This document shows positions 1 to 64,000 of a DNA stretch of 64,000 nucleotides, one piece after another (the first letter of the stretch is position 1; every line of letters starts with the position of its first letter). The DNA comes from Diphasiastrum complanatum (lineage: Eukaryota > Streptophyta > Lycopodiopsida > Lycopodiales > Lycopodiaceae): positions 10,672,230 to 10,736,229 of the forward strand of contig CM055097.1 of assembly GCA_029204225.1 (NCBI GenBank). Direction: 5' to 3'. The translations under genes and the position numbers were made by a program. The notes below the pieces were generated by a model. The model did not search any database and was not told where the DNA came from. It saw only the letters and a list, made by a program, of their open reading frames with translations.

Positions 1-26
1 TTGAGCTGAGACATTTCAGCTTCAAT

Positions 27-378
27 GGAGTGTAGTTTGCCTTCAACTCCTAGACATCTTACTGTAGAACATCCCCATGCTAGCTGCAACATAGGACTCA
101 ACTGCTTTGGTAGGTGTATAGGGTTCTTTAGAGCATGGATAGGTGGTAGTAGGTGGAGTTAGTCGAGGAGGTAGTTCAAATGGATAGGTGGTAGTAGGTG
201 GAGTTAGTCGAGGAGTTAGTCGAGGAGTGTAGTTTGCCTTCAACTCCTAGACATCTTACTGTAGAACATCCCCATGCTAGCTGCAACATGGGACTCAACT
301 GCTTTGGTAGGTGTATAGGGTTCTTTAGAGCATGGATAGGTGGTAGTAGGTGGAGTTAGTCGAGGAGGTAGTTCAAAT
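27..378. repeat. Direct tandem duplication, about 197-bp offset
   Basis: The segment starting GAGTGTAGTTTGCC near position 28 recurs almost unchanged near 225. Both copies run through the words CATCCCCATGCTAGCTGCAAC and GGTGTATAGGGTTC. Inside the first copy a shorter unit (GGATAGGTGGTAGTAGG) is itself repeated. The downstream DNA becomes purine-rich (GAAGAAGAAG, then G-rich) up to a GA microsatellite. No coding meaning is apparent; the short open frames here are products of low complexity. Confidence 0.85.
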
Positions 379-571
379 GAAGAAGGTGAAGATGAAGAAG
401 AAGAAAAAGAAGAAGAAGAAGAGGGGAAAGGGGGGGTCTTCTGCTGCTGCGCACAATACGGAGAGAAAGGGGTGGGGTGGAGAGAGGTGAGGGGGAGAGC
501 GTGGAGGGAGGAGGGGAGGGGGAGTGTGAGCTCCCCCTAGTTTTTTGGGCAATGGCAAGGAGAGGAGCTGC

Positions 572-576
<5 letters not shown>

Positions 577-640
<64 letters not shown>
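577..640. repeat. (GA)n microsatellite
   Basis: Uninterrupted GA dinucleotide tract of about 62 bp. It gives spurious Arg-Glu or Leu-Ser open frames. Confidence 0.97.
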
Positions 641-642
<2 letters not shown>

Positions 643-909
643 CTTTGTTAACGTCTATTAATGCTGAACAACCTATAAGACCATATAAGTACATCTCAAG
701 TGTGATAAATACTGAAAGGAGCATATAAATGTCTCCATATACAAACAACAGAAAACTACTAGCTACTAGCTAAATGATTGGTCTATCAAGACCAAACAAA
801 GTCTCCAATCTCGAATCTGCATCCAGACCTGAAAGTCTGAAATATGAAACAATGGGGTGTCATGTAACAATACAATACAATGCAATAGTTGTCCGAACTA
901 TAGGATAGC

Positions 910-1413
910 TCATGGCGCCACAAGACCACTACTGAAGAAAGCGAGGATAGAGGAAGATGTCGGTGCTGAAGCAGCGGGTCTATGCACATGAGCACAAGGT
1001 CTGTGAAGTCTCCTAGTAGACCTGGCAGGTGCTCTAGAGGCAATACACTGTCGGCGATCGTGTTGAGAAACCCGAGATAAACTATCTGACTCATCCTCTG
1101 ATAAAATATCGGCCTCAATGTCTGATCTAGAACGTCTCCGAGAGAAAAAGGAGGTAATCTGGGTCTGCTGGGAATCATGGTATTGTACTGGTCTCTCTCT
1201 AAGACTCTAACAAATCTCTCTACGAAGCAAGAACATCTCACGCAACATCAATGCCACACATCGACGGTCTTGGAATGGGTGAGCATAGTGTGGAGAATCT
1301 TGGAAAAGATAATGATAGTGTCCTCGGATCTCATAATAGACAGGGCATCTGAATAGAAAATGCTCCTCTGACTCCACCTCCTGTAATGTACAGAACTGGC
1401 ACAGTCTGCTCAT
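910..1413 (-). pseudogene. LINE-like C-terminal fragment, copy 1 (zinc finger plus PIP-box-like motif)
   Basis: On the minus strand a 168-codon frame is interrupted by one TAG (1207-1209). It begins with a CX2CX9HX4C finger (CQFC...HFLFRC), followed by CPVYYEIRG, then after the stop by QTQITSFFSRRR (motif at 1144-1167) and an acidic Ser/Asp-rich tail. The finger resembles the C-terminal zinc-binding region (zf-RVT type) of plant LINE reverse transcriptases, as I know that family. QTQITSFF fits the PCNA-interaction consensus QxxIxxFF. No reverse transcriptase core is visible nearby, so this is a 3' fragment. Related copies follow at about 1.73-2.23 and 2.52-2.76 kb. Family assignment is inference from the finger only. 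Confidence 0.6.
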
Positions 1414-1733
1414 ATGAGAGAGAGCTTTATTAATGTCTTGTTCATGCCAAAAGGCATATAAGACTAGTAAATGTACATGTCAAGTATGTGGTAACAGTGG
1501 GAAATGTCTCCGAAATAGTAATGAAAGAAACAACATATCTAAATACTGTGAACTTAAATAAATGAAATAAGTGAGATGATATATAGGAGCATAAGTACTA
1601 CTAAATGTCAAAAATGAGGTGTAGCATTGTCATCATGTCCTGCTAATGCTATAGAAGGGTGTGATACGAGCTGCAACATGAGGCAACTCTGGTAGCAGCT
1701 GACGTCGTCTAGTAGGATGAGATGTGTGTCTCC

Positions 1734-2231
1734 TCATGATAGAACAATATGACTATGAGTGTTGTGTTGTCTCTGATCTCTATGAATAGGTTCGCCGTCG
1801 TCATGATCATCATCACCAGACTTTGGGTCCCGTCGTGGTCTCTTCCTAGAGAAGAAAGAGGTAATCGGAGGCTGAGAGCTAAGATGACTCTGTTGAGCTA
1901 TTTGACATAGATCTCATCGTAGTAGGGACATCTCTCGTATCATAAGTGCAACGCAGCGGGAATCCTCATATGCTATGAGCGATTGTAGTGTGGTGGGCGT
2001 GCCCCGAAATAGGCAATAGTATCTCCCTCGAATCTCATAGTATACAGGGCACCTGGAGATAAAATGCTCGAAACTCCACGTCACCCAAAGAGCATAATTG
2101 GCAGATCCGCTCCTCTCTCGGAGTTCCATGGAACCTCCCGGTCTCAATAGCCAACTGATGTGATGACACACGGGGTTGAGCCAATGTGAATTTGAGGCTA
2201 TGTGATAAACTACGGTGAAACTGATGAGCAT
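1734..2231 (-). pseudogene. LINE-like C-terminal fragment, copy 2
   Basis: The second copy lies about 700 bp from the first in the same orientation. It keeps CPVYYEIRGRYY, SRCVALMIREM, a stop codon at 1914-1916 near the position of the stop in copy 1, and QPPITSFFSRKRPRR (QxxIxxFF at 1851-1874), ending in an Asp/His-rich tail at a TGA (1734). The finger is damaged: CQLC is present in another frame, and a frameshift precedes CPVYYEIRG. The frame upstream of the finger is unlike copy 1 and may not be coding. Confidence 0.55.
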
Positions 2232-2520
2232 TGAAAGCTTGGAATTAGTAGATATTAATGAAAATGTCTTCTAGATCTATTCGAAAATGGAAGAAGAGGT
2301 TATCCTGGGAGGTCTTTAAGCAATGGTCAACAAAATGTTGTAGTAGAAGCCTTATCGTTGAAGATAATGCTTTATGTGCTATACATCAAGGCAGGCCTGT
2401 ACGAAACAAGTAAGTATGCGTTGATGTACGACTCCCTTTTAGTCGATGTTGTACCGGACTACTGGTCATGATGTTTGAAACGAATGATTGCCTCAAGTTC
2501 ATCCTCTGGCTTGACATCTA

Positions 2521-2760
2521 TTCAAGGCCATTGTTTGGAGAAGAAAGATATGATGTGGGACTGCATCTTGTCAATGGTTTGGTAATGCGACAGGTTGCTT
2601 TGCTCATGTGAAATATCTCTTGGATCATTAGCGTAACACATCTGTGTTCCTCATATGATATCAAAGAGTGAAGTTTGAGTGGCTGATCAATGATATGCAC
2701 CTCCAATCACATAACAGAGAAGACATTGAAAAATAAAATGGCCCTTAGAAACAATTTATG
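2521..2760 (-). pseudogene. LINE-like C-terminal fragment, copy 3
   Basis: The most diverged of the three tandem fragments. On the minus strand it shows HFIFQC in place of HFLFRC, then EEHRCVTLMIQEIF in place of RRCVALMLREMF, and finally, after a frameshift, QSHIISFFSK (QxxIxxFF at 2540-2563) just before a stop. Spacing to copy 2 is about 690 bp, matching the 1-to-2 spacing. The recognisable residues are few, so the call depends on the shared order of motifs. Confidence 0.45.
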
Positions 2761-3426
2761 TCTGCTAGCAACTAGTTGGCCGCCTGCACAGTTGTAAGCT
2801 TCTTCTTAGCTGGAATGAAATGAGCGATTTACGTTAACCGGTTCACAACTACCATCATGGAATGAAACTTAGATATAAGCATACCTTACCCAATGTAAGT
2901 AGGTGCTTTAACTCAGCTTTTGAAATAATCTCCATAATGGTCCTGTGGCTTTCAACTTCATCGACTAATTTTAAAGGCTTTAAAGATTGATTGCAGTGTT
3001 GAAACTTTAAGTTTCCAGGTCCATATGTTCTCCAGTCTTCGTAGAACTTGATTCCTGATTCTCTTTACAATTCTTTATCTAGCAGCTATTTCCTGATGCT
3101 GCTTTAACAAGTAATCAATGTAGAAATTTGAGGATTTCATATATTTTGCTTGCTACTTCTTAACTTTTGAATTTGGTTTCTGCATACAAACAAATTTTTA
3201 TTGCACACAATAGCCAGATCAATTTCTTTCTTGCAACTGTTCTATCAGGGTGAATCGCTTTGTTACTAATTCTGCATGGATAAAAAAGCATTTGAATAAC
3301 ATTGAGCTGTTAAAAGAAAGCTTTTTTACTCAACCTATGCAGCGCGTTTATCTAGTAGCAATTTCACCTAATTTTGGCATGGTCTAAACCTTGGTTTACT
3401 CCTAATCTCCTGAATGTCTCTTTTAG
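2761..3426. other. Non-coding, probably formin intron
   Basis: No recognisable gene, RNA or repeat. The 3' end (CTCTTTTAG) is a good splice acceptor for the formin exon at 3427. I searched here for the preceding FH2 exon by its expected motifs (SLGNALN, FRLDSLLKL) and did not see it. Confidence 0.5.
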
Positions 3427-3498
3427 GTACTTGCTGACAAGATGCCAGAATTGCTTGACTTTCACAAGGATCTTCTCCACATAGAGGCAGCCTCGAAG
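3427..3498 (+). CDS. Formin FH2 domain, internal exon (first one visible)
   Basis: A 24-codon exon between TTTTAG and a GT donor. It encodes KMPELLDFHKDLLHIEAASK, a hallmark of the middle of the formin homology 2 (FH2) domain. FH2 proteins nucleate and processively elongate actin filaments at barbed ends as ring dimers. The exon is in phase 0 and its last codon joins the exon at 12381 without a frame change. The preceding FH2 exons, the proline-rich FH1 and any PTEN-like or membrane N-terminus are absent from the window, so they lie upstream or are lost. Sequence is closest, by memory of the family, to plant group II formins. Confidence 0.85.
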
Positions 3499-3566
3499 GT
3501 CTTATTTTTGTTCTTCGTGCTTTGCTCTTGATATGTCTTATAAGTTTGGTGGGTTTACTAACTTCA

Positions 3567-3680
3567 CTTGTATTGTATATTTGACCATTTTGAAGTATTA
3601 CGCAAGCTCCTTTTTAAGTTTACCTGTATTGTGTATCTGACCACTTTGAAGTATTATGCAAGCTCCTTTTTAAGGGAAGG
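3567..3680. repeat. Tandem duplication of about 64 bp
   Basis: Two adjacent copies share TGTATTGTGTAT-like starts, then TTTGAAGTATTA and GCAAGCTCCTTTTTAAG. They differ at a few positions. Intronic, no coding meaning. Confidence 0.8.
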
Positions 3681-4565
3681 ATGTAGTAACTTCGAAAAAT
3701 GCTCGACATCTAGAGCTAATGATTCCAACAATAGCTTGTCTTCATATTGTGGGGAGAGTTGATCAACTATGTTGAGAGTCATTCAGTGTACTGGAGTAAT
3801 GGTGGTCGAATCATCTATTATTCTGGACATAACTTACAACTGTGCCTAGGATGTGAAGTCTGCCAAACTTACACCTCTAATGTTTATCTGAAAGCTCCAC
3901 CTCAAAGTTGCAAACACCTTCAGAGAGAAAGCATTGCATGTAGGACAAATAAACAACACATGACTGTCACAAAACAATCTTTTGCTAGAAACACCAAACG
4001 AACATGAATGATTGCAAGAGTAGTGGATTTTCTACAAAGAACTGCTTGTAGAGCCCCCTTCTTACGAAGGACTTAATACTTATAACTCATTTATGGAATG
4101 AATGGAACTAACTCTACTTAATGGTGTTTGGAGTTACCTAATGAGGGTTTTCAAGGCCCTAGGGAAGGTCTTCACCATCACTAACCTAACTGCTAAATGA
4201 ATATTACCCTTCTGCCCATAGATCATATAAACAGGGTCTTTCTGTAATAGTGTCCACTGGTATGTCCATAATACTGCCCAACAAACAGAAACGTTGCCCT
4301 AAATGTAGGCAGCAAATGGAAGAGTTGTATATAAATCCGAATTCTGGTGCTGATGAGAAGGTTGCAAAATGTAAAATTGAAAAAATTTAAATGCTCGATG
4401 TTACCGTGTCAATGTCATATATCACAAAAACACATTTTGAACATCTAGCTGCCGTAAAAATGATGGAAGTAAAGCCGCAATCATGGGATGGACATAGTAG
4501 AGTAGGAAATAACCGTTGTATAGCCTCTACCGGGCTTCTGTATGAGCGTCATGGCTAAAGTATAG

Positions 4566-4779
4566 TTTAATGCAATCACTGAATATTGGTGGACTCACTA
4601 TGAAATGTATGGAGTATTTTTGAACAAGAATAGCTTTCTCATTGTACCCAAACAGGAGATGTTGATGTATGAGACATCAATTAAGGATGCTGTTGCCAGG
4701 GAAAGGGAACAGGGGTTTGTTTGGACCCCTAGGAATGGGAACATTCTATGGGGAGATTTCACGAAACTGATTGGCTGAT
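4566..4779 (+). pseudogene. Unrecognised coding-like stretch, about 70 codons
   Basis: An open frame between a TAG and a TGA that lacks an early Met. It reads with four Trp residues (EYWWTHYEMYG, GFVWTPRNG, ILWGDF), an unusual amount for random sequence, and an ordinary mixed composition. I do not recognise the family. Its place in a transposon-rich intron makes an old transposon fragment likely. Confidence 0.3.
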
Positions 4780-5189
4780 CTCTGTAAGGTGATCACACAA
4801 AATCAAGTGACTAATGCTTTGTTACTGCCCATCCATAGAGTCATTACCGACTCATCTCCATGCACCGGAGTTGTCGACACACCAATCAGCATGATCAAGC
4901 CTCCAACGGTACATCCTGGCTATGCATGTGCACCAACTCCCGGGTAGTTTTAATGAATAGTAAAGGGCTCTACCACCTCTATACACCTGGTACACGTTAT
5001 TAAGCACAATGCATGCTTAGATCTGTGACACAAGGCAGTCTGAGCTGCTGACATTTGGCACTAAAAAACTGTCAACAATGCTGGACTAGCGTTCTGCCTC
5101 ATGGCAAAATTATCACCTTGAGGTGCACCATTATGGTACATAATAGTAGGGGGGGTGGGCGAAACTAGTTTTGTTTCTTAGAAACCCGT

Positions 5190-5255
5190 TCGGACCCTTT
5201 TGGTTCGGAACGTACAGTACGTTCCGAAACGTACTGGTTCGGAACGTAAATATAT
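5190..5255. repeat. Palindrome cluster, GGAACG type
   Basis: Dense alternation of GTTCGGAACGTAC and GTACGTTCCGAAACGTAC, forming overlapping short inverted repeats. Compare similar clusters at 6003-6060, 15845-15935 and 16090-16170. Confidence 0.6.
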
Positions 5256-6002
5256 GAAAACCGGTATTAAGGCACCTGCTGGCCACATCTGCCGCATCTT
5301 TCTTTTTGAGGGACGCATCTTGATATGCAAGAAATGTGTAGAGTTTTCTGTGAAAATCGTGTTCTATCTGTTTATCTAGTCAGAATCAAGCTTCTGGACC
5401 AACAAAATCTTAGCTGACTGCGACGTTCTCGTAGCCGCATACGAGAAAATCAAGTTGTGACCTGGCTGGCAGACCCCAGGAGCGAGCACTGCGGGGGTGT
5501 TCAGTTCGCTCGTACTAAGATTATCCTAATGCGTATTCATATCTTTGTTCTTCGTGGTGTAAATACAATTGATGAGGGCTCAACGGCCCGAAGATGGCAA
5601 GATCTGGTCTTGCCAAGCAATAACCAAAGCAAAACCCAATTGGAGCTGGAAGCCTGGCCACCACGCTCCTACCTAATTTCTTGAAATTTCCTTTTCACAT
5701 ATTATACGCATGATGAACGAATTCAAAACATAGCATAAAGAACATCTGAAAGTAGCAATAAGTGTCAATAATTCGATGATTCTTCAACAAAGAAAGCACG
5801 GAACTGGATGGTTCTCTCAATCGCGCATATCTATCCCTCGAGTGTTGTCAAAATCATCCTGAAAACCATGTCAGGTGATGGCATCGTGTGCAGTCATCGC
5901 GAATATCTGGATGGTTATCAACCAATTGGATCTCCAGCGTAGACTCAGCATCGCTTGTTTTTCTTTGTTAAAAAGATATGTTATTATTATTATTTTCTTG
6001 GT

Positions 6003-6060
6003 CAGGTTCCGGAATGGAACATGTTCTGGAACGCGTTCCGTTCCGGAATGGGCAACTATG
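6003..6060. repeat. Palindrome cluster, GGAACG type, with TTGGTCAG and GGCAACTATG flanks
   Basis: The core has GTTCCGGAATGGAAC, GTTCTGGAACGCGTTCC and GTTCCGGAATGG in succession. The left flank TTGGTCAG and right flank GGCAACTATG both recur at 16079-16170 around a different palindromic core, so the two loci look like members of one repeat family. Confidence 0.6.
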
Positions 6061-6149
6061 CTCTGTTTATAGTGTCTAGAGAAACCTAAGTATGGCTTTT
6101 TTAGGTCCCAAGAAGGGTGTGTGGCCCACCACTTGGCCATTGGCTCAAT

Positions 6150-6539
6150 TGTTGAAGAGTAATGCCTATTTTACCCCTTTGCATTAGTTAAGTTGTACAT
6201 AACTCATGGGGCATGTTTTAATTAAATGCATGAGACCCCCTTTTGTGAGTTGAGTAAATTAGTGCAAGTAGCCCACTTGGCCAAGTAGCTCACTCCTATG
6301 GTTGACACCTAGACTTTCCATGCATGTAAAGGAGGTGCTTGCGTCACAAGGGATTTGGAGGACCCACGCCCTCCTCTCTCTCTCTAGCAATTCATTTCTT
6401 CTTCTGACTTTTGAGTTTGTGAGGTGCTTATGCAATTCTCCTTGTGTGTGATGTTTTCCATAGCCAAGTTTCTCAAGCTTTCATAGTTGATCTAGTATTT
6501 GAGTTAAGATACTCCATAACTGGGTCTTGCAAATCATCA
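6150..6539 (+). repeat. 5' LTR of intronic copia element
   Basis: 390 bp, starts TGTTGAAGAG and ends AAATCATCA, immediately followed by the primer site. A 6-bp gap relative to the 3' LTR lies near position 6181. Confidence 0.95.
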
Positions 6540-7008
6540 CGGTATCAGAGCAGGTTGTCTAGCCTGTGAGTTTGTGAGTGAGAGAAACTTCAGTGCTCAG
6601 ATTCTTGAGAAGATTTTCATCTTCTACAAGCACCTCAATCTTGGAGGAGGGCGCTTTTGATCTACAGGCGTCAGATCAGGTGGAGTCTTGCACTGTTGGA
6701 GAGCTATTGGCAAGTGGAGTGGGATGATTCAAAAACTTTCTAAATCTGGCTAAGTTTTGGGGAGTCTTTCTGGAGGAGCTTACACAAAAGTAGGGCACAC
6801 TTTCTATAGGGGCTTCTGGTTTCTGTTCCAGTGGGGCCTAGTGCTTGTGCTAGTGAGGCCATACCAAGTGGCAAAGACAAAAGCAGGAGCTGAAGGGTTG
6901 CCTTGAATTGGCTACATACCCTAGTTTGGGGTCAAACCCTTGCTGCTAGAAGTTGTTTCTTTTCTGATCTTTTTCAGGTTGAGCTTCTGTTTGAGCACAG
7001 ATTATAGC

Positions 7009-7830
7009 ATGGCTAGTCTTGGGGAGAGTTTGTTGGGTGAATCTAGCAAACTAGATGGCACAAACTACAGAGTGTGGAAGTTCAAGATGGCTAATATCTT
7101 GATGGACAAGAATTGCTGGGAGGTGATGACAGGTACAGAGCCTGTACCAACATTTGATCCTAAATTGAAGGACTACATGAACAGGAGACAGAAAGCTCAT
7201 AGGATAATCAATCTTTCCGTCAAGGACAATATTATTCCTCACATTTGCAATGCAAGGGATGCAGCTGATGCTTGGACTATTCTGAAGTCTATGTTTGAAA
7301 CAGTGGATTCAGCCAAGTTGGTGTATTTGCAAAACAGGTTACATACTCTCAAGGTGGAAGCAAATGCAACAATTGGTGATCATATTACAAAGGTCAAGGA
7401 CCTAATGGATCAGCTTGCTTCAGTTGGAGAGAAAGTAAGTGATAGGAGTATTGTCTCCATAGTCTTGAACAACTTGTCATTCAACTATCAAGGGAGAAAC
7501 TCCCAACCTTTGGGGAGTTATGTGGTCTTCTTTTACAGGAGGAGATGAGAAGGAAGAATCTTTTTGAAAGGGAAGATAGTCCAGAGCTTGCATTTGCTTC
7601 TAAGAAGAAGCAAAACTTTCAGAAGAAAGGCAAAGGCAAAAAGAAGAACTCAAAGCAAATCTTGGAGCAGTAGGTGTCCAAGTTACAGATTGGAGAGGAG
7701 TCAAGCACCAATTCCTCATCTACACCCAAGAGGAAGGGCAACTGCAACTATTGTGGCAAGTATGGGCATTTTGCTTTTGAATGCAGGAAGAAGCAAAGTG
7801 GTCAGAAGAAGGGAAAAACCAGCAGGGTTA
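7009..7830 (+). pseudogene. copia gag (capsid and nucleocapsid), broken
   Basis: The start ATG at 7009 opens MASLGESLLGESSKLDGTNY, the usual copia Gag N-terminus with the YRVWKFKM motif. The frame is lost near 7490, where the following LPTFGEL-type motif moves to another frame. A TAG lies at about 7672. The nucleocapsid zinc knuckle CNYCGKYGHFAFEC (CX2CX4HX4C) is intact near 7743. Gag would package element RNA in the cytoplasm. Another frameshift near 7815 separates it from protease. Confidence 0.9.
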
Positions 7831-8296
7831 CTTTGTTGACAAAGTTGCAGAGGAGGAGCACTCTGGTGTGCTTGAGCTATTCACCGCAGCCCTATCATCT
7901 GAATCCACATTTGGTGGATGGTACATTGATTCTGGAGCCTCAAAGCACATGACACCTCATAGAGATTGGTTCAGCACCTATGAGGAGATAGAAGATGGTC
8001 AACATGTTTGCCTTGGAGATAATTCTACAAAAGCACAGTTGCAGTACAGCTGTCATCAGGTGAGGTGAAGGAAATTAAAAGTGTGTTGCATGTACCAAGG
8101 TTGGCTAAGAACTTGCTATCTGTTGGTGCCATTACCAAACAGAACATGGTGGTGGAGTTTGATGATTCTACATGTTTGGTAAAAGACAAAGATCAGAACT
8201 TCAAGGTGGTAGCCAAGGGAATGCAAGAAGGAGGTCTTTACAAGCTTTTCGCAACCATTCCTAGCCAAGAGGCCTTGTTTGCAAGGGATACTAATG
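7831..8296 (+). pseudogene. copia protease region, broken
   Basis: Contains the aspartic protease active site in WYIDSGASKHM (about 7919), with the catalytic D-S-G. The downstream flap region is disrupted near 8040 by a frameshift, after which the LHVPRLAKNLLSVG motif continues in another frame from 8065. Protease would cleave the Gag-Pol polyprotein. Confidence 0.85.
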
Positions 8297-9449
8297 GCAC
8301 GAGAGATATGGTCATTTGAGTTATAAAAGTTTGCAAGTTTTGAACAAGCACAAAATGGTAGTAGATCTTCCTAGCATTAAGTCTTCTTCAGATACATGTG
8401 AGGCTTGTGCACTAGGGAAGCAACAGAGGAAAAAGTTTCCAAAGGAGAAAGCTACCAGGGCCAAGGGCATTCTTGAGCTTGTGCATTCAGATTTATGCGG
8501 TCCCATGCAGGTCAAATCAGCAGGGGGGGCATACTATCTCATGACCTTCGTAGATGATTTCTCACGAAAGGTATGGGTCTATTTTCTGAAGCTAAAATCT
8601 GAAGCGTTCAAATACTTCAAACAGTGGAAAGCTATGGTGGAAAACCACACAGGGAAGAGGTTAAAGACTCTTAGGTCAGATAAGGGTGGTGAGTATATTT
8701 CTGATGAGTTCAAAGATCTTTGCAAAGCATGTGGGATAAAGAGACAGTTTACTGCTCCACATACACCGCAGCAGAACGGCGTGGCTGAGCGGAAAAACAG
8801 GTCTATAGTTGAGTGTGCGAGGAGCATGCTCAAGGCAAAGAGGTTGCCAAATTCTTTTTGGGCGGAAGCGGTAGCAACTGCTGTTTTTCTATTGAATAGA
8901 AGTCCAACCAAAGCAGTTGAAGGAATCACGCCAGAAGAAGCATATAGTGGCAACAAGCCCAAAGTGGGCAGCCTACGAGTATTTGGGTGTACAGCATATG
9001 CACATATACCAAAGGACTTGCAGAAGAAACTTGATGCAAAATCCGTAAAGTGTGTCTTCCTTGGGTATAGTGAAGGTGAGAAAGCTTATGTGCTATATGA
9101 TCTCAAAAACAGGAAGAAGATCCTAAGTCGAGATGTCATCTTTGATGAAGAGCATTCACCCAAGATACAGGAGCAGGAGAAGGAAGGAACTACTGAGTTC
9201 ATACCCTTGATTGATTCCACGGATGAGGATCCTAGTCAAGAGTCCTATGAGCCTCAAGTGCAGGAGCAACAACAGGAAATCGAACCTACTAGTTTGAGAC
9301 CTCTTTTTGGCCAAGTACCAGAAGCCGAAGTTGGGGACAAACGGAAGACTAAGACAATACCATGGGATACGTGGTCACCATCCACATCACCTACTGCTAG
9401 GAAGAAGCTACCTAGGTGGTATTGGAAACAATCAAAGAAGGTCAAATGA
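8297..9449 (+). pseudogene. copia integrase (GAG-pre-integrase, zinc and DDE core)
   Basis: From WHERYGHLSYKSL at 8297 the frame carries the His/Cys zinc region (H...H, CEACALGKQ) and the integrase core: first Asp in LVHSDLCGPM, second in LRSDKGGEY, and Glu in QQNGVAERKNR, which is the D,D-35-E order. The copia-typical SVKCVFLGYSEGEKAY follows. The frame is open to a TGA at 9447-9449, about 380 codons, the best-preserved part of the element. Confidence 0.93.
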
Positions 9450-10260
9450 TGGAAGAAGGAGAGAGCAGCGAACAGGGTGTTAGAAGATCTCTTAGGTCTC
9501 ATGAGAGACAAGAGACTAACTTTGCTCTTATGTTCACTATTCTGAATGCAGATGAGCCATAGTTCTTTCATGAAGCCGTGAAGGAAAAGGTATGGCAACA
9601 TGCCATGCAGGAGGAGTACGACTCCATTGTCAAGAATGACACATGGGAGCTCACTACATTGCCAGAAGGGAAGCAACCAATAGGTTGCAAGTGGGTCTAT
9701 AAGACCAAGTTTCATGCCCATGGAACAGTGGACAAGTACAAGGCAAGGTTGGTGGCGAAAGGCTATGCTCAGCAGAAGGGGCTAGACTATGATGAGACAT
9801 TCGCACCTGTTGCTAAGATGACATCTATCAGGACCGTTTTGGCTATAGCCTCATATTTTGATTGGGATGTCCATCAAATGGATGTCAAGAGTGCCTTTCT
9901 TAATGGGCACCTACAGGAGGAGGTTTACATGGAACAACCGCAGGGATTTGCAATAACAGGCAAGGAGAATCTGGTTTGCAGGCTTAGGAAAGTATGGGCT
10001 CAAACAGGCACCAAGGGCTTGGTATAGCCGAATTGACGAGTACTTTGCAAGGCAAGGGTTTGAGAAGAGTAAGTCTGATTGCAATCTTTATGTCTTCAGG
10101 GAAGGAGAAGACTTTGTGGTTGTTGTGCTCTATGTGGATGATCTACTCATCACGGGAAGCAATAAGAAGCTTATTGCTTGTGTTAAGAAGAATCTTTTCT
10201 AGTGAGTTTGAGATGAAAGATTTGGGTTTGCTACACTATTGCCTAGGAGTTGAAGTTTAG
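9450..10260 (+). pseudogene. copia reverse transcriptase, frameshifted
   Basis: Motifs in order: [48 protein letters not shown], then after a frameshift near 9990 the polymerase active site LYVDDLLI near 10130, and SEFEMKDLGLLHYCLG. A TAG at about 9560 and another at 10258-10260 break the frame. The catalytic Asp pair is intact. Confidence 0.92.
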
Positions 10261-11034
10261 AAAGGGAAGCGTTGTCTTTTTATCTCACAGGCAAAGTATG
10301 CACATAAATTATTGAAGAGGTTTAACATGCAAGAAAGCAAACCAATCAACACACCCATGGATGCAAGCAACAAGCCATCAAAAGATGATGGTCCAGCATT
10401 TGTAGATGAGACGCTCTATCGTCAGTTAGTGGGCAGCCTGATTTACCTTACTACCACCAGGCCAAATATTGCTTATGCGGTTGGTATTGCAAGTCAATTA
10501 ATGAGTAAGCCTACCGAAGCACATTGGAAGGTAGCCAAGTGGATCCTACGATATGTGAGAGGGACAGTGACTTATGGGATTGGATACACAGATGACGGGG
10601 ACCTTCAGCTGGAGGGTTATTCAGATTCTGATTGGGCAGGTGATAGAGATGATCGGAGATCGACGACATGCTATTGTTTCAGCCTAGGTTCAGGGGCTAT
10701 ATCATGGTGCAGTAAGAAGCAGCCTACTATTGCTCTATCATCTACCGAAGCTGAGTACAGGGCGACTACGAGGTCCGCCTGTGAAGCCATTTGGTTACGC
10801 CGTCTACTTGAGGACATGCAGATTGCTCAAGTAAGACCTACATTGTTACATTGTGATAACCAAAGTTGCATTCAGCTTGCGAGGAATCCAATCTATCATG
10901 CACGGACGAAACACATAGAGGTGGACCAACATTTTATACGAGAGAAGGTGCACAGTGGGGAGATCGAGCTAGTTTATTGTGACACCAACGACCAGATAGC
11001 TGATATTTTTACTAAACCACTTAGTAAAGATTAG
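10261..11034 (+). pseudogene. copia RNase H
   Basis: Open from just after a TAG at 10258-10260. It carries the connection motif KPINTPMD, LVGSLIYLTTTRP, then the RNase H core: [30 protein letters not shown] and ARTKHIEVDQHFIREK, ending DIFTKPLSKD. All expected acidic residues are present. Confidence 0.93.
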
Positions 11035-11094
11035 TTTGAAAAGTTCAGAACTTTGTTGGGTGTCAGTTTGAATAAAATTGCCATTAAGGGGGGG

Positions 11095-11490
11095 TGTTGA
11101 AGAGTAATGCCTAATTTACCCCTTTGGCTAAACATTAGTTAAGTTGTACATAACTCATGGGGCATGTTTCAATTAAATGCATGAGACCCCCTTTTGTAAG
11201 TTGAGTATATTAGTGCAAGTGGCCCACTTGGCCAAGTAGCTCACTCCTATGGTTGACACCTAGACTTTTCATGCATGTAAAGGAGGTGCTTGCCTCACAA
11301 GGGATTTGGAGGACCCACGCCCTCCTCTCTCTCTCGAGCAATTCATTTCTTCTTCTCACTTTTGAGTTTGTGAGGTGCTTATGCAATTCTCCTTGTGTGT
11401 GATGTTTTCCATAGCCAAGTTTCTCAAGCTTTCATAGTTGATCTAGTATTTGAGTTAAGATACTCCATAGCTGGGTCTTGCAAATCATCA
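11095..11490 (+). repeat. 3' LTR of intronic copia element
   Basis: 396 bp, directly preceded by the polypurine tract AAGGGGGGG (11086-11094) and followed by the target duplication TCAAT. Confidence 0.95.
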
Positions 11491-12380
11491 TCAATCCCTT
11501 AATAAAAATAACCCTCGGGTCAAACGGAATAAATGTTCTTCTGCATTAATGATAGACCCACATAAACCCAGCCCCAAATGTAATAATGACCACCAGTATG
11601 TCCATAATAATACTCAGGAGTCTATATTATTTATTTCAATGCAATAGTTTTAAAACTTTGACAGTGATTCTTTTGTAAGCTTCATATTGGGCAGAAGGTG
11701 AGGTCACATTGATTGATGTTTTATTGTGTGAATTAGGCTGGCTCTTTTGTAAAGCATTTGTCTTTCTTGTAATAAAGAGGACGTCCTGTAGACATTTATG
11801 ATGATTTGTTTTGCTCTGAGGACTAGGAAATGTGAAAAGCTCAGCAGGTTGATAGTCCTTTGAAATATTGTCTGGAGACATTATATTTGTGCAAGTAGGT
11901 TCTCTGAACTTGACTCCTTTTAATGCAAAATTGTATATAATAAAAGGACAGCTACATCGCATAAAAAGATATTTTTATGCTTCTTACTAGATATGTAAAA
12001 TATTAAGGCTCCATTGCAATATTGACAAGACTTATGGCCTCATTGGCCTAGCTTTTGAAGTCGTGTAATCGTACAGCTTAAAACACTAGATTGAAGCTGA
12101 CGAGTCTTCTCTGGAGTTCCATTCTTGTAACCCTTGCTTTCGAATCTAAGCATTTTATTGACATTTATTTCTATCTTCTCATTTGGCATTTGGGAATCTT
12201 GGATGTGTCCAAAATATGTGCAATTTTATGTTTCATGCTACCATTGCATTAAAATATGCACTTTAAGAAATTTTTTCAATTTATGGAGCTAATCGAATAA
12301 GGTCTCAATGGTTAAGGGTGTATTTTACTTTTTGATCGTTGAACTTATTAGTGCAATTATTTCTACTTTGATTTGTCCAG

Positions 12381-12497
12381 ATCCAGTTGAAATCGTTAGC
12401 AGAGGAGATGCAGGCAGTAAGTAAGGGATTAGAGAAAGTTGAACAGGAACTTACTGCCTCAGAAAATGACGGCCCAATTTCTGAAGACTTTCGGAAG
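12381..12497 (+). CDS. Formin FH2 domain exon
   Basis: 39 codons between TTTGTCCAG and GTGTAG. Encodes IQLKSLAEEMQAVSKGLEKV and then ELTASENDGPISEDFRK, matching the FH2 post-helix segment of plant formins. Phase 0 at both ends. It directly continues the exon at 3427-3498 in protein order, which proves that the copia element sits in an intron. Confidence 0.9.
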
Positions 12498-12960
12498 GTG
12501 TAGTCTTTCTTCTCTTGCAGTTAATCCCTGTTTTCAGTTAGACGCATTGATTCAGAATCTGTTACATATTTATGTAGCGTATGGAACAGACATGTATGTA
12601 CTACGTATTGAGAAAATTCTGGAATGCCTTTTTACACTAGGAGAAAACCGAAGTTTTCCTAGAAAGTTTTTTACGTTCCATATATATGAAATGTGATTTG
12701 CTCCATACACACAGAACAATATGTTCCGCACCAAAAGATAAGGAATGGGCATCTGTGATCTGTCATTGCGAGTGCCGAGGATAAAATGGCCCAGGAACCA
12801 GTATTTTCTGAAGGAAGCTTACTGGCTTTTTAAAGAAGTGTTGTGCTTTACAACATTTTGGAAAGGATAGTTAATTGGGCCTTGTGCCTGTAAAGCATTG
12901 ATAATACTTTAGATTCAAGATCACATATATAATTTGGAGGACGGATATGTGCTTTTTCAG

Positions 12961-13029
12961 GTGCTTAAGACGTTTTTGGATACGGCAGAGGCTGATGTAC
13001 GCTCACTGACTTCCCTGTATGCCGAAGTG
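12961..13029 (+). CDS. Formin FH2 domain exon
   Basis: 23 codons between CTTTTTCAG and GTGAGT. Encodes LKTFLDTAEADVRSLTSLYA, a conserved FH2 C-terminal helix. Phase 0 at both ends. The flanking introns (12498-12960 and 13030-13118) show nothing else. Confidence 0.9.
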
Positions 13030-13118
13030 GTGAGTGGATGCTGATGACCAGAAACCTACATTGCTTAGTCATTCTTAAAACCTAAAATTGTTCTCTTAAA
13101 TTTTTGTTGCTGTTATAG

Positions 13119-13185
13119 GGTCGAAATGCCGATTCTCTTGCACAATACTTCAATGAAGATCCTGCACGCTGTCCTTTTGAGCAAG
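13119..13185 (+). CDS. Formin FH2 domain exon
   Basis: 67 bp between GTTATAG and GTACAA. Encodes GRNADSLAQYFNEDPARCPF plus EQ, a strongly conserved plant FH2 motif (GEDPARCPFEQ type). It ends with one base of a split Val codon completed by the next exon. Confidence 0.9.
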
Positions 13186-13977
13186 GTACAAGCTGGTGCC
13201 CTGAAACTCCCATTTGTGATATTTTGAATGTACCAAGTTGGCCTGTGCTGTTCAAGGGGAATGCATCTCATTGCTAGTTCCAGGAAGTGCTCAAGAAAGC
13301 GCGAAATCTTGGCCTATTTTTGAGAGTAATAAGATCATGATGCATAGCCCGTGCTTGTGTACCGATATCATACATTCACTTATTTTCGATGTACTATTAA
13401 CTATTTTCTATCATCTGATATTGCAGTTTATGCATGTTTGGGTGTGCGAAGCTGATTGTGACTACTGTTTTGACACTAATCAGTCCAAAGCTACCAAATC
13501 ATACTGTCATTTGGATTTATGCTGGATTTGAATTCTAGTTCCACAAAATAGGGTACAGTGGAGACTGATATCCAAACACTTTTTCTATTGTGGAAATTTA
13601 GTACGTGATCCAAAAGTTTATTTAGAATGGTCCAAAAATTGATTTCACTCTATGGACAAAGGTAATTGTTATTCCACTTCCCTCATGTGACGGGTACTTT
13701 AATGGTTCTCCAGTGTGTAATCTGGTCAGCACTCCTTTTTTGATACACAGTTAATGCATGGAAATTCGAACACTAACATTATCACGGCCTTGGCATGAAC
13801 TAAGTAGCTCAGTCACCAATTCAGCCTTTAAAAGTGTTCTGTTGTTGAGTCTCAAGGTATAAGTACATGGCAGTAGCTTGCAATGAGTTATCTCATGGAG
13901 TTTGTTTTACTTGTTCTTCTCATATCTTCTCCTTGTTTACCTTCTGCAGTAATAACTTTTTTGCTACTTCAATGCAG
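13186..13977 (+). other. Formin intron
   Basis: GT...AG intron of about 0.8 kb (acceptor TTCAATGCAG). No repeat or RNA recognised; the open frame at 13238-13531 looks like chance. Confidence 0.7.
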
Positions 13978-14153
13978 TTAGTACCATTCTCCTCAATTTT
14001 GTTACAATGTTCAAAAAGTCGTTGGAGGAGAATAGCAAGCAAGCGGAATTGGAAAAGAAGAAGGCCGAGAAAGAAGCTGAAAAATTACGAATTACCCCAA
14101 CAAAGAAAGAACCGGATGCCTTATTGTCTCCAATGAGGCACAGGGTTGGATAA
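13978..14153 (+). CDS. Formin last exon (end of FH2 and C-terminal tail)
   Basis: After the split Val the exon encodes STILLNFVTMFKKSLEEN, then a charged coiled-coil-like segment (ELEKKKAEKEAEKLR) and a short tail ending MRHRVG at TAA (14151-14153). The five visible exons total 501 bp, 167 codons including the stop, without a frame break. The basic tail after FH2 is usual for plant formins. No poly(A) signal was confirmed downstream. Confidence 0.9.
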
Positions 14154-15844
14154 TGAGTTCATGGGTAGATGAGAAATTAGCCATATGCTCTTGTGGGGTT
14201 TCCAAATGAAATTGGGGCTTGTATATCCATTTGAGATGATGAGATGTGTACAAACCTTGAAAGCAGCACTTTTTCAAGCAGAGGAAAGGCTCCCTGTGCT
14301 ATACGTGTTAGCTATAGCACACTTCATTCTTTATACCCCAAATAATGACATCAGGTCCTGTTGCATTACTCCAGTTATTGACTGTTACTCGGATCATTCC
14401 CTTTGTACAGTTTCCCAGATTGATGTAAACAAAATACACTATAACTTGGTAGTTTCTGCTGTAATTTCTTGATGCTGCTTCCTTCTCACATGCACTGCCT
14501 ATAAATTAGGTGATCATGTACTCACTACTGGAAATGAGTTGTAGGGAACAGCTCAGGGAGAGTGGTCAATCTGTGTCAATCTGTAGAGTTTTCACACTTA
14601 TTTAGGCTTCTCAAAGTTGTGCTCCCTTCATGCCAACAGCATGAAATCTGGATCTTCTGCCCAACAGAATGTGGAATACCATCATCATGTTAAACAGGAC
14701 ATGCTTTCTTCTGTTACCCAATGCAGGGTTTCATTCTCACACTATATGGTAAGTAGAGTAAGTGGCTCATTTTTTAAAAGTTTAAATCAGATTGATGCAG
14801 AAGTTCAAAAATCTTAATCATGATAGCATTGCCTATAGTCTCTTATATTTGTTCCTTTTATGAAGATTTTTGACGGATTCTGAAAATAGTTGAATTTCAC
14901 TTTGCAGGAGCCAAGTTGAAGTACCGTCTTTAAAGTAAATGAGCTGTATGGGAAACTATGTACTAGCATCTGTTTCGTTGCTGAGGTTACAACTCAGTAG
15001 TTATGGTTTATCTGAATAATCATTCAGATTTCATCAGGTGAATGTACTATGGATCCTTTTCTCATTGAGACGTGAGCCATTGGATAAAGGGCCTGATTTA
15101 GTGACTATTTCTGACCAACTGTCTCCTGTACTATTTGGCTTTTTTCAAGGTACAAGGCCATTGTTCATGACATTCACACTCACTCTCTCCTTTCTTGCAA
15201 ATGGAAGTGCTCTTTTAATTTCAATGAAGACTATCAGCCATTGTACATAAGCCTGAGAATGAAAACAAGAATTGATACTTTTTCATGTGTCCTGTTGGTA
15301 GGTCTATGGTGCAAGGGTCTGACTGTTGAATTTGATTGCAATCATTTGGGGTAGTCAAGAAGTGGTGTGTGCATGTACTCAAGATTAATAACTGGTTTAG
15401 CGAGATATCCATTTATTACAATGCAGCATAAAATATTTATCAAGCTAAAATGTGGATGGCCCAAGTTATATTCTAGAACGGTTATAGCTACACAGCATTG
15501 TCGGAAGGTCATAGAAAGCACCTTTACTAAGCAACTTGATTGACTGATAATTGAAGCAGTTCTGGTAAATTCATTTAACTAGGGAGGGGCTCAAATCATA
15601 AATTTGGGTCCTCTTGCATTGATGTTTTAGAGGCTGAAGTCCAATCTCATTGGTTCGTAGCAGTTCTGTAGTGTTTTTGAAAGTAGAGAGGCCTCCGTTG
15701 GAGGTTATGGTGAAGCTGAAGCACTCCCTTTCGACTTCTGATTGAAGGCAGGGCAAGGTTGGAGAGAGAACCTCCGCTTTCCAATCTTGGAAAGTTGAGC
15801 CAGTTAAAAACTCAGAGTCAGAAGTCCACCATACTTGCATTGCG

Positions 15845-15935
15845 TTTCCAGAAACGCGTCCAGAAACACGTTTCTGAAATGGGGGAGCGTTCCTCAGAAA
15901 CGTTTTTTTTTTTTCATTTTTTGTGGGCAATATGG
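15845..15935. repeat. Palindrome cluster, GAAACG type
   Basis: GCGTTTCCAGAAACGCG, CAGAAACACGTTTCTG and CAGAAACG follow each other; the cluster ends in GGGCAATATGGG, close to the GGCAACTATG flank of the other members. Confidence 0.55.
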
Positions 15936-16078
15936 GTATCAGATTAAAGCATTAATTAAGGGAAGTACATTTATGTAGGTTGCCGAATGTTTTGGGTACA
16001 ATATGGTCCAGTTTAGATGCATCAATCCCTGTTGGATTCTATCATGGGGTTCAACTTTTTTGATGTCTGTTTGTTTTT

Positions 16079-16170
16079 TTGGTCAGTGATTCTGTTCCCA
16101 GAAATGCGTTTCTGAGAAACACGTTTCTGGGAATGTTTTTGCTCAGAAACGCGTTTCTGGCAACTATGGT
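16079..16170. repeat. Palindrome cluster, GAAACG type, with TTGGTCAG and GGCAACTATG flanks
   Basis: The core contains GCGTTTCTGAGAAACACG, ACGTTTCTGGGAA and CAGAAACGCGTTTCTG. The same flanks surround a GGAACG-type core at 6003-6060. Confidence 0.6.
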
Positions 16171-18585
16171 CAGAACTAGGGAACAGGAACAGCTTCTTCA
16201 ATATGAGGGTGAGCGGAATTGAGCTGCTGAAAGTTGAAATTTTTGTCCTCTTTTCCTAGTTGGTTACAATCTTGGCATTGCAAAGAATGTGTCTGTGTAT
16301 CATTCAAATTTTTTTTGAGGTTTGCTGAAAACACTTTGAGAAGTCGGTGAAAGTGAAGATGAGAGAACATTTTAATCAGTAAATAACAGTTTGGACTTAG
16401 CATTGTTTTTGGCAGATCAAAGCTATCACGTGTCCCAACAAAGTTATCACATCAGTAGAGAGGCATGTCTAGATATTGTGCGATCAAAGTTTTGAGTGTA
16501 TTTGCTATTAAAAGTTGCAAAGAGCGTGTCAGTAAAATCAAATGGTTGTCTTTGGTCAAAACATCTATGCTTGAGTGATCTTGTGTGCCATGGGAAGGGA
16601 GCCTGGTAACTACGATCAATCATGCATTTGGATTCAGTCGATTTTGCTCATTGAACTTATAGGATAAGCCATGGATTTTTTATGTTCGGAATATATATGC
16701 TCAAGATGTTCTTCAGAGCACTAGGAAAAATTCTAGGAGTTCTGAAAACGATTGCTGTCAAATTTTCAGGCAGAAAAGCAGTACTGCTGACGCCAACAAA
16801 AGTTTATAGTACATAATAATCTGATGACATATTCATATATACCTATTGTATGTTTAGTAATATGGTTCTGGTGAAGGGTTGCATTGTGTTTGAGGGTCCA
16901 ATGAAGATTTACTCCATATCTAATAAAGTGCTTGCTGGTACTTGATTTTATTGATTGTCGCTGTACAAGACACTGTTGGCTGCACAAGAAGAAGAATTGG
17001 GCTAAGGAGCGAATCAGGAGAGCTGGGCACCTTAGGATATTGCTTAGGGCGAATAGAAGCTACCAACATGAAAGGTTTTTTAAGATTTCATGCTTGTTGG
17101 TATAATTAGTTCTCAAGAGATCTGTTTGCTGCATTCTATGTGGAGCTCAAGAATTGAATTGGGTTTAGGAGTGGATCAGGCGCGCTTGATATCTTAAAAC
17201 AGGGTGAGGGCAAGGACTGAGCTACTAACCTATGGTGAAAGAGGTCTAAGAATCCCGATGTGGCCCTACTGCCATGTTATGGAAGATCCAAACGCATGAT
17301 AAGGATGTGCATCCAAATTATACTCCATTTTTTATGCAGTTCAATGATGGTAAGATCATATTATGGAAAACCCAATAACACCGTGATAAACATGATATTC
17401 ACGCAGATGCTTTTAACACAACCACGGAAACATTCAAGTCAATAATCTCGGAAATGACTGACAAAGTTCTAGCTCAAAGCTTAAAATGTATACAGAAATT
17501 AAGCTCATCATGATCTGTCAGGCAAGTAGTTGCATTTCAATAACCATCTTAGAATTGCTAGCTATAGCTGCATGGCAAAATGCAAAAATACAGTTTTTGA
17601 ATGCTACGAACTTTGCAACGAGTAACATGCCACGTGGACCCATATGTAGGGGTTATAGCAATTCATTCTCTCAGGACTGGATATGTGCGAGAAACTTCTT
17701 GAAGCTTGTCTATGTATAAAAAATACTATAATACATATCAAACTAGAAGATTGCACAGATTAAAAGATAAGTTATGTATTTTTTGTATATGGTGAAGAGA
17801 GAGTGAAGATTGTCAAAGTGCATTCTTAATGTTGACGTTACAGAAGTCTTAGGTGGGATAGGCCAAATATTGAGACTATTAAGTGAGAAAAAACAAATGT
17901 GCAAAGCTTCTTAAGATTGTTGTAAGAGCCTTAGTTTAGATTGGCCAAACGTTGAGACTATTGATGCAAAGCTGTTGAATTGGAGAAAAGTTTGAATGAG
18001 CTGAGAGGTAGATCTTAGCATTTGAGCAAGGGACAAGATGAGTAGAATAAATGTCTTAACAACTCAAGTAGAATAGAGTGAGTTATGCATCCCTCTAATT
18101 TTGTTTAGCATGGTAAAGCTTAGCTTGAAGGCAATCATAAACTTCACATACAATTCACAAATGTAGAGTGTTTGTGAAAAGAGTTTCTTTTGAACAAACT
18201 AGGGGACTTTTTTTTTATTAGGAGTGTTCATGTGGACCATAGTGCCTACAATGAAAGATGACAATATTCAGTTCGTAGGAATTTTGATTTATAAGTACAA
18301 ATAGCTGCATACCACTTATTTCTAGGTTTAAGATTTAACCCTTTCAAGTATTTTGTTGGAGATGAACACTTATCCCGTATGTCTAATTTTCAATTTCGAG
18401 AGCATAGTATGCAAAGTAAGAATCCTGCTAAAATATTCAAAAAATTAACAACCAAATAGCTAACCACCTTAAATTTCACAACACAATTGACACAGTCTTG
18501 GGAGAGATGTCTTCATTGAGATAATTTCTTGGATCCATATGAGACAATGATTTTGCCTTTTCAAGTAGGAATTGGGTGATTCTTT

Positions 18586-18703
18586 CATACCATGTGCTTG
18601 GACCCAACGGGGGTTGGCTTAGTTGGTTGGCGTGGCATCCAAAGTTTCTTTGTTCCCAAGTTCAAGCCTCCCCTTGGAAACTGAGAAGCATACCATGTGC
18701 TTG
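18586..18703 (+). mobile_element. Very short tRNA-like SINE, copy 1 (88 bp) with 15-bp TSD
   Basis: Perfect direct repeats CATACCATGTGCTTG at 18586-18600 and 18689-18703 flank an 88-bp insert (18601-18688). The insert has an A-box-like TTGGCTTAGTTGG, a B-box-like AGTTCAAGCC, and a terminal pairing CCAA.GGGG with CCCCTTGG that mimics a tRNA acceptor stem, followed by a short 3' tail AAACTGAGAAG. Long perfect TSDs are the signature of LINE-driven retroposition. A second copy is at 38497-38580. It is not a normal tRNA gene: the T-arm and anticodon region do not fit. Confidence 0.85.
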
Positions 18704-18825
18704 TACAAGGCTTCATGCAATTTAAACTTTGTGTTCTCATCTTCGAATGACATAACCTCCAAGTTGGAACATGTAAATGTGTTAACACCTTTTTGCACTC
18801 TCCTGGTTGGGTTAAGACGGCTCAA

Positions 18826-20125
18826 ACCTCATACTTTGATGCATCAGTATGCACATGAAACTCTATGGACCAATTGGGCGGTCTTAATATTGGCATTGAG
18901 ACCAATGCATCTTTAAGCTTCTGGAATGCCTGTAAGGCTTCCTCCGTCCAATGTGGTTCTGTTGTCAGCTTGTAGATTGGCCTTGCTAACTCCGCAAAAT
19001 CTAAAATGAATATCCGATAGTAGTTAGCGTGACCCATGAAAACATAGACTCCGTGAATCGTCCCTAGTGGTGGTAGATAAACAGTGATCATGATCTTGGA
19101 TAGATCAGTGGCAATTCCGTGTCTTGATACCATGTGGCCCAATATCAGGCCATGTGCCACCCAAAATTGACACTTCTTTGGATTCAAGGAGGTCTGATAT
19201 TCACGACATTGCTTCAACACTTTCTCCAAATTGGATAGGTGTTCTGTTCGGCCCATGTACGCATAGATCATCCAAGAATATTTCCAAGAACTTCTGCAGG
19301 TGCTCTTTGAATGTCGACTACATAACTCATTGAAAGGTGCTCGGGGCATTGCAAAGTCCAAACACATCACTTTGTAGGCATAGGTTCCCCATTCGGTGGC
19401 AAAAGCTATTTTGTGCTAATCTTCCGGCTTCTATTTTGACTTGATTGTAGCCATTGAAGCCATCTAGGAAACTATAGGCTTCTACTCCTGCTACTCGGTC
19501 CAAAACACTTTCCGTGAAAGGTAAGGAAAATTGATCTTTCTTTGTAACCACATTTAGTGCCTTTAGATTCAGATAGATCTGCATTTTTCCGTTCTTCTTG
19601 GGTACTATAACTATGCTCGATTTCATAAATAAAATCGGTGTCTAGCAGCTTCTACAACTCCTGTTTAATCAGCTCCGTGTAGTTAGGATTGCAGCAGTAA
19701 TATCTGCTTACCTTAGGGACTGCTCCGTCCACCAAGGGTATGGTATGCTGGACCATTGTTGGTGGTATACCCTTCAGATCCTTGTATGTCCATGTGAAGC
19801 AATCCTTGTATTCCACCAACAGTGCACATAACCTTGTGAATTCTGTGGGTGTCAATTGTTCTCCCACATAGACAAGTTTCTCTTCTTCGCATGGCTCAAC
19901 TAAGTTCATGGGTTTTGTTCGCGCAGGGCCTTCGAAGATTTGTTCTGCTGGTTCTTGATCAGGTTCCCTCTATGCTTGTGGCATCATGATTACTACGTCG
20001 TCTAAGGTATAATTCTTGAAGGTTTCCGACATCTCGTGAACTAGTGTTCGTCGAGATTCCTCCATCAACATGTTGATCTTAGCGCGACTTGTAATCTTCA
20101 AATTCTTAGTCATCTGCAACTTGGT
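18826..20125 (-). pseudogene. Ty3/gypsy reverse transcriptase fragment, minus strand
   Basis: Read right to left: linker with PTEFTRLCALLVEYKDCFTW and DLKGIPPTMVQHTIPL, then RT motifs IVIVPKKNGKMQIYLNLKAL, LPFTESVLDRVAGVEAYSFL, GFNGYNQVKI, the active site FLDDLCVHG, then LGHMVSRHGIAT and YKLTTEPHWTEEALQAFQKL. Frames change several times and stops occur. RNase H is cut off just after the HVHTDASKY motif. The fragment abuts a copia fragment of opposite orientation at about 20126. Confidence 0.85.
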
Positions 20126-20905
20126 ACCAAGATTAAGGTATTAAGGAGTGATAATGGAGGTGAATATATCTCCAATAAGTTTATTGACTTTTGTAGTTCT
20201 AATGGCATAAAGAGGGAGTTGTCATGTCCATACACCCCTCAACAAAATGGAGTGAGTGAGAGAAGAAATAGATCTCTTTGTGAGTGTGCTAAGGCCTTAA
20301 GGCTAGATGCTTCTCTATCCAAACCATTTTGGGGTGAAGCAATAACTTGTGCTAATTATTTGTGCAATAGATTGCCTAAGCAAGCCATTGGAGGAATCAC
20401 ACCATTTGAAGCTCTATTTGGAGAGAAGCCCAATCTCAAGGATCTCAAAGTTTTTGGATCCATTTGCTATGTACACCAATCCTTGGATAAGAGGAAGAAG
20501 GATGATGCGACATCCATCAAAGGCATCTTTGTGGGATATGGTGAGAATAGCAAAGGATATAGAGTCTTCAATCCCATCACTAGCAAGGTGATAGTGAGTA
20601 GGGATGTTATTTTTTATGAAGGACATGCTTGTGATTTGGATGATAATGCTACTAATCATCTTGATGCCAAGGATCATGCTAGGATGGAGGAGGAGCATCC
20701 AAGTGAAGAAGAACTTGAGGATCCACCTCAAGATGCAAGAACTCCAAGAAGATCTACAAGGGCAAGGACCGAGCCATTGAGGCTCACCTATGATGGTCAA
20801 GGTGATCAAAGGGAAGGCTCATCATCTTTCACATCTAACACTTTTCTTACTTCAATGCTTGATGAACCATTTTGCTATGAGATCTACATGAGGCAAACCA
20901 AGGTG
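20126..20905 (+). pseudogene. copia integrase fragment, plus strand
   Basis: Starts abruptly inside the integrase core (VLRSDNGGEYISNKFIDFC), has the Glu of CPYTPQQNGVSERRNRSL, then ITPFEALFGEKPNLKDLKVF, GIFVGYGENSKGYRVF and VSRDVIFYE, followed by an acidic linker. The first catalytic Asp and all of RT are missing. It is a different copia lineage from the element at 6.1 kb. Both ends are sharp junctions with gypsy DNA. Confidence 0.88.
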
Positions 20906-20914
20906 TACTCGATA

Positions 20915-21840
20915 TTTCTTGTAACGCCTATTCTTATGAGTTATTGCTTGGTCGACTATGGCTCACCAATGCAAAGGTCGTTCATGACTGGAGCAAAGGG
21001 CAAGTCACTTTTGGCAATAGAGAGAGCTCCGTTACCATTGATTCCTCTGGGAATGTCAAACCAGCACGATACCATGACAATGCTTCATCTACTACAAATT
21101 TTGTGTTTGAGCCATACCAGTCCACCCAAGAGAAAGGTCATTATGTTGAATCTACTGATATCATAAAGTGGAGCCACAATTTGGCTACGATTGATTGTGT
21201 AAATGCTGATTATTGTGCTCAAAATCAGGTTGATTGTACCTATACTCCCATGGTCAATAACAAACAACCACCTGATCTAGACACACCTATCATTAATATC
21301 AATTTTATTGATATTCAACCACACAATGATGAATTGTAAAATGTTGCATGGCTACCTACTGATGAATCAGCAGAAGTCTATCATGTCAAATGGCCCAATT
21401 ATCCATGGGACTTATGTGAGGAGGAAACAATTTATCAAATCGACGATGAGATCCTCAATGACGTGCCACCGATTCCTCATCCGCACACCTCATGCCCTCA
21501 GAAGTCACCACCTCGTGGCAATACCATGAAGGAGAAAATGAAGAAACCACATTTAATCCAACCTCTTGGAGACCTTAATGCTACTCGGGAAGTTCCTGAG
21601 ATCACTTTAGCTCACACACCTATCCCAGAAGCTCCCAAATCTCCATCAAGGTAGTTAAAAGGCAAAACTCCCCTCGAATCACCCACACATGATGTGCCTG
21701 CTCACTTTAAAGATTACACAATCGAGGATGTGACTATTCAATTAACACAAGCTCAACGCGAGCTGAATGGTAATTCACCTTACGAGGTCCTGCACAAACC
21801 ATCAATATATCCTTGAGTGAACCCAATGAGCATAACAAAT
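20915..21840 (+). pseudogene. Ty3/gypsy protease-RT linker fragment, plus strand
   Basis: Begins with the gypsy protease end motif YELLLGRLWLTNAKVVHDW and KGQVTFG, then a long linker (LATIDCVNADYCAQN, YHVKWPNYPWDL) that continues through several frames to about 21840. LATIDC also occurs in the minus-strand gypsy copy at 24.2-25.2 kb, so the two are related elements in opposite orientation. Confidence 0.7.
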
Positions 21841-22060
21841 AAATTGTTCACGTCGGGGCGCACCTCAGTCGAGAGCAATGCAGAAAGCTTGAAAATCTTC
21901 TAACTTTGTACAAGTACTTTTGCTACTTCCTTTCACATGTGGGAATAGGCTTCACACATGTGAGATCTGACTATGAACATAGATCTTAAGATTAACATAA
22001 TACATTGACCAAGTTGGAAGTGACAATTTCAACACTCCTCCTCAATTCTAACTTGGTAAA
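21841..22060 (-). repeat. LTR-like edge with polypurine tract, minus strand
   Basis: On the minus strand a purine run GAATTGAGGAGGAG ends at 22038 and is followed by TGTTGAAATTGTC, the expected PPT/3'-LTR border. The LTR would extend left to about 21840. Its start differs from the LTR start at 27935 (TGTTGGAGGG), so the two are not a pair. Confidence 0.45.
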
Positions 22061-22952
22061 TCTATGGTACGTCTATAAAAAACTTAAGAGGTTTGCTACG
22101 ATAATGTATCGGGCCTGAGATCCTCGCGCGACAGGATGAATAGGACCAACATAATCCAGTTCCCATTTTTTAAATGGCGCTTGCGATAAGACCGGATGTA
22201 AGGGTTCATAGTTTTGTCTAGTAGGTCGTCGTGTCGCTGGCAAACATCACATGTCTGAATATAGTTTTTTGTGTCCTTATAAAGCATAGGCCACCAACAA
22301 CCTGATTGCAAAAGTTTGCGAATTGTAATATCTGTAGAGAAGTGTCCTCCGCCCATGCCATCATGCAAAAACATGATTAAATCTGAGATTTCATGTGGTA
22401 AAACACATCTACATAGAATATTGTCTGATCCACGACGATACAATGGTCCTGCAATCAATTGATAAGGTTGAGCCTTATGAATCAGTTGCCTCTTCTGTAC
22501 TTTTGTCAAGGAGTCATTCGGTTGTCCTAGTATCATATACTCAACAATATTCGCTGCCCACTCAGGTACTGCCTCTACATAAAATAATGCAGCATCTGGT
22601 AATTCATCATCCACTTCAGTATTAACTGGTGCATATTCAATTTGCGAAACATGGTTGGCTAGATAATGTTGCTTTCCCTTATGAACCACAATTTGAAAGT
22701 CAAATTCAGTCAATAACAGTAACCATCTTGCAATATGCCCTATACTGCATGTCTTGTTTACCAAGTAAAGTAACAATTGGTGATCCGTATAAAATGCAAA
22801 GTGCGTTTCCATGAGGTAATGTCAAAATTTCCATACAGAAAAAATCATGGCTAACGCTTCTCGTTTTGTTGTGACATAGTTCTTCTCTGGGTCTGTAAGC
22901 TGTCTGTTTGCAAAACGTATCGGATAGTCCTTCTTATATTCACCTGGCTACG
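22061..22952 (-). pseudogene. Ty3/gypsy RNase H end and integrase N-terminus, minus strand
   Basis: Contains FYTDHQLLLYLVNK (RNase H), then the linker and the integrase HHCC zinc region: HDGMGGGHFSTDIT and CDVCQRHDD. The frame is open from 22812 to 22096. The catalytic DDE core that should follow is missing, so the element was truncated soon after the zinc region. Confidence 0.88.
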
Positions 22953-24240
22953 TCAAAATCCAATTGCATATTTCGAGGCATCAGTGTGAACATGAAACTC
23001 AATCATCCAATATGGAGAACGCAATATCAGTGCTGAGGCTAATGCTTTTTTTAATTTTTCAAAGGCTTCTAACGCCTCTATTGTCCAAATAGGAACAATA
23101 GTCAGTTTGTATATAGGTCTTGCTAAATCCGCAAAAAAAATAATAAAAATTCGATTATAGTTCGCATGAGCCATAAACACATAAACTCCACGAATTGTTG
23201 TTGGTAGTGGCAATTCCACAATAACCTTGATTTTGGAATAATCCGTGGCAATGCCATGTCTTGATATCACGTGTCCAAGAACAACTTCTTGGGAAACCCA
23301 TATCTGGCACTTTTCTGGATTCAAGAAAATTGGATACTTGAGGCAACGTTCAAATACTTTTTGTAATCGATCCAGGTGGTCTGTATCTGTGCTATGGACT
23401 CCAAGGTCATCCCAGTAAATTTCAAGAAATTTATGTTCTTAAAATTTGAAAGCAAATTGCATTACTATTTGAAATGAACTTGGTGCATTATAGAGTCCAA
23501 ACGACATTACTTTGTAAGCATAGGTCCCCCATTCTGTTGCAAAGGCTGTTTTGTGGCGATCTGCAGGTGCAATCTTGACCTGGTTGTATCCACTAAAGTC
23601 ATCCAGAAAACTATAAGCTTCCGCTCCAGCAAGGTGGTCCAAAATGCTTTTAGTCAAAGGTAATAGAAAGTGATCCTTTTGCATCACTTTGTTCAAGGCC
23701 CGTAGGTGCAATCTTGACCTGGTTGTATCCATAAAGCCATCCAGAAAACTATAAGCTTCCGCTCCATCAAGGCGGTCCAAAATGCTTTCAGTAAAAGGTA
23801 ACGAAAAGTGATCATTTCGCGTCACTTTGTTTAAGGCCTTGAGATTCACATAGATTCTCAATTTCTCATTCTTCTTAGGAACAATGACAATTGGTGAAAT
23901 CCATTCGGTATGTTCGATCTCATAAATGAAATCGACGTCAAGCAATCTCTAAAGCTCTTTCTTTATCAGATCCGCAACATTAGGATTACAGCGATAGAAC
24001 TTTTTAACCTTTGGAACTGCATCAAGTATTAAAGGTATAGTATGTTCAATAACTGACGTCGGAGTCCCTTTAAGATCTTTATAAGTCCATGCAAAGCAAC
24101 CTTGATACTTAATAAGCAACTTTCGTAGCGCTTGAAACTATTCAAGATTAAGTTGTAATCCAATTTGTACAATCTTTTCTGGTTCTCTTGGTTCAGCAAT
24201 ATTCATAGGCTGTGTCCTAGCTGGGCCATCGTAAATCATC
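22953..24240 (-). pseudogene. Ty3/gypsy reverse transcriptase with internal duplication, minus strand
   Basis: Motifs: EIEHTEWISPIVIVPKKNEK, LKALNKVTRNDHFSLPFTES, YSFLDGF, then a repeated copy of LRALNKV..DHFLLPLTKSIL and YSFLDDFSGYNQVKI, then TAFATEWGTYAYKVMSFGLY, the catalytic WDDLGVHS and LNPEKCQIWVSQEVVLGHVI. A tandem duplication (about 139 bp; copies start at 23565 and 23704) doubles fingers-palm sequence and would alter the fold even without stops. Confidence 0.88.
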
Positions 24241-25241
24241 TTTCAATCCGGGCACTTGTTCTTCGGGTTCACGATGTGCTTTGGGTAACATAATAACCAC
24301 ATCATCCAATGTATAGTGTTTAAAATGCTCGAGCATTTCATGCTGAACTTCATGTGCTTGTTCTTTGTCAAAAGGATTTGTCTTGGATCTTCGCTTAGCC
24401 TTCTTAGCAGGAATCGATCGTGGAGGCGATGACTTTCGAGAAAATAAACTCTTTTTCGAAGGTGAAGACTTCCTAGACGGTGATGTCTTGTTAGAACTCT
24501 GACTTGAGGAACTTTCCCTTTTTCTTTGTCCAGTAAGGGTGGCACATTCTTGGAATCAATCTTTTGAGGAGGATTTCCCCATTTCAGGACTGTATTATAA
24601 TGTTGCTTGGCTTGTTTCTTCGTTATTGAACTTGTGATCCTATCTTCCTTCATTATAACTGCTTTTGGCGGTTTTATTTTTGGTTCATTAGGAATATTAC
24701 GCACTCCGAATCTGGTCGGATCCATATGAATTAGAATCTGCTCATCAGTAAGTTCCGCATTGTCATCATAAGTCAAGGCATGACTCACATGAATGAGTTC
24801 ATCTTCAATCGGTTCTGGTATAGGCTCCGTGGGTATCCAAGCTACATTCAGAACATTCAATGGAAAAGTGACCGGTGTATCCAAAGTTCGATCCAATAAT
24901 GAAATCTCACTCAAATCGGATTGATTATCTTGTTGACACATATAACCTATTGTACAATCAATCGTTGCAAGAGCTTGATTCCAGTTGACAGTATCGGTTT
25001 GAGTGTCGTAATGAACTCTCCAATTTTTTACTGGTCGGTCACAAGTATGATCCATTGTTGATGAATCATCATCCTCTTTTTGAGCCACTAGTTTGATAGT
25101 CCAAGTTACAGGATCAACCTTGACTGCACGTTCACGATTTTCAAAAGTGATTTTCTTGTTGGTGTATGATGGTGGTCTGCGTGGTCTACGATTGATTGCG
25201 ACTACATCGGAGCCGTGACAGAAGCAGAACACGAGAGACAA
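24241..25241 (-). pseudogene. Ty3/gypsy protease-RT linker, minus strand
   Basis: A 332-codon open frame. It has no catalytic motif but includes KKITFENRERAVKVDP and ALATIDCTIGYMCQQ, related to the plus-strand fragment at 20.9-21.8 kb, and acidic DELIHVSHAL and proline-rich parts. It lies immediately upstream of RT on the same strand, as expected of the long spacer in this gypsy group. The upstream protease active site and gag are not seen. Confidence 0.7.
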
Positions 25242-25622
25242 TTACGATGTAAACGATGTCTCTACCAACAGTAAAGAAAAACAATTATGAACACAACAGT
25301 AACTGCATATTTTAGAAACGAGGATTGATTAGAGAACGGAATCAAAAGCTTGTTGTCCTTTTGGATGATCAGAGTAGGAGTCTGAGACTACCGTAATGGT
25401 AGGATTGCGAAGCATTAGGCGTCTTGGACAACCAAGTGATCCTCTGTCTCTGATAATCATGTTTGTGTGCAAGAGAGTGAGAGAGACAATTGCATTCAAT
25501 CAAGAACGTAATAATTGAACAATAGCAAATCTGTATAAAAGAGAGAATCGGAACACAATACAATAGTGTTGATAAGCGTGTATTCCTATTTACAGATTCT
25601 GAAACAATAGCTACAGTTCTAG

Positions 25623-25664
<42 letters not shown>

Positions 25665-27142
25665 CACTAACTCTAAGGAGCTAGCTACTTAAGACCTTTT
25701 GGTCATTTGATCGCTTTGTGCATCTACAGATTGTTCAACTCACTACACTCTGATTTTCTAACTCCTTCTCTTCGCTCAGATACATATATATAGCTGTCAG
25801 AGTCTTTTTATTTATTGTAATTACAGTTTACAAGATGATTACAGCCATTTAAACAAGATCCGTAGATCCGTTATTGGAGCGTCGTGAAGGAGGAGAAGTA
25901 CAGAGTAACGTATCCTCTGTATGCGTCGTAGCATGAAGGACGTTGGGCCATTGTGGTCATAATCTTGTCCGCAGTCGTTCGTTCAGCCGCTGATTGTTCG
26001 TTCAGCTGCTGTTCATTTGTTCAGCAGGTGATCGTTTGCTTCCTTCGTTGGTAACCGTAAGTGATAACTTACGAAGCTAAATGATGAGATGGGTCAACAA
26101 TTGTTAGTTGACTTCGTAGGAACTTGCAAGTTGTTTGTCATTCGTCGACTTCGTTGATAGCCATAAGTAAGTTACTTACGGTGTTTGATGTGAGTTCACA
26201 GACTTCATCGGAGATATTTTCGGGTGGCTTTAATCACGGCTCTTTCCGTCGTAGGACATCGTAAGAAGGTCACTTACGGTGGTCGAAGAGATTTTAAGTT
26301 TCATTGCCATTGAATATTTCGAGAGAATCTGACACAAATCAAGCTAGGGTAGAACTGACGAAGGTTCCTGGCACATAAAAGCACAGTTTTTGTAGTTTGG
26401 CGAGGGTAAAAATAGAAATTTTCTATGATCCGGATATAATGAATGTTTGTTGAACTCAAAAATAACAAACTACTATAAATAGAATAATTTGAAAACTCGG
26501 CGAAGGTTTTGGCGAAGAATCAAGAGTAATACTGGTATTTTTGCAAAAAAGAGATTTTTTTGACAAAAATATGACAATATGACAACTGATCCTCTGAGAA
26601 ACCTTTTGTTTATGATATTATTCTGTGTCGACCTGGCAGAAGATAGATCGGAATCACACCTATGCACATTGAATCGGACGAAGGTTCTTTTTCTGTATTT
26701 TTAGGATTTTTGGTGATTTTTTGGTGGTTTTTATGATGTTTCTGAAAATCTGCTGGGAAGGATTGTTCGCCCTTCAAACTGAAGGTTCTTGATCAAAACC
26801 GAAGGTGCCTGCAACTCGGTGAACGTTTTCTAAAAGAGAGCAAAAAGTTATCAGCTCTGATGATGATTTTTGTCTTCTTTTGACCAAAATCTGACAGATT
26901 TGACCAATTTTTGTTGTTTTTTCTGATATCTCAGATCTAGATGGATCTTAAGGTTGGTGATCTGAATAGCTTTCCTTGTTCCACAATCAGATTAGATTCA
27001 AACAAGAAAATCCACTCAATCCTGGTAAAATCACTCCCAAACTAACCCTAAATGCAAATTTAACACTATTCATGTGACGAGAAGATGCCTAATGCAAGCT
27101 AACCATCCAACAAACATGTTGCAAACTGAAAAATTGGCGTAG
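25242..27142. other. Non-coding, gypsy-associated; short hairpins and a GT tract
   Basis: No gag frame is seen in the 1.9 kb between the gypsy linker and the primer site at 27143. It holds a (TG)n tract (25624-25660), three hairpins of the form CGTAAG...CTTACG (26055-26073, 26161-26181, 26259-26279) and recurring GCGAAGGTT words (26340-26840). Confidence 0.55.
25624..25660. repeat. (TG)n microsatellite
   Basis: Uninterrupted TG dinucleotide tract of about 37 bp. Confidence 0.97.
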
Positions 27143-27161
27143 CTCCCCGACAACGGTGCCA
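27143..27161 (-). promoter_or_regulatory. Gypsy primer-binding site, tRNA-Asp type
   Basis: On the minus strand TGGCACCGTTGTCGGGGAG differs by two transitions from the plant gypsy primer site complementary to the tRNA-Asp 3' end. It starts a few bases beyond the inferred LTR end at 27166, so it marks a minus-strand element whose interior extends to the left. Confidence 0.8.
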
Positions 27162-27165
27162 AAAT

Positions 27166-27377
27166 TGTAGTGGGTTTCTTTCCTTGCCTATCCTCAACCC
27201 AAGATCTAATCAATCTAGCATCAGGGTGATGAAGCTAGTTGTCACGCGTAGGTTCGTTCCCATGAGAGCGATAGCATATTTCAGATTTCAGCAGATTCAG
27301 ATCTAATCACTAACATCCATTATCCCTAAGCATTAACACTACAACCATTAACACTATGATCCACAATGAAGATAGCT

Positions 27378-27427
<50 letters not shown>

Positions 27428-27935
27428 TTCTCTCTCATAAAAAGTATAAAAACATGCAAACCCAATAACAATCAGATCCAACAATTGATAAATCCAATGA
27501 AAGCATGAGAGATGGAGGAAAAGTGATAGAGAGCAAGGACATTCATAAATCCATTTCACAAGAGAACCAATCTGCTTTATTGAAATGAAGATATGTACAT
27601 GTGTAGGAAACTCGAGTTGGTCCCTTTTTATAGTAGAGATGAGGACCCTGGCCTCTTAATCCTATTGGTCCATTTCTGCCTCCCTAACTATTCAAATTCA
27701 AAAAAGAGTGGGAACCATCCAAATTGGAGGGAAACCCAACTTTATTCACTAACTTGACATTTAGGCCCTGCGACATTAAAAGTCCCGCAAAAAGACCTAA
27801 AGTCCTTTTATTGACTTTTTAATTATTCAAATCTCTATGTGATCATCGAGTTGGACTTACACATGCATGGTGCCAAATCTCTCTCACTTATTAACTAGGG
27901 CTAGGGTTGCCTCGGGATCCGCAAACCCTCCAACA
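27166..27935 (-). repeat. 5' LTR of minus-strand gypsy element
   Basis: About 770 bp, TG...CA bounded (plus-strand ends TGTAGTGGG and CCTCCAACA). It contains a CT tract (27379-27424). The right-hand 165 bp (27769-27935) recurs at 49813-49978 and both copies stop at exactly CCTCCAACA, which supports this edge as the LTR end. No matching partner LTR was found in the window. Confidence 0.7.
27379..27424. repeat. (CT)n microsatellite inside the gypsy LTR
   Basis: CT dinucleotide tract, about 45 bp. Confidence 0.95.
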
Positions 27936-29690
<1,755 letters not shown>

Positions 29691-29709
29691 TCAGCTGCAT
29701 TACCATGAC

Positions 29710-29895
29710 GAATTAAAGGAATGAGAGAAGGAAAGGCTCACCGGCGGCATCACGCAGCTCTTGAAAGATGGCGCTACGAAACACGGAATTGAAATCATTC
29801 GTGACATCAACTTGTATAACAACCCAATCTGGGTGGCCATCCAGAATAGCACGCAAAGCATGAACCCCTGATTTAATCTTAGAGCCATTTACCAT
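29710..29895 (-). pseudogene. Small fragment of a non-LTR reverse transcriptase
   Basis: The minus strand reads VHALRAILDGHPDWVVIQVD then FNSVFRSAIFQELRDAAGE, which aligns with HALHAILDLHPDWVVFQVDV and AIFQELRATHG in the larger element at 47.7-51 kb. Only the palm segment with the first catalytic Asp is present. It shows that the family has more than one copy here. Confidence 0.75.
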
Positions 29896-29899
29896 TGGA

Positions 29900-31273
29900 T
29901 TTTGTCATCAACGTTCAGATTTAGCCCTGTTTTCATAGTTAAATATAAAAAAGATCACAAATGACAACATATGCCATGTGTCAAACATCCAACTTGTTGG
30001 GGGTGGGGGTACATTCTTTATCTTGTTATCTTAATCCCATGCCATTCCTCTCCACCCGTTGGATATTTGTTGTAAAAGTTTAGATTTTTTGCCCATTACT
30101 AATAAACAACCAATGAAAAGAGTCCAAGTGGAAAAGATGCAAGAGGTGTAGTGCAAATGAGTAGCTCCCATTAATTGGCCAAAGATGAAGGAAGAAAGGT
30201 AGATGGTGGTGCTTTTTATTCTCTTGTTATGTTGTTGTTGTTGTTGTAGTAGTAGCAGCAGCAATAATAAGAGGAGGGAGTGGCACTGGGGCATCGTGCA
30301 GTTATGATGATTATGGGTTGAGCGTGCTTTTTGGGCGAATTGGCAGAGAATATGATGAAGGTGGAAGTGCCTGTCTCTTGTGTAAAAGTGGAGCTCCCAC
30401 CTTTTAACAATGCCCAGCAGCAGCTGCTTCTAGCGTCATCATCAAGTCCTGCAACACCGGATCGGTAAAGCAGATGATGGGGGCCATTCCAGTATGTACA
30501 TATGATATGTATTCGTGGGCGAGAAGCCTCCACCTTGCACGACTTCTCGAGCACAGCACTCACAATGGGTCCTGCACTAGTCCTGAGTTGTAGTGTCACT
30601 AAAAGCACGTAACTTTGAGTTGTTTATGCATTTCTTGTTTTTCTTTTTGTGTGGTGGGCACCAGCGATCTGCTCTGTTTTGGAAGTACAAGGAATAAAGG
30701 CATTCAAGGAGTATGGTGCACATTAATAAGTGGAAGGAATGAGTGAGTACCCACTATAATGCCATGGACATTGGAGATGGTCACTGTTTTGCGGTGTGAT
30801 GGATCAGCAATTCGCGTGATGTAGGTCATTGACCACTCGATGATGTGGCGAGCGAAAGAAATTGGGTTAAGTGCACGCAGCAGGTGATGGAGATCGTGAG
30901 CAAGTTGATGGGCGTTTTGTGAGGGTGGCAGGCTGGCTCTTGCCGACTGTCCAGTGGGAGCTTGTAGTAGGGGAATTTTGCCACTCCTTGTGCTTGCGGA
31001 GGTTCAATTTGTCTTTAGAGTGCAGGTGATAAGTTTTTCAGGTTTCCTGGAATGAAGATCGTGTTTTGGGTAGTTTCTAGAAGAGAATTTTGAGGAAGAT
31101 TATGATGTGAAGATTATGAAGTGCTTCACTGGCTTACAGATAAAGTAGATCGAGTACCGATTGGACTAACAATGAGGAATAGGTATAGTACATGATCTGC
31201 AGGTGAAAAATATGTGATTTCTGAAGAATGAAAGGCGAAGCTTTGATGTGAAAGATGATCTAGAAAGTTTGAT

Positions 31274-31335
<62 letters not shown>

Positions 31336-33370
31336 CTAGTACCACTATTCTTCATTGCCACTTTATCCACAGCGTAATAAGGACGAGCACTCAGGTCGCA
31401 AAAGCAAGATGAAAATGGGTTGGATCTCTTGAAATGACCGACAGTGGAATTTCATTTGTCATGGCATGGATTGGTAGTAGCTAAGAATAGGAAGACTTGT
31501 TCATATCTTTGTCAAAGAGCAGGTAGTTACAAAATGCATTCAAGGCAAAGAAATCGCAGAACGTACTCTGCTGAAGGTAATATTGGTTTGCGTTACTCAG
31601 CATGAAATTTTCATGAAATTTTGGACGGAATGGCTTGATGACCGTTAAGCTTTTTTGGCTGTTTATTTTCAATGCTGCATGAAGTCCTTTGCAAAGCATT
31701 AGGATCATGGTTGGTTGGCTGTATCGTGCAACTTATTTTAGCTTTCCAAGTTATCGAACAATCTCTACTCGATATAGACATGTCTGACTATCATCCATAA
31801 TCTATGCCTTGAAGATGATCATGTAAATAAATAGCTAATGTTGAGCATAATGCCCTGAATCAAAGATTGCATCTACTCCAATCTTTTGCGCTGCAACACA
31901 TAACATATGGCAATCAAACCTGAGCAACATGAGTGAAATGTATGTCCGTCAGTCGAGATTAGCTAGCTGGAAGGTAAAATCAATTGTGTTCCTTGCAAAA
32001 TTTCAGGGAATTTCACTTCTCACATCGTACAACCGTTGTCTCTTGAACTAACTATCACTATTTGCTCTCCACGTGCAATTTCTTAACTTGATAGCACTTA
32101 CAAAGGAATGCTATCCTGGAACCTTAGAGCTTTGCAGCATGTGTTGCTTTCCTGAATGCTTTCTAGATCGGTTGAATCGTAGATCTGGTTGTGGAAAGGA
32201 CCAATGGCAGTTTCACTGAATGATTGCCAATTCATTAACCTACTCAAAACCAGCATCAATCTGTTGGAGTGTGCATCTTTTTATGGCCCACATGAAAGTG
32301 ATATGATTCATACCAGGTTGATATCGTATTTAATCTCTGACAATTCGTTATTTTTGACTATCCAGAGCTAGTGACAGTTATGAATCTTATCAGAAACTTA
32401 ACATTTGTTCTAGATCGAAAGCACAACTGATTTTGCTTGGTACTCAGGGTTAACCAATAATGTGCTTCAAAAGAACTGCCATAGTGAGTCTGATGAATAT
32501 ACCTGCATTAAGAGGCAAGTTAAAACCAAGAACTTTCTAAGCATGACACTTTTGCAGAAGTGGGGTAGCTTGCATGTATGCATAGAGAAGCCCAGCACCT
32601 TCGCTTTTGAAATGTTCAAAACCAATCTTAGCTATTGGGGTTTCTAGGCATTCGTATAAATCTGTGACATCTTCTTTTCTTTTTTTTCCAATGTAAACTC
32701 AAGGCTACAACACTAGTTAGATAAACCAGGGATTGTGCAGTGATTTATGAGTGCCAAAAACTTGTAGCAACGACCTGTGCTTGAAGAACTGCCTGTTACG
32801 CTTAGAACATCTCCATCGATAGGTAACCTTTATATGGTAGCAGAGATTCTGAGGATACAAGGCAACAAACATCAAGTCAATTAACTTCCAAAGTGTCAAA
32901 CTTTGCTATGATTCTACACGTCCTATAGCCATCTGGAATAAGCTGTTATATCCCAGGGACCGACAGGAAAAACTTTTATTGGTGACGTGCTGAAATATGT
33001 ACTATCATATGTCCGGGTTTCCATGTCAAAAGAAGTGATCACATTGTTTGGGTAGTTCAAATGATACAACACAATATCTTGGAGAATAATAGTTTTCAAC
33101 AGCCATCCTTCCAGAATCGGCACAATACATCGCCTTGTTGCATTTGGTATGGGCTTGGGAATCTAGTCTGAACAACATTATCTTCCATGAATAGAGAATT
33201 ATTCAGTGGATTGTACTTAGATATGACACATGCGAAGGCCATATTTGTCATAATTAAAATTAAAAGGGTTTCTGCAATAAGCAAAATAGTCGGGCCTCTA
33301 TCAGCTATCTAGAAGAACTGCATTCAACAGAAACAAGCTGAAGTTAGAGTTTGCTATAATTTCGCACTCA
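29900..33370. other. Non-coding; two unassigned minus-strand open stretches
   Basis: No recognised gene. On the minus strand about 30690-30990 is open without a start (contains FARHIIEWSMTYITRIADP), and about 30380-30560 reads AHEYISYVHTGMAPIICFTD in one frame; neither is recognised. A GA tract lies at 31277-31331. Everything else looks non-coding. Confidence 0.4.
31277..31331. repeat. (GA)n microsatellite
   Basis: Uninterrupted GA tract of about 55 bp. Confidence 0.97.
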
Positions 33371-33372
33371 GT

Positions 33373-33636
33373 ATGAAAGTTTTACCATTCTCCTTCACTT
33401 TTTCCCTCATTCAGATCTTGCTAACGGTTTCAGTACTTAGTCATCTTCCTGTATTAAGTGGTATCTGGGAAGAGGATGCTCTGAACATGTCTGCTATCCA
33501 ATCTATACTTCTCGAGAATCGAGATATCATTGGAAATTCTGTTGAAATGGAGGCTGAACCAGAGCTAGGACTTAGGAGTAACTTTGTCAATGTGAAGGGT
33601 TCAGCGTTGAGCTTTAGCTACTTATTGACGCCCTAA
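33373..33636 (+). CDS. Hypothetical small protein with signal-peptide-like start (weak)
   Basis: 87 codons, ATG to TAA. The first 30 residues are hydrophobic with a basic Lys2 and small residues before a possible cleavage site (VLPVLSG region), then an acidic segment (EEDALNMSAIQ, EMEAEPELG). No family recognised. It lies 0.4 kb upstream of the first RopGEF exon on the same strand, so it could also be part of that gene's 5' region or chance. Confidence 0.25.
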   Translation: MKVLPFSFTFSLIQILLTVSVLSHLPVLSGIWEEDALNMSAIQSILLENRDIIGNSVEMEAEPELGLRSNFVNVKGSALSFSYLLTP

Positions 33637-34055
33637 AGGGGCTTCTGTTTCTGCTGGTTTTTTTCCCAGATAGCCATACACCAGTCCTGCAAGCCCTGTT
33701 TAAAACGAAAAAACATGAGTTTACTCCTAGATGAAACCACTTGTTTTCCTACTTGACAAGGGGATTGTCGTTGATAAACATGAATTTTTGTTGTTTTCAT
33801 CACCTAATAAGCCATAGTGGCCATGGATACAAAGAAGCTGAGAGCTGATATGTAAATTGGAGCTGTGATAAGCTATACGGTTACACAATCTGCTACTTGA
33901 CAGAATTTGAACCTAATGGTATTGGATTTAATGTTTTAAAAATATAACTGGCTTACTGATCAAATTTACATACATGTGCTTGGATGTGTAATATAGCTAG
34001 TTTAATATTCTAGTTATTGCTTGCTTATGGCTTGTAATAAGAGCAAAGGGATGGT

Positions 34056-34422
34056 TTGTTAATGCACATTAATGATGTCTTCTGCCAAACCGATGCAGGC
34101 GTATTGGAACGTGCGCCTGGGCCTCCAAGTGGTTCTTCTCACAATGGAGTGAAATATCCCATGGAAGTGATTTGGGATGATAAAGAACAAGCTTACTTGG
34201 ATGTTCCGAGCTCAAATGCAGGCTTGGATAATTCAAGTTTGGAAGGGGCCGTCGAAAATCTGAGCAGCAGTCTCCATCAGAACAAAGCTCTAAAGGAAGC
34301 TTCCCCATTGGGATGGCCTTCAAACAGACATGAGAAGTTATCCAACCCTCACAAACTGAGCCCTACATATAGTAAACCTATGTGGGAAGAGAGAAGAGAG
34401 AGAAGGGAGACTGAAGTGTCAG
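34056..34422 (+). CDS. RopGEF exon 1 (variable N-terminus)
   Basis: Open from ATG 34056 to a donor AG|GTTTGT at 34422. It encodes the divergent Ser/Pro-rich N-terminus found before the PRONE domain, ending RRERRETEVS; the last base combines with the next exon to give EVELMKERF, the usual PRONE start. The start codon is uncertain: an acceptor-like TGCAG ends at 34098, so an upstream exon is possible, and ATG 34159 is another candidate. Frame length is compatible with all six following exons. Confidence 0.7.
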
Positions 34423-37160
34423 GTTTGTTCGAGTCCTCCTTACATGGAATTTGGTTTCACTTTGTGCATGAAGTGGTTAAAAAGTGTTCTTTGCAAAGAA
34501 TGTCACCATTATGTCTAGCAATATGCAATAGATATATTAGAATAGTTTTTCCTTGAAAGAGCTTAAAATATACAAGAGGTTCTTATTTATTTTGGCGTCA
34601 AGCAGTGGAGACTATTTTGGATTCAACAGGTATTTTTTCAGTCTTACCGCAATACATCCCTTTATCAAGTCAATTCTATGTACTCCTATTTCTGTAGGCA
34701 GTCCAAACATCTTGATACATACTTAATAAGTTAGTATGCCTCTTCATTTCTTGTTCTGAAAGTGATCTAGATTAATTCAAGAATTTTCGAAGTGCTATTG
34801 AGATAATCTTAACATCATCCTAATCTATCAGTCCATCAATGATGTTGACCTTGCTCTCCCCATAAACTTCACGGTTCGAGTCTTCCAAAATTATCTGTCC
34901 TTACTGTACTTTTTGTCCTCTTCAGTCTCATAACGTTCCATGTGATTGATTATCATGTGCTCATCATTGTTTGTTTGAATGAGGGAGATGTAAAAGGAAT
35001 TTCACCTAGATATTTATCCTTTTCCCGGTGTAAGATTATCTCATTTGGCTCCTCAAAAAGGTTCTTGCCAGTGGTAAATTGCACATCTTTCTTTTGCAAA
35101 TTAGTAGTGGCATCCACTTAGTATATTCATGGTCTACCAAACAACACCAAATAGGTTGGTCTTCCTACTTGTCGTATAATAACAAACTCCATAATGAATA
35201 ATTGATCTTGTACAAGTACCATCAACTTGCCAATTTTTCTTATTGGCCTTCTCCATTTAGAGTCTGCCAATTTCAAATGCTTGGAAGTTGGCACAATCTT
35301 ACCCAAAATTCCCAATGCATGGGTAGTTTATATCCAATTGACAAAAATTCAAAAGTCACTTTCAAATCTTGGTTTCAATTGGCAATCCTTAAGCTTGAGA
35401 CATCCATTCACATGCACTAGAATATGTTATCAGACTTTGATGTGTCATCCATCTTGATAATATCCATATAGCTATTTGTGCTTACTAGATGCATGATCTA
35501 CATCATCGAAATGTGAATCCATCAAAACTTGGATAGTGACTGGACCATCTAACATTGTCATCTGTAATTGTGAAACCTTTCCTGAACCCGAGCCAACTAA
35601 AACCAAACATGACATAGGAGTCTAGGGAATTGAAATGGTTGATGAGAAAGTGGATGGCCAGAGGAAGAAAAAGCAAAGGCCAAGCTTGGGCCGAAGCCTT
35701 TGAATATCACCAGAAGATATAAAAAATGATCCAGACTACGGCAGGAATAACAAAGAATACTTTGAAAAGGATATACCTAAAGAACCCAAGGAAACGATAG
35801 AGTAAGAGTTATCTATCAAGAAAACAACAAATGTAACCTTCTCCTGATCCGGTGGCATCTGAAAGCAGTAGTTGATAATGTGAAATTACCAGCTAGTATT
35901 TCCTATGATATCGTTCTTGGATTTACTCCGTTTTTTCAGTTAGCTGGTATGCCATGCAAGGGAAGCAAGTTCCACCTGCAAAAATCAGCTTTCAAAAACT
36001 CTGAAAAAACACTGGAATTTGGAATGAAATAGATTAATCCATTCATGGGACTTCTCTGCTTATGTTCCATGTCAAAGAGATGATACTACATTTTCATTTT
36101 CATGCTTATGCTCTTTGAGGACCTATAGTCAACAATAGCATTCCTACTATTGTTTCAAACATGATAGGATGTAGACTTTTCAAACATGCTTATGCTCTTT
36201 GAGGACTTATAGTCAACAATAGCATTCCTACTAGTTTCAAACATGATAGGATGTAGACTTTTCGTATTTCTGGATTTTTGACGAGTTTCTCTATAAAGAC
36301 CTTAATATTTTTGGTGGAGAAATCGATCCTGAAGACTTGTCAACTCAATCGTATAGCCAGTGGTTATAACTGCAAATGTTTAGAGCTTCCTGTAGCCCAG
36401 ATCAGCTCAGGTTCATTGGTTGATAGTTTTAATAAAAGTTTGCAGCCAGAAAATTGCAATGTGAATGTAATTTGCATGTCTCATTTTTCTTCAATTATTT
36501 ATAGTTTCTTCAAATATGGAGGGATAACTTCTCAATTGTTTAGGTTTTTTCACCTTTGTACTAGTGGCGATGCTTCTGTGAACCAGCTAACTCATTTATT
36601 TATCTTTTCACTATATAAAACTTATTTGTGAATTTAAGAAAATCCAAAAAAGTTCGAACTATTCAAGACTCTAACAGTGGTGTCTCATGTATTTTGGCTT
36701 TTGCTATGCTCAAGATCATTAATCGTAGAATTCAGAAAAATGGGGAGCTAGCAAGCCCACTGGTGCTGCTTCAGGCTTCTTCTTTCTTTTTGTTTTCTAT
36801 ATTTTCTTGTTGGGTAACATTTGCTTCTTGGTCAATGCTAGGTTTACTGAAGAGATTTTGGCTTCTCCCGAAATGCAAGTTTTGCTTTCTTCTTTTACAT
36901 TGTGGTTTTTATATGGACTGCCTTGAGTTTTTAGGTTGCATGTGTCTTTTTCCTACGCTTTACTTAATGGCATTACTGACTTCTCAAATCGAGTTTGTGA
37001 GTTTGGATATATTCCAAATCTCACAAGGAGATACAGCTTATTTGTACTGCTAGGTTGCCTGGCATACTTCTTGGAGTATTTTGGCCTAGCATAAATAATC
37101 TAACTCCATTTAATGAAGGTTGTATTATCAAACATTCATTTTCTGCATTTTTTTTTCCAG
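34423..37160 (+). other. RopGEF intron 1
   Basis: 2.7-kb intron with a GT donor and a TTTTTTTTCCAG acceptor. It holds a tandem duplication at 36102-36262. Nothing else recognised. Confidence 0.7.
36102..36262. repeat. Tandem duplication of about 80 bp
   Basis: CATGCTTATGCTCTTTGAGG to GATAGGATGTAGACTTTTC occurs twice in direct succession, with a 3-bp deletion and one substitution between copies. Confidence 0.9.
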
Positions 37161-37277
37161 AGGTAGAACTTATGAAGGAAAGATTTGCAAGGTTGTTGCT
37201 TGGGGAGGACATGTCTGGTGGAGGAAGAGGAGTTTGTACTGCACTGGCCATTTCGAACGCAATCACAAATCTTTCAG
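37161..37277 (+). CDS. RopGEF exon 2, start of PRONE domain
   Basis: 117 bp encoding [20 protein letters not shown] then [18 protein letters not shown]. These match PRONE subdomain 1, which is specific to plant ROP guanine nucleotide exchange factors. RopGEFs catalyse GDP release from ROP/RAC GTPases at the plasma membrane and are usually controlled by receptor-like kinases. Split codons at both ends (phases 1 and 1) match exons 1 and 3. Confidence 0.95.
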
Positions 37278-37424
37278 GTATAACTGATACCCAGGATATG
37301 TCCAACATCAATTTTATGATGATCACGAAGACATCTTATCTATTTAAGTGACTATGTTAGTTGGTTTCATAGAATTGCTATTATGTGTGACTTATGACAT
37401 GTTGGCTTTTTTCGGGCATGGAAG

Positions 37425-37579
37425 CTTCGGTGTTTGGAGAGATTTGGAGGCTGGAACCATTGTCTCCTGAGCGCAAGACCATGTGGCGGAGAGAAATGGA
37501 ATGGCTTCTGTCAGTTACAGATCACATTGTTGAGCTTGTTCCTACATGGCAGACTTGCCCGGATGGAAGCAGCACAGAG
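37425..37579 (+). CDS. RopGEF exon 3, PRONE
   Basis: 155 bp encoding [40 protein letters not shown] and [11 protein letters not shown]. The WRREMEWLL segment is a PRONE hallmark involved in dimerisation and ROP binding in the family. Acceptor is ATGGAAG, a weak polypyrimidine context; donor is GAG|GTAATT. Confidence 0.95.
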
Positions 37580-39641
37580 GTAATTCATGGAAAAAGCTTT
37601 GGCATGTTTTTGAACTGGCTTAAGTGAATGCAAACTTTGTTTCTGTGCTTTTTGTTCTCCCTGGTAGCATTCGCCAAAAGAGCTCTTGATTCAAGTTCAA
37701 AAGGCTAACTTTTTAAAACCAGGCACCGAGGACATGAATACTCCCCAGTGCCAAATGAATAAAACAGATCACTTTAAGATGGGTGAACTATTGCATCCAT
37801 TTGAATTCCAGCAAGTAACGGTAAAATAGATTATGGGTACATTTCACAAAGAAACATACAGTAATTGAATCTAGGAGATTCGGAATCAGGAGTTGCACTA
37901 ACTTAATGTGACAGAAAGAACTAAGGGCATGGAGATTGCTGAAAGTAACTAACTAGAATGACATGAATTCTAGGATTGATAAGCTCTTACTGACACGTTG
38001 CCTTGTCAGCTCATAAATTCTTGCTTACAAGACTTTTATTGAAATGCATATTGAGTTTATGCTATATCAAAATAAAATCACTAATTGTCTCAAGTAGCCT
38101 CAAACCAATCAACGACGTTATGATTAATATCTGAGATATTTTGTCAAACAGAAAATCATAGCTGTAAAACTAATATAGTTCCACATTTTACACAATAGAA
38201 TCCTTATTATAGACAAAAAAAATGGTTTATCTTTAGTAATCCTTGTATCACCAATCTTTCCTATTCTGAAGCAGATACAGAATTCTCTGCTCATAAATTT
38301 CTGTTATATAACAGGTTAGTTTACTAGTACATGCAATTTGCTGGTATTACGATTAATTATTTGACCTACAACTTCATCCTCATGCATTCCTCTGGTATAT
38401 TAGATTAGTTTAATAAATGCTCCTGGTATTCTTCTTATGCATTCTCAATGTTTGAAGTTTATCAGTTTTATGAAGTTATTATAGATGTAGTTAATGCTTC
38501 TTGGTTTCCAAGGGGAGGCTTCAACCTGGGACCAAAGAAACTTTGGATGTCAAGCTAGCCAACTGAGCCAACCCCATTGGATAGATGTAGTTAATGGATC
38601 TGCTGCATCTGATCAGAATTGCGCAATCTTCCCCCCTTTCAATCACTTCTCCGGTTGAGTGATATCACATTTTGATGTGCTTTGTTTCTCTCAGCAAACA
38701 TTCTCGAGCAAGGGCTGTATGGGGTTATCTTCATAGAGTCTGACTGGTCCATCTTAAATGAGAATTCTTTCAGTAACGTTCTTAAGAATTCTCAGTAAAA
38801 TTCTTAACCTAATACACCCTCTAGTTGCATCAGATATGGTGTATACTTAGATTCTAAAGTCGATGATACCACTGTACTTTGCATTTTGCTATTTCAACTT
38901 ATGTCAGTAAAGCTTATGGTTGATTTTCTGGTGCATACATCTCCTGCTCAGTTTCAATCCACTTCCTCTTGAGTATGATGCCAAGTTGAATATAGCTCAT
39001 CACTCTTTTTACTTCCTGGCAGCGCATATGACCAAGATCATTCAGGCATAACATTGAATTTTTTTTTTGTGAATTTTATGCATTCCGAGACATAAAAAAC
39101 ACTTGTTGATGCAGCCATCCATTTTAGTAAGCTGAATCATTCCTTACCTGTGTCCAGTCATCTCCTGTTTTTACAATTGAGTATGCAAGCAACAGCAGAA
39201 TAGATTTGTAGCCACATTGCAGAAAGAAACATACAGAAAACCAAAGCTAGGCAATTTAAAGTCAGATGTAAGACAAAACACTCTAGACATGAAGGTAGCA
39301 GAAAGCAACTAACGACCAAGAATGGCCTGAATAGCATGACTGATGAGCTCGTACACTTACACATTGTCTTTTGAGCTTGCCGATTCGTGCTTACCAGAGT
39401 CTGTTATTAACTTACTGTTTTTATACCATGATCAGATGAATCTCTCTCTCAACTACCCTCTGACTAATCTATCGCACAGTGAATAGCTGCAAAACTGGAA
39501 CATGAAATTGTAGTCTGTACTGTTTCCATTTTTCTGTTTACTGAAATGTTCTCTTTGGAAAAAAATTTTAGCAAGAGGGCTGTGCATCTGCACTTGGCAT
39601 ATACTTATTCAGGAATCTTTTGTTGATGTCAACATGTACAG
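37580..39641 (+). other. RopGEF intron 3, carrying a tRNA-like SINE
   Basis: 2.06-kb GT...AG intron. It contains the 84-bp SINE copy at 38497-38580. No other gene is recognised. Confidence 0.8.
38481..38596 (-). mobile_element. Very short tRNA-like SINE, copy 2 (84 bp) with 16-bp TSD
   Basis: Perfect direct repeats ATAGATGTAGTTAATG at 38481-38496 and 38581-38596 flank an 84-bp insert in the minus orientation. On the minus strand it shows A-box TTGGCTCAGTTGG, B-box-like GGTTGAAGCC, terminal pairing CCAA.GGGG with CCCCTTGG, and tail AAACCAAGAAG, colinear with the copy at 18601-18688. Unique flanks show that this is the whole unit. It sits inside RopGEF intron 3, antisense to the gene. Confidence 0.88.
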
Positions 39642-39716
39642 GTAATGGTTAGCACTTCTCGTTCAGATCTTCACATCAATCTACCTGCACTACGGAAACT
39701 GGATACCATGCTGCTA
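39642..39716 (+). CDS. RopGEF exon 4, PRONE
   Basis: 25 codons, phase 0, between ATGTACAG and GTAAGA. Encodes VMVSTSRSDLHINLPALRKL and DTMLL, matching the conserved SDL..NLPALRKLD motif. Confidence 0.95.
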
Positions 39717-39831
39717 GTAAGAGTCAAATGTCTGCTCCAAAACTCTGAAAAACTGTCAACTACGATCTAAATCACAGGCTCAGTAGACTAGAATTCTAAT
39801 TAGTTCTTCTCTGTGATCCCATCTGGCTCAG

Positions 39832-40119
39832 GACTTGTTGGATACTTTCAGTGAGAAGGAGTTCTGGTATACAGATCGGGCTACTGCTGCATCAGACAGT
39901 GACAGCCAAGAGAACTTGGGAAGCCTTCCAAGGCGAGAAGAAAAGTGGTGGCTTCCAACCCCCAGAATCCCGGTTTATGGCCTTTCTGATGAGTCAAAAA
40001 GGCGACTACAGCAACAAAGGGAGTCCACAAGCCAGATTCTTAAAGCTGCAATGGCAATTAATGCTCAGATCTTGTCAGAGATGGAAATACCTGATGCCTA
40101 TTTGGAATCACTTCCTAAG
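39832..40119 (+). CDS. RopGEF exon 5, PRONE
   Basis: 96 codons, phase 0, between GGCTCAG and GTGAGT. Carries DLLDTFSEKEFWYTDR, the REEKWWLPTPRIPVYGLS motif (WW loop, conserved in PRONE and important for ROP contact), SQILKAAMAINAQILSEMEI and PDAYLESLPK. Confidence 0.96.
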
Positions 40120-40831
40120 GTGAGTGTTTTGTACTTTATTACATGTCTACATTTTATGTGAAGAAGCATGACTCTATGCTTTTCATCTCAATTCAAATCA
40201 TTTTGTTTGTATGGATGTAGATCCTTTATTGTTTAAGATGTTGATGAGTTGTAGCCACCAAGAACCAATGAGTAACCCTTTAGCTGAACTTGCATTATGC
40301 AGTGATGCTTTGTAAAAAGTTAAAGGGCAACTTAAGCCCTGAGTACTTCCACTCCCCTACGTTGCAATTTGGCTGCCAGAGGTTTTTAAGCTGTTTGTAC
40401 TTGAAATTTAGAAGAAAAAGCCCAAAAAGATGATCAGCATATAGTAGTTTGTGTGACAGACATTTCATATCCTTAAAACAGTTCAAACGTTAAAGGTAAA
40501 AAATAAAAGGTTTGTGAATTAATCACATGAAATTGGGAGCTGCTAGATGTTGCAATTGCATTTGCAGGGCATACCATCATTTTGGTTGTGGAAATTCGAA
40601 TCTTTGCCTTTTTCACTGAACATCAGACGCTGCATCATCGTGAACTAATCTGCATGAGAAGATAAAGGAACTGAATAAGAGAATTGAAAGTGATATGTTC
40701 ACTGCTCTTGGCAGATCGAACATGAACGATGAATTTCACGCCTAAGAGCACATTTTATCAGATTAAGTTTTTCAAGTGGAGAAACTTCAACTACACTTTA
40801 TCAACTAGCAAGCACATCTTTGTGTGCAGTT

Positions 40832-41197
40832 TGTCTTACAAATTCTAGACATGGAGTTGACTAATCCTATTAGCACTCACATACACATCAAGATCTACAT
40901 AAGAGATAAAGAGCTTAGATTATGAAGAGAGCAATAGCTCAATACATTGGAATAATCTTGTGGTGGGGCGCCAGCCTACATATAGACTTTCTTTAATCTA
41001 TGTGAAAAGCTAAAAGCATCAAGCTAATGGTTTGCACTTATTTTTAGGTGCAGATCCTAATCTAGTAGTAGTGCGCCCACCTACATGCATAAGCAATAAA
41101 AAATGAATTTACTATAAATAGTAATGGCCCCTATAATAGCACTCAGGCATGGCCAAACTATCATTAAGGGGTATCAAATAAACATTAATTCCTAACA
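40832..41197 (-). repeat. 3' LTR of the RopGEF-intron copia element
   Basis: 366 bp, plus-strand ends TGTCTTACAAATTC and AATTCCTAACA. It lacks 10 bp near its left end and about 80 bp of internal sequence compared with the other LTR. Confidence 0.92.
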
Positions 41198-42290
41198 CTT
41201 CCCCTTAATGTTTACTTTCTTTCTATCACTCCTAGAAGTTCTCTAAACTATGAAAATTTTCTTTGCCAAGTCCTTTGGTAAAGATATCTCCAACTTGCTC
41301 TCCGTAGGACAATAAATAAGCTCCATTCATCACTTTTCTCTGATGAAGTGTTGTTGTACTTCAATGTGCTTTGTCCTGCTGTGAAAAATTGGATTTATCG
41401 CCAATTTAATATAACTCTGATTGTTGCACTGAAGTACCGTAGGTGAATCTTGTACCGTATGTAGATCATGTAGAATCCTTCGTAACCATATTGCTTCACT
41501 TGCTGCACTTGTAGTGGCTCGGTATTCTGCCTCTGTAGATGATAATGCAATAGTATGTTGCTTCTTTGAACTCCAAGAGATAGCACCAGGACCAAGACTA
41601 AAAACGTAACCTGTAGTAGATCTTCAGTCTTCCGCATCTCTAGCCCAATCAACATCCACATATCTTTGTAACTTCAAATCATCTTGTCTCCCATAGAGAA
41701 TACCAAACCTCAATGTACCCTGGATATATTTGAGTATCCGCTTAGCACTCTCCAATGAATCTGCTTAGGCTTAGCCATAAACTGATTAACCATACTCACA
41801 GCATAAGCAATATCTGGTCTCGTAGTAGTTAGATAGATTAAGCTTTCAACAAGCTTTTTATATAACGTCTCATCTACATCCTGATCCTCCTCAACTTTAG
41901 TAAGCTTACATCCACTATCATATGGTGTAGAAATAGACTTGCACTCTGACATATTGAACTTTTCAAGAAGTTAATGAGCATACTTAGATTGAGACATAAA
42001 TAACCCCTGTGCTACTCTCCATATCTCAATCCCAAGAAAATATTGTAGTGAACCAAGATCTTTCATGTCAAACTCCGATGAGAGATCTTTCTTGATACCC
42101 TGAATCACACCATGATCTGATCCTATAATAACAAGGTTATCCACGTACATCACTACAATTACAATATGACCATCCTTGGTCAAAACATAAAGTGTATGCT
42201 CCGAATTACTCCTTTGAAAGCCAAGCTCCTCAAAGTATGTGTCAATCCTCGTGTACCGCCCTGGGTGCTTGCTTAAGTCCATATAGTGCC
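41198..42290 (-). pseudogene. copia RT end and RNase H, minus strand
   Basis: Reading right to left: DTYFEELGFQRSNSEHTLYV, the catalytic VMYVDNLVIIG (second Asp replaced by Asn), SSEFDMKDLGSLQYFLGIEI, STPYDSGCKL, LVESLIYLTTTRPDIAYAVS, then RNase H pieces in shifted frames (about 41395-41661). The Asp-to-Asn change would by itself inactivate polymerase. Confidence 0.88.
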
Positions 42291-42660
42291 TTGTCCCTAT
42301 GTGTAGTTGTCTCCCAACTTCACATTTGATCCACCATCTAATTTTTGAAAATTAGATAGCCACTCCCACCTAGTATGCTTTGAAGCTCCTGAATCAATAT
42401 ACCAATAGTCTTCTTCCTTTGAGAAGTCACTACTAGAAGATGTTGATGTCGAAAACAACTTATGCATAGTCTTCAAGATCCAAAGCACTCAATTTTGCCT
42501 TAGATGTTTCTTCTTCTTCAGCAAAATTCTCATCTTGTTTTTTCTTGAACTTGTTGTGCCAGCACTCCTTTGCATAATGCCCTGATTTTCCACAAACAAA
42601 GCAGATTCCCTTTCGAACTACTTTCTTTCCATCTTCTGATCGAATCTGCTTTCACCTCAG
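42291..42660 (-). pseudogene. copia gag zinc knuckle and protease start, minus strand
   Basis: A CX2CX4HX4C knuckle (ICFVCGKSGHYAKEC) near 42560-42605 is followed by the protease site YWYIDSGASKHTRW near 42370-42410. The protein then stops and the RT end begins, marking the internal deletion near 42290. Confidence 0.85.
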
Positions 42661-42819
42661 CGATCCACCAAGTTTGATTCCAGTGAATTGATCAACATGC
42701 AACTATCGATCCGACACGCAACTACCGCCAACGATCCACTCCTCCAATCCAATTTTTGCAATCCTGCAAAAAAGCAATCTCTCTCTCTCTCTCTCACCAA
42801 AAAGCCTGCTCTGATACCA

Positions 42820-43265
42820 TGTCAGAATTCGTCTTACAAATTCTAGACATGGAGTTGACTAATCCTATTAGCATCAAGATCTACATAAGAGATAAACAGC
42901 TTAGATTATGAAGAGAGCAATAGCTCAATACATTGGAATAATCTTGTGGTGGGGCGCCAGCCTACATATATACTTTCTTTAATCTATGTGAAAAGCTAAA
43001 AGCATCAAGCTAATAATAGCAAAAGAACAAAAGTTAATAGCTAAAATTACTACCTATATTGGGTAAAGACCCAAGGTGAATTTTTAAAGACCCAAGGTGA
43101 ATTACTAAGTAGTAAAACAGATCCTAATCTAGTAGTAGTGCGCCCACCTACATGCATAAGCAATAAAAAAATGAATTTACTATAAATAGTAATGGCTCTT
43201 ATAATAGCATGTAGGCATGGCGAAACTATCATTAAGGGGTATCAAATAAACATGAATTCCTAACA
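42820..43265 (-). repeat. 5' LTR of the RopGEF-intron copia element
   Basis: 446 bp, plus-strand ends TGTCAGAATTCG and AATTCCTAACA. It contains a tandem AAAGACCCAAGGTGAATT pair (about 43065-43105) absent from the partner LTR. Confidence 0.92.
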
Positions 43266-43598
43266 CAGTTTTCATTCTTTATCTAAGTCACTAAAAAAAA
43301 GAAAATTTATTTACCAACTTTAAATAATGAGCATCATCATTATCATCTGTCAAAATGAGTCAATAATTTGGGAAGTAGAATGAAAGTTTCTCGTTGCTGC
43401 AGAAAATCGTTACCCATTTTCTTGAGCACTTGTATCTCTGTTGTGCATATAGTTAGTTGACACATCGCACTGACGAATTTGGCAAGTAAAAGGCATATTT
43501 CAAAAATACACTAGCTTTTAAGATAATTGTATAAGATGTGCGAGTGATCTCAATCTTACGCATTTATTTCTGTTATATTTTTGGATGGAACATTGCAG

Positions 43599-43967
43599 AA
43601 TGGAAGAACAAGTTTGGGTGAGTTCGTCCATCGCAGCTTATCAGGAGAGTATTTTTCTCCTGATGCCCTTCTACAATCCGCTGATCTCTCTTCTGAACTT
43701 GCTGCCCTCGAATTGGCAAACCGCATTGAGGTAGCTATTCAAGTATGGCGCAGGAAAATCATCGAGAAGCAGCTTCAGCCAGTGCCAAAAGACAGTAGAT
43801 TCAACACAAAATCTACTTGGGGGGGACTTATGACAAATCTGGTTTCAGATGAGAACAAGAGGGGGACTCTTGTAGATAGAGCCGAGACTCTTTTACTAAC
43901 CCTGAAACACCGGTTTCCAGGCTTGCCACAGACATTCTTGGACACGAGCAAAATTCAGTATAACAAG
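43599..43967 (+). CDS. RopGEF exon 6, PRONE
   Basis: 123 codons, phase 0, between ACATTGCAG and GTATAT. Encodes NGRTSLGEFVHRSLSGEYFS, LELANRIEVAIQVWRRKI, then a family-variable loop, DRAETLLLTLKHRFPGLPQT and FLDTSKIQYNK, all at the expected places in PRONE. Confidence 0.96.
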
Positions 43968-44285
43968 GTATATATGAACCGACTTTTAATTCAATGCTTT
44001 AAGTGTGACAGTGTCCGTCCAATTTTTGTCTAAGCAATTAATGATTGGCTGTTTGATCATGCTGGTCATCTGTGGTGCTGTTCATTCAACCCAAGTCCAA
44101 ATAGGTCTCGTAGGCTGAGAAGTCATGCATTGAGCTACCTCAGGTTCTCAATAAGGATCTACTTCCATTTCTTTTGAATCGCGCTCCTTTCAGGCTTAGA
44201 AACAGTATATATTGTATTCTTTTAAGATCCTTGATAGAGGCATGGCTGTGGTGCTAGATTTATTTAGACTCTGTGTTATTTGCAG

Positions 44286-44783
44286 GATGTAGGTCAAGCC
44301 ATCTTGGAGAGTTATTCACGGGTGCTGGAGAGCCTAGCATTTAATGTCACAGCTCGTATAGATGATGTGTTGCATGCGGATGCCCATAAAAACAATTCAA
44401 GTAAAAATTTATCTCCTCCCTCACCCCCATCAGATTGTCATTCTCTCTTTCTAACCAATGATTCAGTGCCTGTTTTTGATGAAGTTCCAGCTAGCCCAAG
44501 AAATGAAAGTATCCTTAAGACACCTTCAAGAGGGAAACCACCGACTATTCCTATAAATGCCTCAGTCAAAAGTAAAGTGGGAGAGCAATGTTCAGTGGTT
44601 GCATCTCCTACAGTAGAGAGCATAACAGAAAACATGAAGTTTGAGTCTATAACCAAGCAAGGACATTTGAATGCAGTCCGTGCTGTTTTGAGTAAGCCTC
44701 CATTGATAGAGGTAAACACTTGGTCATATGCTCAAAGTTTGGAAACTGGCAAGCCTCTGCATAGTCCACCTGGTCGTGATTAA
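44286..44783 (+). CDS. RopGEF exon 7, end of PRONE and C-terminal tail
   Basis: Begins [20 protein letters not shown] and [10 protein letters not shown], which close the PRONE domain. The tail is Ser/Pro-rich and ends [22 protein letters not shown] at TAA, the conserved RopGEF C-terminus (SYAGNLE...HSPPSRD type) that in the family takes part in autoinhibition and receptor-kinase control. Exons 1-7 sum to 1869 bp, 622 codons plus stop, with every junction in frame. The gene looks intact. Confidence 0.95.
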
Positions 44784-45930
44784 TGGAAAGCAGTGGTTTC
44801 ATCTGCCAACTAGTTCAAATGCTAATCAGGCAACCACTTTTTCTTCTTGATGAATGTCGAAGAGACCTGAACAAGAAGCATTTAAGGTTGTGCTATTAAG
44901 TTTTGTAGATAAATGGTCTATCGACTTGAGATTGTCTTTAGTCCTAAATTCTATTCATTTATTTGGCAAAGCTAGACTCTTGCAGGTATTCTGTTGAATG
45001 GTCAATACTGATCGTTCACAAAAGTTGAGGAATGAAAATAACAAAGTTATGTACAAATTTGGGCTTTGTGCCTGACAAACAATCTTATAAAGCCTCTTCA
45101 AAGTGATGAAGACATAGCAGATGTTTGGAGGATTGTTTTTGTAGGCTTGTTAGTGTGATGTGCAAGTTGATTGTGGAAATTGGTGTTTGGGAACAGACAT
45201 TGGTATTTCATATAGCCGACACACTTCCACAAGTACCATAATTTCCTGTGTTTCAGGGATATAAGCAGATTTGATTTCTTTTCCTGTACACTTATCTAAC
45301 TAAAGCAAATGTTGATGAGAGAAGGTAATTTACAGCTTTCTCAAAATGCAGGCTTTGACATTGAGACTGAGAAAGAGTTCTATGGCCTTCCAGCAAGATA
45401 TTGTAGTGTCCATTGTCTTTTCCATGTTATGCTCTAGTCTGTTACTGCAAATACTTGAATGGATGCTAACGAATCAGACAAGATAAAGACATTTGACATT
45501 TTGAATATGCTTCTCAATCAAATGGGGAATTTGAGCCTAAGCAAACTGTGCACACAAGTTTGATATCTTTGCAAGAGCAGTAATTTAGTCTTTTCATTCG
45601 GACTTTTGTCTCCCGGAGTGTAGGGTAGGAGTTGTGCTTCTTTACAGTCCTGCATACTAGTTAAAATCTATCAGTCTAAATTCAGAGTGAACTACAAATT
45701 GCCACAATATTTGAGAAAGGATAATGCGTCTGTTGCTCCTGGATCATTATCTACTTTCCACATAGGGGTGTGCCTACTACATAGTCTCCATGTTGTGCAC
45801 CTCTCTCAAAGTTGTATATCACATGCTTCACTCACTTTGCGGTCTATGTCCTTTATGCTAGGGCAATCAAGCTATTACTGAAAGCCTTGGTTGAGAAGAA
45901 GTGATGATGAAAAAGTGGAAAAGTCAAACA

Positions 45931-45933
<3 letters not shown>

Positions 45934-45994
<61 letters not shown>
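45934..45994. repeat. (CT)n microsatellite
   Basis: Uninterrupted CT tract of about 60 bp, 1.1 kb downstream of the RopGEF stop. Confidence 0.97.
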
Positions 45995-45996
<2 letters not shown>

Positions 45997-46098
45997 ATCA
46001 CAACAAACTGAACAAAAACCATGCTAAATCATGCTGAACAAAAACCCTACTAAATCATTCTGAACCATACTGAACCTTAAATGAAACATTTTTCAGCC

Positions 46099-46101
<3 letters not shown>

Positions 46102-46134
<33 letters not shown>
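46102..46134. repeat. (CT)n microsatellite
   Basis: Second CT tract, about 32 bp. Confidence 0.95.
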
Positions 46135-46139
<5 letters not shown>

Positions 46140-47754
46140 ATAAACCATAAAACTGAAATTACCAAACTAAAATCACAAAGAATACTGAATCACGACACTG
46201 CTGATGAATAGGATCATCATAATATATAATATCGGGCCACATGGTTCCAAAATGGGGTACAATGATGTTCCATGAACGAGATGAGAACTATACAACTAAG
46301 TCTCGTTAGAGTCATGGTAGGAAACATCATCCGAATTTGTGTCTGACTGCAGATCCCAAGGGTGTGCAGATGAATCGGAATCATAGGGAACCATACGCCG
46401 TGGTGTGGCCCTGGCTCTGCTCTGTGCTCTGGCTCTCTGCTGAGTGCTCTGGCTCTGGATCCTCCCCCTCCCCCTGCCTCTACCTCTACCTCTACCTCTA
46501 CCTCTGCCTCTCTCCCCTCCTCTGGCTGCCCCCACCTCTGTGTCTACTCCGTCGTGTCTGTGTGTCAGGTGGCTGTGATCCTACGCCAGTAATGACTATT
46601 TCATTTACATTTTAAAATCTTTCTCAGGTCTAAATTCGGTAGTTATCTAACAAGTTGTTGGGAAAACAATTTTTTTTTGCCAATTTCTTGTTTACTTCAA
46701 CATTTTGAATGTAATAGATACAAACAAACTTTTTATGACGTGCCAAAGGATCCTGTTTATTGATATATGACATGTATAAGCGAGTGCTTTTTTTTATGAC
46801 TGTAAGTTTACACATAATTAAATCTAATGTATGAAATTTAAATTTGTAACGTTATTAGGAAGTTTAACATTAATTGTGTCTTTTTTAATATTAATAATAA
46901 TTTTTTAAACAAGTAATCATGGAAATTGTCAACATAAATTTACACTAGTTCGCTTGCAATATGTAATAGACATGAGAATGATCACTCCAATATGCATATG
47001 TCAATCCCGAGATACATTTGAGCTTATGGTTGTTTGTCCAGATGTGGTCCAATTGGCTTCCATACACAATGGTTGTATTTTGGAATTGTAATTTAAAATC
47101 ATATTGTTGCATACATTTATAAAGTGCATTTGATTAGTCGTTTTGACATAGCACATCAATATTAAAGTAACCGAGAATAATGACAGGAATATGTAATGCG
47201 ATGTTTGAAAGAATTCCATCTAATGTTTGAATAAAAGATGTCACGTTTGCATCCACATTTTGAATCCATATATAGCTTATTCAATATTATATTATGAAGC
47301 TACACTTAACTTATTTTTTATTTGGAGGATAGATTTCGCTGTTGATCTGACCGTATTCTTCTCGCTAAAAAAAAATGTAAGAGTTCGAACTTCTGAGTAC
47401 TGGTAAAAACTTGTTATGTTTGGGGGCTAAACAGTCAGGCTAATCTCATCCCATAAATTTGTGAGGTTGCTCAGAATGCGGGGTTCTTCGTTCCGGAATT
47501 TTTCATGATCAGATTACTTGGAAATCATTGGGATATTGAAAAGCTACTGGATGCAAGCAAATTGTTTGTCAGGATCGCTACTGACCACGGTAGTCACAAC
47601 AAAAGCAGATATCATCAACACAGCGTATATCTTCAAGGAATTTGATTTGTAGTGTAGGTACAACATGATAAAAGACAACTAGGAGATAAAATATGAGCTT
47701 GATTGATAGGATATACATTCACATGAGACTTCCAGATTTAAGAAAAGAGTTGCA

Positions 47755-49812
47755 ATGCATGTATTCATAACTTCCTTACAGGAGGTTATGAACTGGTATA
47801 GAACTGCCTTCAGGAGCCCCCCTGTTCATCGTCGGTTGCGTCGATGTGTTTTACTTGGGCAAGTGGGTGAGTATTCTCGTGCAGCTCGTTCACTAGCTCC
47901 TACAAGTCCAGCTACTCCTCCTATTGCCACCCTTCAGGCTTTGGAGCTTCTTCATCCACCGGGAAATGACTGTCTTCCCTCTTTTGTTGAGGACTTTGAA
48001 CCTGATTCCGATTTGCAGCTCTCAAAGTCTCATTTTCTTAATGCTTTTCTACGCAGTCCTCATCTGTCAACTGGGGGTCCTTCTGGTATGGTTTTCGAAC
48101 ATCTTCGTGACTGTTTCTCTCCTGATAATTCTGCTAGCGGGTTTGGTTTGCTTTTTCAAGTTTGCTCTTCCATAGCATGTGGCCGTATTCCTCTCTCTAT
48201 AGCTCGTATTCTTGGTGCTGCTCGTTTGATAGCCTTGGATAAGCCTGGCGGTGGCGTGCGTCCCATTGATGTTGGAGAGGTCTTATACAGGTTGGTTTCT
48301 AGGGCTCTTGGTTTTCAGCTTCGTGACAGTTTTCATGACCACCTATTTCCTCATCAGTTTGGTTGTGCTACCTCTGGCGGTTGCGAGACAATCATACATG
48401 CTTTGCATGCTATCTTGGATCTTCATCCAGATTGGGTTGTCTTTCAAGTAGATGTTATAAACGCTTTCATTTCTGTTTCCCAAGGGGCCATTTTCCAAGA
48501 ACTTCGTGCGACTCACGGTCCACTCGCTCAGCTCATTCCGTTTGTTCACTCTTTTTACTCCATGGATGCGCCTCTATATTTCAGTCATGCTTTTCGCTCA
48601 GGTGATGTTTCAGTTATCCCCTCTGCTGATGGTATCAGACAAGGTGATCCCTTGGGTGGTGTTCTTTTTGCTTTGGCACACTTTCAGCATTGCGAGCTTC
48701 TTCTGCTGCTTTTTCTTCTTGTTTGTTTCCCTCTATTGATGATGACATGCATATTGTGGGACCTTCTAATGACGTCTTTCCAGCTTTCCTATATTTCTCT
48801 CAGCAGCTTTCGGCTTTGGGCCTCACTATGAATCCCTCTAAGTGCGTTGCTTGGTGTCCTCAGAGCCTCCTTCCTGAGATCCCTTTACATACATGTTTCA
48901 ATACTCCGGCTGATGGGATTTGAGAGCTTGGTATTCTTGTAGGTTTCTCAGACTTTGTGGCTTCCTCTTTGCGGGACACTTTGGACGTGCATCTTCGTCA
49001 CGCTGATTTGCTACCAAAGCTTGGCAACGCTCAAGTTGCTCTAGGGATCCTTACTCAATGCTTCGCTCAATGGCCAAGTTATATTCTACGGTGTGTTCCT
49101 CCCTCTCCTGATGTTTTGGCTTTGCTACATGATTTTGATAATACTTTATCAGATATTCTGGATCGCTTGATGGGTTCAAAATCCTTTCATATTTCCAATG
49201 GTTAGTTCGTTAAGCGACAAGTCTCTCTTCCCACTTCTTCCGAAGGTGTTGGTCTTTCTTGCATAGCTTATATTGCTCTAGCTGCTTTTATGGGAAGTTG
49301 GGCTCTTGTTGCCTATGCACTTATCTCTCGGTTTCAGCAGGACAACAAGCCCATTCTTCTTGATTCAGTAGCTCATGTGAAAACAAGCATTCTTCATTTC
49401 CAACAACATCTTCGTGCGGCCAAGGATCTCATCCCTCCACCTGTGCGAGCTTCTTTGCCTCCCTTTGAGACTTTGCTTAGCCATCAACGTGCTCATTTTC
49501 AAAAGTATCTTTTGGAGCGCTTCCACTCACATGCTTTCACTCAGCTTCTTAGTGATTCACCTTCCGATGAGACTCGGACTTGCCTTCTGTCTCGTGCATG
49601 CCTAGGTGCAGGTGCTTGGCTTGTTGCGCGCCATGTTGTTCCACACTTGCACCTTTCTTCAGAGCTGTTTGTCACCGCTCTTTGTGTTAGGTTGGGTCTC
49701 CCTCATCCAGTGCTGGCAGGTCTGACAAAATGTTCATGTGGTCACCCTTTTGATTCTATTGGCACTCATGTCATGCATTGCTCTTCTGGCGAAGAGCGCA
49801 CTGCGACTCATG
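47755..49812 (+). pseudogene. Non-LTR retroelement reverse transcriptase, decayed
   Basis: An open frame from 47755 to 48831 carries RT motifs: STGGPSGMVFEHLRD, ARLIALDKPGGGVRPIDVGE, FPHQFGCATSGGCETIIHAL, DWVVFQVDVINAF (first Asp) and ADGIRQGDPLGGVLFAL. After a frameshift near 48700 the active-site region DDDMHIVGP, SALGLTMNPSKCVAW and ELGILVG follow. A thumb/linker frame continues to a CX1CX9HX3C finger (CSCGHPFDSIGTHVMHC) near 49735. Stops at 48921 and 49204 interrupt it. No apurinic-type endonuclease precedes RT in the visible part. The frame stops at an insertion at 49813. Confidence 0.85.
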
Positions 49813-50485
49813 CGACATTAAAAGTCCCACAAAAAGTCCTAAAGTCCTTTTATTAACTTTCTAATTAATCAAATCTCTATGTGATCATCAGGTTGGACTA
49901 ACACACGCAGGGTGCCAAATCCCTCTCACTTATTAACTAGGGTTAGGGTTGTCTTGGGATCTACAAACCCTCCAACATGTATGTTGATTATTGGATCCAC
50001 ACGTGTGAAATATAGTACCTTACTGTTATTATACAAAAAAAAAAACTTCATTTTATCATATATATGTAATTTGATCAAGATCTTATTGAGTTTGCATCTT
50101 CTATGTGTAGTAGATGTTAGATTTCTACATTATCAATGGTGCTAGACGTGTTGTAGTTCATAACCAAAGATCAAAGGGACATATTGGACCTTAGTAATCT
50201 GATATTTCTTCACATCTACAACCTAGGCTTTAGGCATCTTCATCAAATTTTTTAATGTGTATATTTTCACTTTATGTGGATCTTGTTGTAAGCATTGTAG
50301 ATTTATATAAAGAATTTATTGTAAACGATATATTGCCCTTTTGTGTGCAAAATCACTTAAATAGGAGCAATTTTGAAACTTAAATTTGGCTCAATTTTTC
50401 CTCTACCCGTGCAAGGTAGTTTCGACGTATGATGTGGCTCACTTTGTTCATTTTACAAGCATCTACATGCTCAAAACTATCCTAG
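49813..50485. mobile_element. Insertion of about 0.67 kb carrying a gypsy LTR end
   Basis: The non-LTR element's reading frame is interrupted here and resumes at about 50486. The first 165 bp (49813-49978) match 27769-27935 and end at the same CCTCCAACA. The remaining 0.5 kb is A/T-rich and unrecognised. No clear target duplication was seen, so it may be a rearranged piece. Confidence 0.7.
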
Positions 50486-51057
50486 ACTGGTGTAGGACGT
50501 GTCATATTGGCATCTATTGCACATGAGTGTGGCTTTCATGTTGTCTGGGAGAAAACCCACATCTTGCCTGTGTCTGATTCACAGTCGCCTCGGCGTCGAG
50601 TTGATCTCGTTCTTTCACGCGACGGGATTTGCACGCTTGGGGATGTTGTTGTTGTTGATCCTTCGTGGCCAAACCTCCTTCGACGTGCTTCAACTACTCA
50701 AGGTGACCCTACTTCTCATGCAGCTCATGAAAAGAGCGAGATTATTCACATCGCACTCCTGGAGAAGACTTTATTTTTGCCTTGGAAACATATGGGTGCT
50801 TGCATAAGAAATTCGACGATTTTTTATCATCTTGTGCGGGTTTTGCAGCGAAGCTCCAAGGATTTGGTGCCTCACCTTTATCTATCATTGTGGCTTATTA
50901 TCGTCAACGAGTTTCTATAACTTTACAACACATTCAGGCACTTGCAATACTTCAACGTGCCGTAGTTGCAAGAACAGCTACTTCACAACTTCTTGCACTA
51001 CCTAAACTTCCAATTGTCTTAACTAGCGACTTACATCAAGCAGTAGGCTTTATGTAG
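50486..51057 (+). pseudogene. Non-LTR retroelement C-terminus, restriction-like endonuclease candidate
   Basis: Resumes with LASIAHECGFHVVWEKTHIL, then RRRVDLVLSRDGICTLGDVV and VVDPSW, a pattern like the (R/K)-x-D ... D-x-x PD-(D/E)XK core that follows a CCHC finger in R2/CRE-type elements. A frameshift near 50770 leads to LAVETYGCLHKKFDDFLSSC, and the protein ends near 51057. Placement after RT and a zinc finger supports restriction-like endonuclease; catalytic residues were not tested. Confidence 0.6.
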
Positions 51058-51060
51058 ATA

Positions 51061-51769
51061 CTTTGTGAGATTGTTGCTTTGTTATAGTTGTACAGTATCT
51101 CAATTCGCCTTATGGCCTTTAGACTTTCTACATGCATTCCTTTGTACTCCAATGGGTTTCCCCATCTTTTATTAATAAAAACAGGAAGTTCTCCCACATA
51201 AACTACAAACTTCTTTGCTTTTTAGGTGTACCGTGTAATAATAGTTAATGATAAATTGTGAAATTGTAGGTGTAGTGAATTACATTTAAAGCTTTGCCTA
51301 AATCTATGCAGTTTAAAAGTTTAAAACCATTGCCGCCAAGATAACTCGACTGTCTCAACAATCCACATTCAAAGCTACAAATTTCGAAGACCTCGTGATG
51401 CAACCATCACTACTTAAATACACCATTTGTGTTTTACACCTAGCACACCCCCAAGCCACACAATGAATTAGGTAAGGTTAAGATGCGAAGCCTGAACGGG
51501 GAAACCGGCAAAGTATAGGAATGGAACCAGCAAGTTTTTTAAAAAGTTGAAATTATAAAATATTTTACGATTTTTGTACAAAGCACATAAACCCTTCTAT
51601 GAGTTAAAAGTCTTCAAAAAATTGAAAACTTAAATAAAATGTAGGTGTTTGAGGATAACTCAAAAGAGGTTTCTCGAGCACCGAACGGCGGGACTTGAAC
51701 TCTAAATAAGAGAAAGAGAAGCTTCGAATATATGGCTGAGGAAGTGACAGCCCGCCGGGTGCTAAAGTG
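51061..51769. other. Non-coding
   Basis: No recognised gene or repeat, apart from a lone B-box-like word GAGTTCAAGTCCCGCC (minus strand, 51684-51699) without a fitting A box. Confidence 0.5.
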
Positions 51770-52466
51770 TTTATAAGGCCAACTAATACCCATTTTAAAG
51801 TTCTTTGGATGGAGAAAATTCCATGTCATCATTAAAAAAAATTATTAACACAATTTTTCTAGAAGAAAGAGCAAGATCAAGGAATCTTTGACATTTAGAG
51901 CCTATAGAATCAAAGTTTTTTCAAACAATTTTAAGCATTTTCTACTAGCATAATGTGTCCTACTCTTGAACTTTGAATTGTTGCTTTTGAATCTACAGAT
52001 CACATGGATCGGCAAAAAATCCGCAACAAACAGTAGACTCTCCATGCCTGCCACAACTCCAAAAGCGAGCAATTTCACAGATTGCAATCATACATCTTCT
52101 ACTTTCTCTTGTGCTCGCTCTGGCAATCCCTCTTGCACAATACAAAAAACAGAAAGAATGAGTAAAGAGAGAGCGAGCGAGTTTTTTTCCTTTGAAAGAT
52201 GATTGAGAGGAAAAGAGATAGTGAGAGCGGAGCGCGAGCGTGGGCACAAAGCCTTATACACCAAACGGTCACGTCTCAACTCAAACGGTCGTGTCCCAAA
52301 CCGTCGCAACCCAAATGGTCGTGTCCCAAACGTAGATAAGCGCAAAGAATAGATTATTATCATAAAATTTGATGACGTGAAATTTTTATTTTTAATTTTT
52401 TTTAATGATGACATGGAATTTTCTCCAACTAAAGAACTTTAAAATGGGTATTAGGTGGCCTTATAA
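51770..52466. mobile_element. Inverted-repeat element (MITE/foldback-like), about 0.7 kb
   Basis: Left arm 51770-51844 and right arm 52393-52466 are inverted copies (about 75 bp) through TTATAAGGCCA.CTAATACCC, ATTTTAAAGTTCTTT and GGAGAAAATTCCATGTCATC. The interior (51845-52392) has no transposase. Target duplication not resolved. Long arms suggest a non-autonomous Mutator-like or foldback element, but the superfamily cannot be fixed. Confidence 0.75.
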
Positions 52467-53700
52467 AAATTGGTGTCCGTAATATTGTTTGATTAAGCAA
52501 TAGTTGAGCCAGTATGGAAAAATTCTACAATAATCTAATATGTGAAGCACAAAATCAGCAAAAAAATCAACTGAAAGCTTCTCCCTCTCCGAGTACGCTT
52601 ACTAAGCAACGTAGATTCAGTCTCCTCCATCTCTTCACGACAGCAAAACAAAAGCCCAGTCTCCCCATGGATGCTTCGTACCACCTTCTTCTTTCGCATT
52701 CTCTTCTTCTTTTCCATAAATTAGTTATTAGTTAGTTATAAACGAGAGCTTCGTTTTGTCCTCAGCGGCCACACACACTGATCAATATAAAGTTTGTACG
52801 CTCTTGCTTTTAATTGTGGTCCTCCTCAATTTTCTTCTGCCTGTGCAACAGATAATGCGTTTTCATTATCTCCATCATACACTCGGCCAGAGTCAAGTTC
52901 ACTTGCGCTATAGTGATGAGTTCTGCAAAGAGCAAATGTCTGAATACATTGTGAAGATGCACGGATAGCCCGCGATTTGCGAAATAGTTCTGATTTCTTG
53001 TAAGATAATTTAAGAGTAGAGCAATGGGCCTGAAGAACAGAGCGAAGCAATCTCCGGCACTTAGCATTCACAGGAATTTGCACGAAACAAAGAAGCGGAT
53101 TCCGATCATCACTTATACTTACTCCCCCAAGCCCATCCACACAGATGAGCACAATTTCAGGTGGGTGGTACAGCGAATGACTGGATCCCGAACCACTCAG
53201 ATGAGATGTGAGCAAACTAGTCCCCTTTTGTTCGATAATGCACCTCAGATAATGTGCTCACTGGAATTGTAAGCGAACCAATGCTGATTATGGGAAGACA
53301 TTCTTTTCACACCACGTCAGAATTCGAGGCTCTAGCCACATGCGATCCTACAACTTCAATTTCGCCACAATATCCCGAACAAACCATTTTTTTTTAAGGT
53401 ATGTCTTATGATGAACAAAACATTCACGAAGCTTCTGAAGTTGTACAAAGTACTACAATTCCTAAGGAGCATTTTCTCGCTCTAAATTCTACCGTGACTG
53501 AACATGACTCCCATGCATGAGACAGTCCTCTCTTGCTCTCCCCAGCTGAGCAACAGGATATAAGTCCAGTTCTTTGGCAGTGGTTGGATTGGAGATGCTG
53601 TAGACTCAGTATAGATAGCATACAGTTGCTAGGAAGCCTAGGTTACCAAGACATGGCATTTGCATCATTACTATATGAGCAACCTAAATGATCTCAATTA

Positions 53701-53755
<55 letters not shown>

Positions 53756-54135
53756 CACTGCTCTATACTATCCATATTAGATATTGAAAGTTAATAGTTA
53801 GATCTGGAGGCTAATATCCATGAAGAAACAAAGTGTTTATGATTACAAAGCCTTGCTAGCTTTCAGCCCTTCACCTGACGAAGATGTTCGCGAACTTGAA
53901 CATCTGGAGACACGAAACACGAAAAGTTTTGCGAACACGAAAGTCAACGAAGACGAAGACGAACGGTTTGCGAACACGAAGGATCCACGAACGAGATTCC
54001 TTTGCGGTCCAGCAAGAGAGAAAGGCAGACGAGGTAAACGAAACCAACGGTGGAAACGAAACTCGTTCTGTCCTCACGCTCTAAGGAGTACCACCAGAGA
54101 TCACGCAAGTACCCAGAAGTACAGAGATCTGACCT
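52467..54135. other. Non-coding, with CT tract and short GCGAACACGAA repeats
   Basis: Nothing recognised as a gene. A CT tract is at 53704-53752. At 53885-53985 the word GCGAACACGAA recurs, and this may belong to the outer copia LTR. Confidence 0.5.
53704..53752. repeat. (CT)n microsatellite
   Basis: Uninterrupted CT tract of about 48 bp. Confidence 0.97.
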
Positions 54136-54840
54136 GATGGCATGACGTCAGCAGATACTTCCTAGGTCATGGCTAATCTGCCACTCTTGTAATTCCCTGA
54201 TTAGTTGTAGATGTATAATCACTCTAATCTTGGGTTTACATAGAGAGACCGTACTTACTGGATAATACTTGACATATGTCAGAACATGATACACCAAGTG
54301 TAAACAAAGAGAAGAGACACTGAAGAAGTCTGATGCTAGTAAGCAATCAAGACGAACACAGACAGAAGCTCCGCCTGCGTGCGAGAAGATAATTCTGTCT
54401 AGGATCAGTAGATCCAATTGTTCACTAGTGAAGCAAGACTACTACTCGTGAGAGAACCGTGCTTCTCTCATGCCAACGCACTGCGTGGATTCGCATGCAG
54501 TGCCCTGAAGAAATCAGAGAAAATCAATATAGATTATTTTCTAGTTGTGTCTGATCTTGGATGTTGAATGCTTATGCTGTTTATTTCATATGTCTGAGTT
54601 TTCTTGTTCCCTTTGAATTTCGCACCTTGGTTGAAATTAAGTCAAATGTTGTATTAATTTTATGAACGTAGATCAGTAGTAACTGACTACTCTCTGGAGG
54701 ATTGTAGGAGTGTTTCAGCTGGCAGTGCCCAGCGAACGCATCTGAACTCCATCCGAATCATGAAAGAGAGTCGCGACTGTCTCATGAATTTTCTCTCCCA
54801 AATTCATTACACGTATCAGAGCATCTCACGATTCTCATCA
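54136..54840 (+). repeat. Probable 5' LTR of outer copia element (left edge inferred)
   Basis: The right edge is supported: CTCATCA at 54840 lies one base before the primer site TGGTATCAGAGC (54842-54853). The left edge at TGATGGCATGACG is only a guess, since the partner LTR is beyond the window. Confidence 0.45.
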
Positions 54841-54841
54841 G

Positions 54842-54853
54842 TGGTATCAGAGC
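54842..54853 (+). promoter_or_regulatory. Primer-binding site of outer copia element
   Basis: TGGTATCAGAGC, complementary to plant initiator-Met tRNA, the standard copia primer. Confidence 0.9.
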
Positions 54854-54952
54854 CAGCCTGCCATGTTCTGACATAGCCAAGAAGCTAGCAGATCCAAGAG
54901 GCCAAGCATTTAGACAATCAACCATCAACAAGAAAACAGACTTCAAGAAACA

Positions 54953-56373
54953 ATGGCTTCAATCAGCAGCATGCAGAGCAAGATCTGCACTATACTTAAT
55001 TTTTCAGGATCTAACTTTCTAGCCTGGAAAGTTAAGACATCTTGGATACTCAAGGGCGAAGGACTCTTCCCCTAGGTGGATGGCACAGAAGAAATGCCTA
55101 CGACAACAGGCAAGGAGCTACGCGAATGGAGGGAGAAAAACGACAAGGCAGTAGCCTTGCTATCATCTTCCATCGAAGATAGCCTTACACTTGACCTGAC
55201 TACACTCTCCAAAGCTAAGGAGATGTGGGATGCACTGCTCACAAGATTTCAGACGAAATCAAGAAGTCAGATTATGATGCTGGAAGATCAGCTGACGAAT
55301 CTGTAGTGGGATGGAAAAGACCTCACCTCTTTCGTGAGAAAGATGAAGGATCTGTTTCTATCACTACACAACTCAGGAGCAGAGAATGTAGTATCAGCTG
55401 AGAAGCAGCTCACATATCTATTGAGAGCCTTACCCAGATCTTTCCAGACGACACGAACCCTGCTCGCAAAAGATCCTACCATGAACCTCGGAAAGGCGAT
55501 TGGCGAGATTCGAGAGGAAGTCGAGGCTAGAGAGCATCTTGATGACAAAGATGGTTATGACCAGACACTCTACGGAAAAAGAGAAAAATCAAAGAAACAG
55601 TTCAAGCCTAAGAGGGAGTCGAATCAGAGGTAGGATCGTGACCAGCAAGCAGAGGGGACCGACAAAAGCAATTGGAAGACCAAAGGGAGGTCGAAATGAC
55701 AAGATGCAGACAAGAAGACCTGCATGAGATGTAGAAGAGACAGGCATATAGTAGATACATGCTGTCTCAATCCCAAGATTGAGTGTATCCATTGTCATAA
55801 AAAGGGTCATGCAGCCATGGATTGCCACCAGAACCCAAGAAACAGATCAACACAGAACAGACAAGAGAACAATAATAGTTCTTCCTATGTTGAGGAGCTC
55901 GAGAACTCGAAGATGGGCGAAGAAAGAACGAACAAAAATTGTTCGACCGCCTACATCTGTGAAGATGTGTGTGCAGCATCAACGTCTGACACACACGAGG
56001 TGATCCTGGATTCAGGAGCCACCTCGCACTTCATGACATCAAGATGAATCATGTCTGATTTCAGAAGTGCAGATCCCTCAAGATTCATAGTTCTTGGAGA
56101 TGGATCCAGACATCAAGTGAACGGTATTGGTTCACTCTGGCTCAACACCAACGGCAGAGACAGACGATTTTGTTCGTGCCAACTCTGCAGCAAGACTTGC
56201 TCTCTGTAGCAAGAATAGCAGATGTAGGGATGCGTGTGACATTTTCTAACGAAGCATGCAACGTGATTGATGCCAACACCAACACTCTCATTGCTCAAGG
56301 CATAAGGAAGGGCAACCTATATTATCTAAAGGTGCGCCTACCTGAAGATCAAATGCATCAAACCCATGACGAC
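54953..56373 (+). pseudogene. Outer copia element: gag and protease, broken
   Basis: ATG 54953 starts MASISSMQSKICTILNFSGS with the AWKVKT motif of Gag. A TAG at about 55074 replaces a likely Trp, and further stops occur near 55304 and 55631. Two adjacent zinc knuckles are present: CMRCRRDRHIVDTC and CIHCHKKGHAAMDC. The protease site ILDSGATSHFM follows near 56007, then a TGA. The protein is cut at 56373 in the pre-integrase region by insertion of another copia element. This lineage differs from the other two copia elements. Confidence 0.9.
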
Positions 56374-56620
56374 TGTTAAAAATCAATGATAAAATTCATT
56401 GTTACTGTTTACGATGCACATTAATGTTAACAACTATGACCAGCTGTCTATTAGTCTACTCGTAGGTTTTCTCTCTCTATCAGGGGGGTTCAGGGTTTAT
56501 TTGTACATTTTACATTCTGTATGAGTTAGTGTAATAGTGTGACAGTGCATGTTCTTCTTCCACCTTCTTGTGGTGATTGTTTATGGTGAATGCTTGATGT
56601 TGCATATCGAATTCTTCACA
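56374..56620 (+). repeat. 5' LTR of inner copia element
   Basis: 247 bp, begins TGTTAAAAATC and ends ATTCTTCACA. It lacks about 16 bp (GCCGTAGGCTAG region) present in the 3' LTR. Confidence 0.95.
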
Positions 56621-57170
56621 TGGTATCAGAGCAACGATAGTCATGCGTGCCTGATCAGTGGATACAGCTTGTCACAAGCTCCGCAACAAAGTGAGAAAGT
56701 CCTTCACGGGAGGTGAAAGCTTGGAGAGACAAAAATGGTTGGAAGAAATTCTTCTTTGGTGTATTTTGTAGGGTTGGAGCTCAGAATCATCAGTGAGGAA
56801 CGAAAGCACAGTCTCGGAGGCATAAAAAAGGCCAGCGCAACATCAAACAGATTGAAAATCTGTTGAGTGGGGGAGATTTTTACAATACTTCCTAGTTATT
56901 GTGGAAAGTGCTATTTGTGTGAGAGGTTTGCCAAGAAATCTCTCATTTGTCTGTTTGGAGTACCGCAAATCATGCTAGACAGTGTCTAGTACTACCATTC
57001 AGAGTTAGAAGGGTTCATACTTTTCACATTACTAATCTCTGTCTTTTGAACGATCACACATTTCGAAATCTTTGCAAAGAGGTGGCGGCATAGCCGCCGC
57101 ACCGAAGTAGAGAATCTAGAATATTTCCTCTGAAAGTTCTTATATTCCCTCATTTTTTAATCTTTTTCGT

Positions 57171-57422
57171 ACCAATATTGGATCGACGTGCCAGAGGTAG
57201 GAAAAATCTTGAGCAGTCATACATCCACGTGTCATACAGATATAGCATATCCGTACCAATATCGGGTCAACGCGCCAGAGGTAAAGAAAACCAAGAGTAG
57301 TCGTACATCCGCGCGTCATACCGATATCACATATCAGTACCAATATATGAGCGACGCGCCAGAGGTAAAGAGAATCCCGAGCAGTCGTGCACCCGCGCGT
57401 TGTACCGATATCAGGTGTACAA
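57171..57422 (+). repeat. Three 84-bp tandem repeats in the copia leader
   Basis: Copies begin at 57171, 57255 and 57339, each with ACCAATAT, GACGCGCCAGAGGTA-like and ATCCGCGCGTCATACCGATA-like words. They lie between the primer site and gag. CpG-containing words are partly changed to TG or CA in copy 1, which is the most diverged. Confidence 0.9.
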
Positions 57423-57483
57423 CAAAAAATTTACAGTTCTGTGGTGTGAATAGATTTTGTGATCCAGACTCATCTATCCAGTA

Positions 57484-58920
57484 ATGACAACCCTAAGCGA
57501 GAGTGTTCTTAAGGAGTCAAGAAAATTGGAAGGTGCCAACAACTATGCAGTTTGGAAATTCAAACTGAAGAACATTTTGATGGAAAAGGAGCTATGGGAG
57601 ATAGTGACAGGTGAAGAGACAAGGCCAGTGATTGAAGAAGATTAGCGGGCATTTGATAGGAGAAGACGGCAAGCCCAAAATGTCATCAACTTATCAGTTA
57701 GAGATGCAATTATTCCCTATATTTCTGATTCAGAAGGACCAAAAGAAACGTGGGATACATTGAAGGCATTGTTTGAAACAACAAATACATCTTGAATACT
57801 ATTTTTAAAGACAAAGTTGCATACATTGCGGATGGATGATGGTGCAACTATTGCCGATCACATACTGAAGATCAAAGAGATCCGTGATCAATTAGCAGCA
57901 GTTGGAGAGCGAGTACAAGATCGTGAGATCGTGCAATTGACATTGAATAGTCAGAGTGAGTCACATCAGATGTTTGTGACGAGTATAGCCACAAGAGAAA
58001 ATCTTCCAACCTATGAAGAACTAGCTGGATTGCTTTTGCAAGAAGAGCAATGTCAAGAGAACTTGAATCATCGTAACAGGAGCTATGATCAAGCTCTTGC
58101 AGTTAGAGGACGAGGTGGAAGATTTGGCTGTGGAAAGTATCAATCGAGAGGAGGAAACTCAAGTCGGGGATCATTTCAACAATTTCATGAGCAAGTCAAT
58201 GATATTTCGAATCGAGGTAATTGGAATCAAGATCGAGGTCAAGGACGCGACTATTTAAGACAAAATAAACTTGGAAATTGTAGGTACTACAGCAAACCTG
58301 GTCACTGGGAGCGTGAATGCTTCAAGAAACAGAAGGAGATGGAACAAAGAAAAGACAAATGGCAAGCGGAAAATTATGCTGATCAACATCAATTTGATGA
58401 CTATTATTATGAAGACAATTATACTGATCAATATCAATACGATGATGATCAATATGAAGATGACACAGGTGAGAGTTCAAAATTGTTCATTACAGCATTA
58501 ATAACAAGTGATGAAGCCAAGGATACCTGGTACATTGATAGTGGTGCATCCAAGCACATGACTTCAAGGAAAGAGTGGTTTTCAGAACTCAAGAAAATTG
58601 ACAATGGTGATGAAGTTGGACAAGCTGATGGCAAATTGCTATCTGTTAAAGGAGTTGGAGTGGTACCAGTGAAGTTAGCCAACGGGAAGATAAAGCATAT
58701 AAGCAATTTGCAATATGTACCTGGCTTAGCTAACAATCTACTATCTGTTGGGATGATGGCTGATCAACAACTCAAGCTTGAGTTTGATAGTGACAAATGT
58801 CTTGTCAAAGACATCAAGAATCACTACAAAGTGATTGCTACAGGAGCTAGAGTCAACGGGAATCGACTCTACAAATTGAATGCGAGATCTTTTACTCAAG
58901 CTATGGTAAGCACTGTTGAT
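57484..58920 (+). pseudogene. Inner copia gag and protease
   Basis: ATG 57484 opens MTTLSESVLKESRKLEG with YAVWKFKLKN. Stops at about 57643 (TAG, Trp expected) and about 57795. From 57817 the frame is open for 461 codons, with an Arg/Gly-rich region and a zinc knuckle in which the second Cys is Tyr (CRYYSKPGHWEREC). An unusual Asp/Tyr-rich stretch (DQHQFDDYYYED) precedes the protease site WYIDSGASKHM near 58529. Confidence 0.93.
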
Positions 58921-59850
58921 AGCCGAAGTGAACTTTGGCATCAAAGGTTTGGTCATATCAGTGCTCAAAGCTTGCAAATCCTTAAAAGAGGTAATCTAGT
59001 TGTTGGATTGCCTGATATCTCTTTTGAAGGAAAAATTTGTGAGGGTTGCATTTTGGGAAAACAACATAGAGAGAGATTTTCCAAAGATGGAGCAAGAAGA
59101 GCCAATGGCATTCTTGATCTTGTTCATAGTGATCTGTGTGGACCAATACAAACTAGGTCCATTAGTAGTTGTTACTATTTCATCACATTCATTGATGACT
59201 AGAGTAGACATATCTGGATTTATTTCATAAGCAAGAAATCTGATGCTTTTGTCAAGTTTAGAGAGTTCAAGGCTCTAGTTGAAAAACAAACAAGTTGTTA
59301 TATTAAGACCCTCAGATCAGATGGTGGCGGTGATTATTTTTCAACAGAGTTTATAAATTTATGCAAGGATCAGGGGATCAAGAGACAAACCACTACACCC
59401 TATTCACCACAACAGAACGGAGTTGCAGAATGGAAAAACAGATCCATTGTGGAGATGGCTAGGGCAATGCTTAAGAGCAAGGGTTTGCCAAATACTTTTC
59501 GGACAGAAGCATGCAACACAGCTACTCATATCTTGAATCGGTGTCCTACAAAGTCCGTGGAGGGTAAGACACCTTACGAAGCTTTTACTGGAAAGAAACC
59601 TAATGTTTCTCAGTTACGAATATTTGGTTGTCATGCTTATGCTCATGTACCTGATGAAAAATGAAAGAAGCTGGATGCAAAAGCTGTTAAGTGTATTTTC
59701 CTTGGATATGATGAAAGAGCCAAGGCATACAGGATGTATGACACAGATGCACAAAAGATCGTGATTTCCAGAGATGCTACTTTTGATGAGATGGGTCAAA
59801 ATGACCAAATAAAATTGACGATTGATCCCTTTGATGATAAAGCTAAAATG
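58921..59850 (+). pseudogene. Inner copia integrase
   Basis: LWHQRFGHISAQSLQ and CEGCILGKQHRER give the zinc region. Core Asp in LVHSDLCGPI, second Asp in LRSDGGGDYFS, Glu in QQNGVAEWKNR. A TAG at 59200-59202 follows FITFIDD, and a TGA lies at about 59662. The normal GGEY is GGDY here. Confidence 0.93.
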
Positions 59851-60059
59851 CAAGTGAAGAAAGAAGTTGGTGTCGATATGGAAGAGCCAATGGAAAAAGA
59901 CAGGGTCAATAATGAGATTCCTAGGAGAGTGCCTAAGTGGTACTTGTTAGTAACAAGTGATGCTAATAAGGGATATACTCCCGAATCAAGTGAGCAGGGA
60001 GAGCTTAGAAGATCAAGTAGAAATCGAAAACCTCCTGCAAGATTAGAGATGAATCTAGC

Positions 60060-61620
60060 CCTAATGGATTCCGTGCTCAAGGCTCAGGAACCAAAAACTT
60101 TTGATAAAGAAAATGAGCACAAGGAGTGGCGTGAAGCTATGGAAACAGAAATGGAAGCTATATCGAAAAATAGGATGTGGAACTTGGTTGAGCTACCTGA
60201 TGGTAAGACGCCTATCACTTGCAAATGGATATACAAGATCAAATATGGAGCTGATGGGCAACTCAACAAGTATAAAGCACGGTTGGTTGCGAGAGGATTT
60301 GAGCAGCAAGAAGGTATTGATTTTGAAGAAACCTTCGCACCCGTAGCTAAGATGGTAACTATACGTTCTATCATTGCTATTTCTGCTTTCTATGGTTGGA
60401 AGATCCAGCAAATGGACGTTAAATCTGCTTTTCTTAATGGAGTGCTAGATGAAGAGGTGTACTCAGTACAATCTCAAGGATTTGCTGAGCCAGGGAGAGA
60501 GCATCTCGTTTGTAAGCTCAATAAAGCCATTTATGGATTGAAGCAAGCACCGTGGGCGTGGTACTCTTGCATTGATGAACACTTCAAACGAAGGGGAATG
60601 ATAAAGAGTGATGCTGATCCTAATCTTTACATTCTAAGGCAAGATTCAGATATAGTGTTCACTGTGTTGTACGTGTATGATTTGATTATTACAGAAAGTA
60701 ATGAGAGCTTAATTGATGAAATAAAATCAGAGCTTTCCAAAGCTTTTGACATGAGTGATCTAGGATTGATGCACTATTGTCTTGGCATTGAAGAATGGCA
60801 AAAGGAAGACATGGTCTTTCTTACACAAAGCAAATATGCACGATATTTGCTTTATAAGTTCAATATGCAAGATTGTAAGCCTTTGAGTACACCTATGGAT
60901 GTCCACATGAAGCTTACTGCATATGATGAATCTAAGAAAGTGGATGCTTATTTGTATAGATAGCTGGTGGGTAGTTTGATTTATTTGACACACACATGAC
61001 CTGATATTTCTTATGTTGTTGGTGTTGTTAGTCAATTTATGCAAGATCCTAGTCAAGCACACTGGAAGTCTGCTAAACATATTCTCAGATACATTCGAGG
61101 GACATTGAATTTTGGTTTGAAGTATGATTAGCCTGAAACGCCAATGTTGGTAGGTTATACAGATGCCGATTGGGCAGGTAATATTGATGACAGAAGATCT
61201 ACAAGTGGTCATACATTCAGTTATAGTACAGCTGCAATTTCATGGAGCAGCAAAAAGCAACCTATAGTAGCCTTATTATCGACGGAAGCTGAATATCGAG
61301 CACTCAGCAATGCTACACAAGAAGCGATATGGTTACGAAGATTGCTTGTGGATTTAGGTCAACCACAGGTGGATGCGTCTACTATATCTTGAGATAATCA
61401 AAGTTGCATTCACCTTGTCAAAAATCCAATTTTACATGCTCGAACCAAGCACATCGAAATACACTACCATTTTGTTCAAGAGAAAATTCTTGATGGAGCC
61501 ATTGATCTTGTTTTTTGTAAATCTGAAGATCAAAAGGCAAATATTTTTACTAAGTCATTAGGTAGATGTAAATTTGAGAGGTTTTGTACTCTATTAGGGA
61601 TAGAAAAATGTAATTTTATC
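60060..61620 (+). pseudogene. Inner copia reverse transcriptase and RNase H
   Basis: RT: NRMWNLVELPDGK, CKWIYKIK, KARLVARGFEQ, EETFAPVAKM, QQMDVKSAFLNG, AIYGLKQAPWAWY, then the active site LYVYDLII, where the first Asp of YVDD is Tyr. RNase [29 protein letters not shown] and ARTKHIEIHYHF. Stops at 60961, about 60999, 61128 and 61390 are single-base changes. Confidence 0.93.
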
Positions 61621-61632
61621 ATTGAGGGAGAG

Positions 61633-61895
61633 TGTTAGAAATCAATGATAAACTTCATTGTTACTGTTTACGATGCACATTAATGTTGACAGTTGTGACC
61701 AGCTGTCAATAGCCGTAGGCTAGTCTATTAGTCTACTCGTAGGTTTTCTCTCTCTATTAGGGGTTCAGGGTCTATTTGTACATTTTACATTCTGTATGTG
61801 TCAGTGTGATAGAGTGACATTGCGTGTTCTTCTTCTGCCTTCTTGTGGTGATTGCTTATGGTGAATGCCTGATGTTGCATATCTAATTCTTGACA
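61633..61895 (+). repeat. 3' LTR of inner copia element
   Basis: 263 bp, begins TGTTAGAAATC just after purine-rich GAGGGAGAG and ends ATTCTTGACA, followed by ACGAC. Confidence 0.95.
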
Positions 61896-61900
61896 ACGAC

Positions 61901-62880
61901 TCGCCAGACACTTTGTGGCACAGAAGACTCTGCCACATGAACTCAATGGCACTCTACTAGGCAAGTCATCATGGAGCAATAATAGGGGTCAGCATCTCGA
62001 ATGCAACCAGTTTGACCACCTGTGATGCATGTTTGAAAGGCAAGATGTCACACACACCATTCGTCAAAGACTCCTATAGAACGACAAAGATTCTGGAGCT
62101 GGTGCACTCTGACATCTGCGGTCCATTCAACATGATCTCAGTAGGAGGTTCAAAATATTATATAACCTTCATTGATGATCATAGCAAGTTTTTCAGAGTG
62201 TATTTTATTCAAAATAAATCTGAAGCACTTGATAAATTCACTAAATATGTGAATTGGGCTGAGAGATACACAGGCAGCAAGGTGAAGCAAATTAGAACAG
62301 ATCGAGGTGGCGAATATATCTCGAATCGCTTCACTGATTTCTGCAATGATCGTGGCATCATTCACAGAAGAACTGCAGCCTACACACCGTAGCACAATGG
62401 TGTTGCTGAACGAAAGATTAGGACCCTAATGGAAGCAGCCAGATGCATGATGACATACTCGAAGGCTCCAAGGGCATTGTGGGCTGAACCAGTAGCTACA
62501 GTCACATACATTCAGAACTGGATAGGTAAATCTGGTGTTCCTCACAACATGAGCTATGGTGGGGTAGAACCCAACCTGTCTCACGTCAGAATATTTGGTT
62601 GTGCAACATATGCACATCTTTCTGGTAAGCTTCGCAAGAAGCTTGATGAGAAAGCCAAGCAAGGATTTTTGGTAGGTTCTGACAATAATTCGTCATACTA
62701 TAGAATCTACATGCCAGACACGAACACTGTGAAAATAGTGAGGGATATCAAATTCGACGAGAGCAGGACAATGGCCAACGAAGACCCTGTTAGCTATGAA
62801 GTTCTGGAAAGACAGTACTATGACCTGCCGCCAATGTTAGAGGGAGCAGAGGATGAACACCAAAACGAAGATTTTTGAGT
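61901..62880 (+). pseudogene. Outer copia element: integrase, resumed after the nested insertion
   Basis: Continues the pre-integrase frame (TLWHRRLCHMNSM), then CDACLKGKMSH, LVHSDICGPFN, IRTDRGGEYISNRFTDFC and Glu in HNGVAERKIR. Stops at about 61958 and 62390. The copia C-terminal motifs VRIFGCATYAHLSGKLRKKL and GFLVGSDNNSSYYRIY are present. The frame ends at 62876-62878. Confidence 0.92.
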
Positions 62881-63959
62881 CGTCTCCCATTCGAGCGACG
62901 AATCAGACGAAGAAAGATTTGAGAGGCAACCTGTCGACGCAGTTCCTGTAAACCAAGATGGTTCCGGACCAAGAAGAGCAGACAAGGGCAAAGGCATAGC
63001 TGTTCTAGGAGGATCTCCCAGAAAGTCAACAAGACCACAAAGAGCACTAGCAAGATTTGTGCCAGGCAGCTCAGCTTCCACATCAGAAGAATTCTGCGGG
63101 TTCAATGGCAAACCACAGACATTCGAGGAGGCGATTGAAGGTCCAGAAAAGGACAAATAGATCCAAGCCATGAACGAAGAGATGGAGTCCATGAGGAAGA
63201 ACCAGGTATGGACGTTGGAGCCATTACCTCATAAGCGCAAGACTGTCAAATGCAAATGGGTTTTCAAACTCAAATATGGACCAGACGGGAGTGTGACGAA
63301 ATACAAGGCAAGACTGGTAGCGAAGGGTTTCTCTCAGAGATATGGTATTGACTACTCTGAAACCTTCTCTCCTGTCATCAAACATGCATTCCTACGTCTG
63401 TTGTTTGCATATGCAGCAGCTTATGACCTCAGGATCCACATTGTGGACGAGAAGACAGCCTTCTTGCATGGCAAATTAGACGAAGAGGTCTACATGGATC
63501 AACCCCTAGGATTTGTCTTGAATTCCTGACTATGTATGCATAATGCATAGAAGCATCTACGGTCTGAAGCAATCAGCCTGACAATAGTACAAGAAGAAGG
63601 ATCAGGCCCTGAAATCATTGGGATTCAAGCCTCTGTTGGCTGACTCCAATGTGTATGTCAGAGTTACAGATGGACAGATCATCATAGTGGCTGTATATGT
63701 GGACGACACTCTGATACTGTGTAGAGAAGCCAGGTGTTACCTAGGCTTACAAATTGAAAGGGACTATGAGGGAGGCAAGTTATACCTTCACCAGTCTAGA
63801 TACACCCAGAAGATCCTAGAGGACTTTGGGATGCTGAACTGCAAAGGAGCGAACACTCCAATGCTCGCAGGAACAAAGCTAACTATGTTATTTTGGCAAA
63901 CATCACACAACCAACATCTAGCCAAAAACACTCAAAAATTAACATCTACCAATACTTGA
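62881..63959 (+). pseudogene. Outer copia element: reverse transcriptase, damaged
   Basis: [49 protein letters not shown] and [14 protein letters not shown] are present, then YVDDTLILC with an intact Asp pair near 63700. About 35 residues normally between this and LGLQIERDYEGGKLYL are missing. After LAGTKLT (63873) the protein no longer matches copia, so another rearrangement or insertion begins there and runs to the window end. Confidence 0.9.
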
Positions 63960-64000
63960 ACCTCCAATTACGTAGCAAAGGAAATCTACATGAATGCTCA

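Follow-up and report, generated by a model that had tools for sequence, protein, structure and literature searches.

Two short sequences lie in opposite orientation within a window of 64,000 nucleotides of Diphasiastrum complanatum DNA (the window being the whole stretch that was analysed). An initial annotation had placed them at 18601-18688 (+) and 38497-38580 (-), as colinear copies bounded by different perfect direct repeats of 15 and 16 bp, and this description was borne out when both sides of each copy were read:

18586..18600, + strand: left target-site duplication of copy A, CATACCATGTGCTTG, which starts with CAT and is preceded by T
18601..18688, + strand: copy A of the probable SINE, 88 bp, seen in the window and in the genome sample
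18689..18703, + strand: right target-site duplication of copy A, CATACCATGTGCTTG, perfect
38481..38496, - strand: target-site duplication of copy B on the 3' side of the element, CATTAACTACATCTAT in element sense
38497..38580, - strand: copy B of the probable SINE, 84 bp
38581..38596, - strand: target-site duplication of copy B on the 5' side of the element, perfect

The two copies aligned colinearly and without gaps (87.3% over 79 columns, E about 9e-24), and the next-best match of copy A in the window had an E value of 0.58. Copy B, whose edges carry ATAGATGTAGTTAATG on both sides (16 bp, perfect), lies within an intron of a PRONE (RopGEF-type) gene and is antisense to it; this gene marks the DNA as that of a land plant. 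When units of 84 or 88 bp were placed at random in the window with 5 nt of slack, a direct repeat of at least 15 bp was found at both edges in 14 of 20,000 placements. We also considered a start of copy A at CCAA, shifted by 3 bases, which would give a unit of 85 bp and an 18-bp duplication with one mismatch; this start was dropped and the length of 88 bp stands, because many genome copies have (G)GAC ahead of CCAACGGGG, so that the 5' boundary first assigned to copy A was right. When the flanks were compared inside the window, neither copy turned out to have a paralogous empty site there.

The initial annotation had proposed a genome search for the 84-88-bp unit and a tabulation of its duplications. 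The genome of 1.745 Gb was searched with two queries, the second one lacking the duplication, which listed 1,441 and 882 candidates; the best 40 of each were scored, so that the sample consists of best-scoring copies only and loci with several units had more chances of being included. At least 61 distinct loci were found, A and B included, corresponding to 54 single-unit loci and 7 stacks of units, as expected for a short non-coding interspersed repeat with many copies rather than for one tRNA gene without further copies. The unit was seen with one 3' end and at least three 5' variants. All 54 single-unit loci shared the same final 3' base, and no pair of them was similar beyond the duplication (200 nt on each side, E 1e-3), which argues against the unit being, in this sample, a segment of something longer, such as the 5' part of a longer known SINE. 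In viral and prokaryote contigs, 67 pattern loci were found, none of which spanned the unit among the first 60 comparisons listed; the best match among these had 21 identical bases (E 5.8e-5).

A target-site duplication (score 8 or more) was present at 54/54 single-unit loci, compared with 63 of 10,595 combinations with swapped left flanks, and its length of 8-18 bp, with a mode of 15 bp, falls within the range of about 8-20 bp that is usual for SINEs. Each of these duplications started with CA (CAT at 48 loci and CAC at 6), and the base ahead of it was T or C in 53/54 cases; the target site is thus defined as Y|CAY, mostly Y|CATT. Since the query lacking the duplication gave the same pattern, with right flanks starting with CA in 36 of 37 cases (stack units included), the CA is not an artefact of the query. 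An exception was a decayed copy in locus L136 without a clear CAY behind it. That CAT might belong to the 3' end of the RNA and be copied from there into the genome became less likely, because all six loci with CAC on the right have CAC on the left too; locus L085, where the left side has CAC but the right side CAT, as would follow if the RNA supplied the T, points the opposite way. It is possible that CA alone is an RNA-supplied end.

These duplications also bear on two readings in which the unit is not a SINE. It could be a DNA transposon of the foldback or MITE-like type, with CCAANGGGGTTGGCT / AGCCTCCCCTTGG as imperfect terminal inverted repeats, and the two ends indeed pair in A as well as in B. 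Plant DNA transposons make short duplications of fixed size, however, whereas those observed here vary from 8 to 18 bp around the mode of 15; furthermore, the 3' end extends 11 nt past the inverted repeat, the 5' CCAA is missing in some copies and 5'-truncated copies exist, making such a transposon very improbable. A relation to Helenus, which combines an LTR with a tRNA-like part, is harder still to credit. It is true that Helenus LTRs carry A and B boxes and that, in excerpts of PMC10886601, one plant family is described, from Selaginella, with an LTR of 120 bp; yet plant and fungal members make 5-bp duplications (PMC10886601) instead of the 8-18 bp seen here, and the absence of any sequence common to the loci beside single units leaves neither a second LTR nor an internal part.

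A tRNA-type SINE carries an internal Pol III promoter with boxes A and B, and the following boxes were detected by sequence matching against an A/B box consensus (matched words TGGCTYAGTTGG and GTTCRAGCC):

18615..18626, + strand: A-box of copy A, TGGCTTAGTTGG
18660..18668, + strand: B-box of copy A, GTTCAAGCC, 33 nt past the A-box
38559..38570, - strand: A-box of copy B, TGGCTCAGTTGG
38517..38525, - strand: degenerate B-box of copy B, GTTGAAGCC

Copy A has a full A-box and a full B-box, while copy B has an A-box and a B-box that is one base off that consensus; GTTCGAGCC is the majority B-box in the genome sample, compared with GTTGAAGCC in copy B. Sixty simulated 64-kb sequences contained 36 A-boxes and one A+B pair in total. 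The A-box and B-box-like words noticed at the outset were thus found again in both copies, but the label 'tRNA-like' stood only in this respect: ARAGORN found no match in the window or in 17 loci, and the Rfam tRNA model gave none up to E 10 around A and B or up to E 5 in four loci. The A and B boxes are the one feature that suggests a tRNA relation.

About 20 nt of the unit remain 3' of the B-box, and its end, CTTGGAAACCAAGAAG, is neither poly(A) nor poly(T) but consists of a possible hairpin followed by AAG:

18673..18685, + strand: possible 3' hairpin of copy A, CTTGG-AAA-CTGAG, with two G-U wobbles, then AAG
38500..38512, - strand: possible 3' hairpin of copy B, CTTGG-AAA-CCAAG, then AAG

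The tail AAACYRAGAAG had been read correctly in both copies, and its non-homopolymeric character held across genome copies. Among 40 aligned genome copies, the majority tail was AAACCAAGAAG, with TG instead of CA in copy A only. A fixed AAACCAAGAAG stands directly before the duplication, where SINEs usually have a poly(A), poly(T) or simple-repeat tail. The hairpin is disrupted in some copies, as in L098 and L111. A conserved terminal pairing, CCAA.GGGG/CCCCTTGG, had also been proposed and was found in A and B, but whole-unit folds were close to those of shuffled sequences (z 0.39 for A, with 133/200 shuffles at least as good; z -1.27 for B, slightly better than shuffles, with 22/200 at least as good) and the 5' CCAA is absent from some genome copies. 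An acceptor-like CCAA/TTGG stem as a required fold was weakened, because copies with AAAAACGGGG starts exist.

Taken with the loci and the duplications, this fixed end points to a SINE family of ~88 bp that prefers a defined target and has an unusual tail: the unit is very probably a complete non-coding SINE of ~84-88 bp, made of a Pol III-type head and the fixed CTTGGAAACCAAGAAG, with neither a body nor a homopolymer tail. A different origin of the end would be that the copies are 'tailless' retropseudogenes, made from a longer RNA with an internal ...AAGAAGCA... and primed at one hot spot, in which case the copied part would always stop at AAG and the target would always supply the complement of CA. 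In excerpts of PMC5322556, mammalian tailless tRNA retropseudogenes are described as lacking poly(A), having defined single-stranded end points and using targets complementary to the RNA's terminal 2-18 nt. The invariant junction CA and the two flanks of L085 would fit such events. We nevertheless consider them improbable here, since all 54 single-unit loci end at the same base and none runs further, the third base is target-derived at the 6 loci with CAC, a full promoter is present in the head, and the common 3' end of the variants suggests that copies gave rise to further copies. Both lack a homopolymer tail and have a target that partly complements the end of the RNA; tailless retropseudogenes are truncated pieces of cellular RNAs (PMC5322556), whereas the unit forms a family with variants and one fixed end.

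Among known SINEs, the rodent ID element is likewise a simple one, with a head and a tail but no body; unlike the unit, it ends in an A-rich tail and clearly derives from a tRNA. Au and p-SINE, two tRNA-type plant SINEs, are longer than the unit, which is set apart from them by description. As excerpted from Table 2 of PMC3747384, they lack poly(A), as the unit does, and their partner LINE is unknown, but their 3' ends are (T)n or T2-5, whereas the unit ends in GAAG without a T-tract. The plant tRNA-type SINEs S1/AtSN/BoS, LJ_SINE, OsSN and others share with the unit their non-coding nature, Pol III A and B boxes, target duplications and many copies, but end in (A)n where the unit has the fixed AAACCAAGAAG (excerpts of PMC3747384). 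According to the same excerpts, the TS SINE of tobacco and ZmSINE2/3 of maize have a LINE-derived 3' end, which forms a hairpin in the maize/sorghum type; like them, the unit has a fixed 3' end that a stringent LINE may recognise. The end that they share with a LINE measures ~100 nt in TS and ~50 nt in maize/sorghum (PMC3747384), compared with ~20 nt after the B-box in the unit. A literature search covering few subscription journals returned no title or abstract opening describing the unit, and sequence strings from the unit matched no paper. The singular whole word SINE is absent from the main texts of the fern genome papers PMC9477723 and PMC12868710, the latter mentioning SINEs only in passing, and excerpts of PMC8825457, PMC11490119 and PMC10741241 gave no further help on the unit.

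A promoter and some 20 nt make a very small SINE, and the 3' junction of the unit is exact although it has neither the poly(A) nor the poly(T) that plant LINEs presumably recognise. The RNA feature that a plant LINE needs thus becomes testable on a tiny module. As the boxes suggest, the unit would be transcribed by Pol III, and a resident LINE protein would then bind the fixed 3' end of the RNA, perhaps as a CUUGG-AAA-CCAAG hairpin with AAG. Judging from the junctions, the LINE endonuclease would nick the bottom strand at AATG|R-like sites (Y|CATT on the top strand), and first-strand synthesis would begin at the RNA's final ...GAAG, or at ...GAAGCA should the primer pair with CA. A second nick, by the same junctions mostly 13-17 bp away, would generate a duplication of equal length. 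This duplication would restore the site and allow further insertions, giving head-to-tail stacks. We see an even chance that the unit is such a minimal SINE, moved by a LINE with a Y|CAY-preferring endonuclease, its target being rebuilt at each insertion and its copies stacking into arrays. The three LINE-like 3' ends of the window matched none of the fetched SINE loci, and no target-site duplications were identifiable for the window LINEs. If stacking of this kind is real, tandem repeats could arise in a plant genome by a non-LTR path that adds one duplication with each unit. Together, the Y|CAY site and stacking at one site would offer a direct handle on the endonuclease of the partner and on how short tandem arrays can begin by retroposition.

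The anatomy behind the last step was observed at 7/61 loci, where head-to-tail units are separated by duplication-like spacers. One of them, L120, contains eight units of two subfamilies (sequence types) with a single common spacer. Such stacks could instead stem from tandem duplication or from unequal exchange between duplications, as their near-identical spacers and the close likeness of some full units in L120 would lead one to expect. We find this unlikely, since neighbouring units differ in sequence type at six loci (L098, L101, L104, L120, L127 and L130) and since three units of L120 are 5'-truncated at three different points, each beginning right after the spacer. Repeated insertion into one site is therefore the best reading of the L120 stack, whose last unit is followed by TATT, another exception to the CA rule.

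Both units of the short SINE, together with their perfect target-site duplications, were recovered exactly where the initial annotation had placed them: copy A (88 bp, 15-bp duplication) and copy B (84 bp, 16-bp duplication). The two are 87.3% identical over 79 columns without gaps (E 9e-24), and the 64-kb window contained no third copy close to either of them, the next match of copy A having an E value of 0.58. When 84- or 88-bp stretches were placed at random, direct repeats of at least 15 bp were found at both edges in 14 of 20,000 placements, and a pair of A and B boxes was seen in 1 of 60 simulated windows. The features surrounding the two copies are as follows:

27-379: direct repeat of 156 bp, 99.4% identity, starts 197 bp apart
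540-720 and 1380-1470, - strand: two LINE-like 3' ends, each ending in (CT)n, then CATT and CATA
6150-11490, + strand: copia-type element, nearly complete, with its two LTRs 96% alike, 5-bp duplication TCAAT, copia-type reading frames between the LTRs (by eye)
18601-18688, + strand: copy A
18822-19415: Ty3/gypsy-type pol fragment, about 130 bp from copy A
37.0-37.6 kb and 39.8-44.8 kb, + strand: reading frames matching the PRONE profile (Pfam PF03759)
38497-38580, - strand: copy B
40830-43266: internally shortened copia-like insertion in a PRONE-gene intron, repeated ends 92-95% alike
47710-51200, + strand: LINE-like element with a reverse transcriptase (PF00078, E 1.6e-9)
51770-52467: inverted repeat element, 88-bp arms, 91%
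56371-61895, + strand: older copia-type element, LTR-like ends about 85% alike, long reading frames inside

The PRONE matches identify the host as a land plant. Copy A lies outside any recognised gene. Copy B is antisense in an intron of the PRONE gene, between the pieces encoding profile positions 39-97 and 117-209, and a short exon recognised by eye near 39.65 kb also lies downstream of it. The copy B locus is present twice in the assembly, on contigs C39 and C6 (loci L115 and L116), with identical element and duplication, perhaps as a second haplotype; similar locus pairs are L117/L130 and L125/L126.

The 1.745-Gb assembly (5,176 contigs), in which the window occupies positions 10672230-10736229 of contig C6, was searched with copy A plus its duplication (query 1; 43 matches, the best 40 of 1,441 first-look candidates being scored) and with the bare copy B element (query 2; 44 matches, the best 40 of 882 candidates being scored). 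Besides copy A itself, query 1 found 39 places elsewhere, and its remaining three matches were small side matches. All 39 of these places, the 30 of 40 query 2 places that were returned as loci and the two window copies made up a sample of 71 loci with 89 matched rows, from which two were removed for falling short of the 3' end; at L101, where units occur in both orientations, the count was confined to the strand carrying the greater number. After merging identical right flanks, the family proposed from two copies comprised 61 distinct loci among the best-scoring copies, 54 single-unit and 7 multi-unit. Since the sample consists of best-scoring copies, these are probably young. Beyond index copies and stacks, 30 loci of ~3,084 bases (27 distinct) contained two further copies (L119 and L136; E <0.05), which, with the two copies of a window chosen for containing them, suggests a density of about one copy per 40 kb, or on the order of 10^4 copies, with a wide error.

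A target-site duplication (score at least 8) was detected at all 54 single-unit loci, compared with 63 of 10,595 pairs when left flanks were exchanged between loci. Most duplications measured 15 (n=16), 16 (n=12), 14 (n=10), 17 (n=6) or 13 bp (n=3), the rarer lengths being 18 and 12 bp (n=2 each) and 8, 9 and 11 bp (n=1 each). No pair among the 54 loci shared sequence in the 200 nt beyond the duplications on either side (E 1e-3). Aligning 40 copies gave GGACCCAACGGGGTTGGCTCAGTTGGTTGGCTTGGCATCCAAAGTTTCTTTGGTCCCAGGTTCGAGCCTCCCCTTGGAAACCAAGAAG as the majority sequence, after which comes the CAT of the duplication. At several loci (L081, L082, L084 and L091, for example) the leading GGA also lies within the target's duplication, and L085 and L098 carry GAC or GGAC as extra sequence at the 5' end; (G)GACCC or ACCC is therefore the probable start of the RNA, and microhomology may be used at the 5' junction.

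At the 54 single-unit loci, the right-hand duplication always starts with C, then A, followed by T (48) or C (6), and its fourth base is T (38), A (11) or C (5), while the base preceding the nick is T (29), C (24) or A (1). The bottom-strand cut would thus be about 5'-AATG|R; the common motif given for mammalian L1 is TT/AAAA (PMC5322556). Query 1 ended in CAT behind the unit, possibly biasing towards CAT copies, but query 2, which lacks it, gave the same picture, with CA starting 36 of 37 right flanks and the sole exception, TATT, following the final unit stacked at L120. Wherever the right-hand site is CAC (six loci), the left-hand one is CAC too, and the first four bases agree between both sides at 52 of 54 loci (exceptions: L085, CACT versus CATT; L105, CATG versus CATT), indicating that the third base derives mostly from the target rather than from the element.

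The initial annotation had described the unit as tRNA-like. Its A and B boxes are indeed a good fit, closer in the majority sequence than in copy B, but no tRNA model matched: ARAGORN found no tRNA in the window or in 17 loci, and Rfam none around copies A and B up to E 10 or in four loci up to E 5. Folding of the whole unit is ordinary compared with shuffles. A stringent plant L1 lineage and its SINEs are described with a 3' hairpin in Ohshima's review (PMC3747384), whereas here CUUGG-AAA-CCAAG is only a candidate (-4.1 kcal/mol in copy B, -0.9 in copy A) that some copies disrupt. Among the plant SINEs in that review's Tables 2-3, ends are (A)n, (T)n or T2-5, or (TTG)n, and green-alga SINEs end in (ATT)n, (CTTT)n or (A)n; none of the tabulated SINEs has the ending of this unit, and the limited literature searched contained no published description of it, which may exist elsewhere or in repeat databases. 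Of 233 L1 families from flowering plants, 224 end in (A)n, whereas the endings of all 7 RTE families are (TTG)n or (TTGATG)n (PMC3747384).

The LINE at 47.7-50.9 kb, one of those named earlier for tail comparison, proved to have a 3' end unlike the SINE tail, by eye and by pattern. A 10-base match to CCTTGGAAAC at 50780-50789 lies within its coding part and is no more than chance would give, as many other 10-base matches show. The nearest solved structures to its reverse transcriptase, by sequence, are R2 proteins (E 1.3e-4). A later frame (50486-50920) resembles a restriction-type endonuclease by eye, without a Pfam match. The CATT and CATA following the two (CT)n LINE-like ends, for which no duplications were found in the window, hint from sequence that such LINEs may share the target preference of the SINE.

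Stacks of at least two head-to-tail units were present at 7 of 61 loci (L098, L101, L104, L120, L127, L130, L137), a rate that may be too high because multi-unit loci had more chances of being sampled. Within a stack the spacers are nearly identical, 12-19 nt long, and start with CAT. One of these stacks is:

L120:1003-1690: eight SINE units head to tail, all sharing a single spacer

Two of its units are of the GGCATCC/GGTCC type and the others, within their extent, of the GACATCC/GGTCTC type; three are 5'-truncated, with breakpoints at consensus positions 30, 36 and 39, and each of them begins directly after the spacer. Template jumping is disfavoured by the spacers, which it would not produce, and simple tandem duplication would not give the mixture of types and truncations found at L120. 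Repeated insertion into a regenerated site is thus the best reading, and exchange may have multiplied some units later. Frequent re-hits of one site could mean either that the site is inherently strong or that the AAG|CAT junction of the resident copy attracts further insertions.
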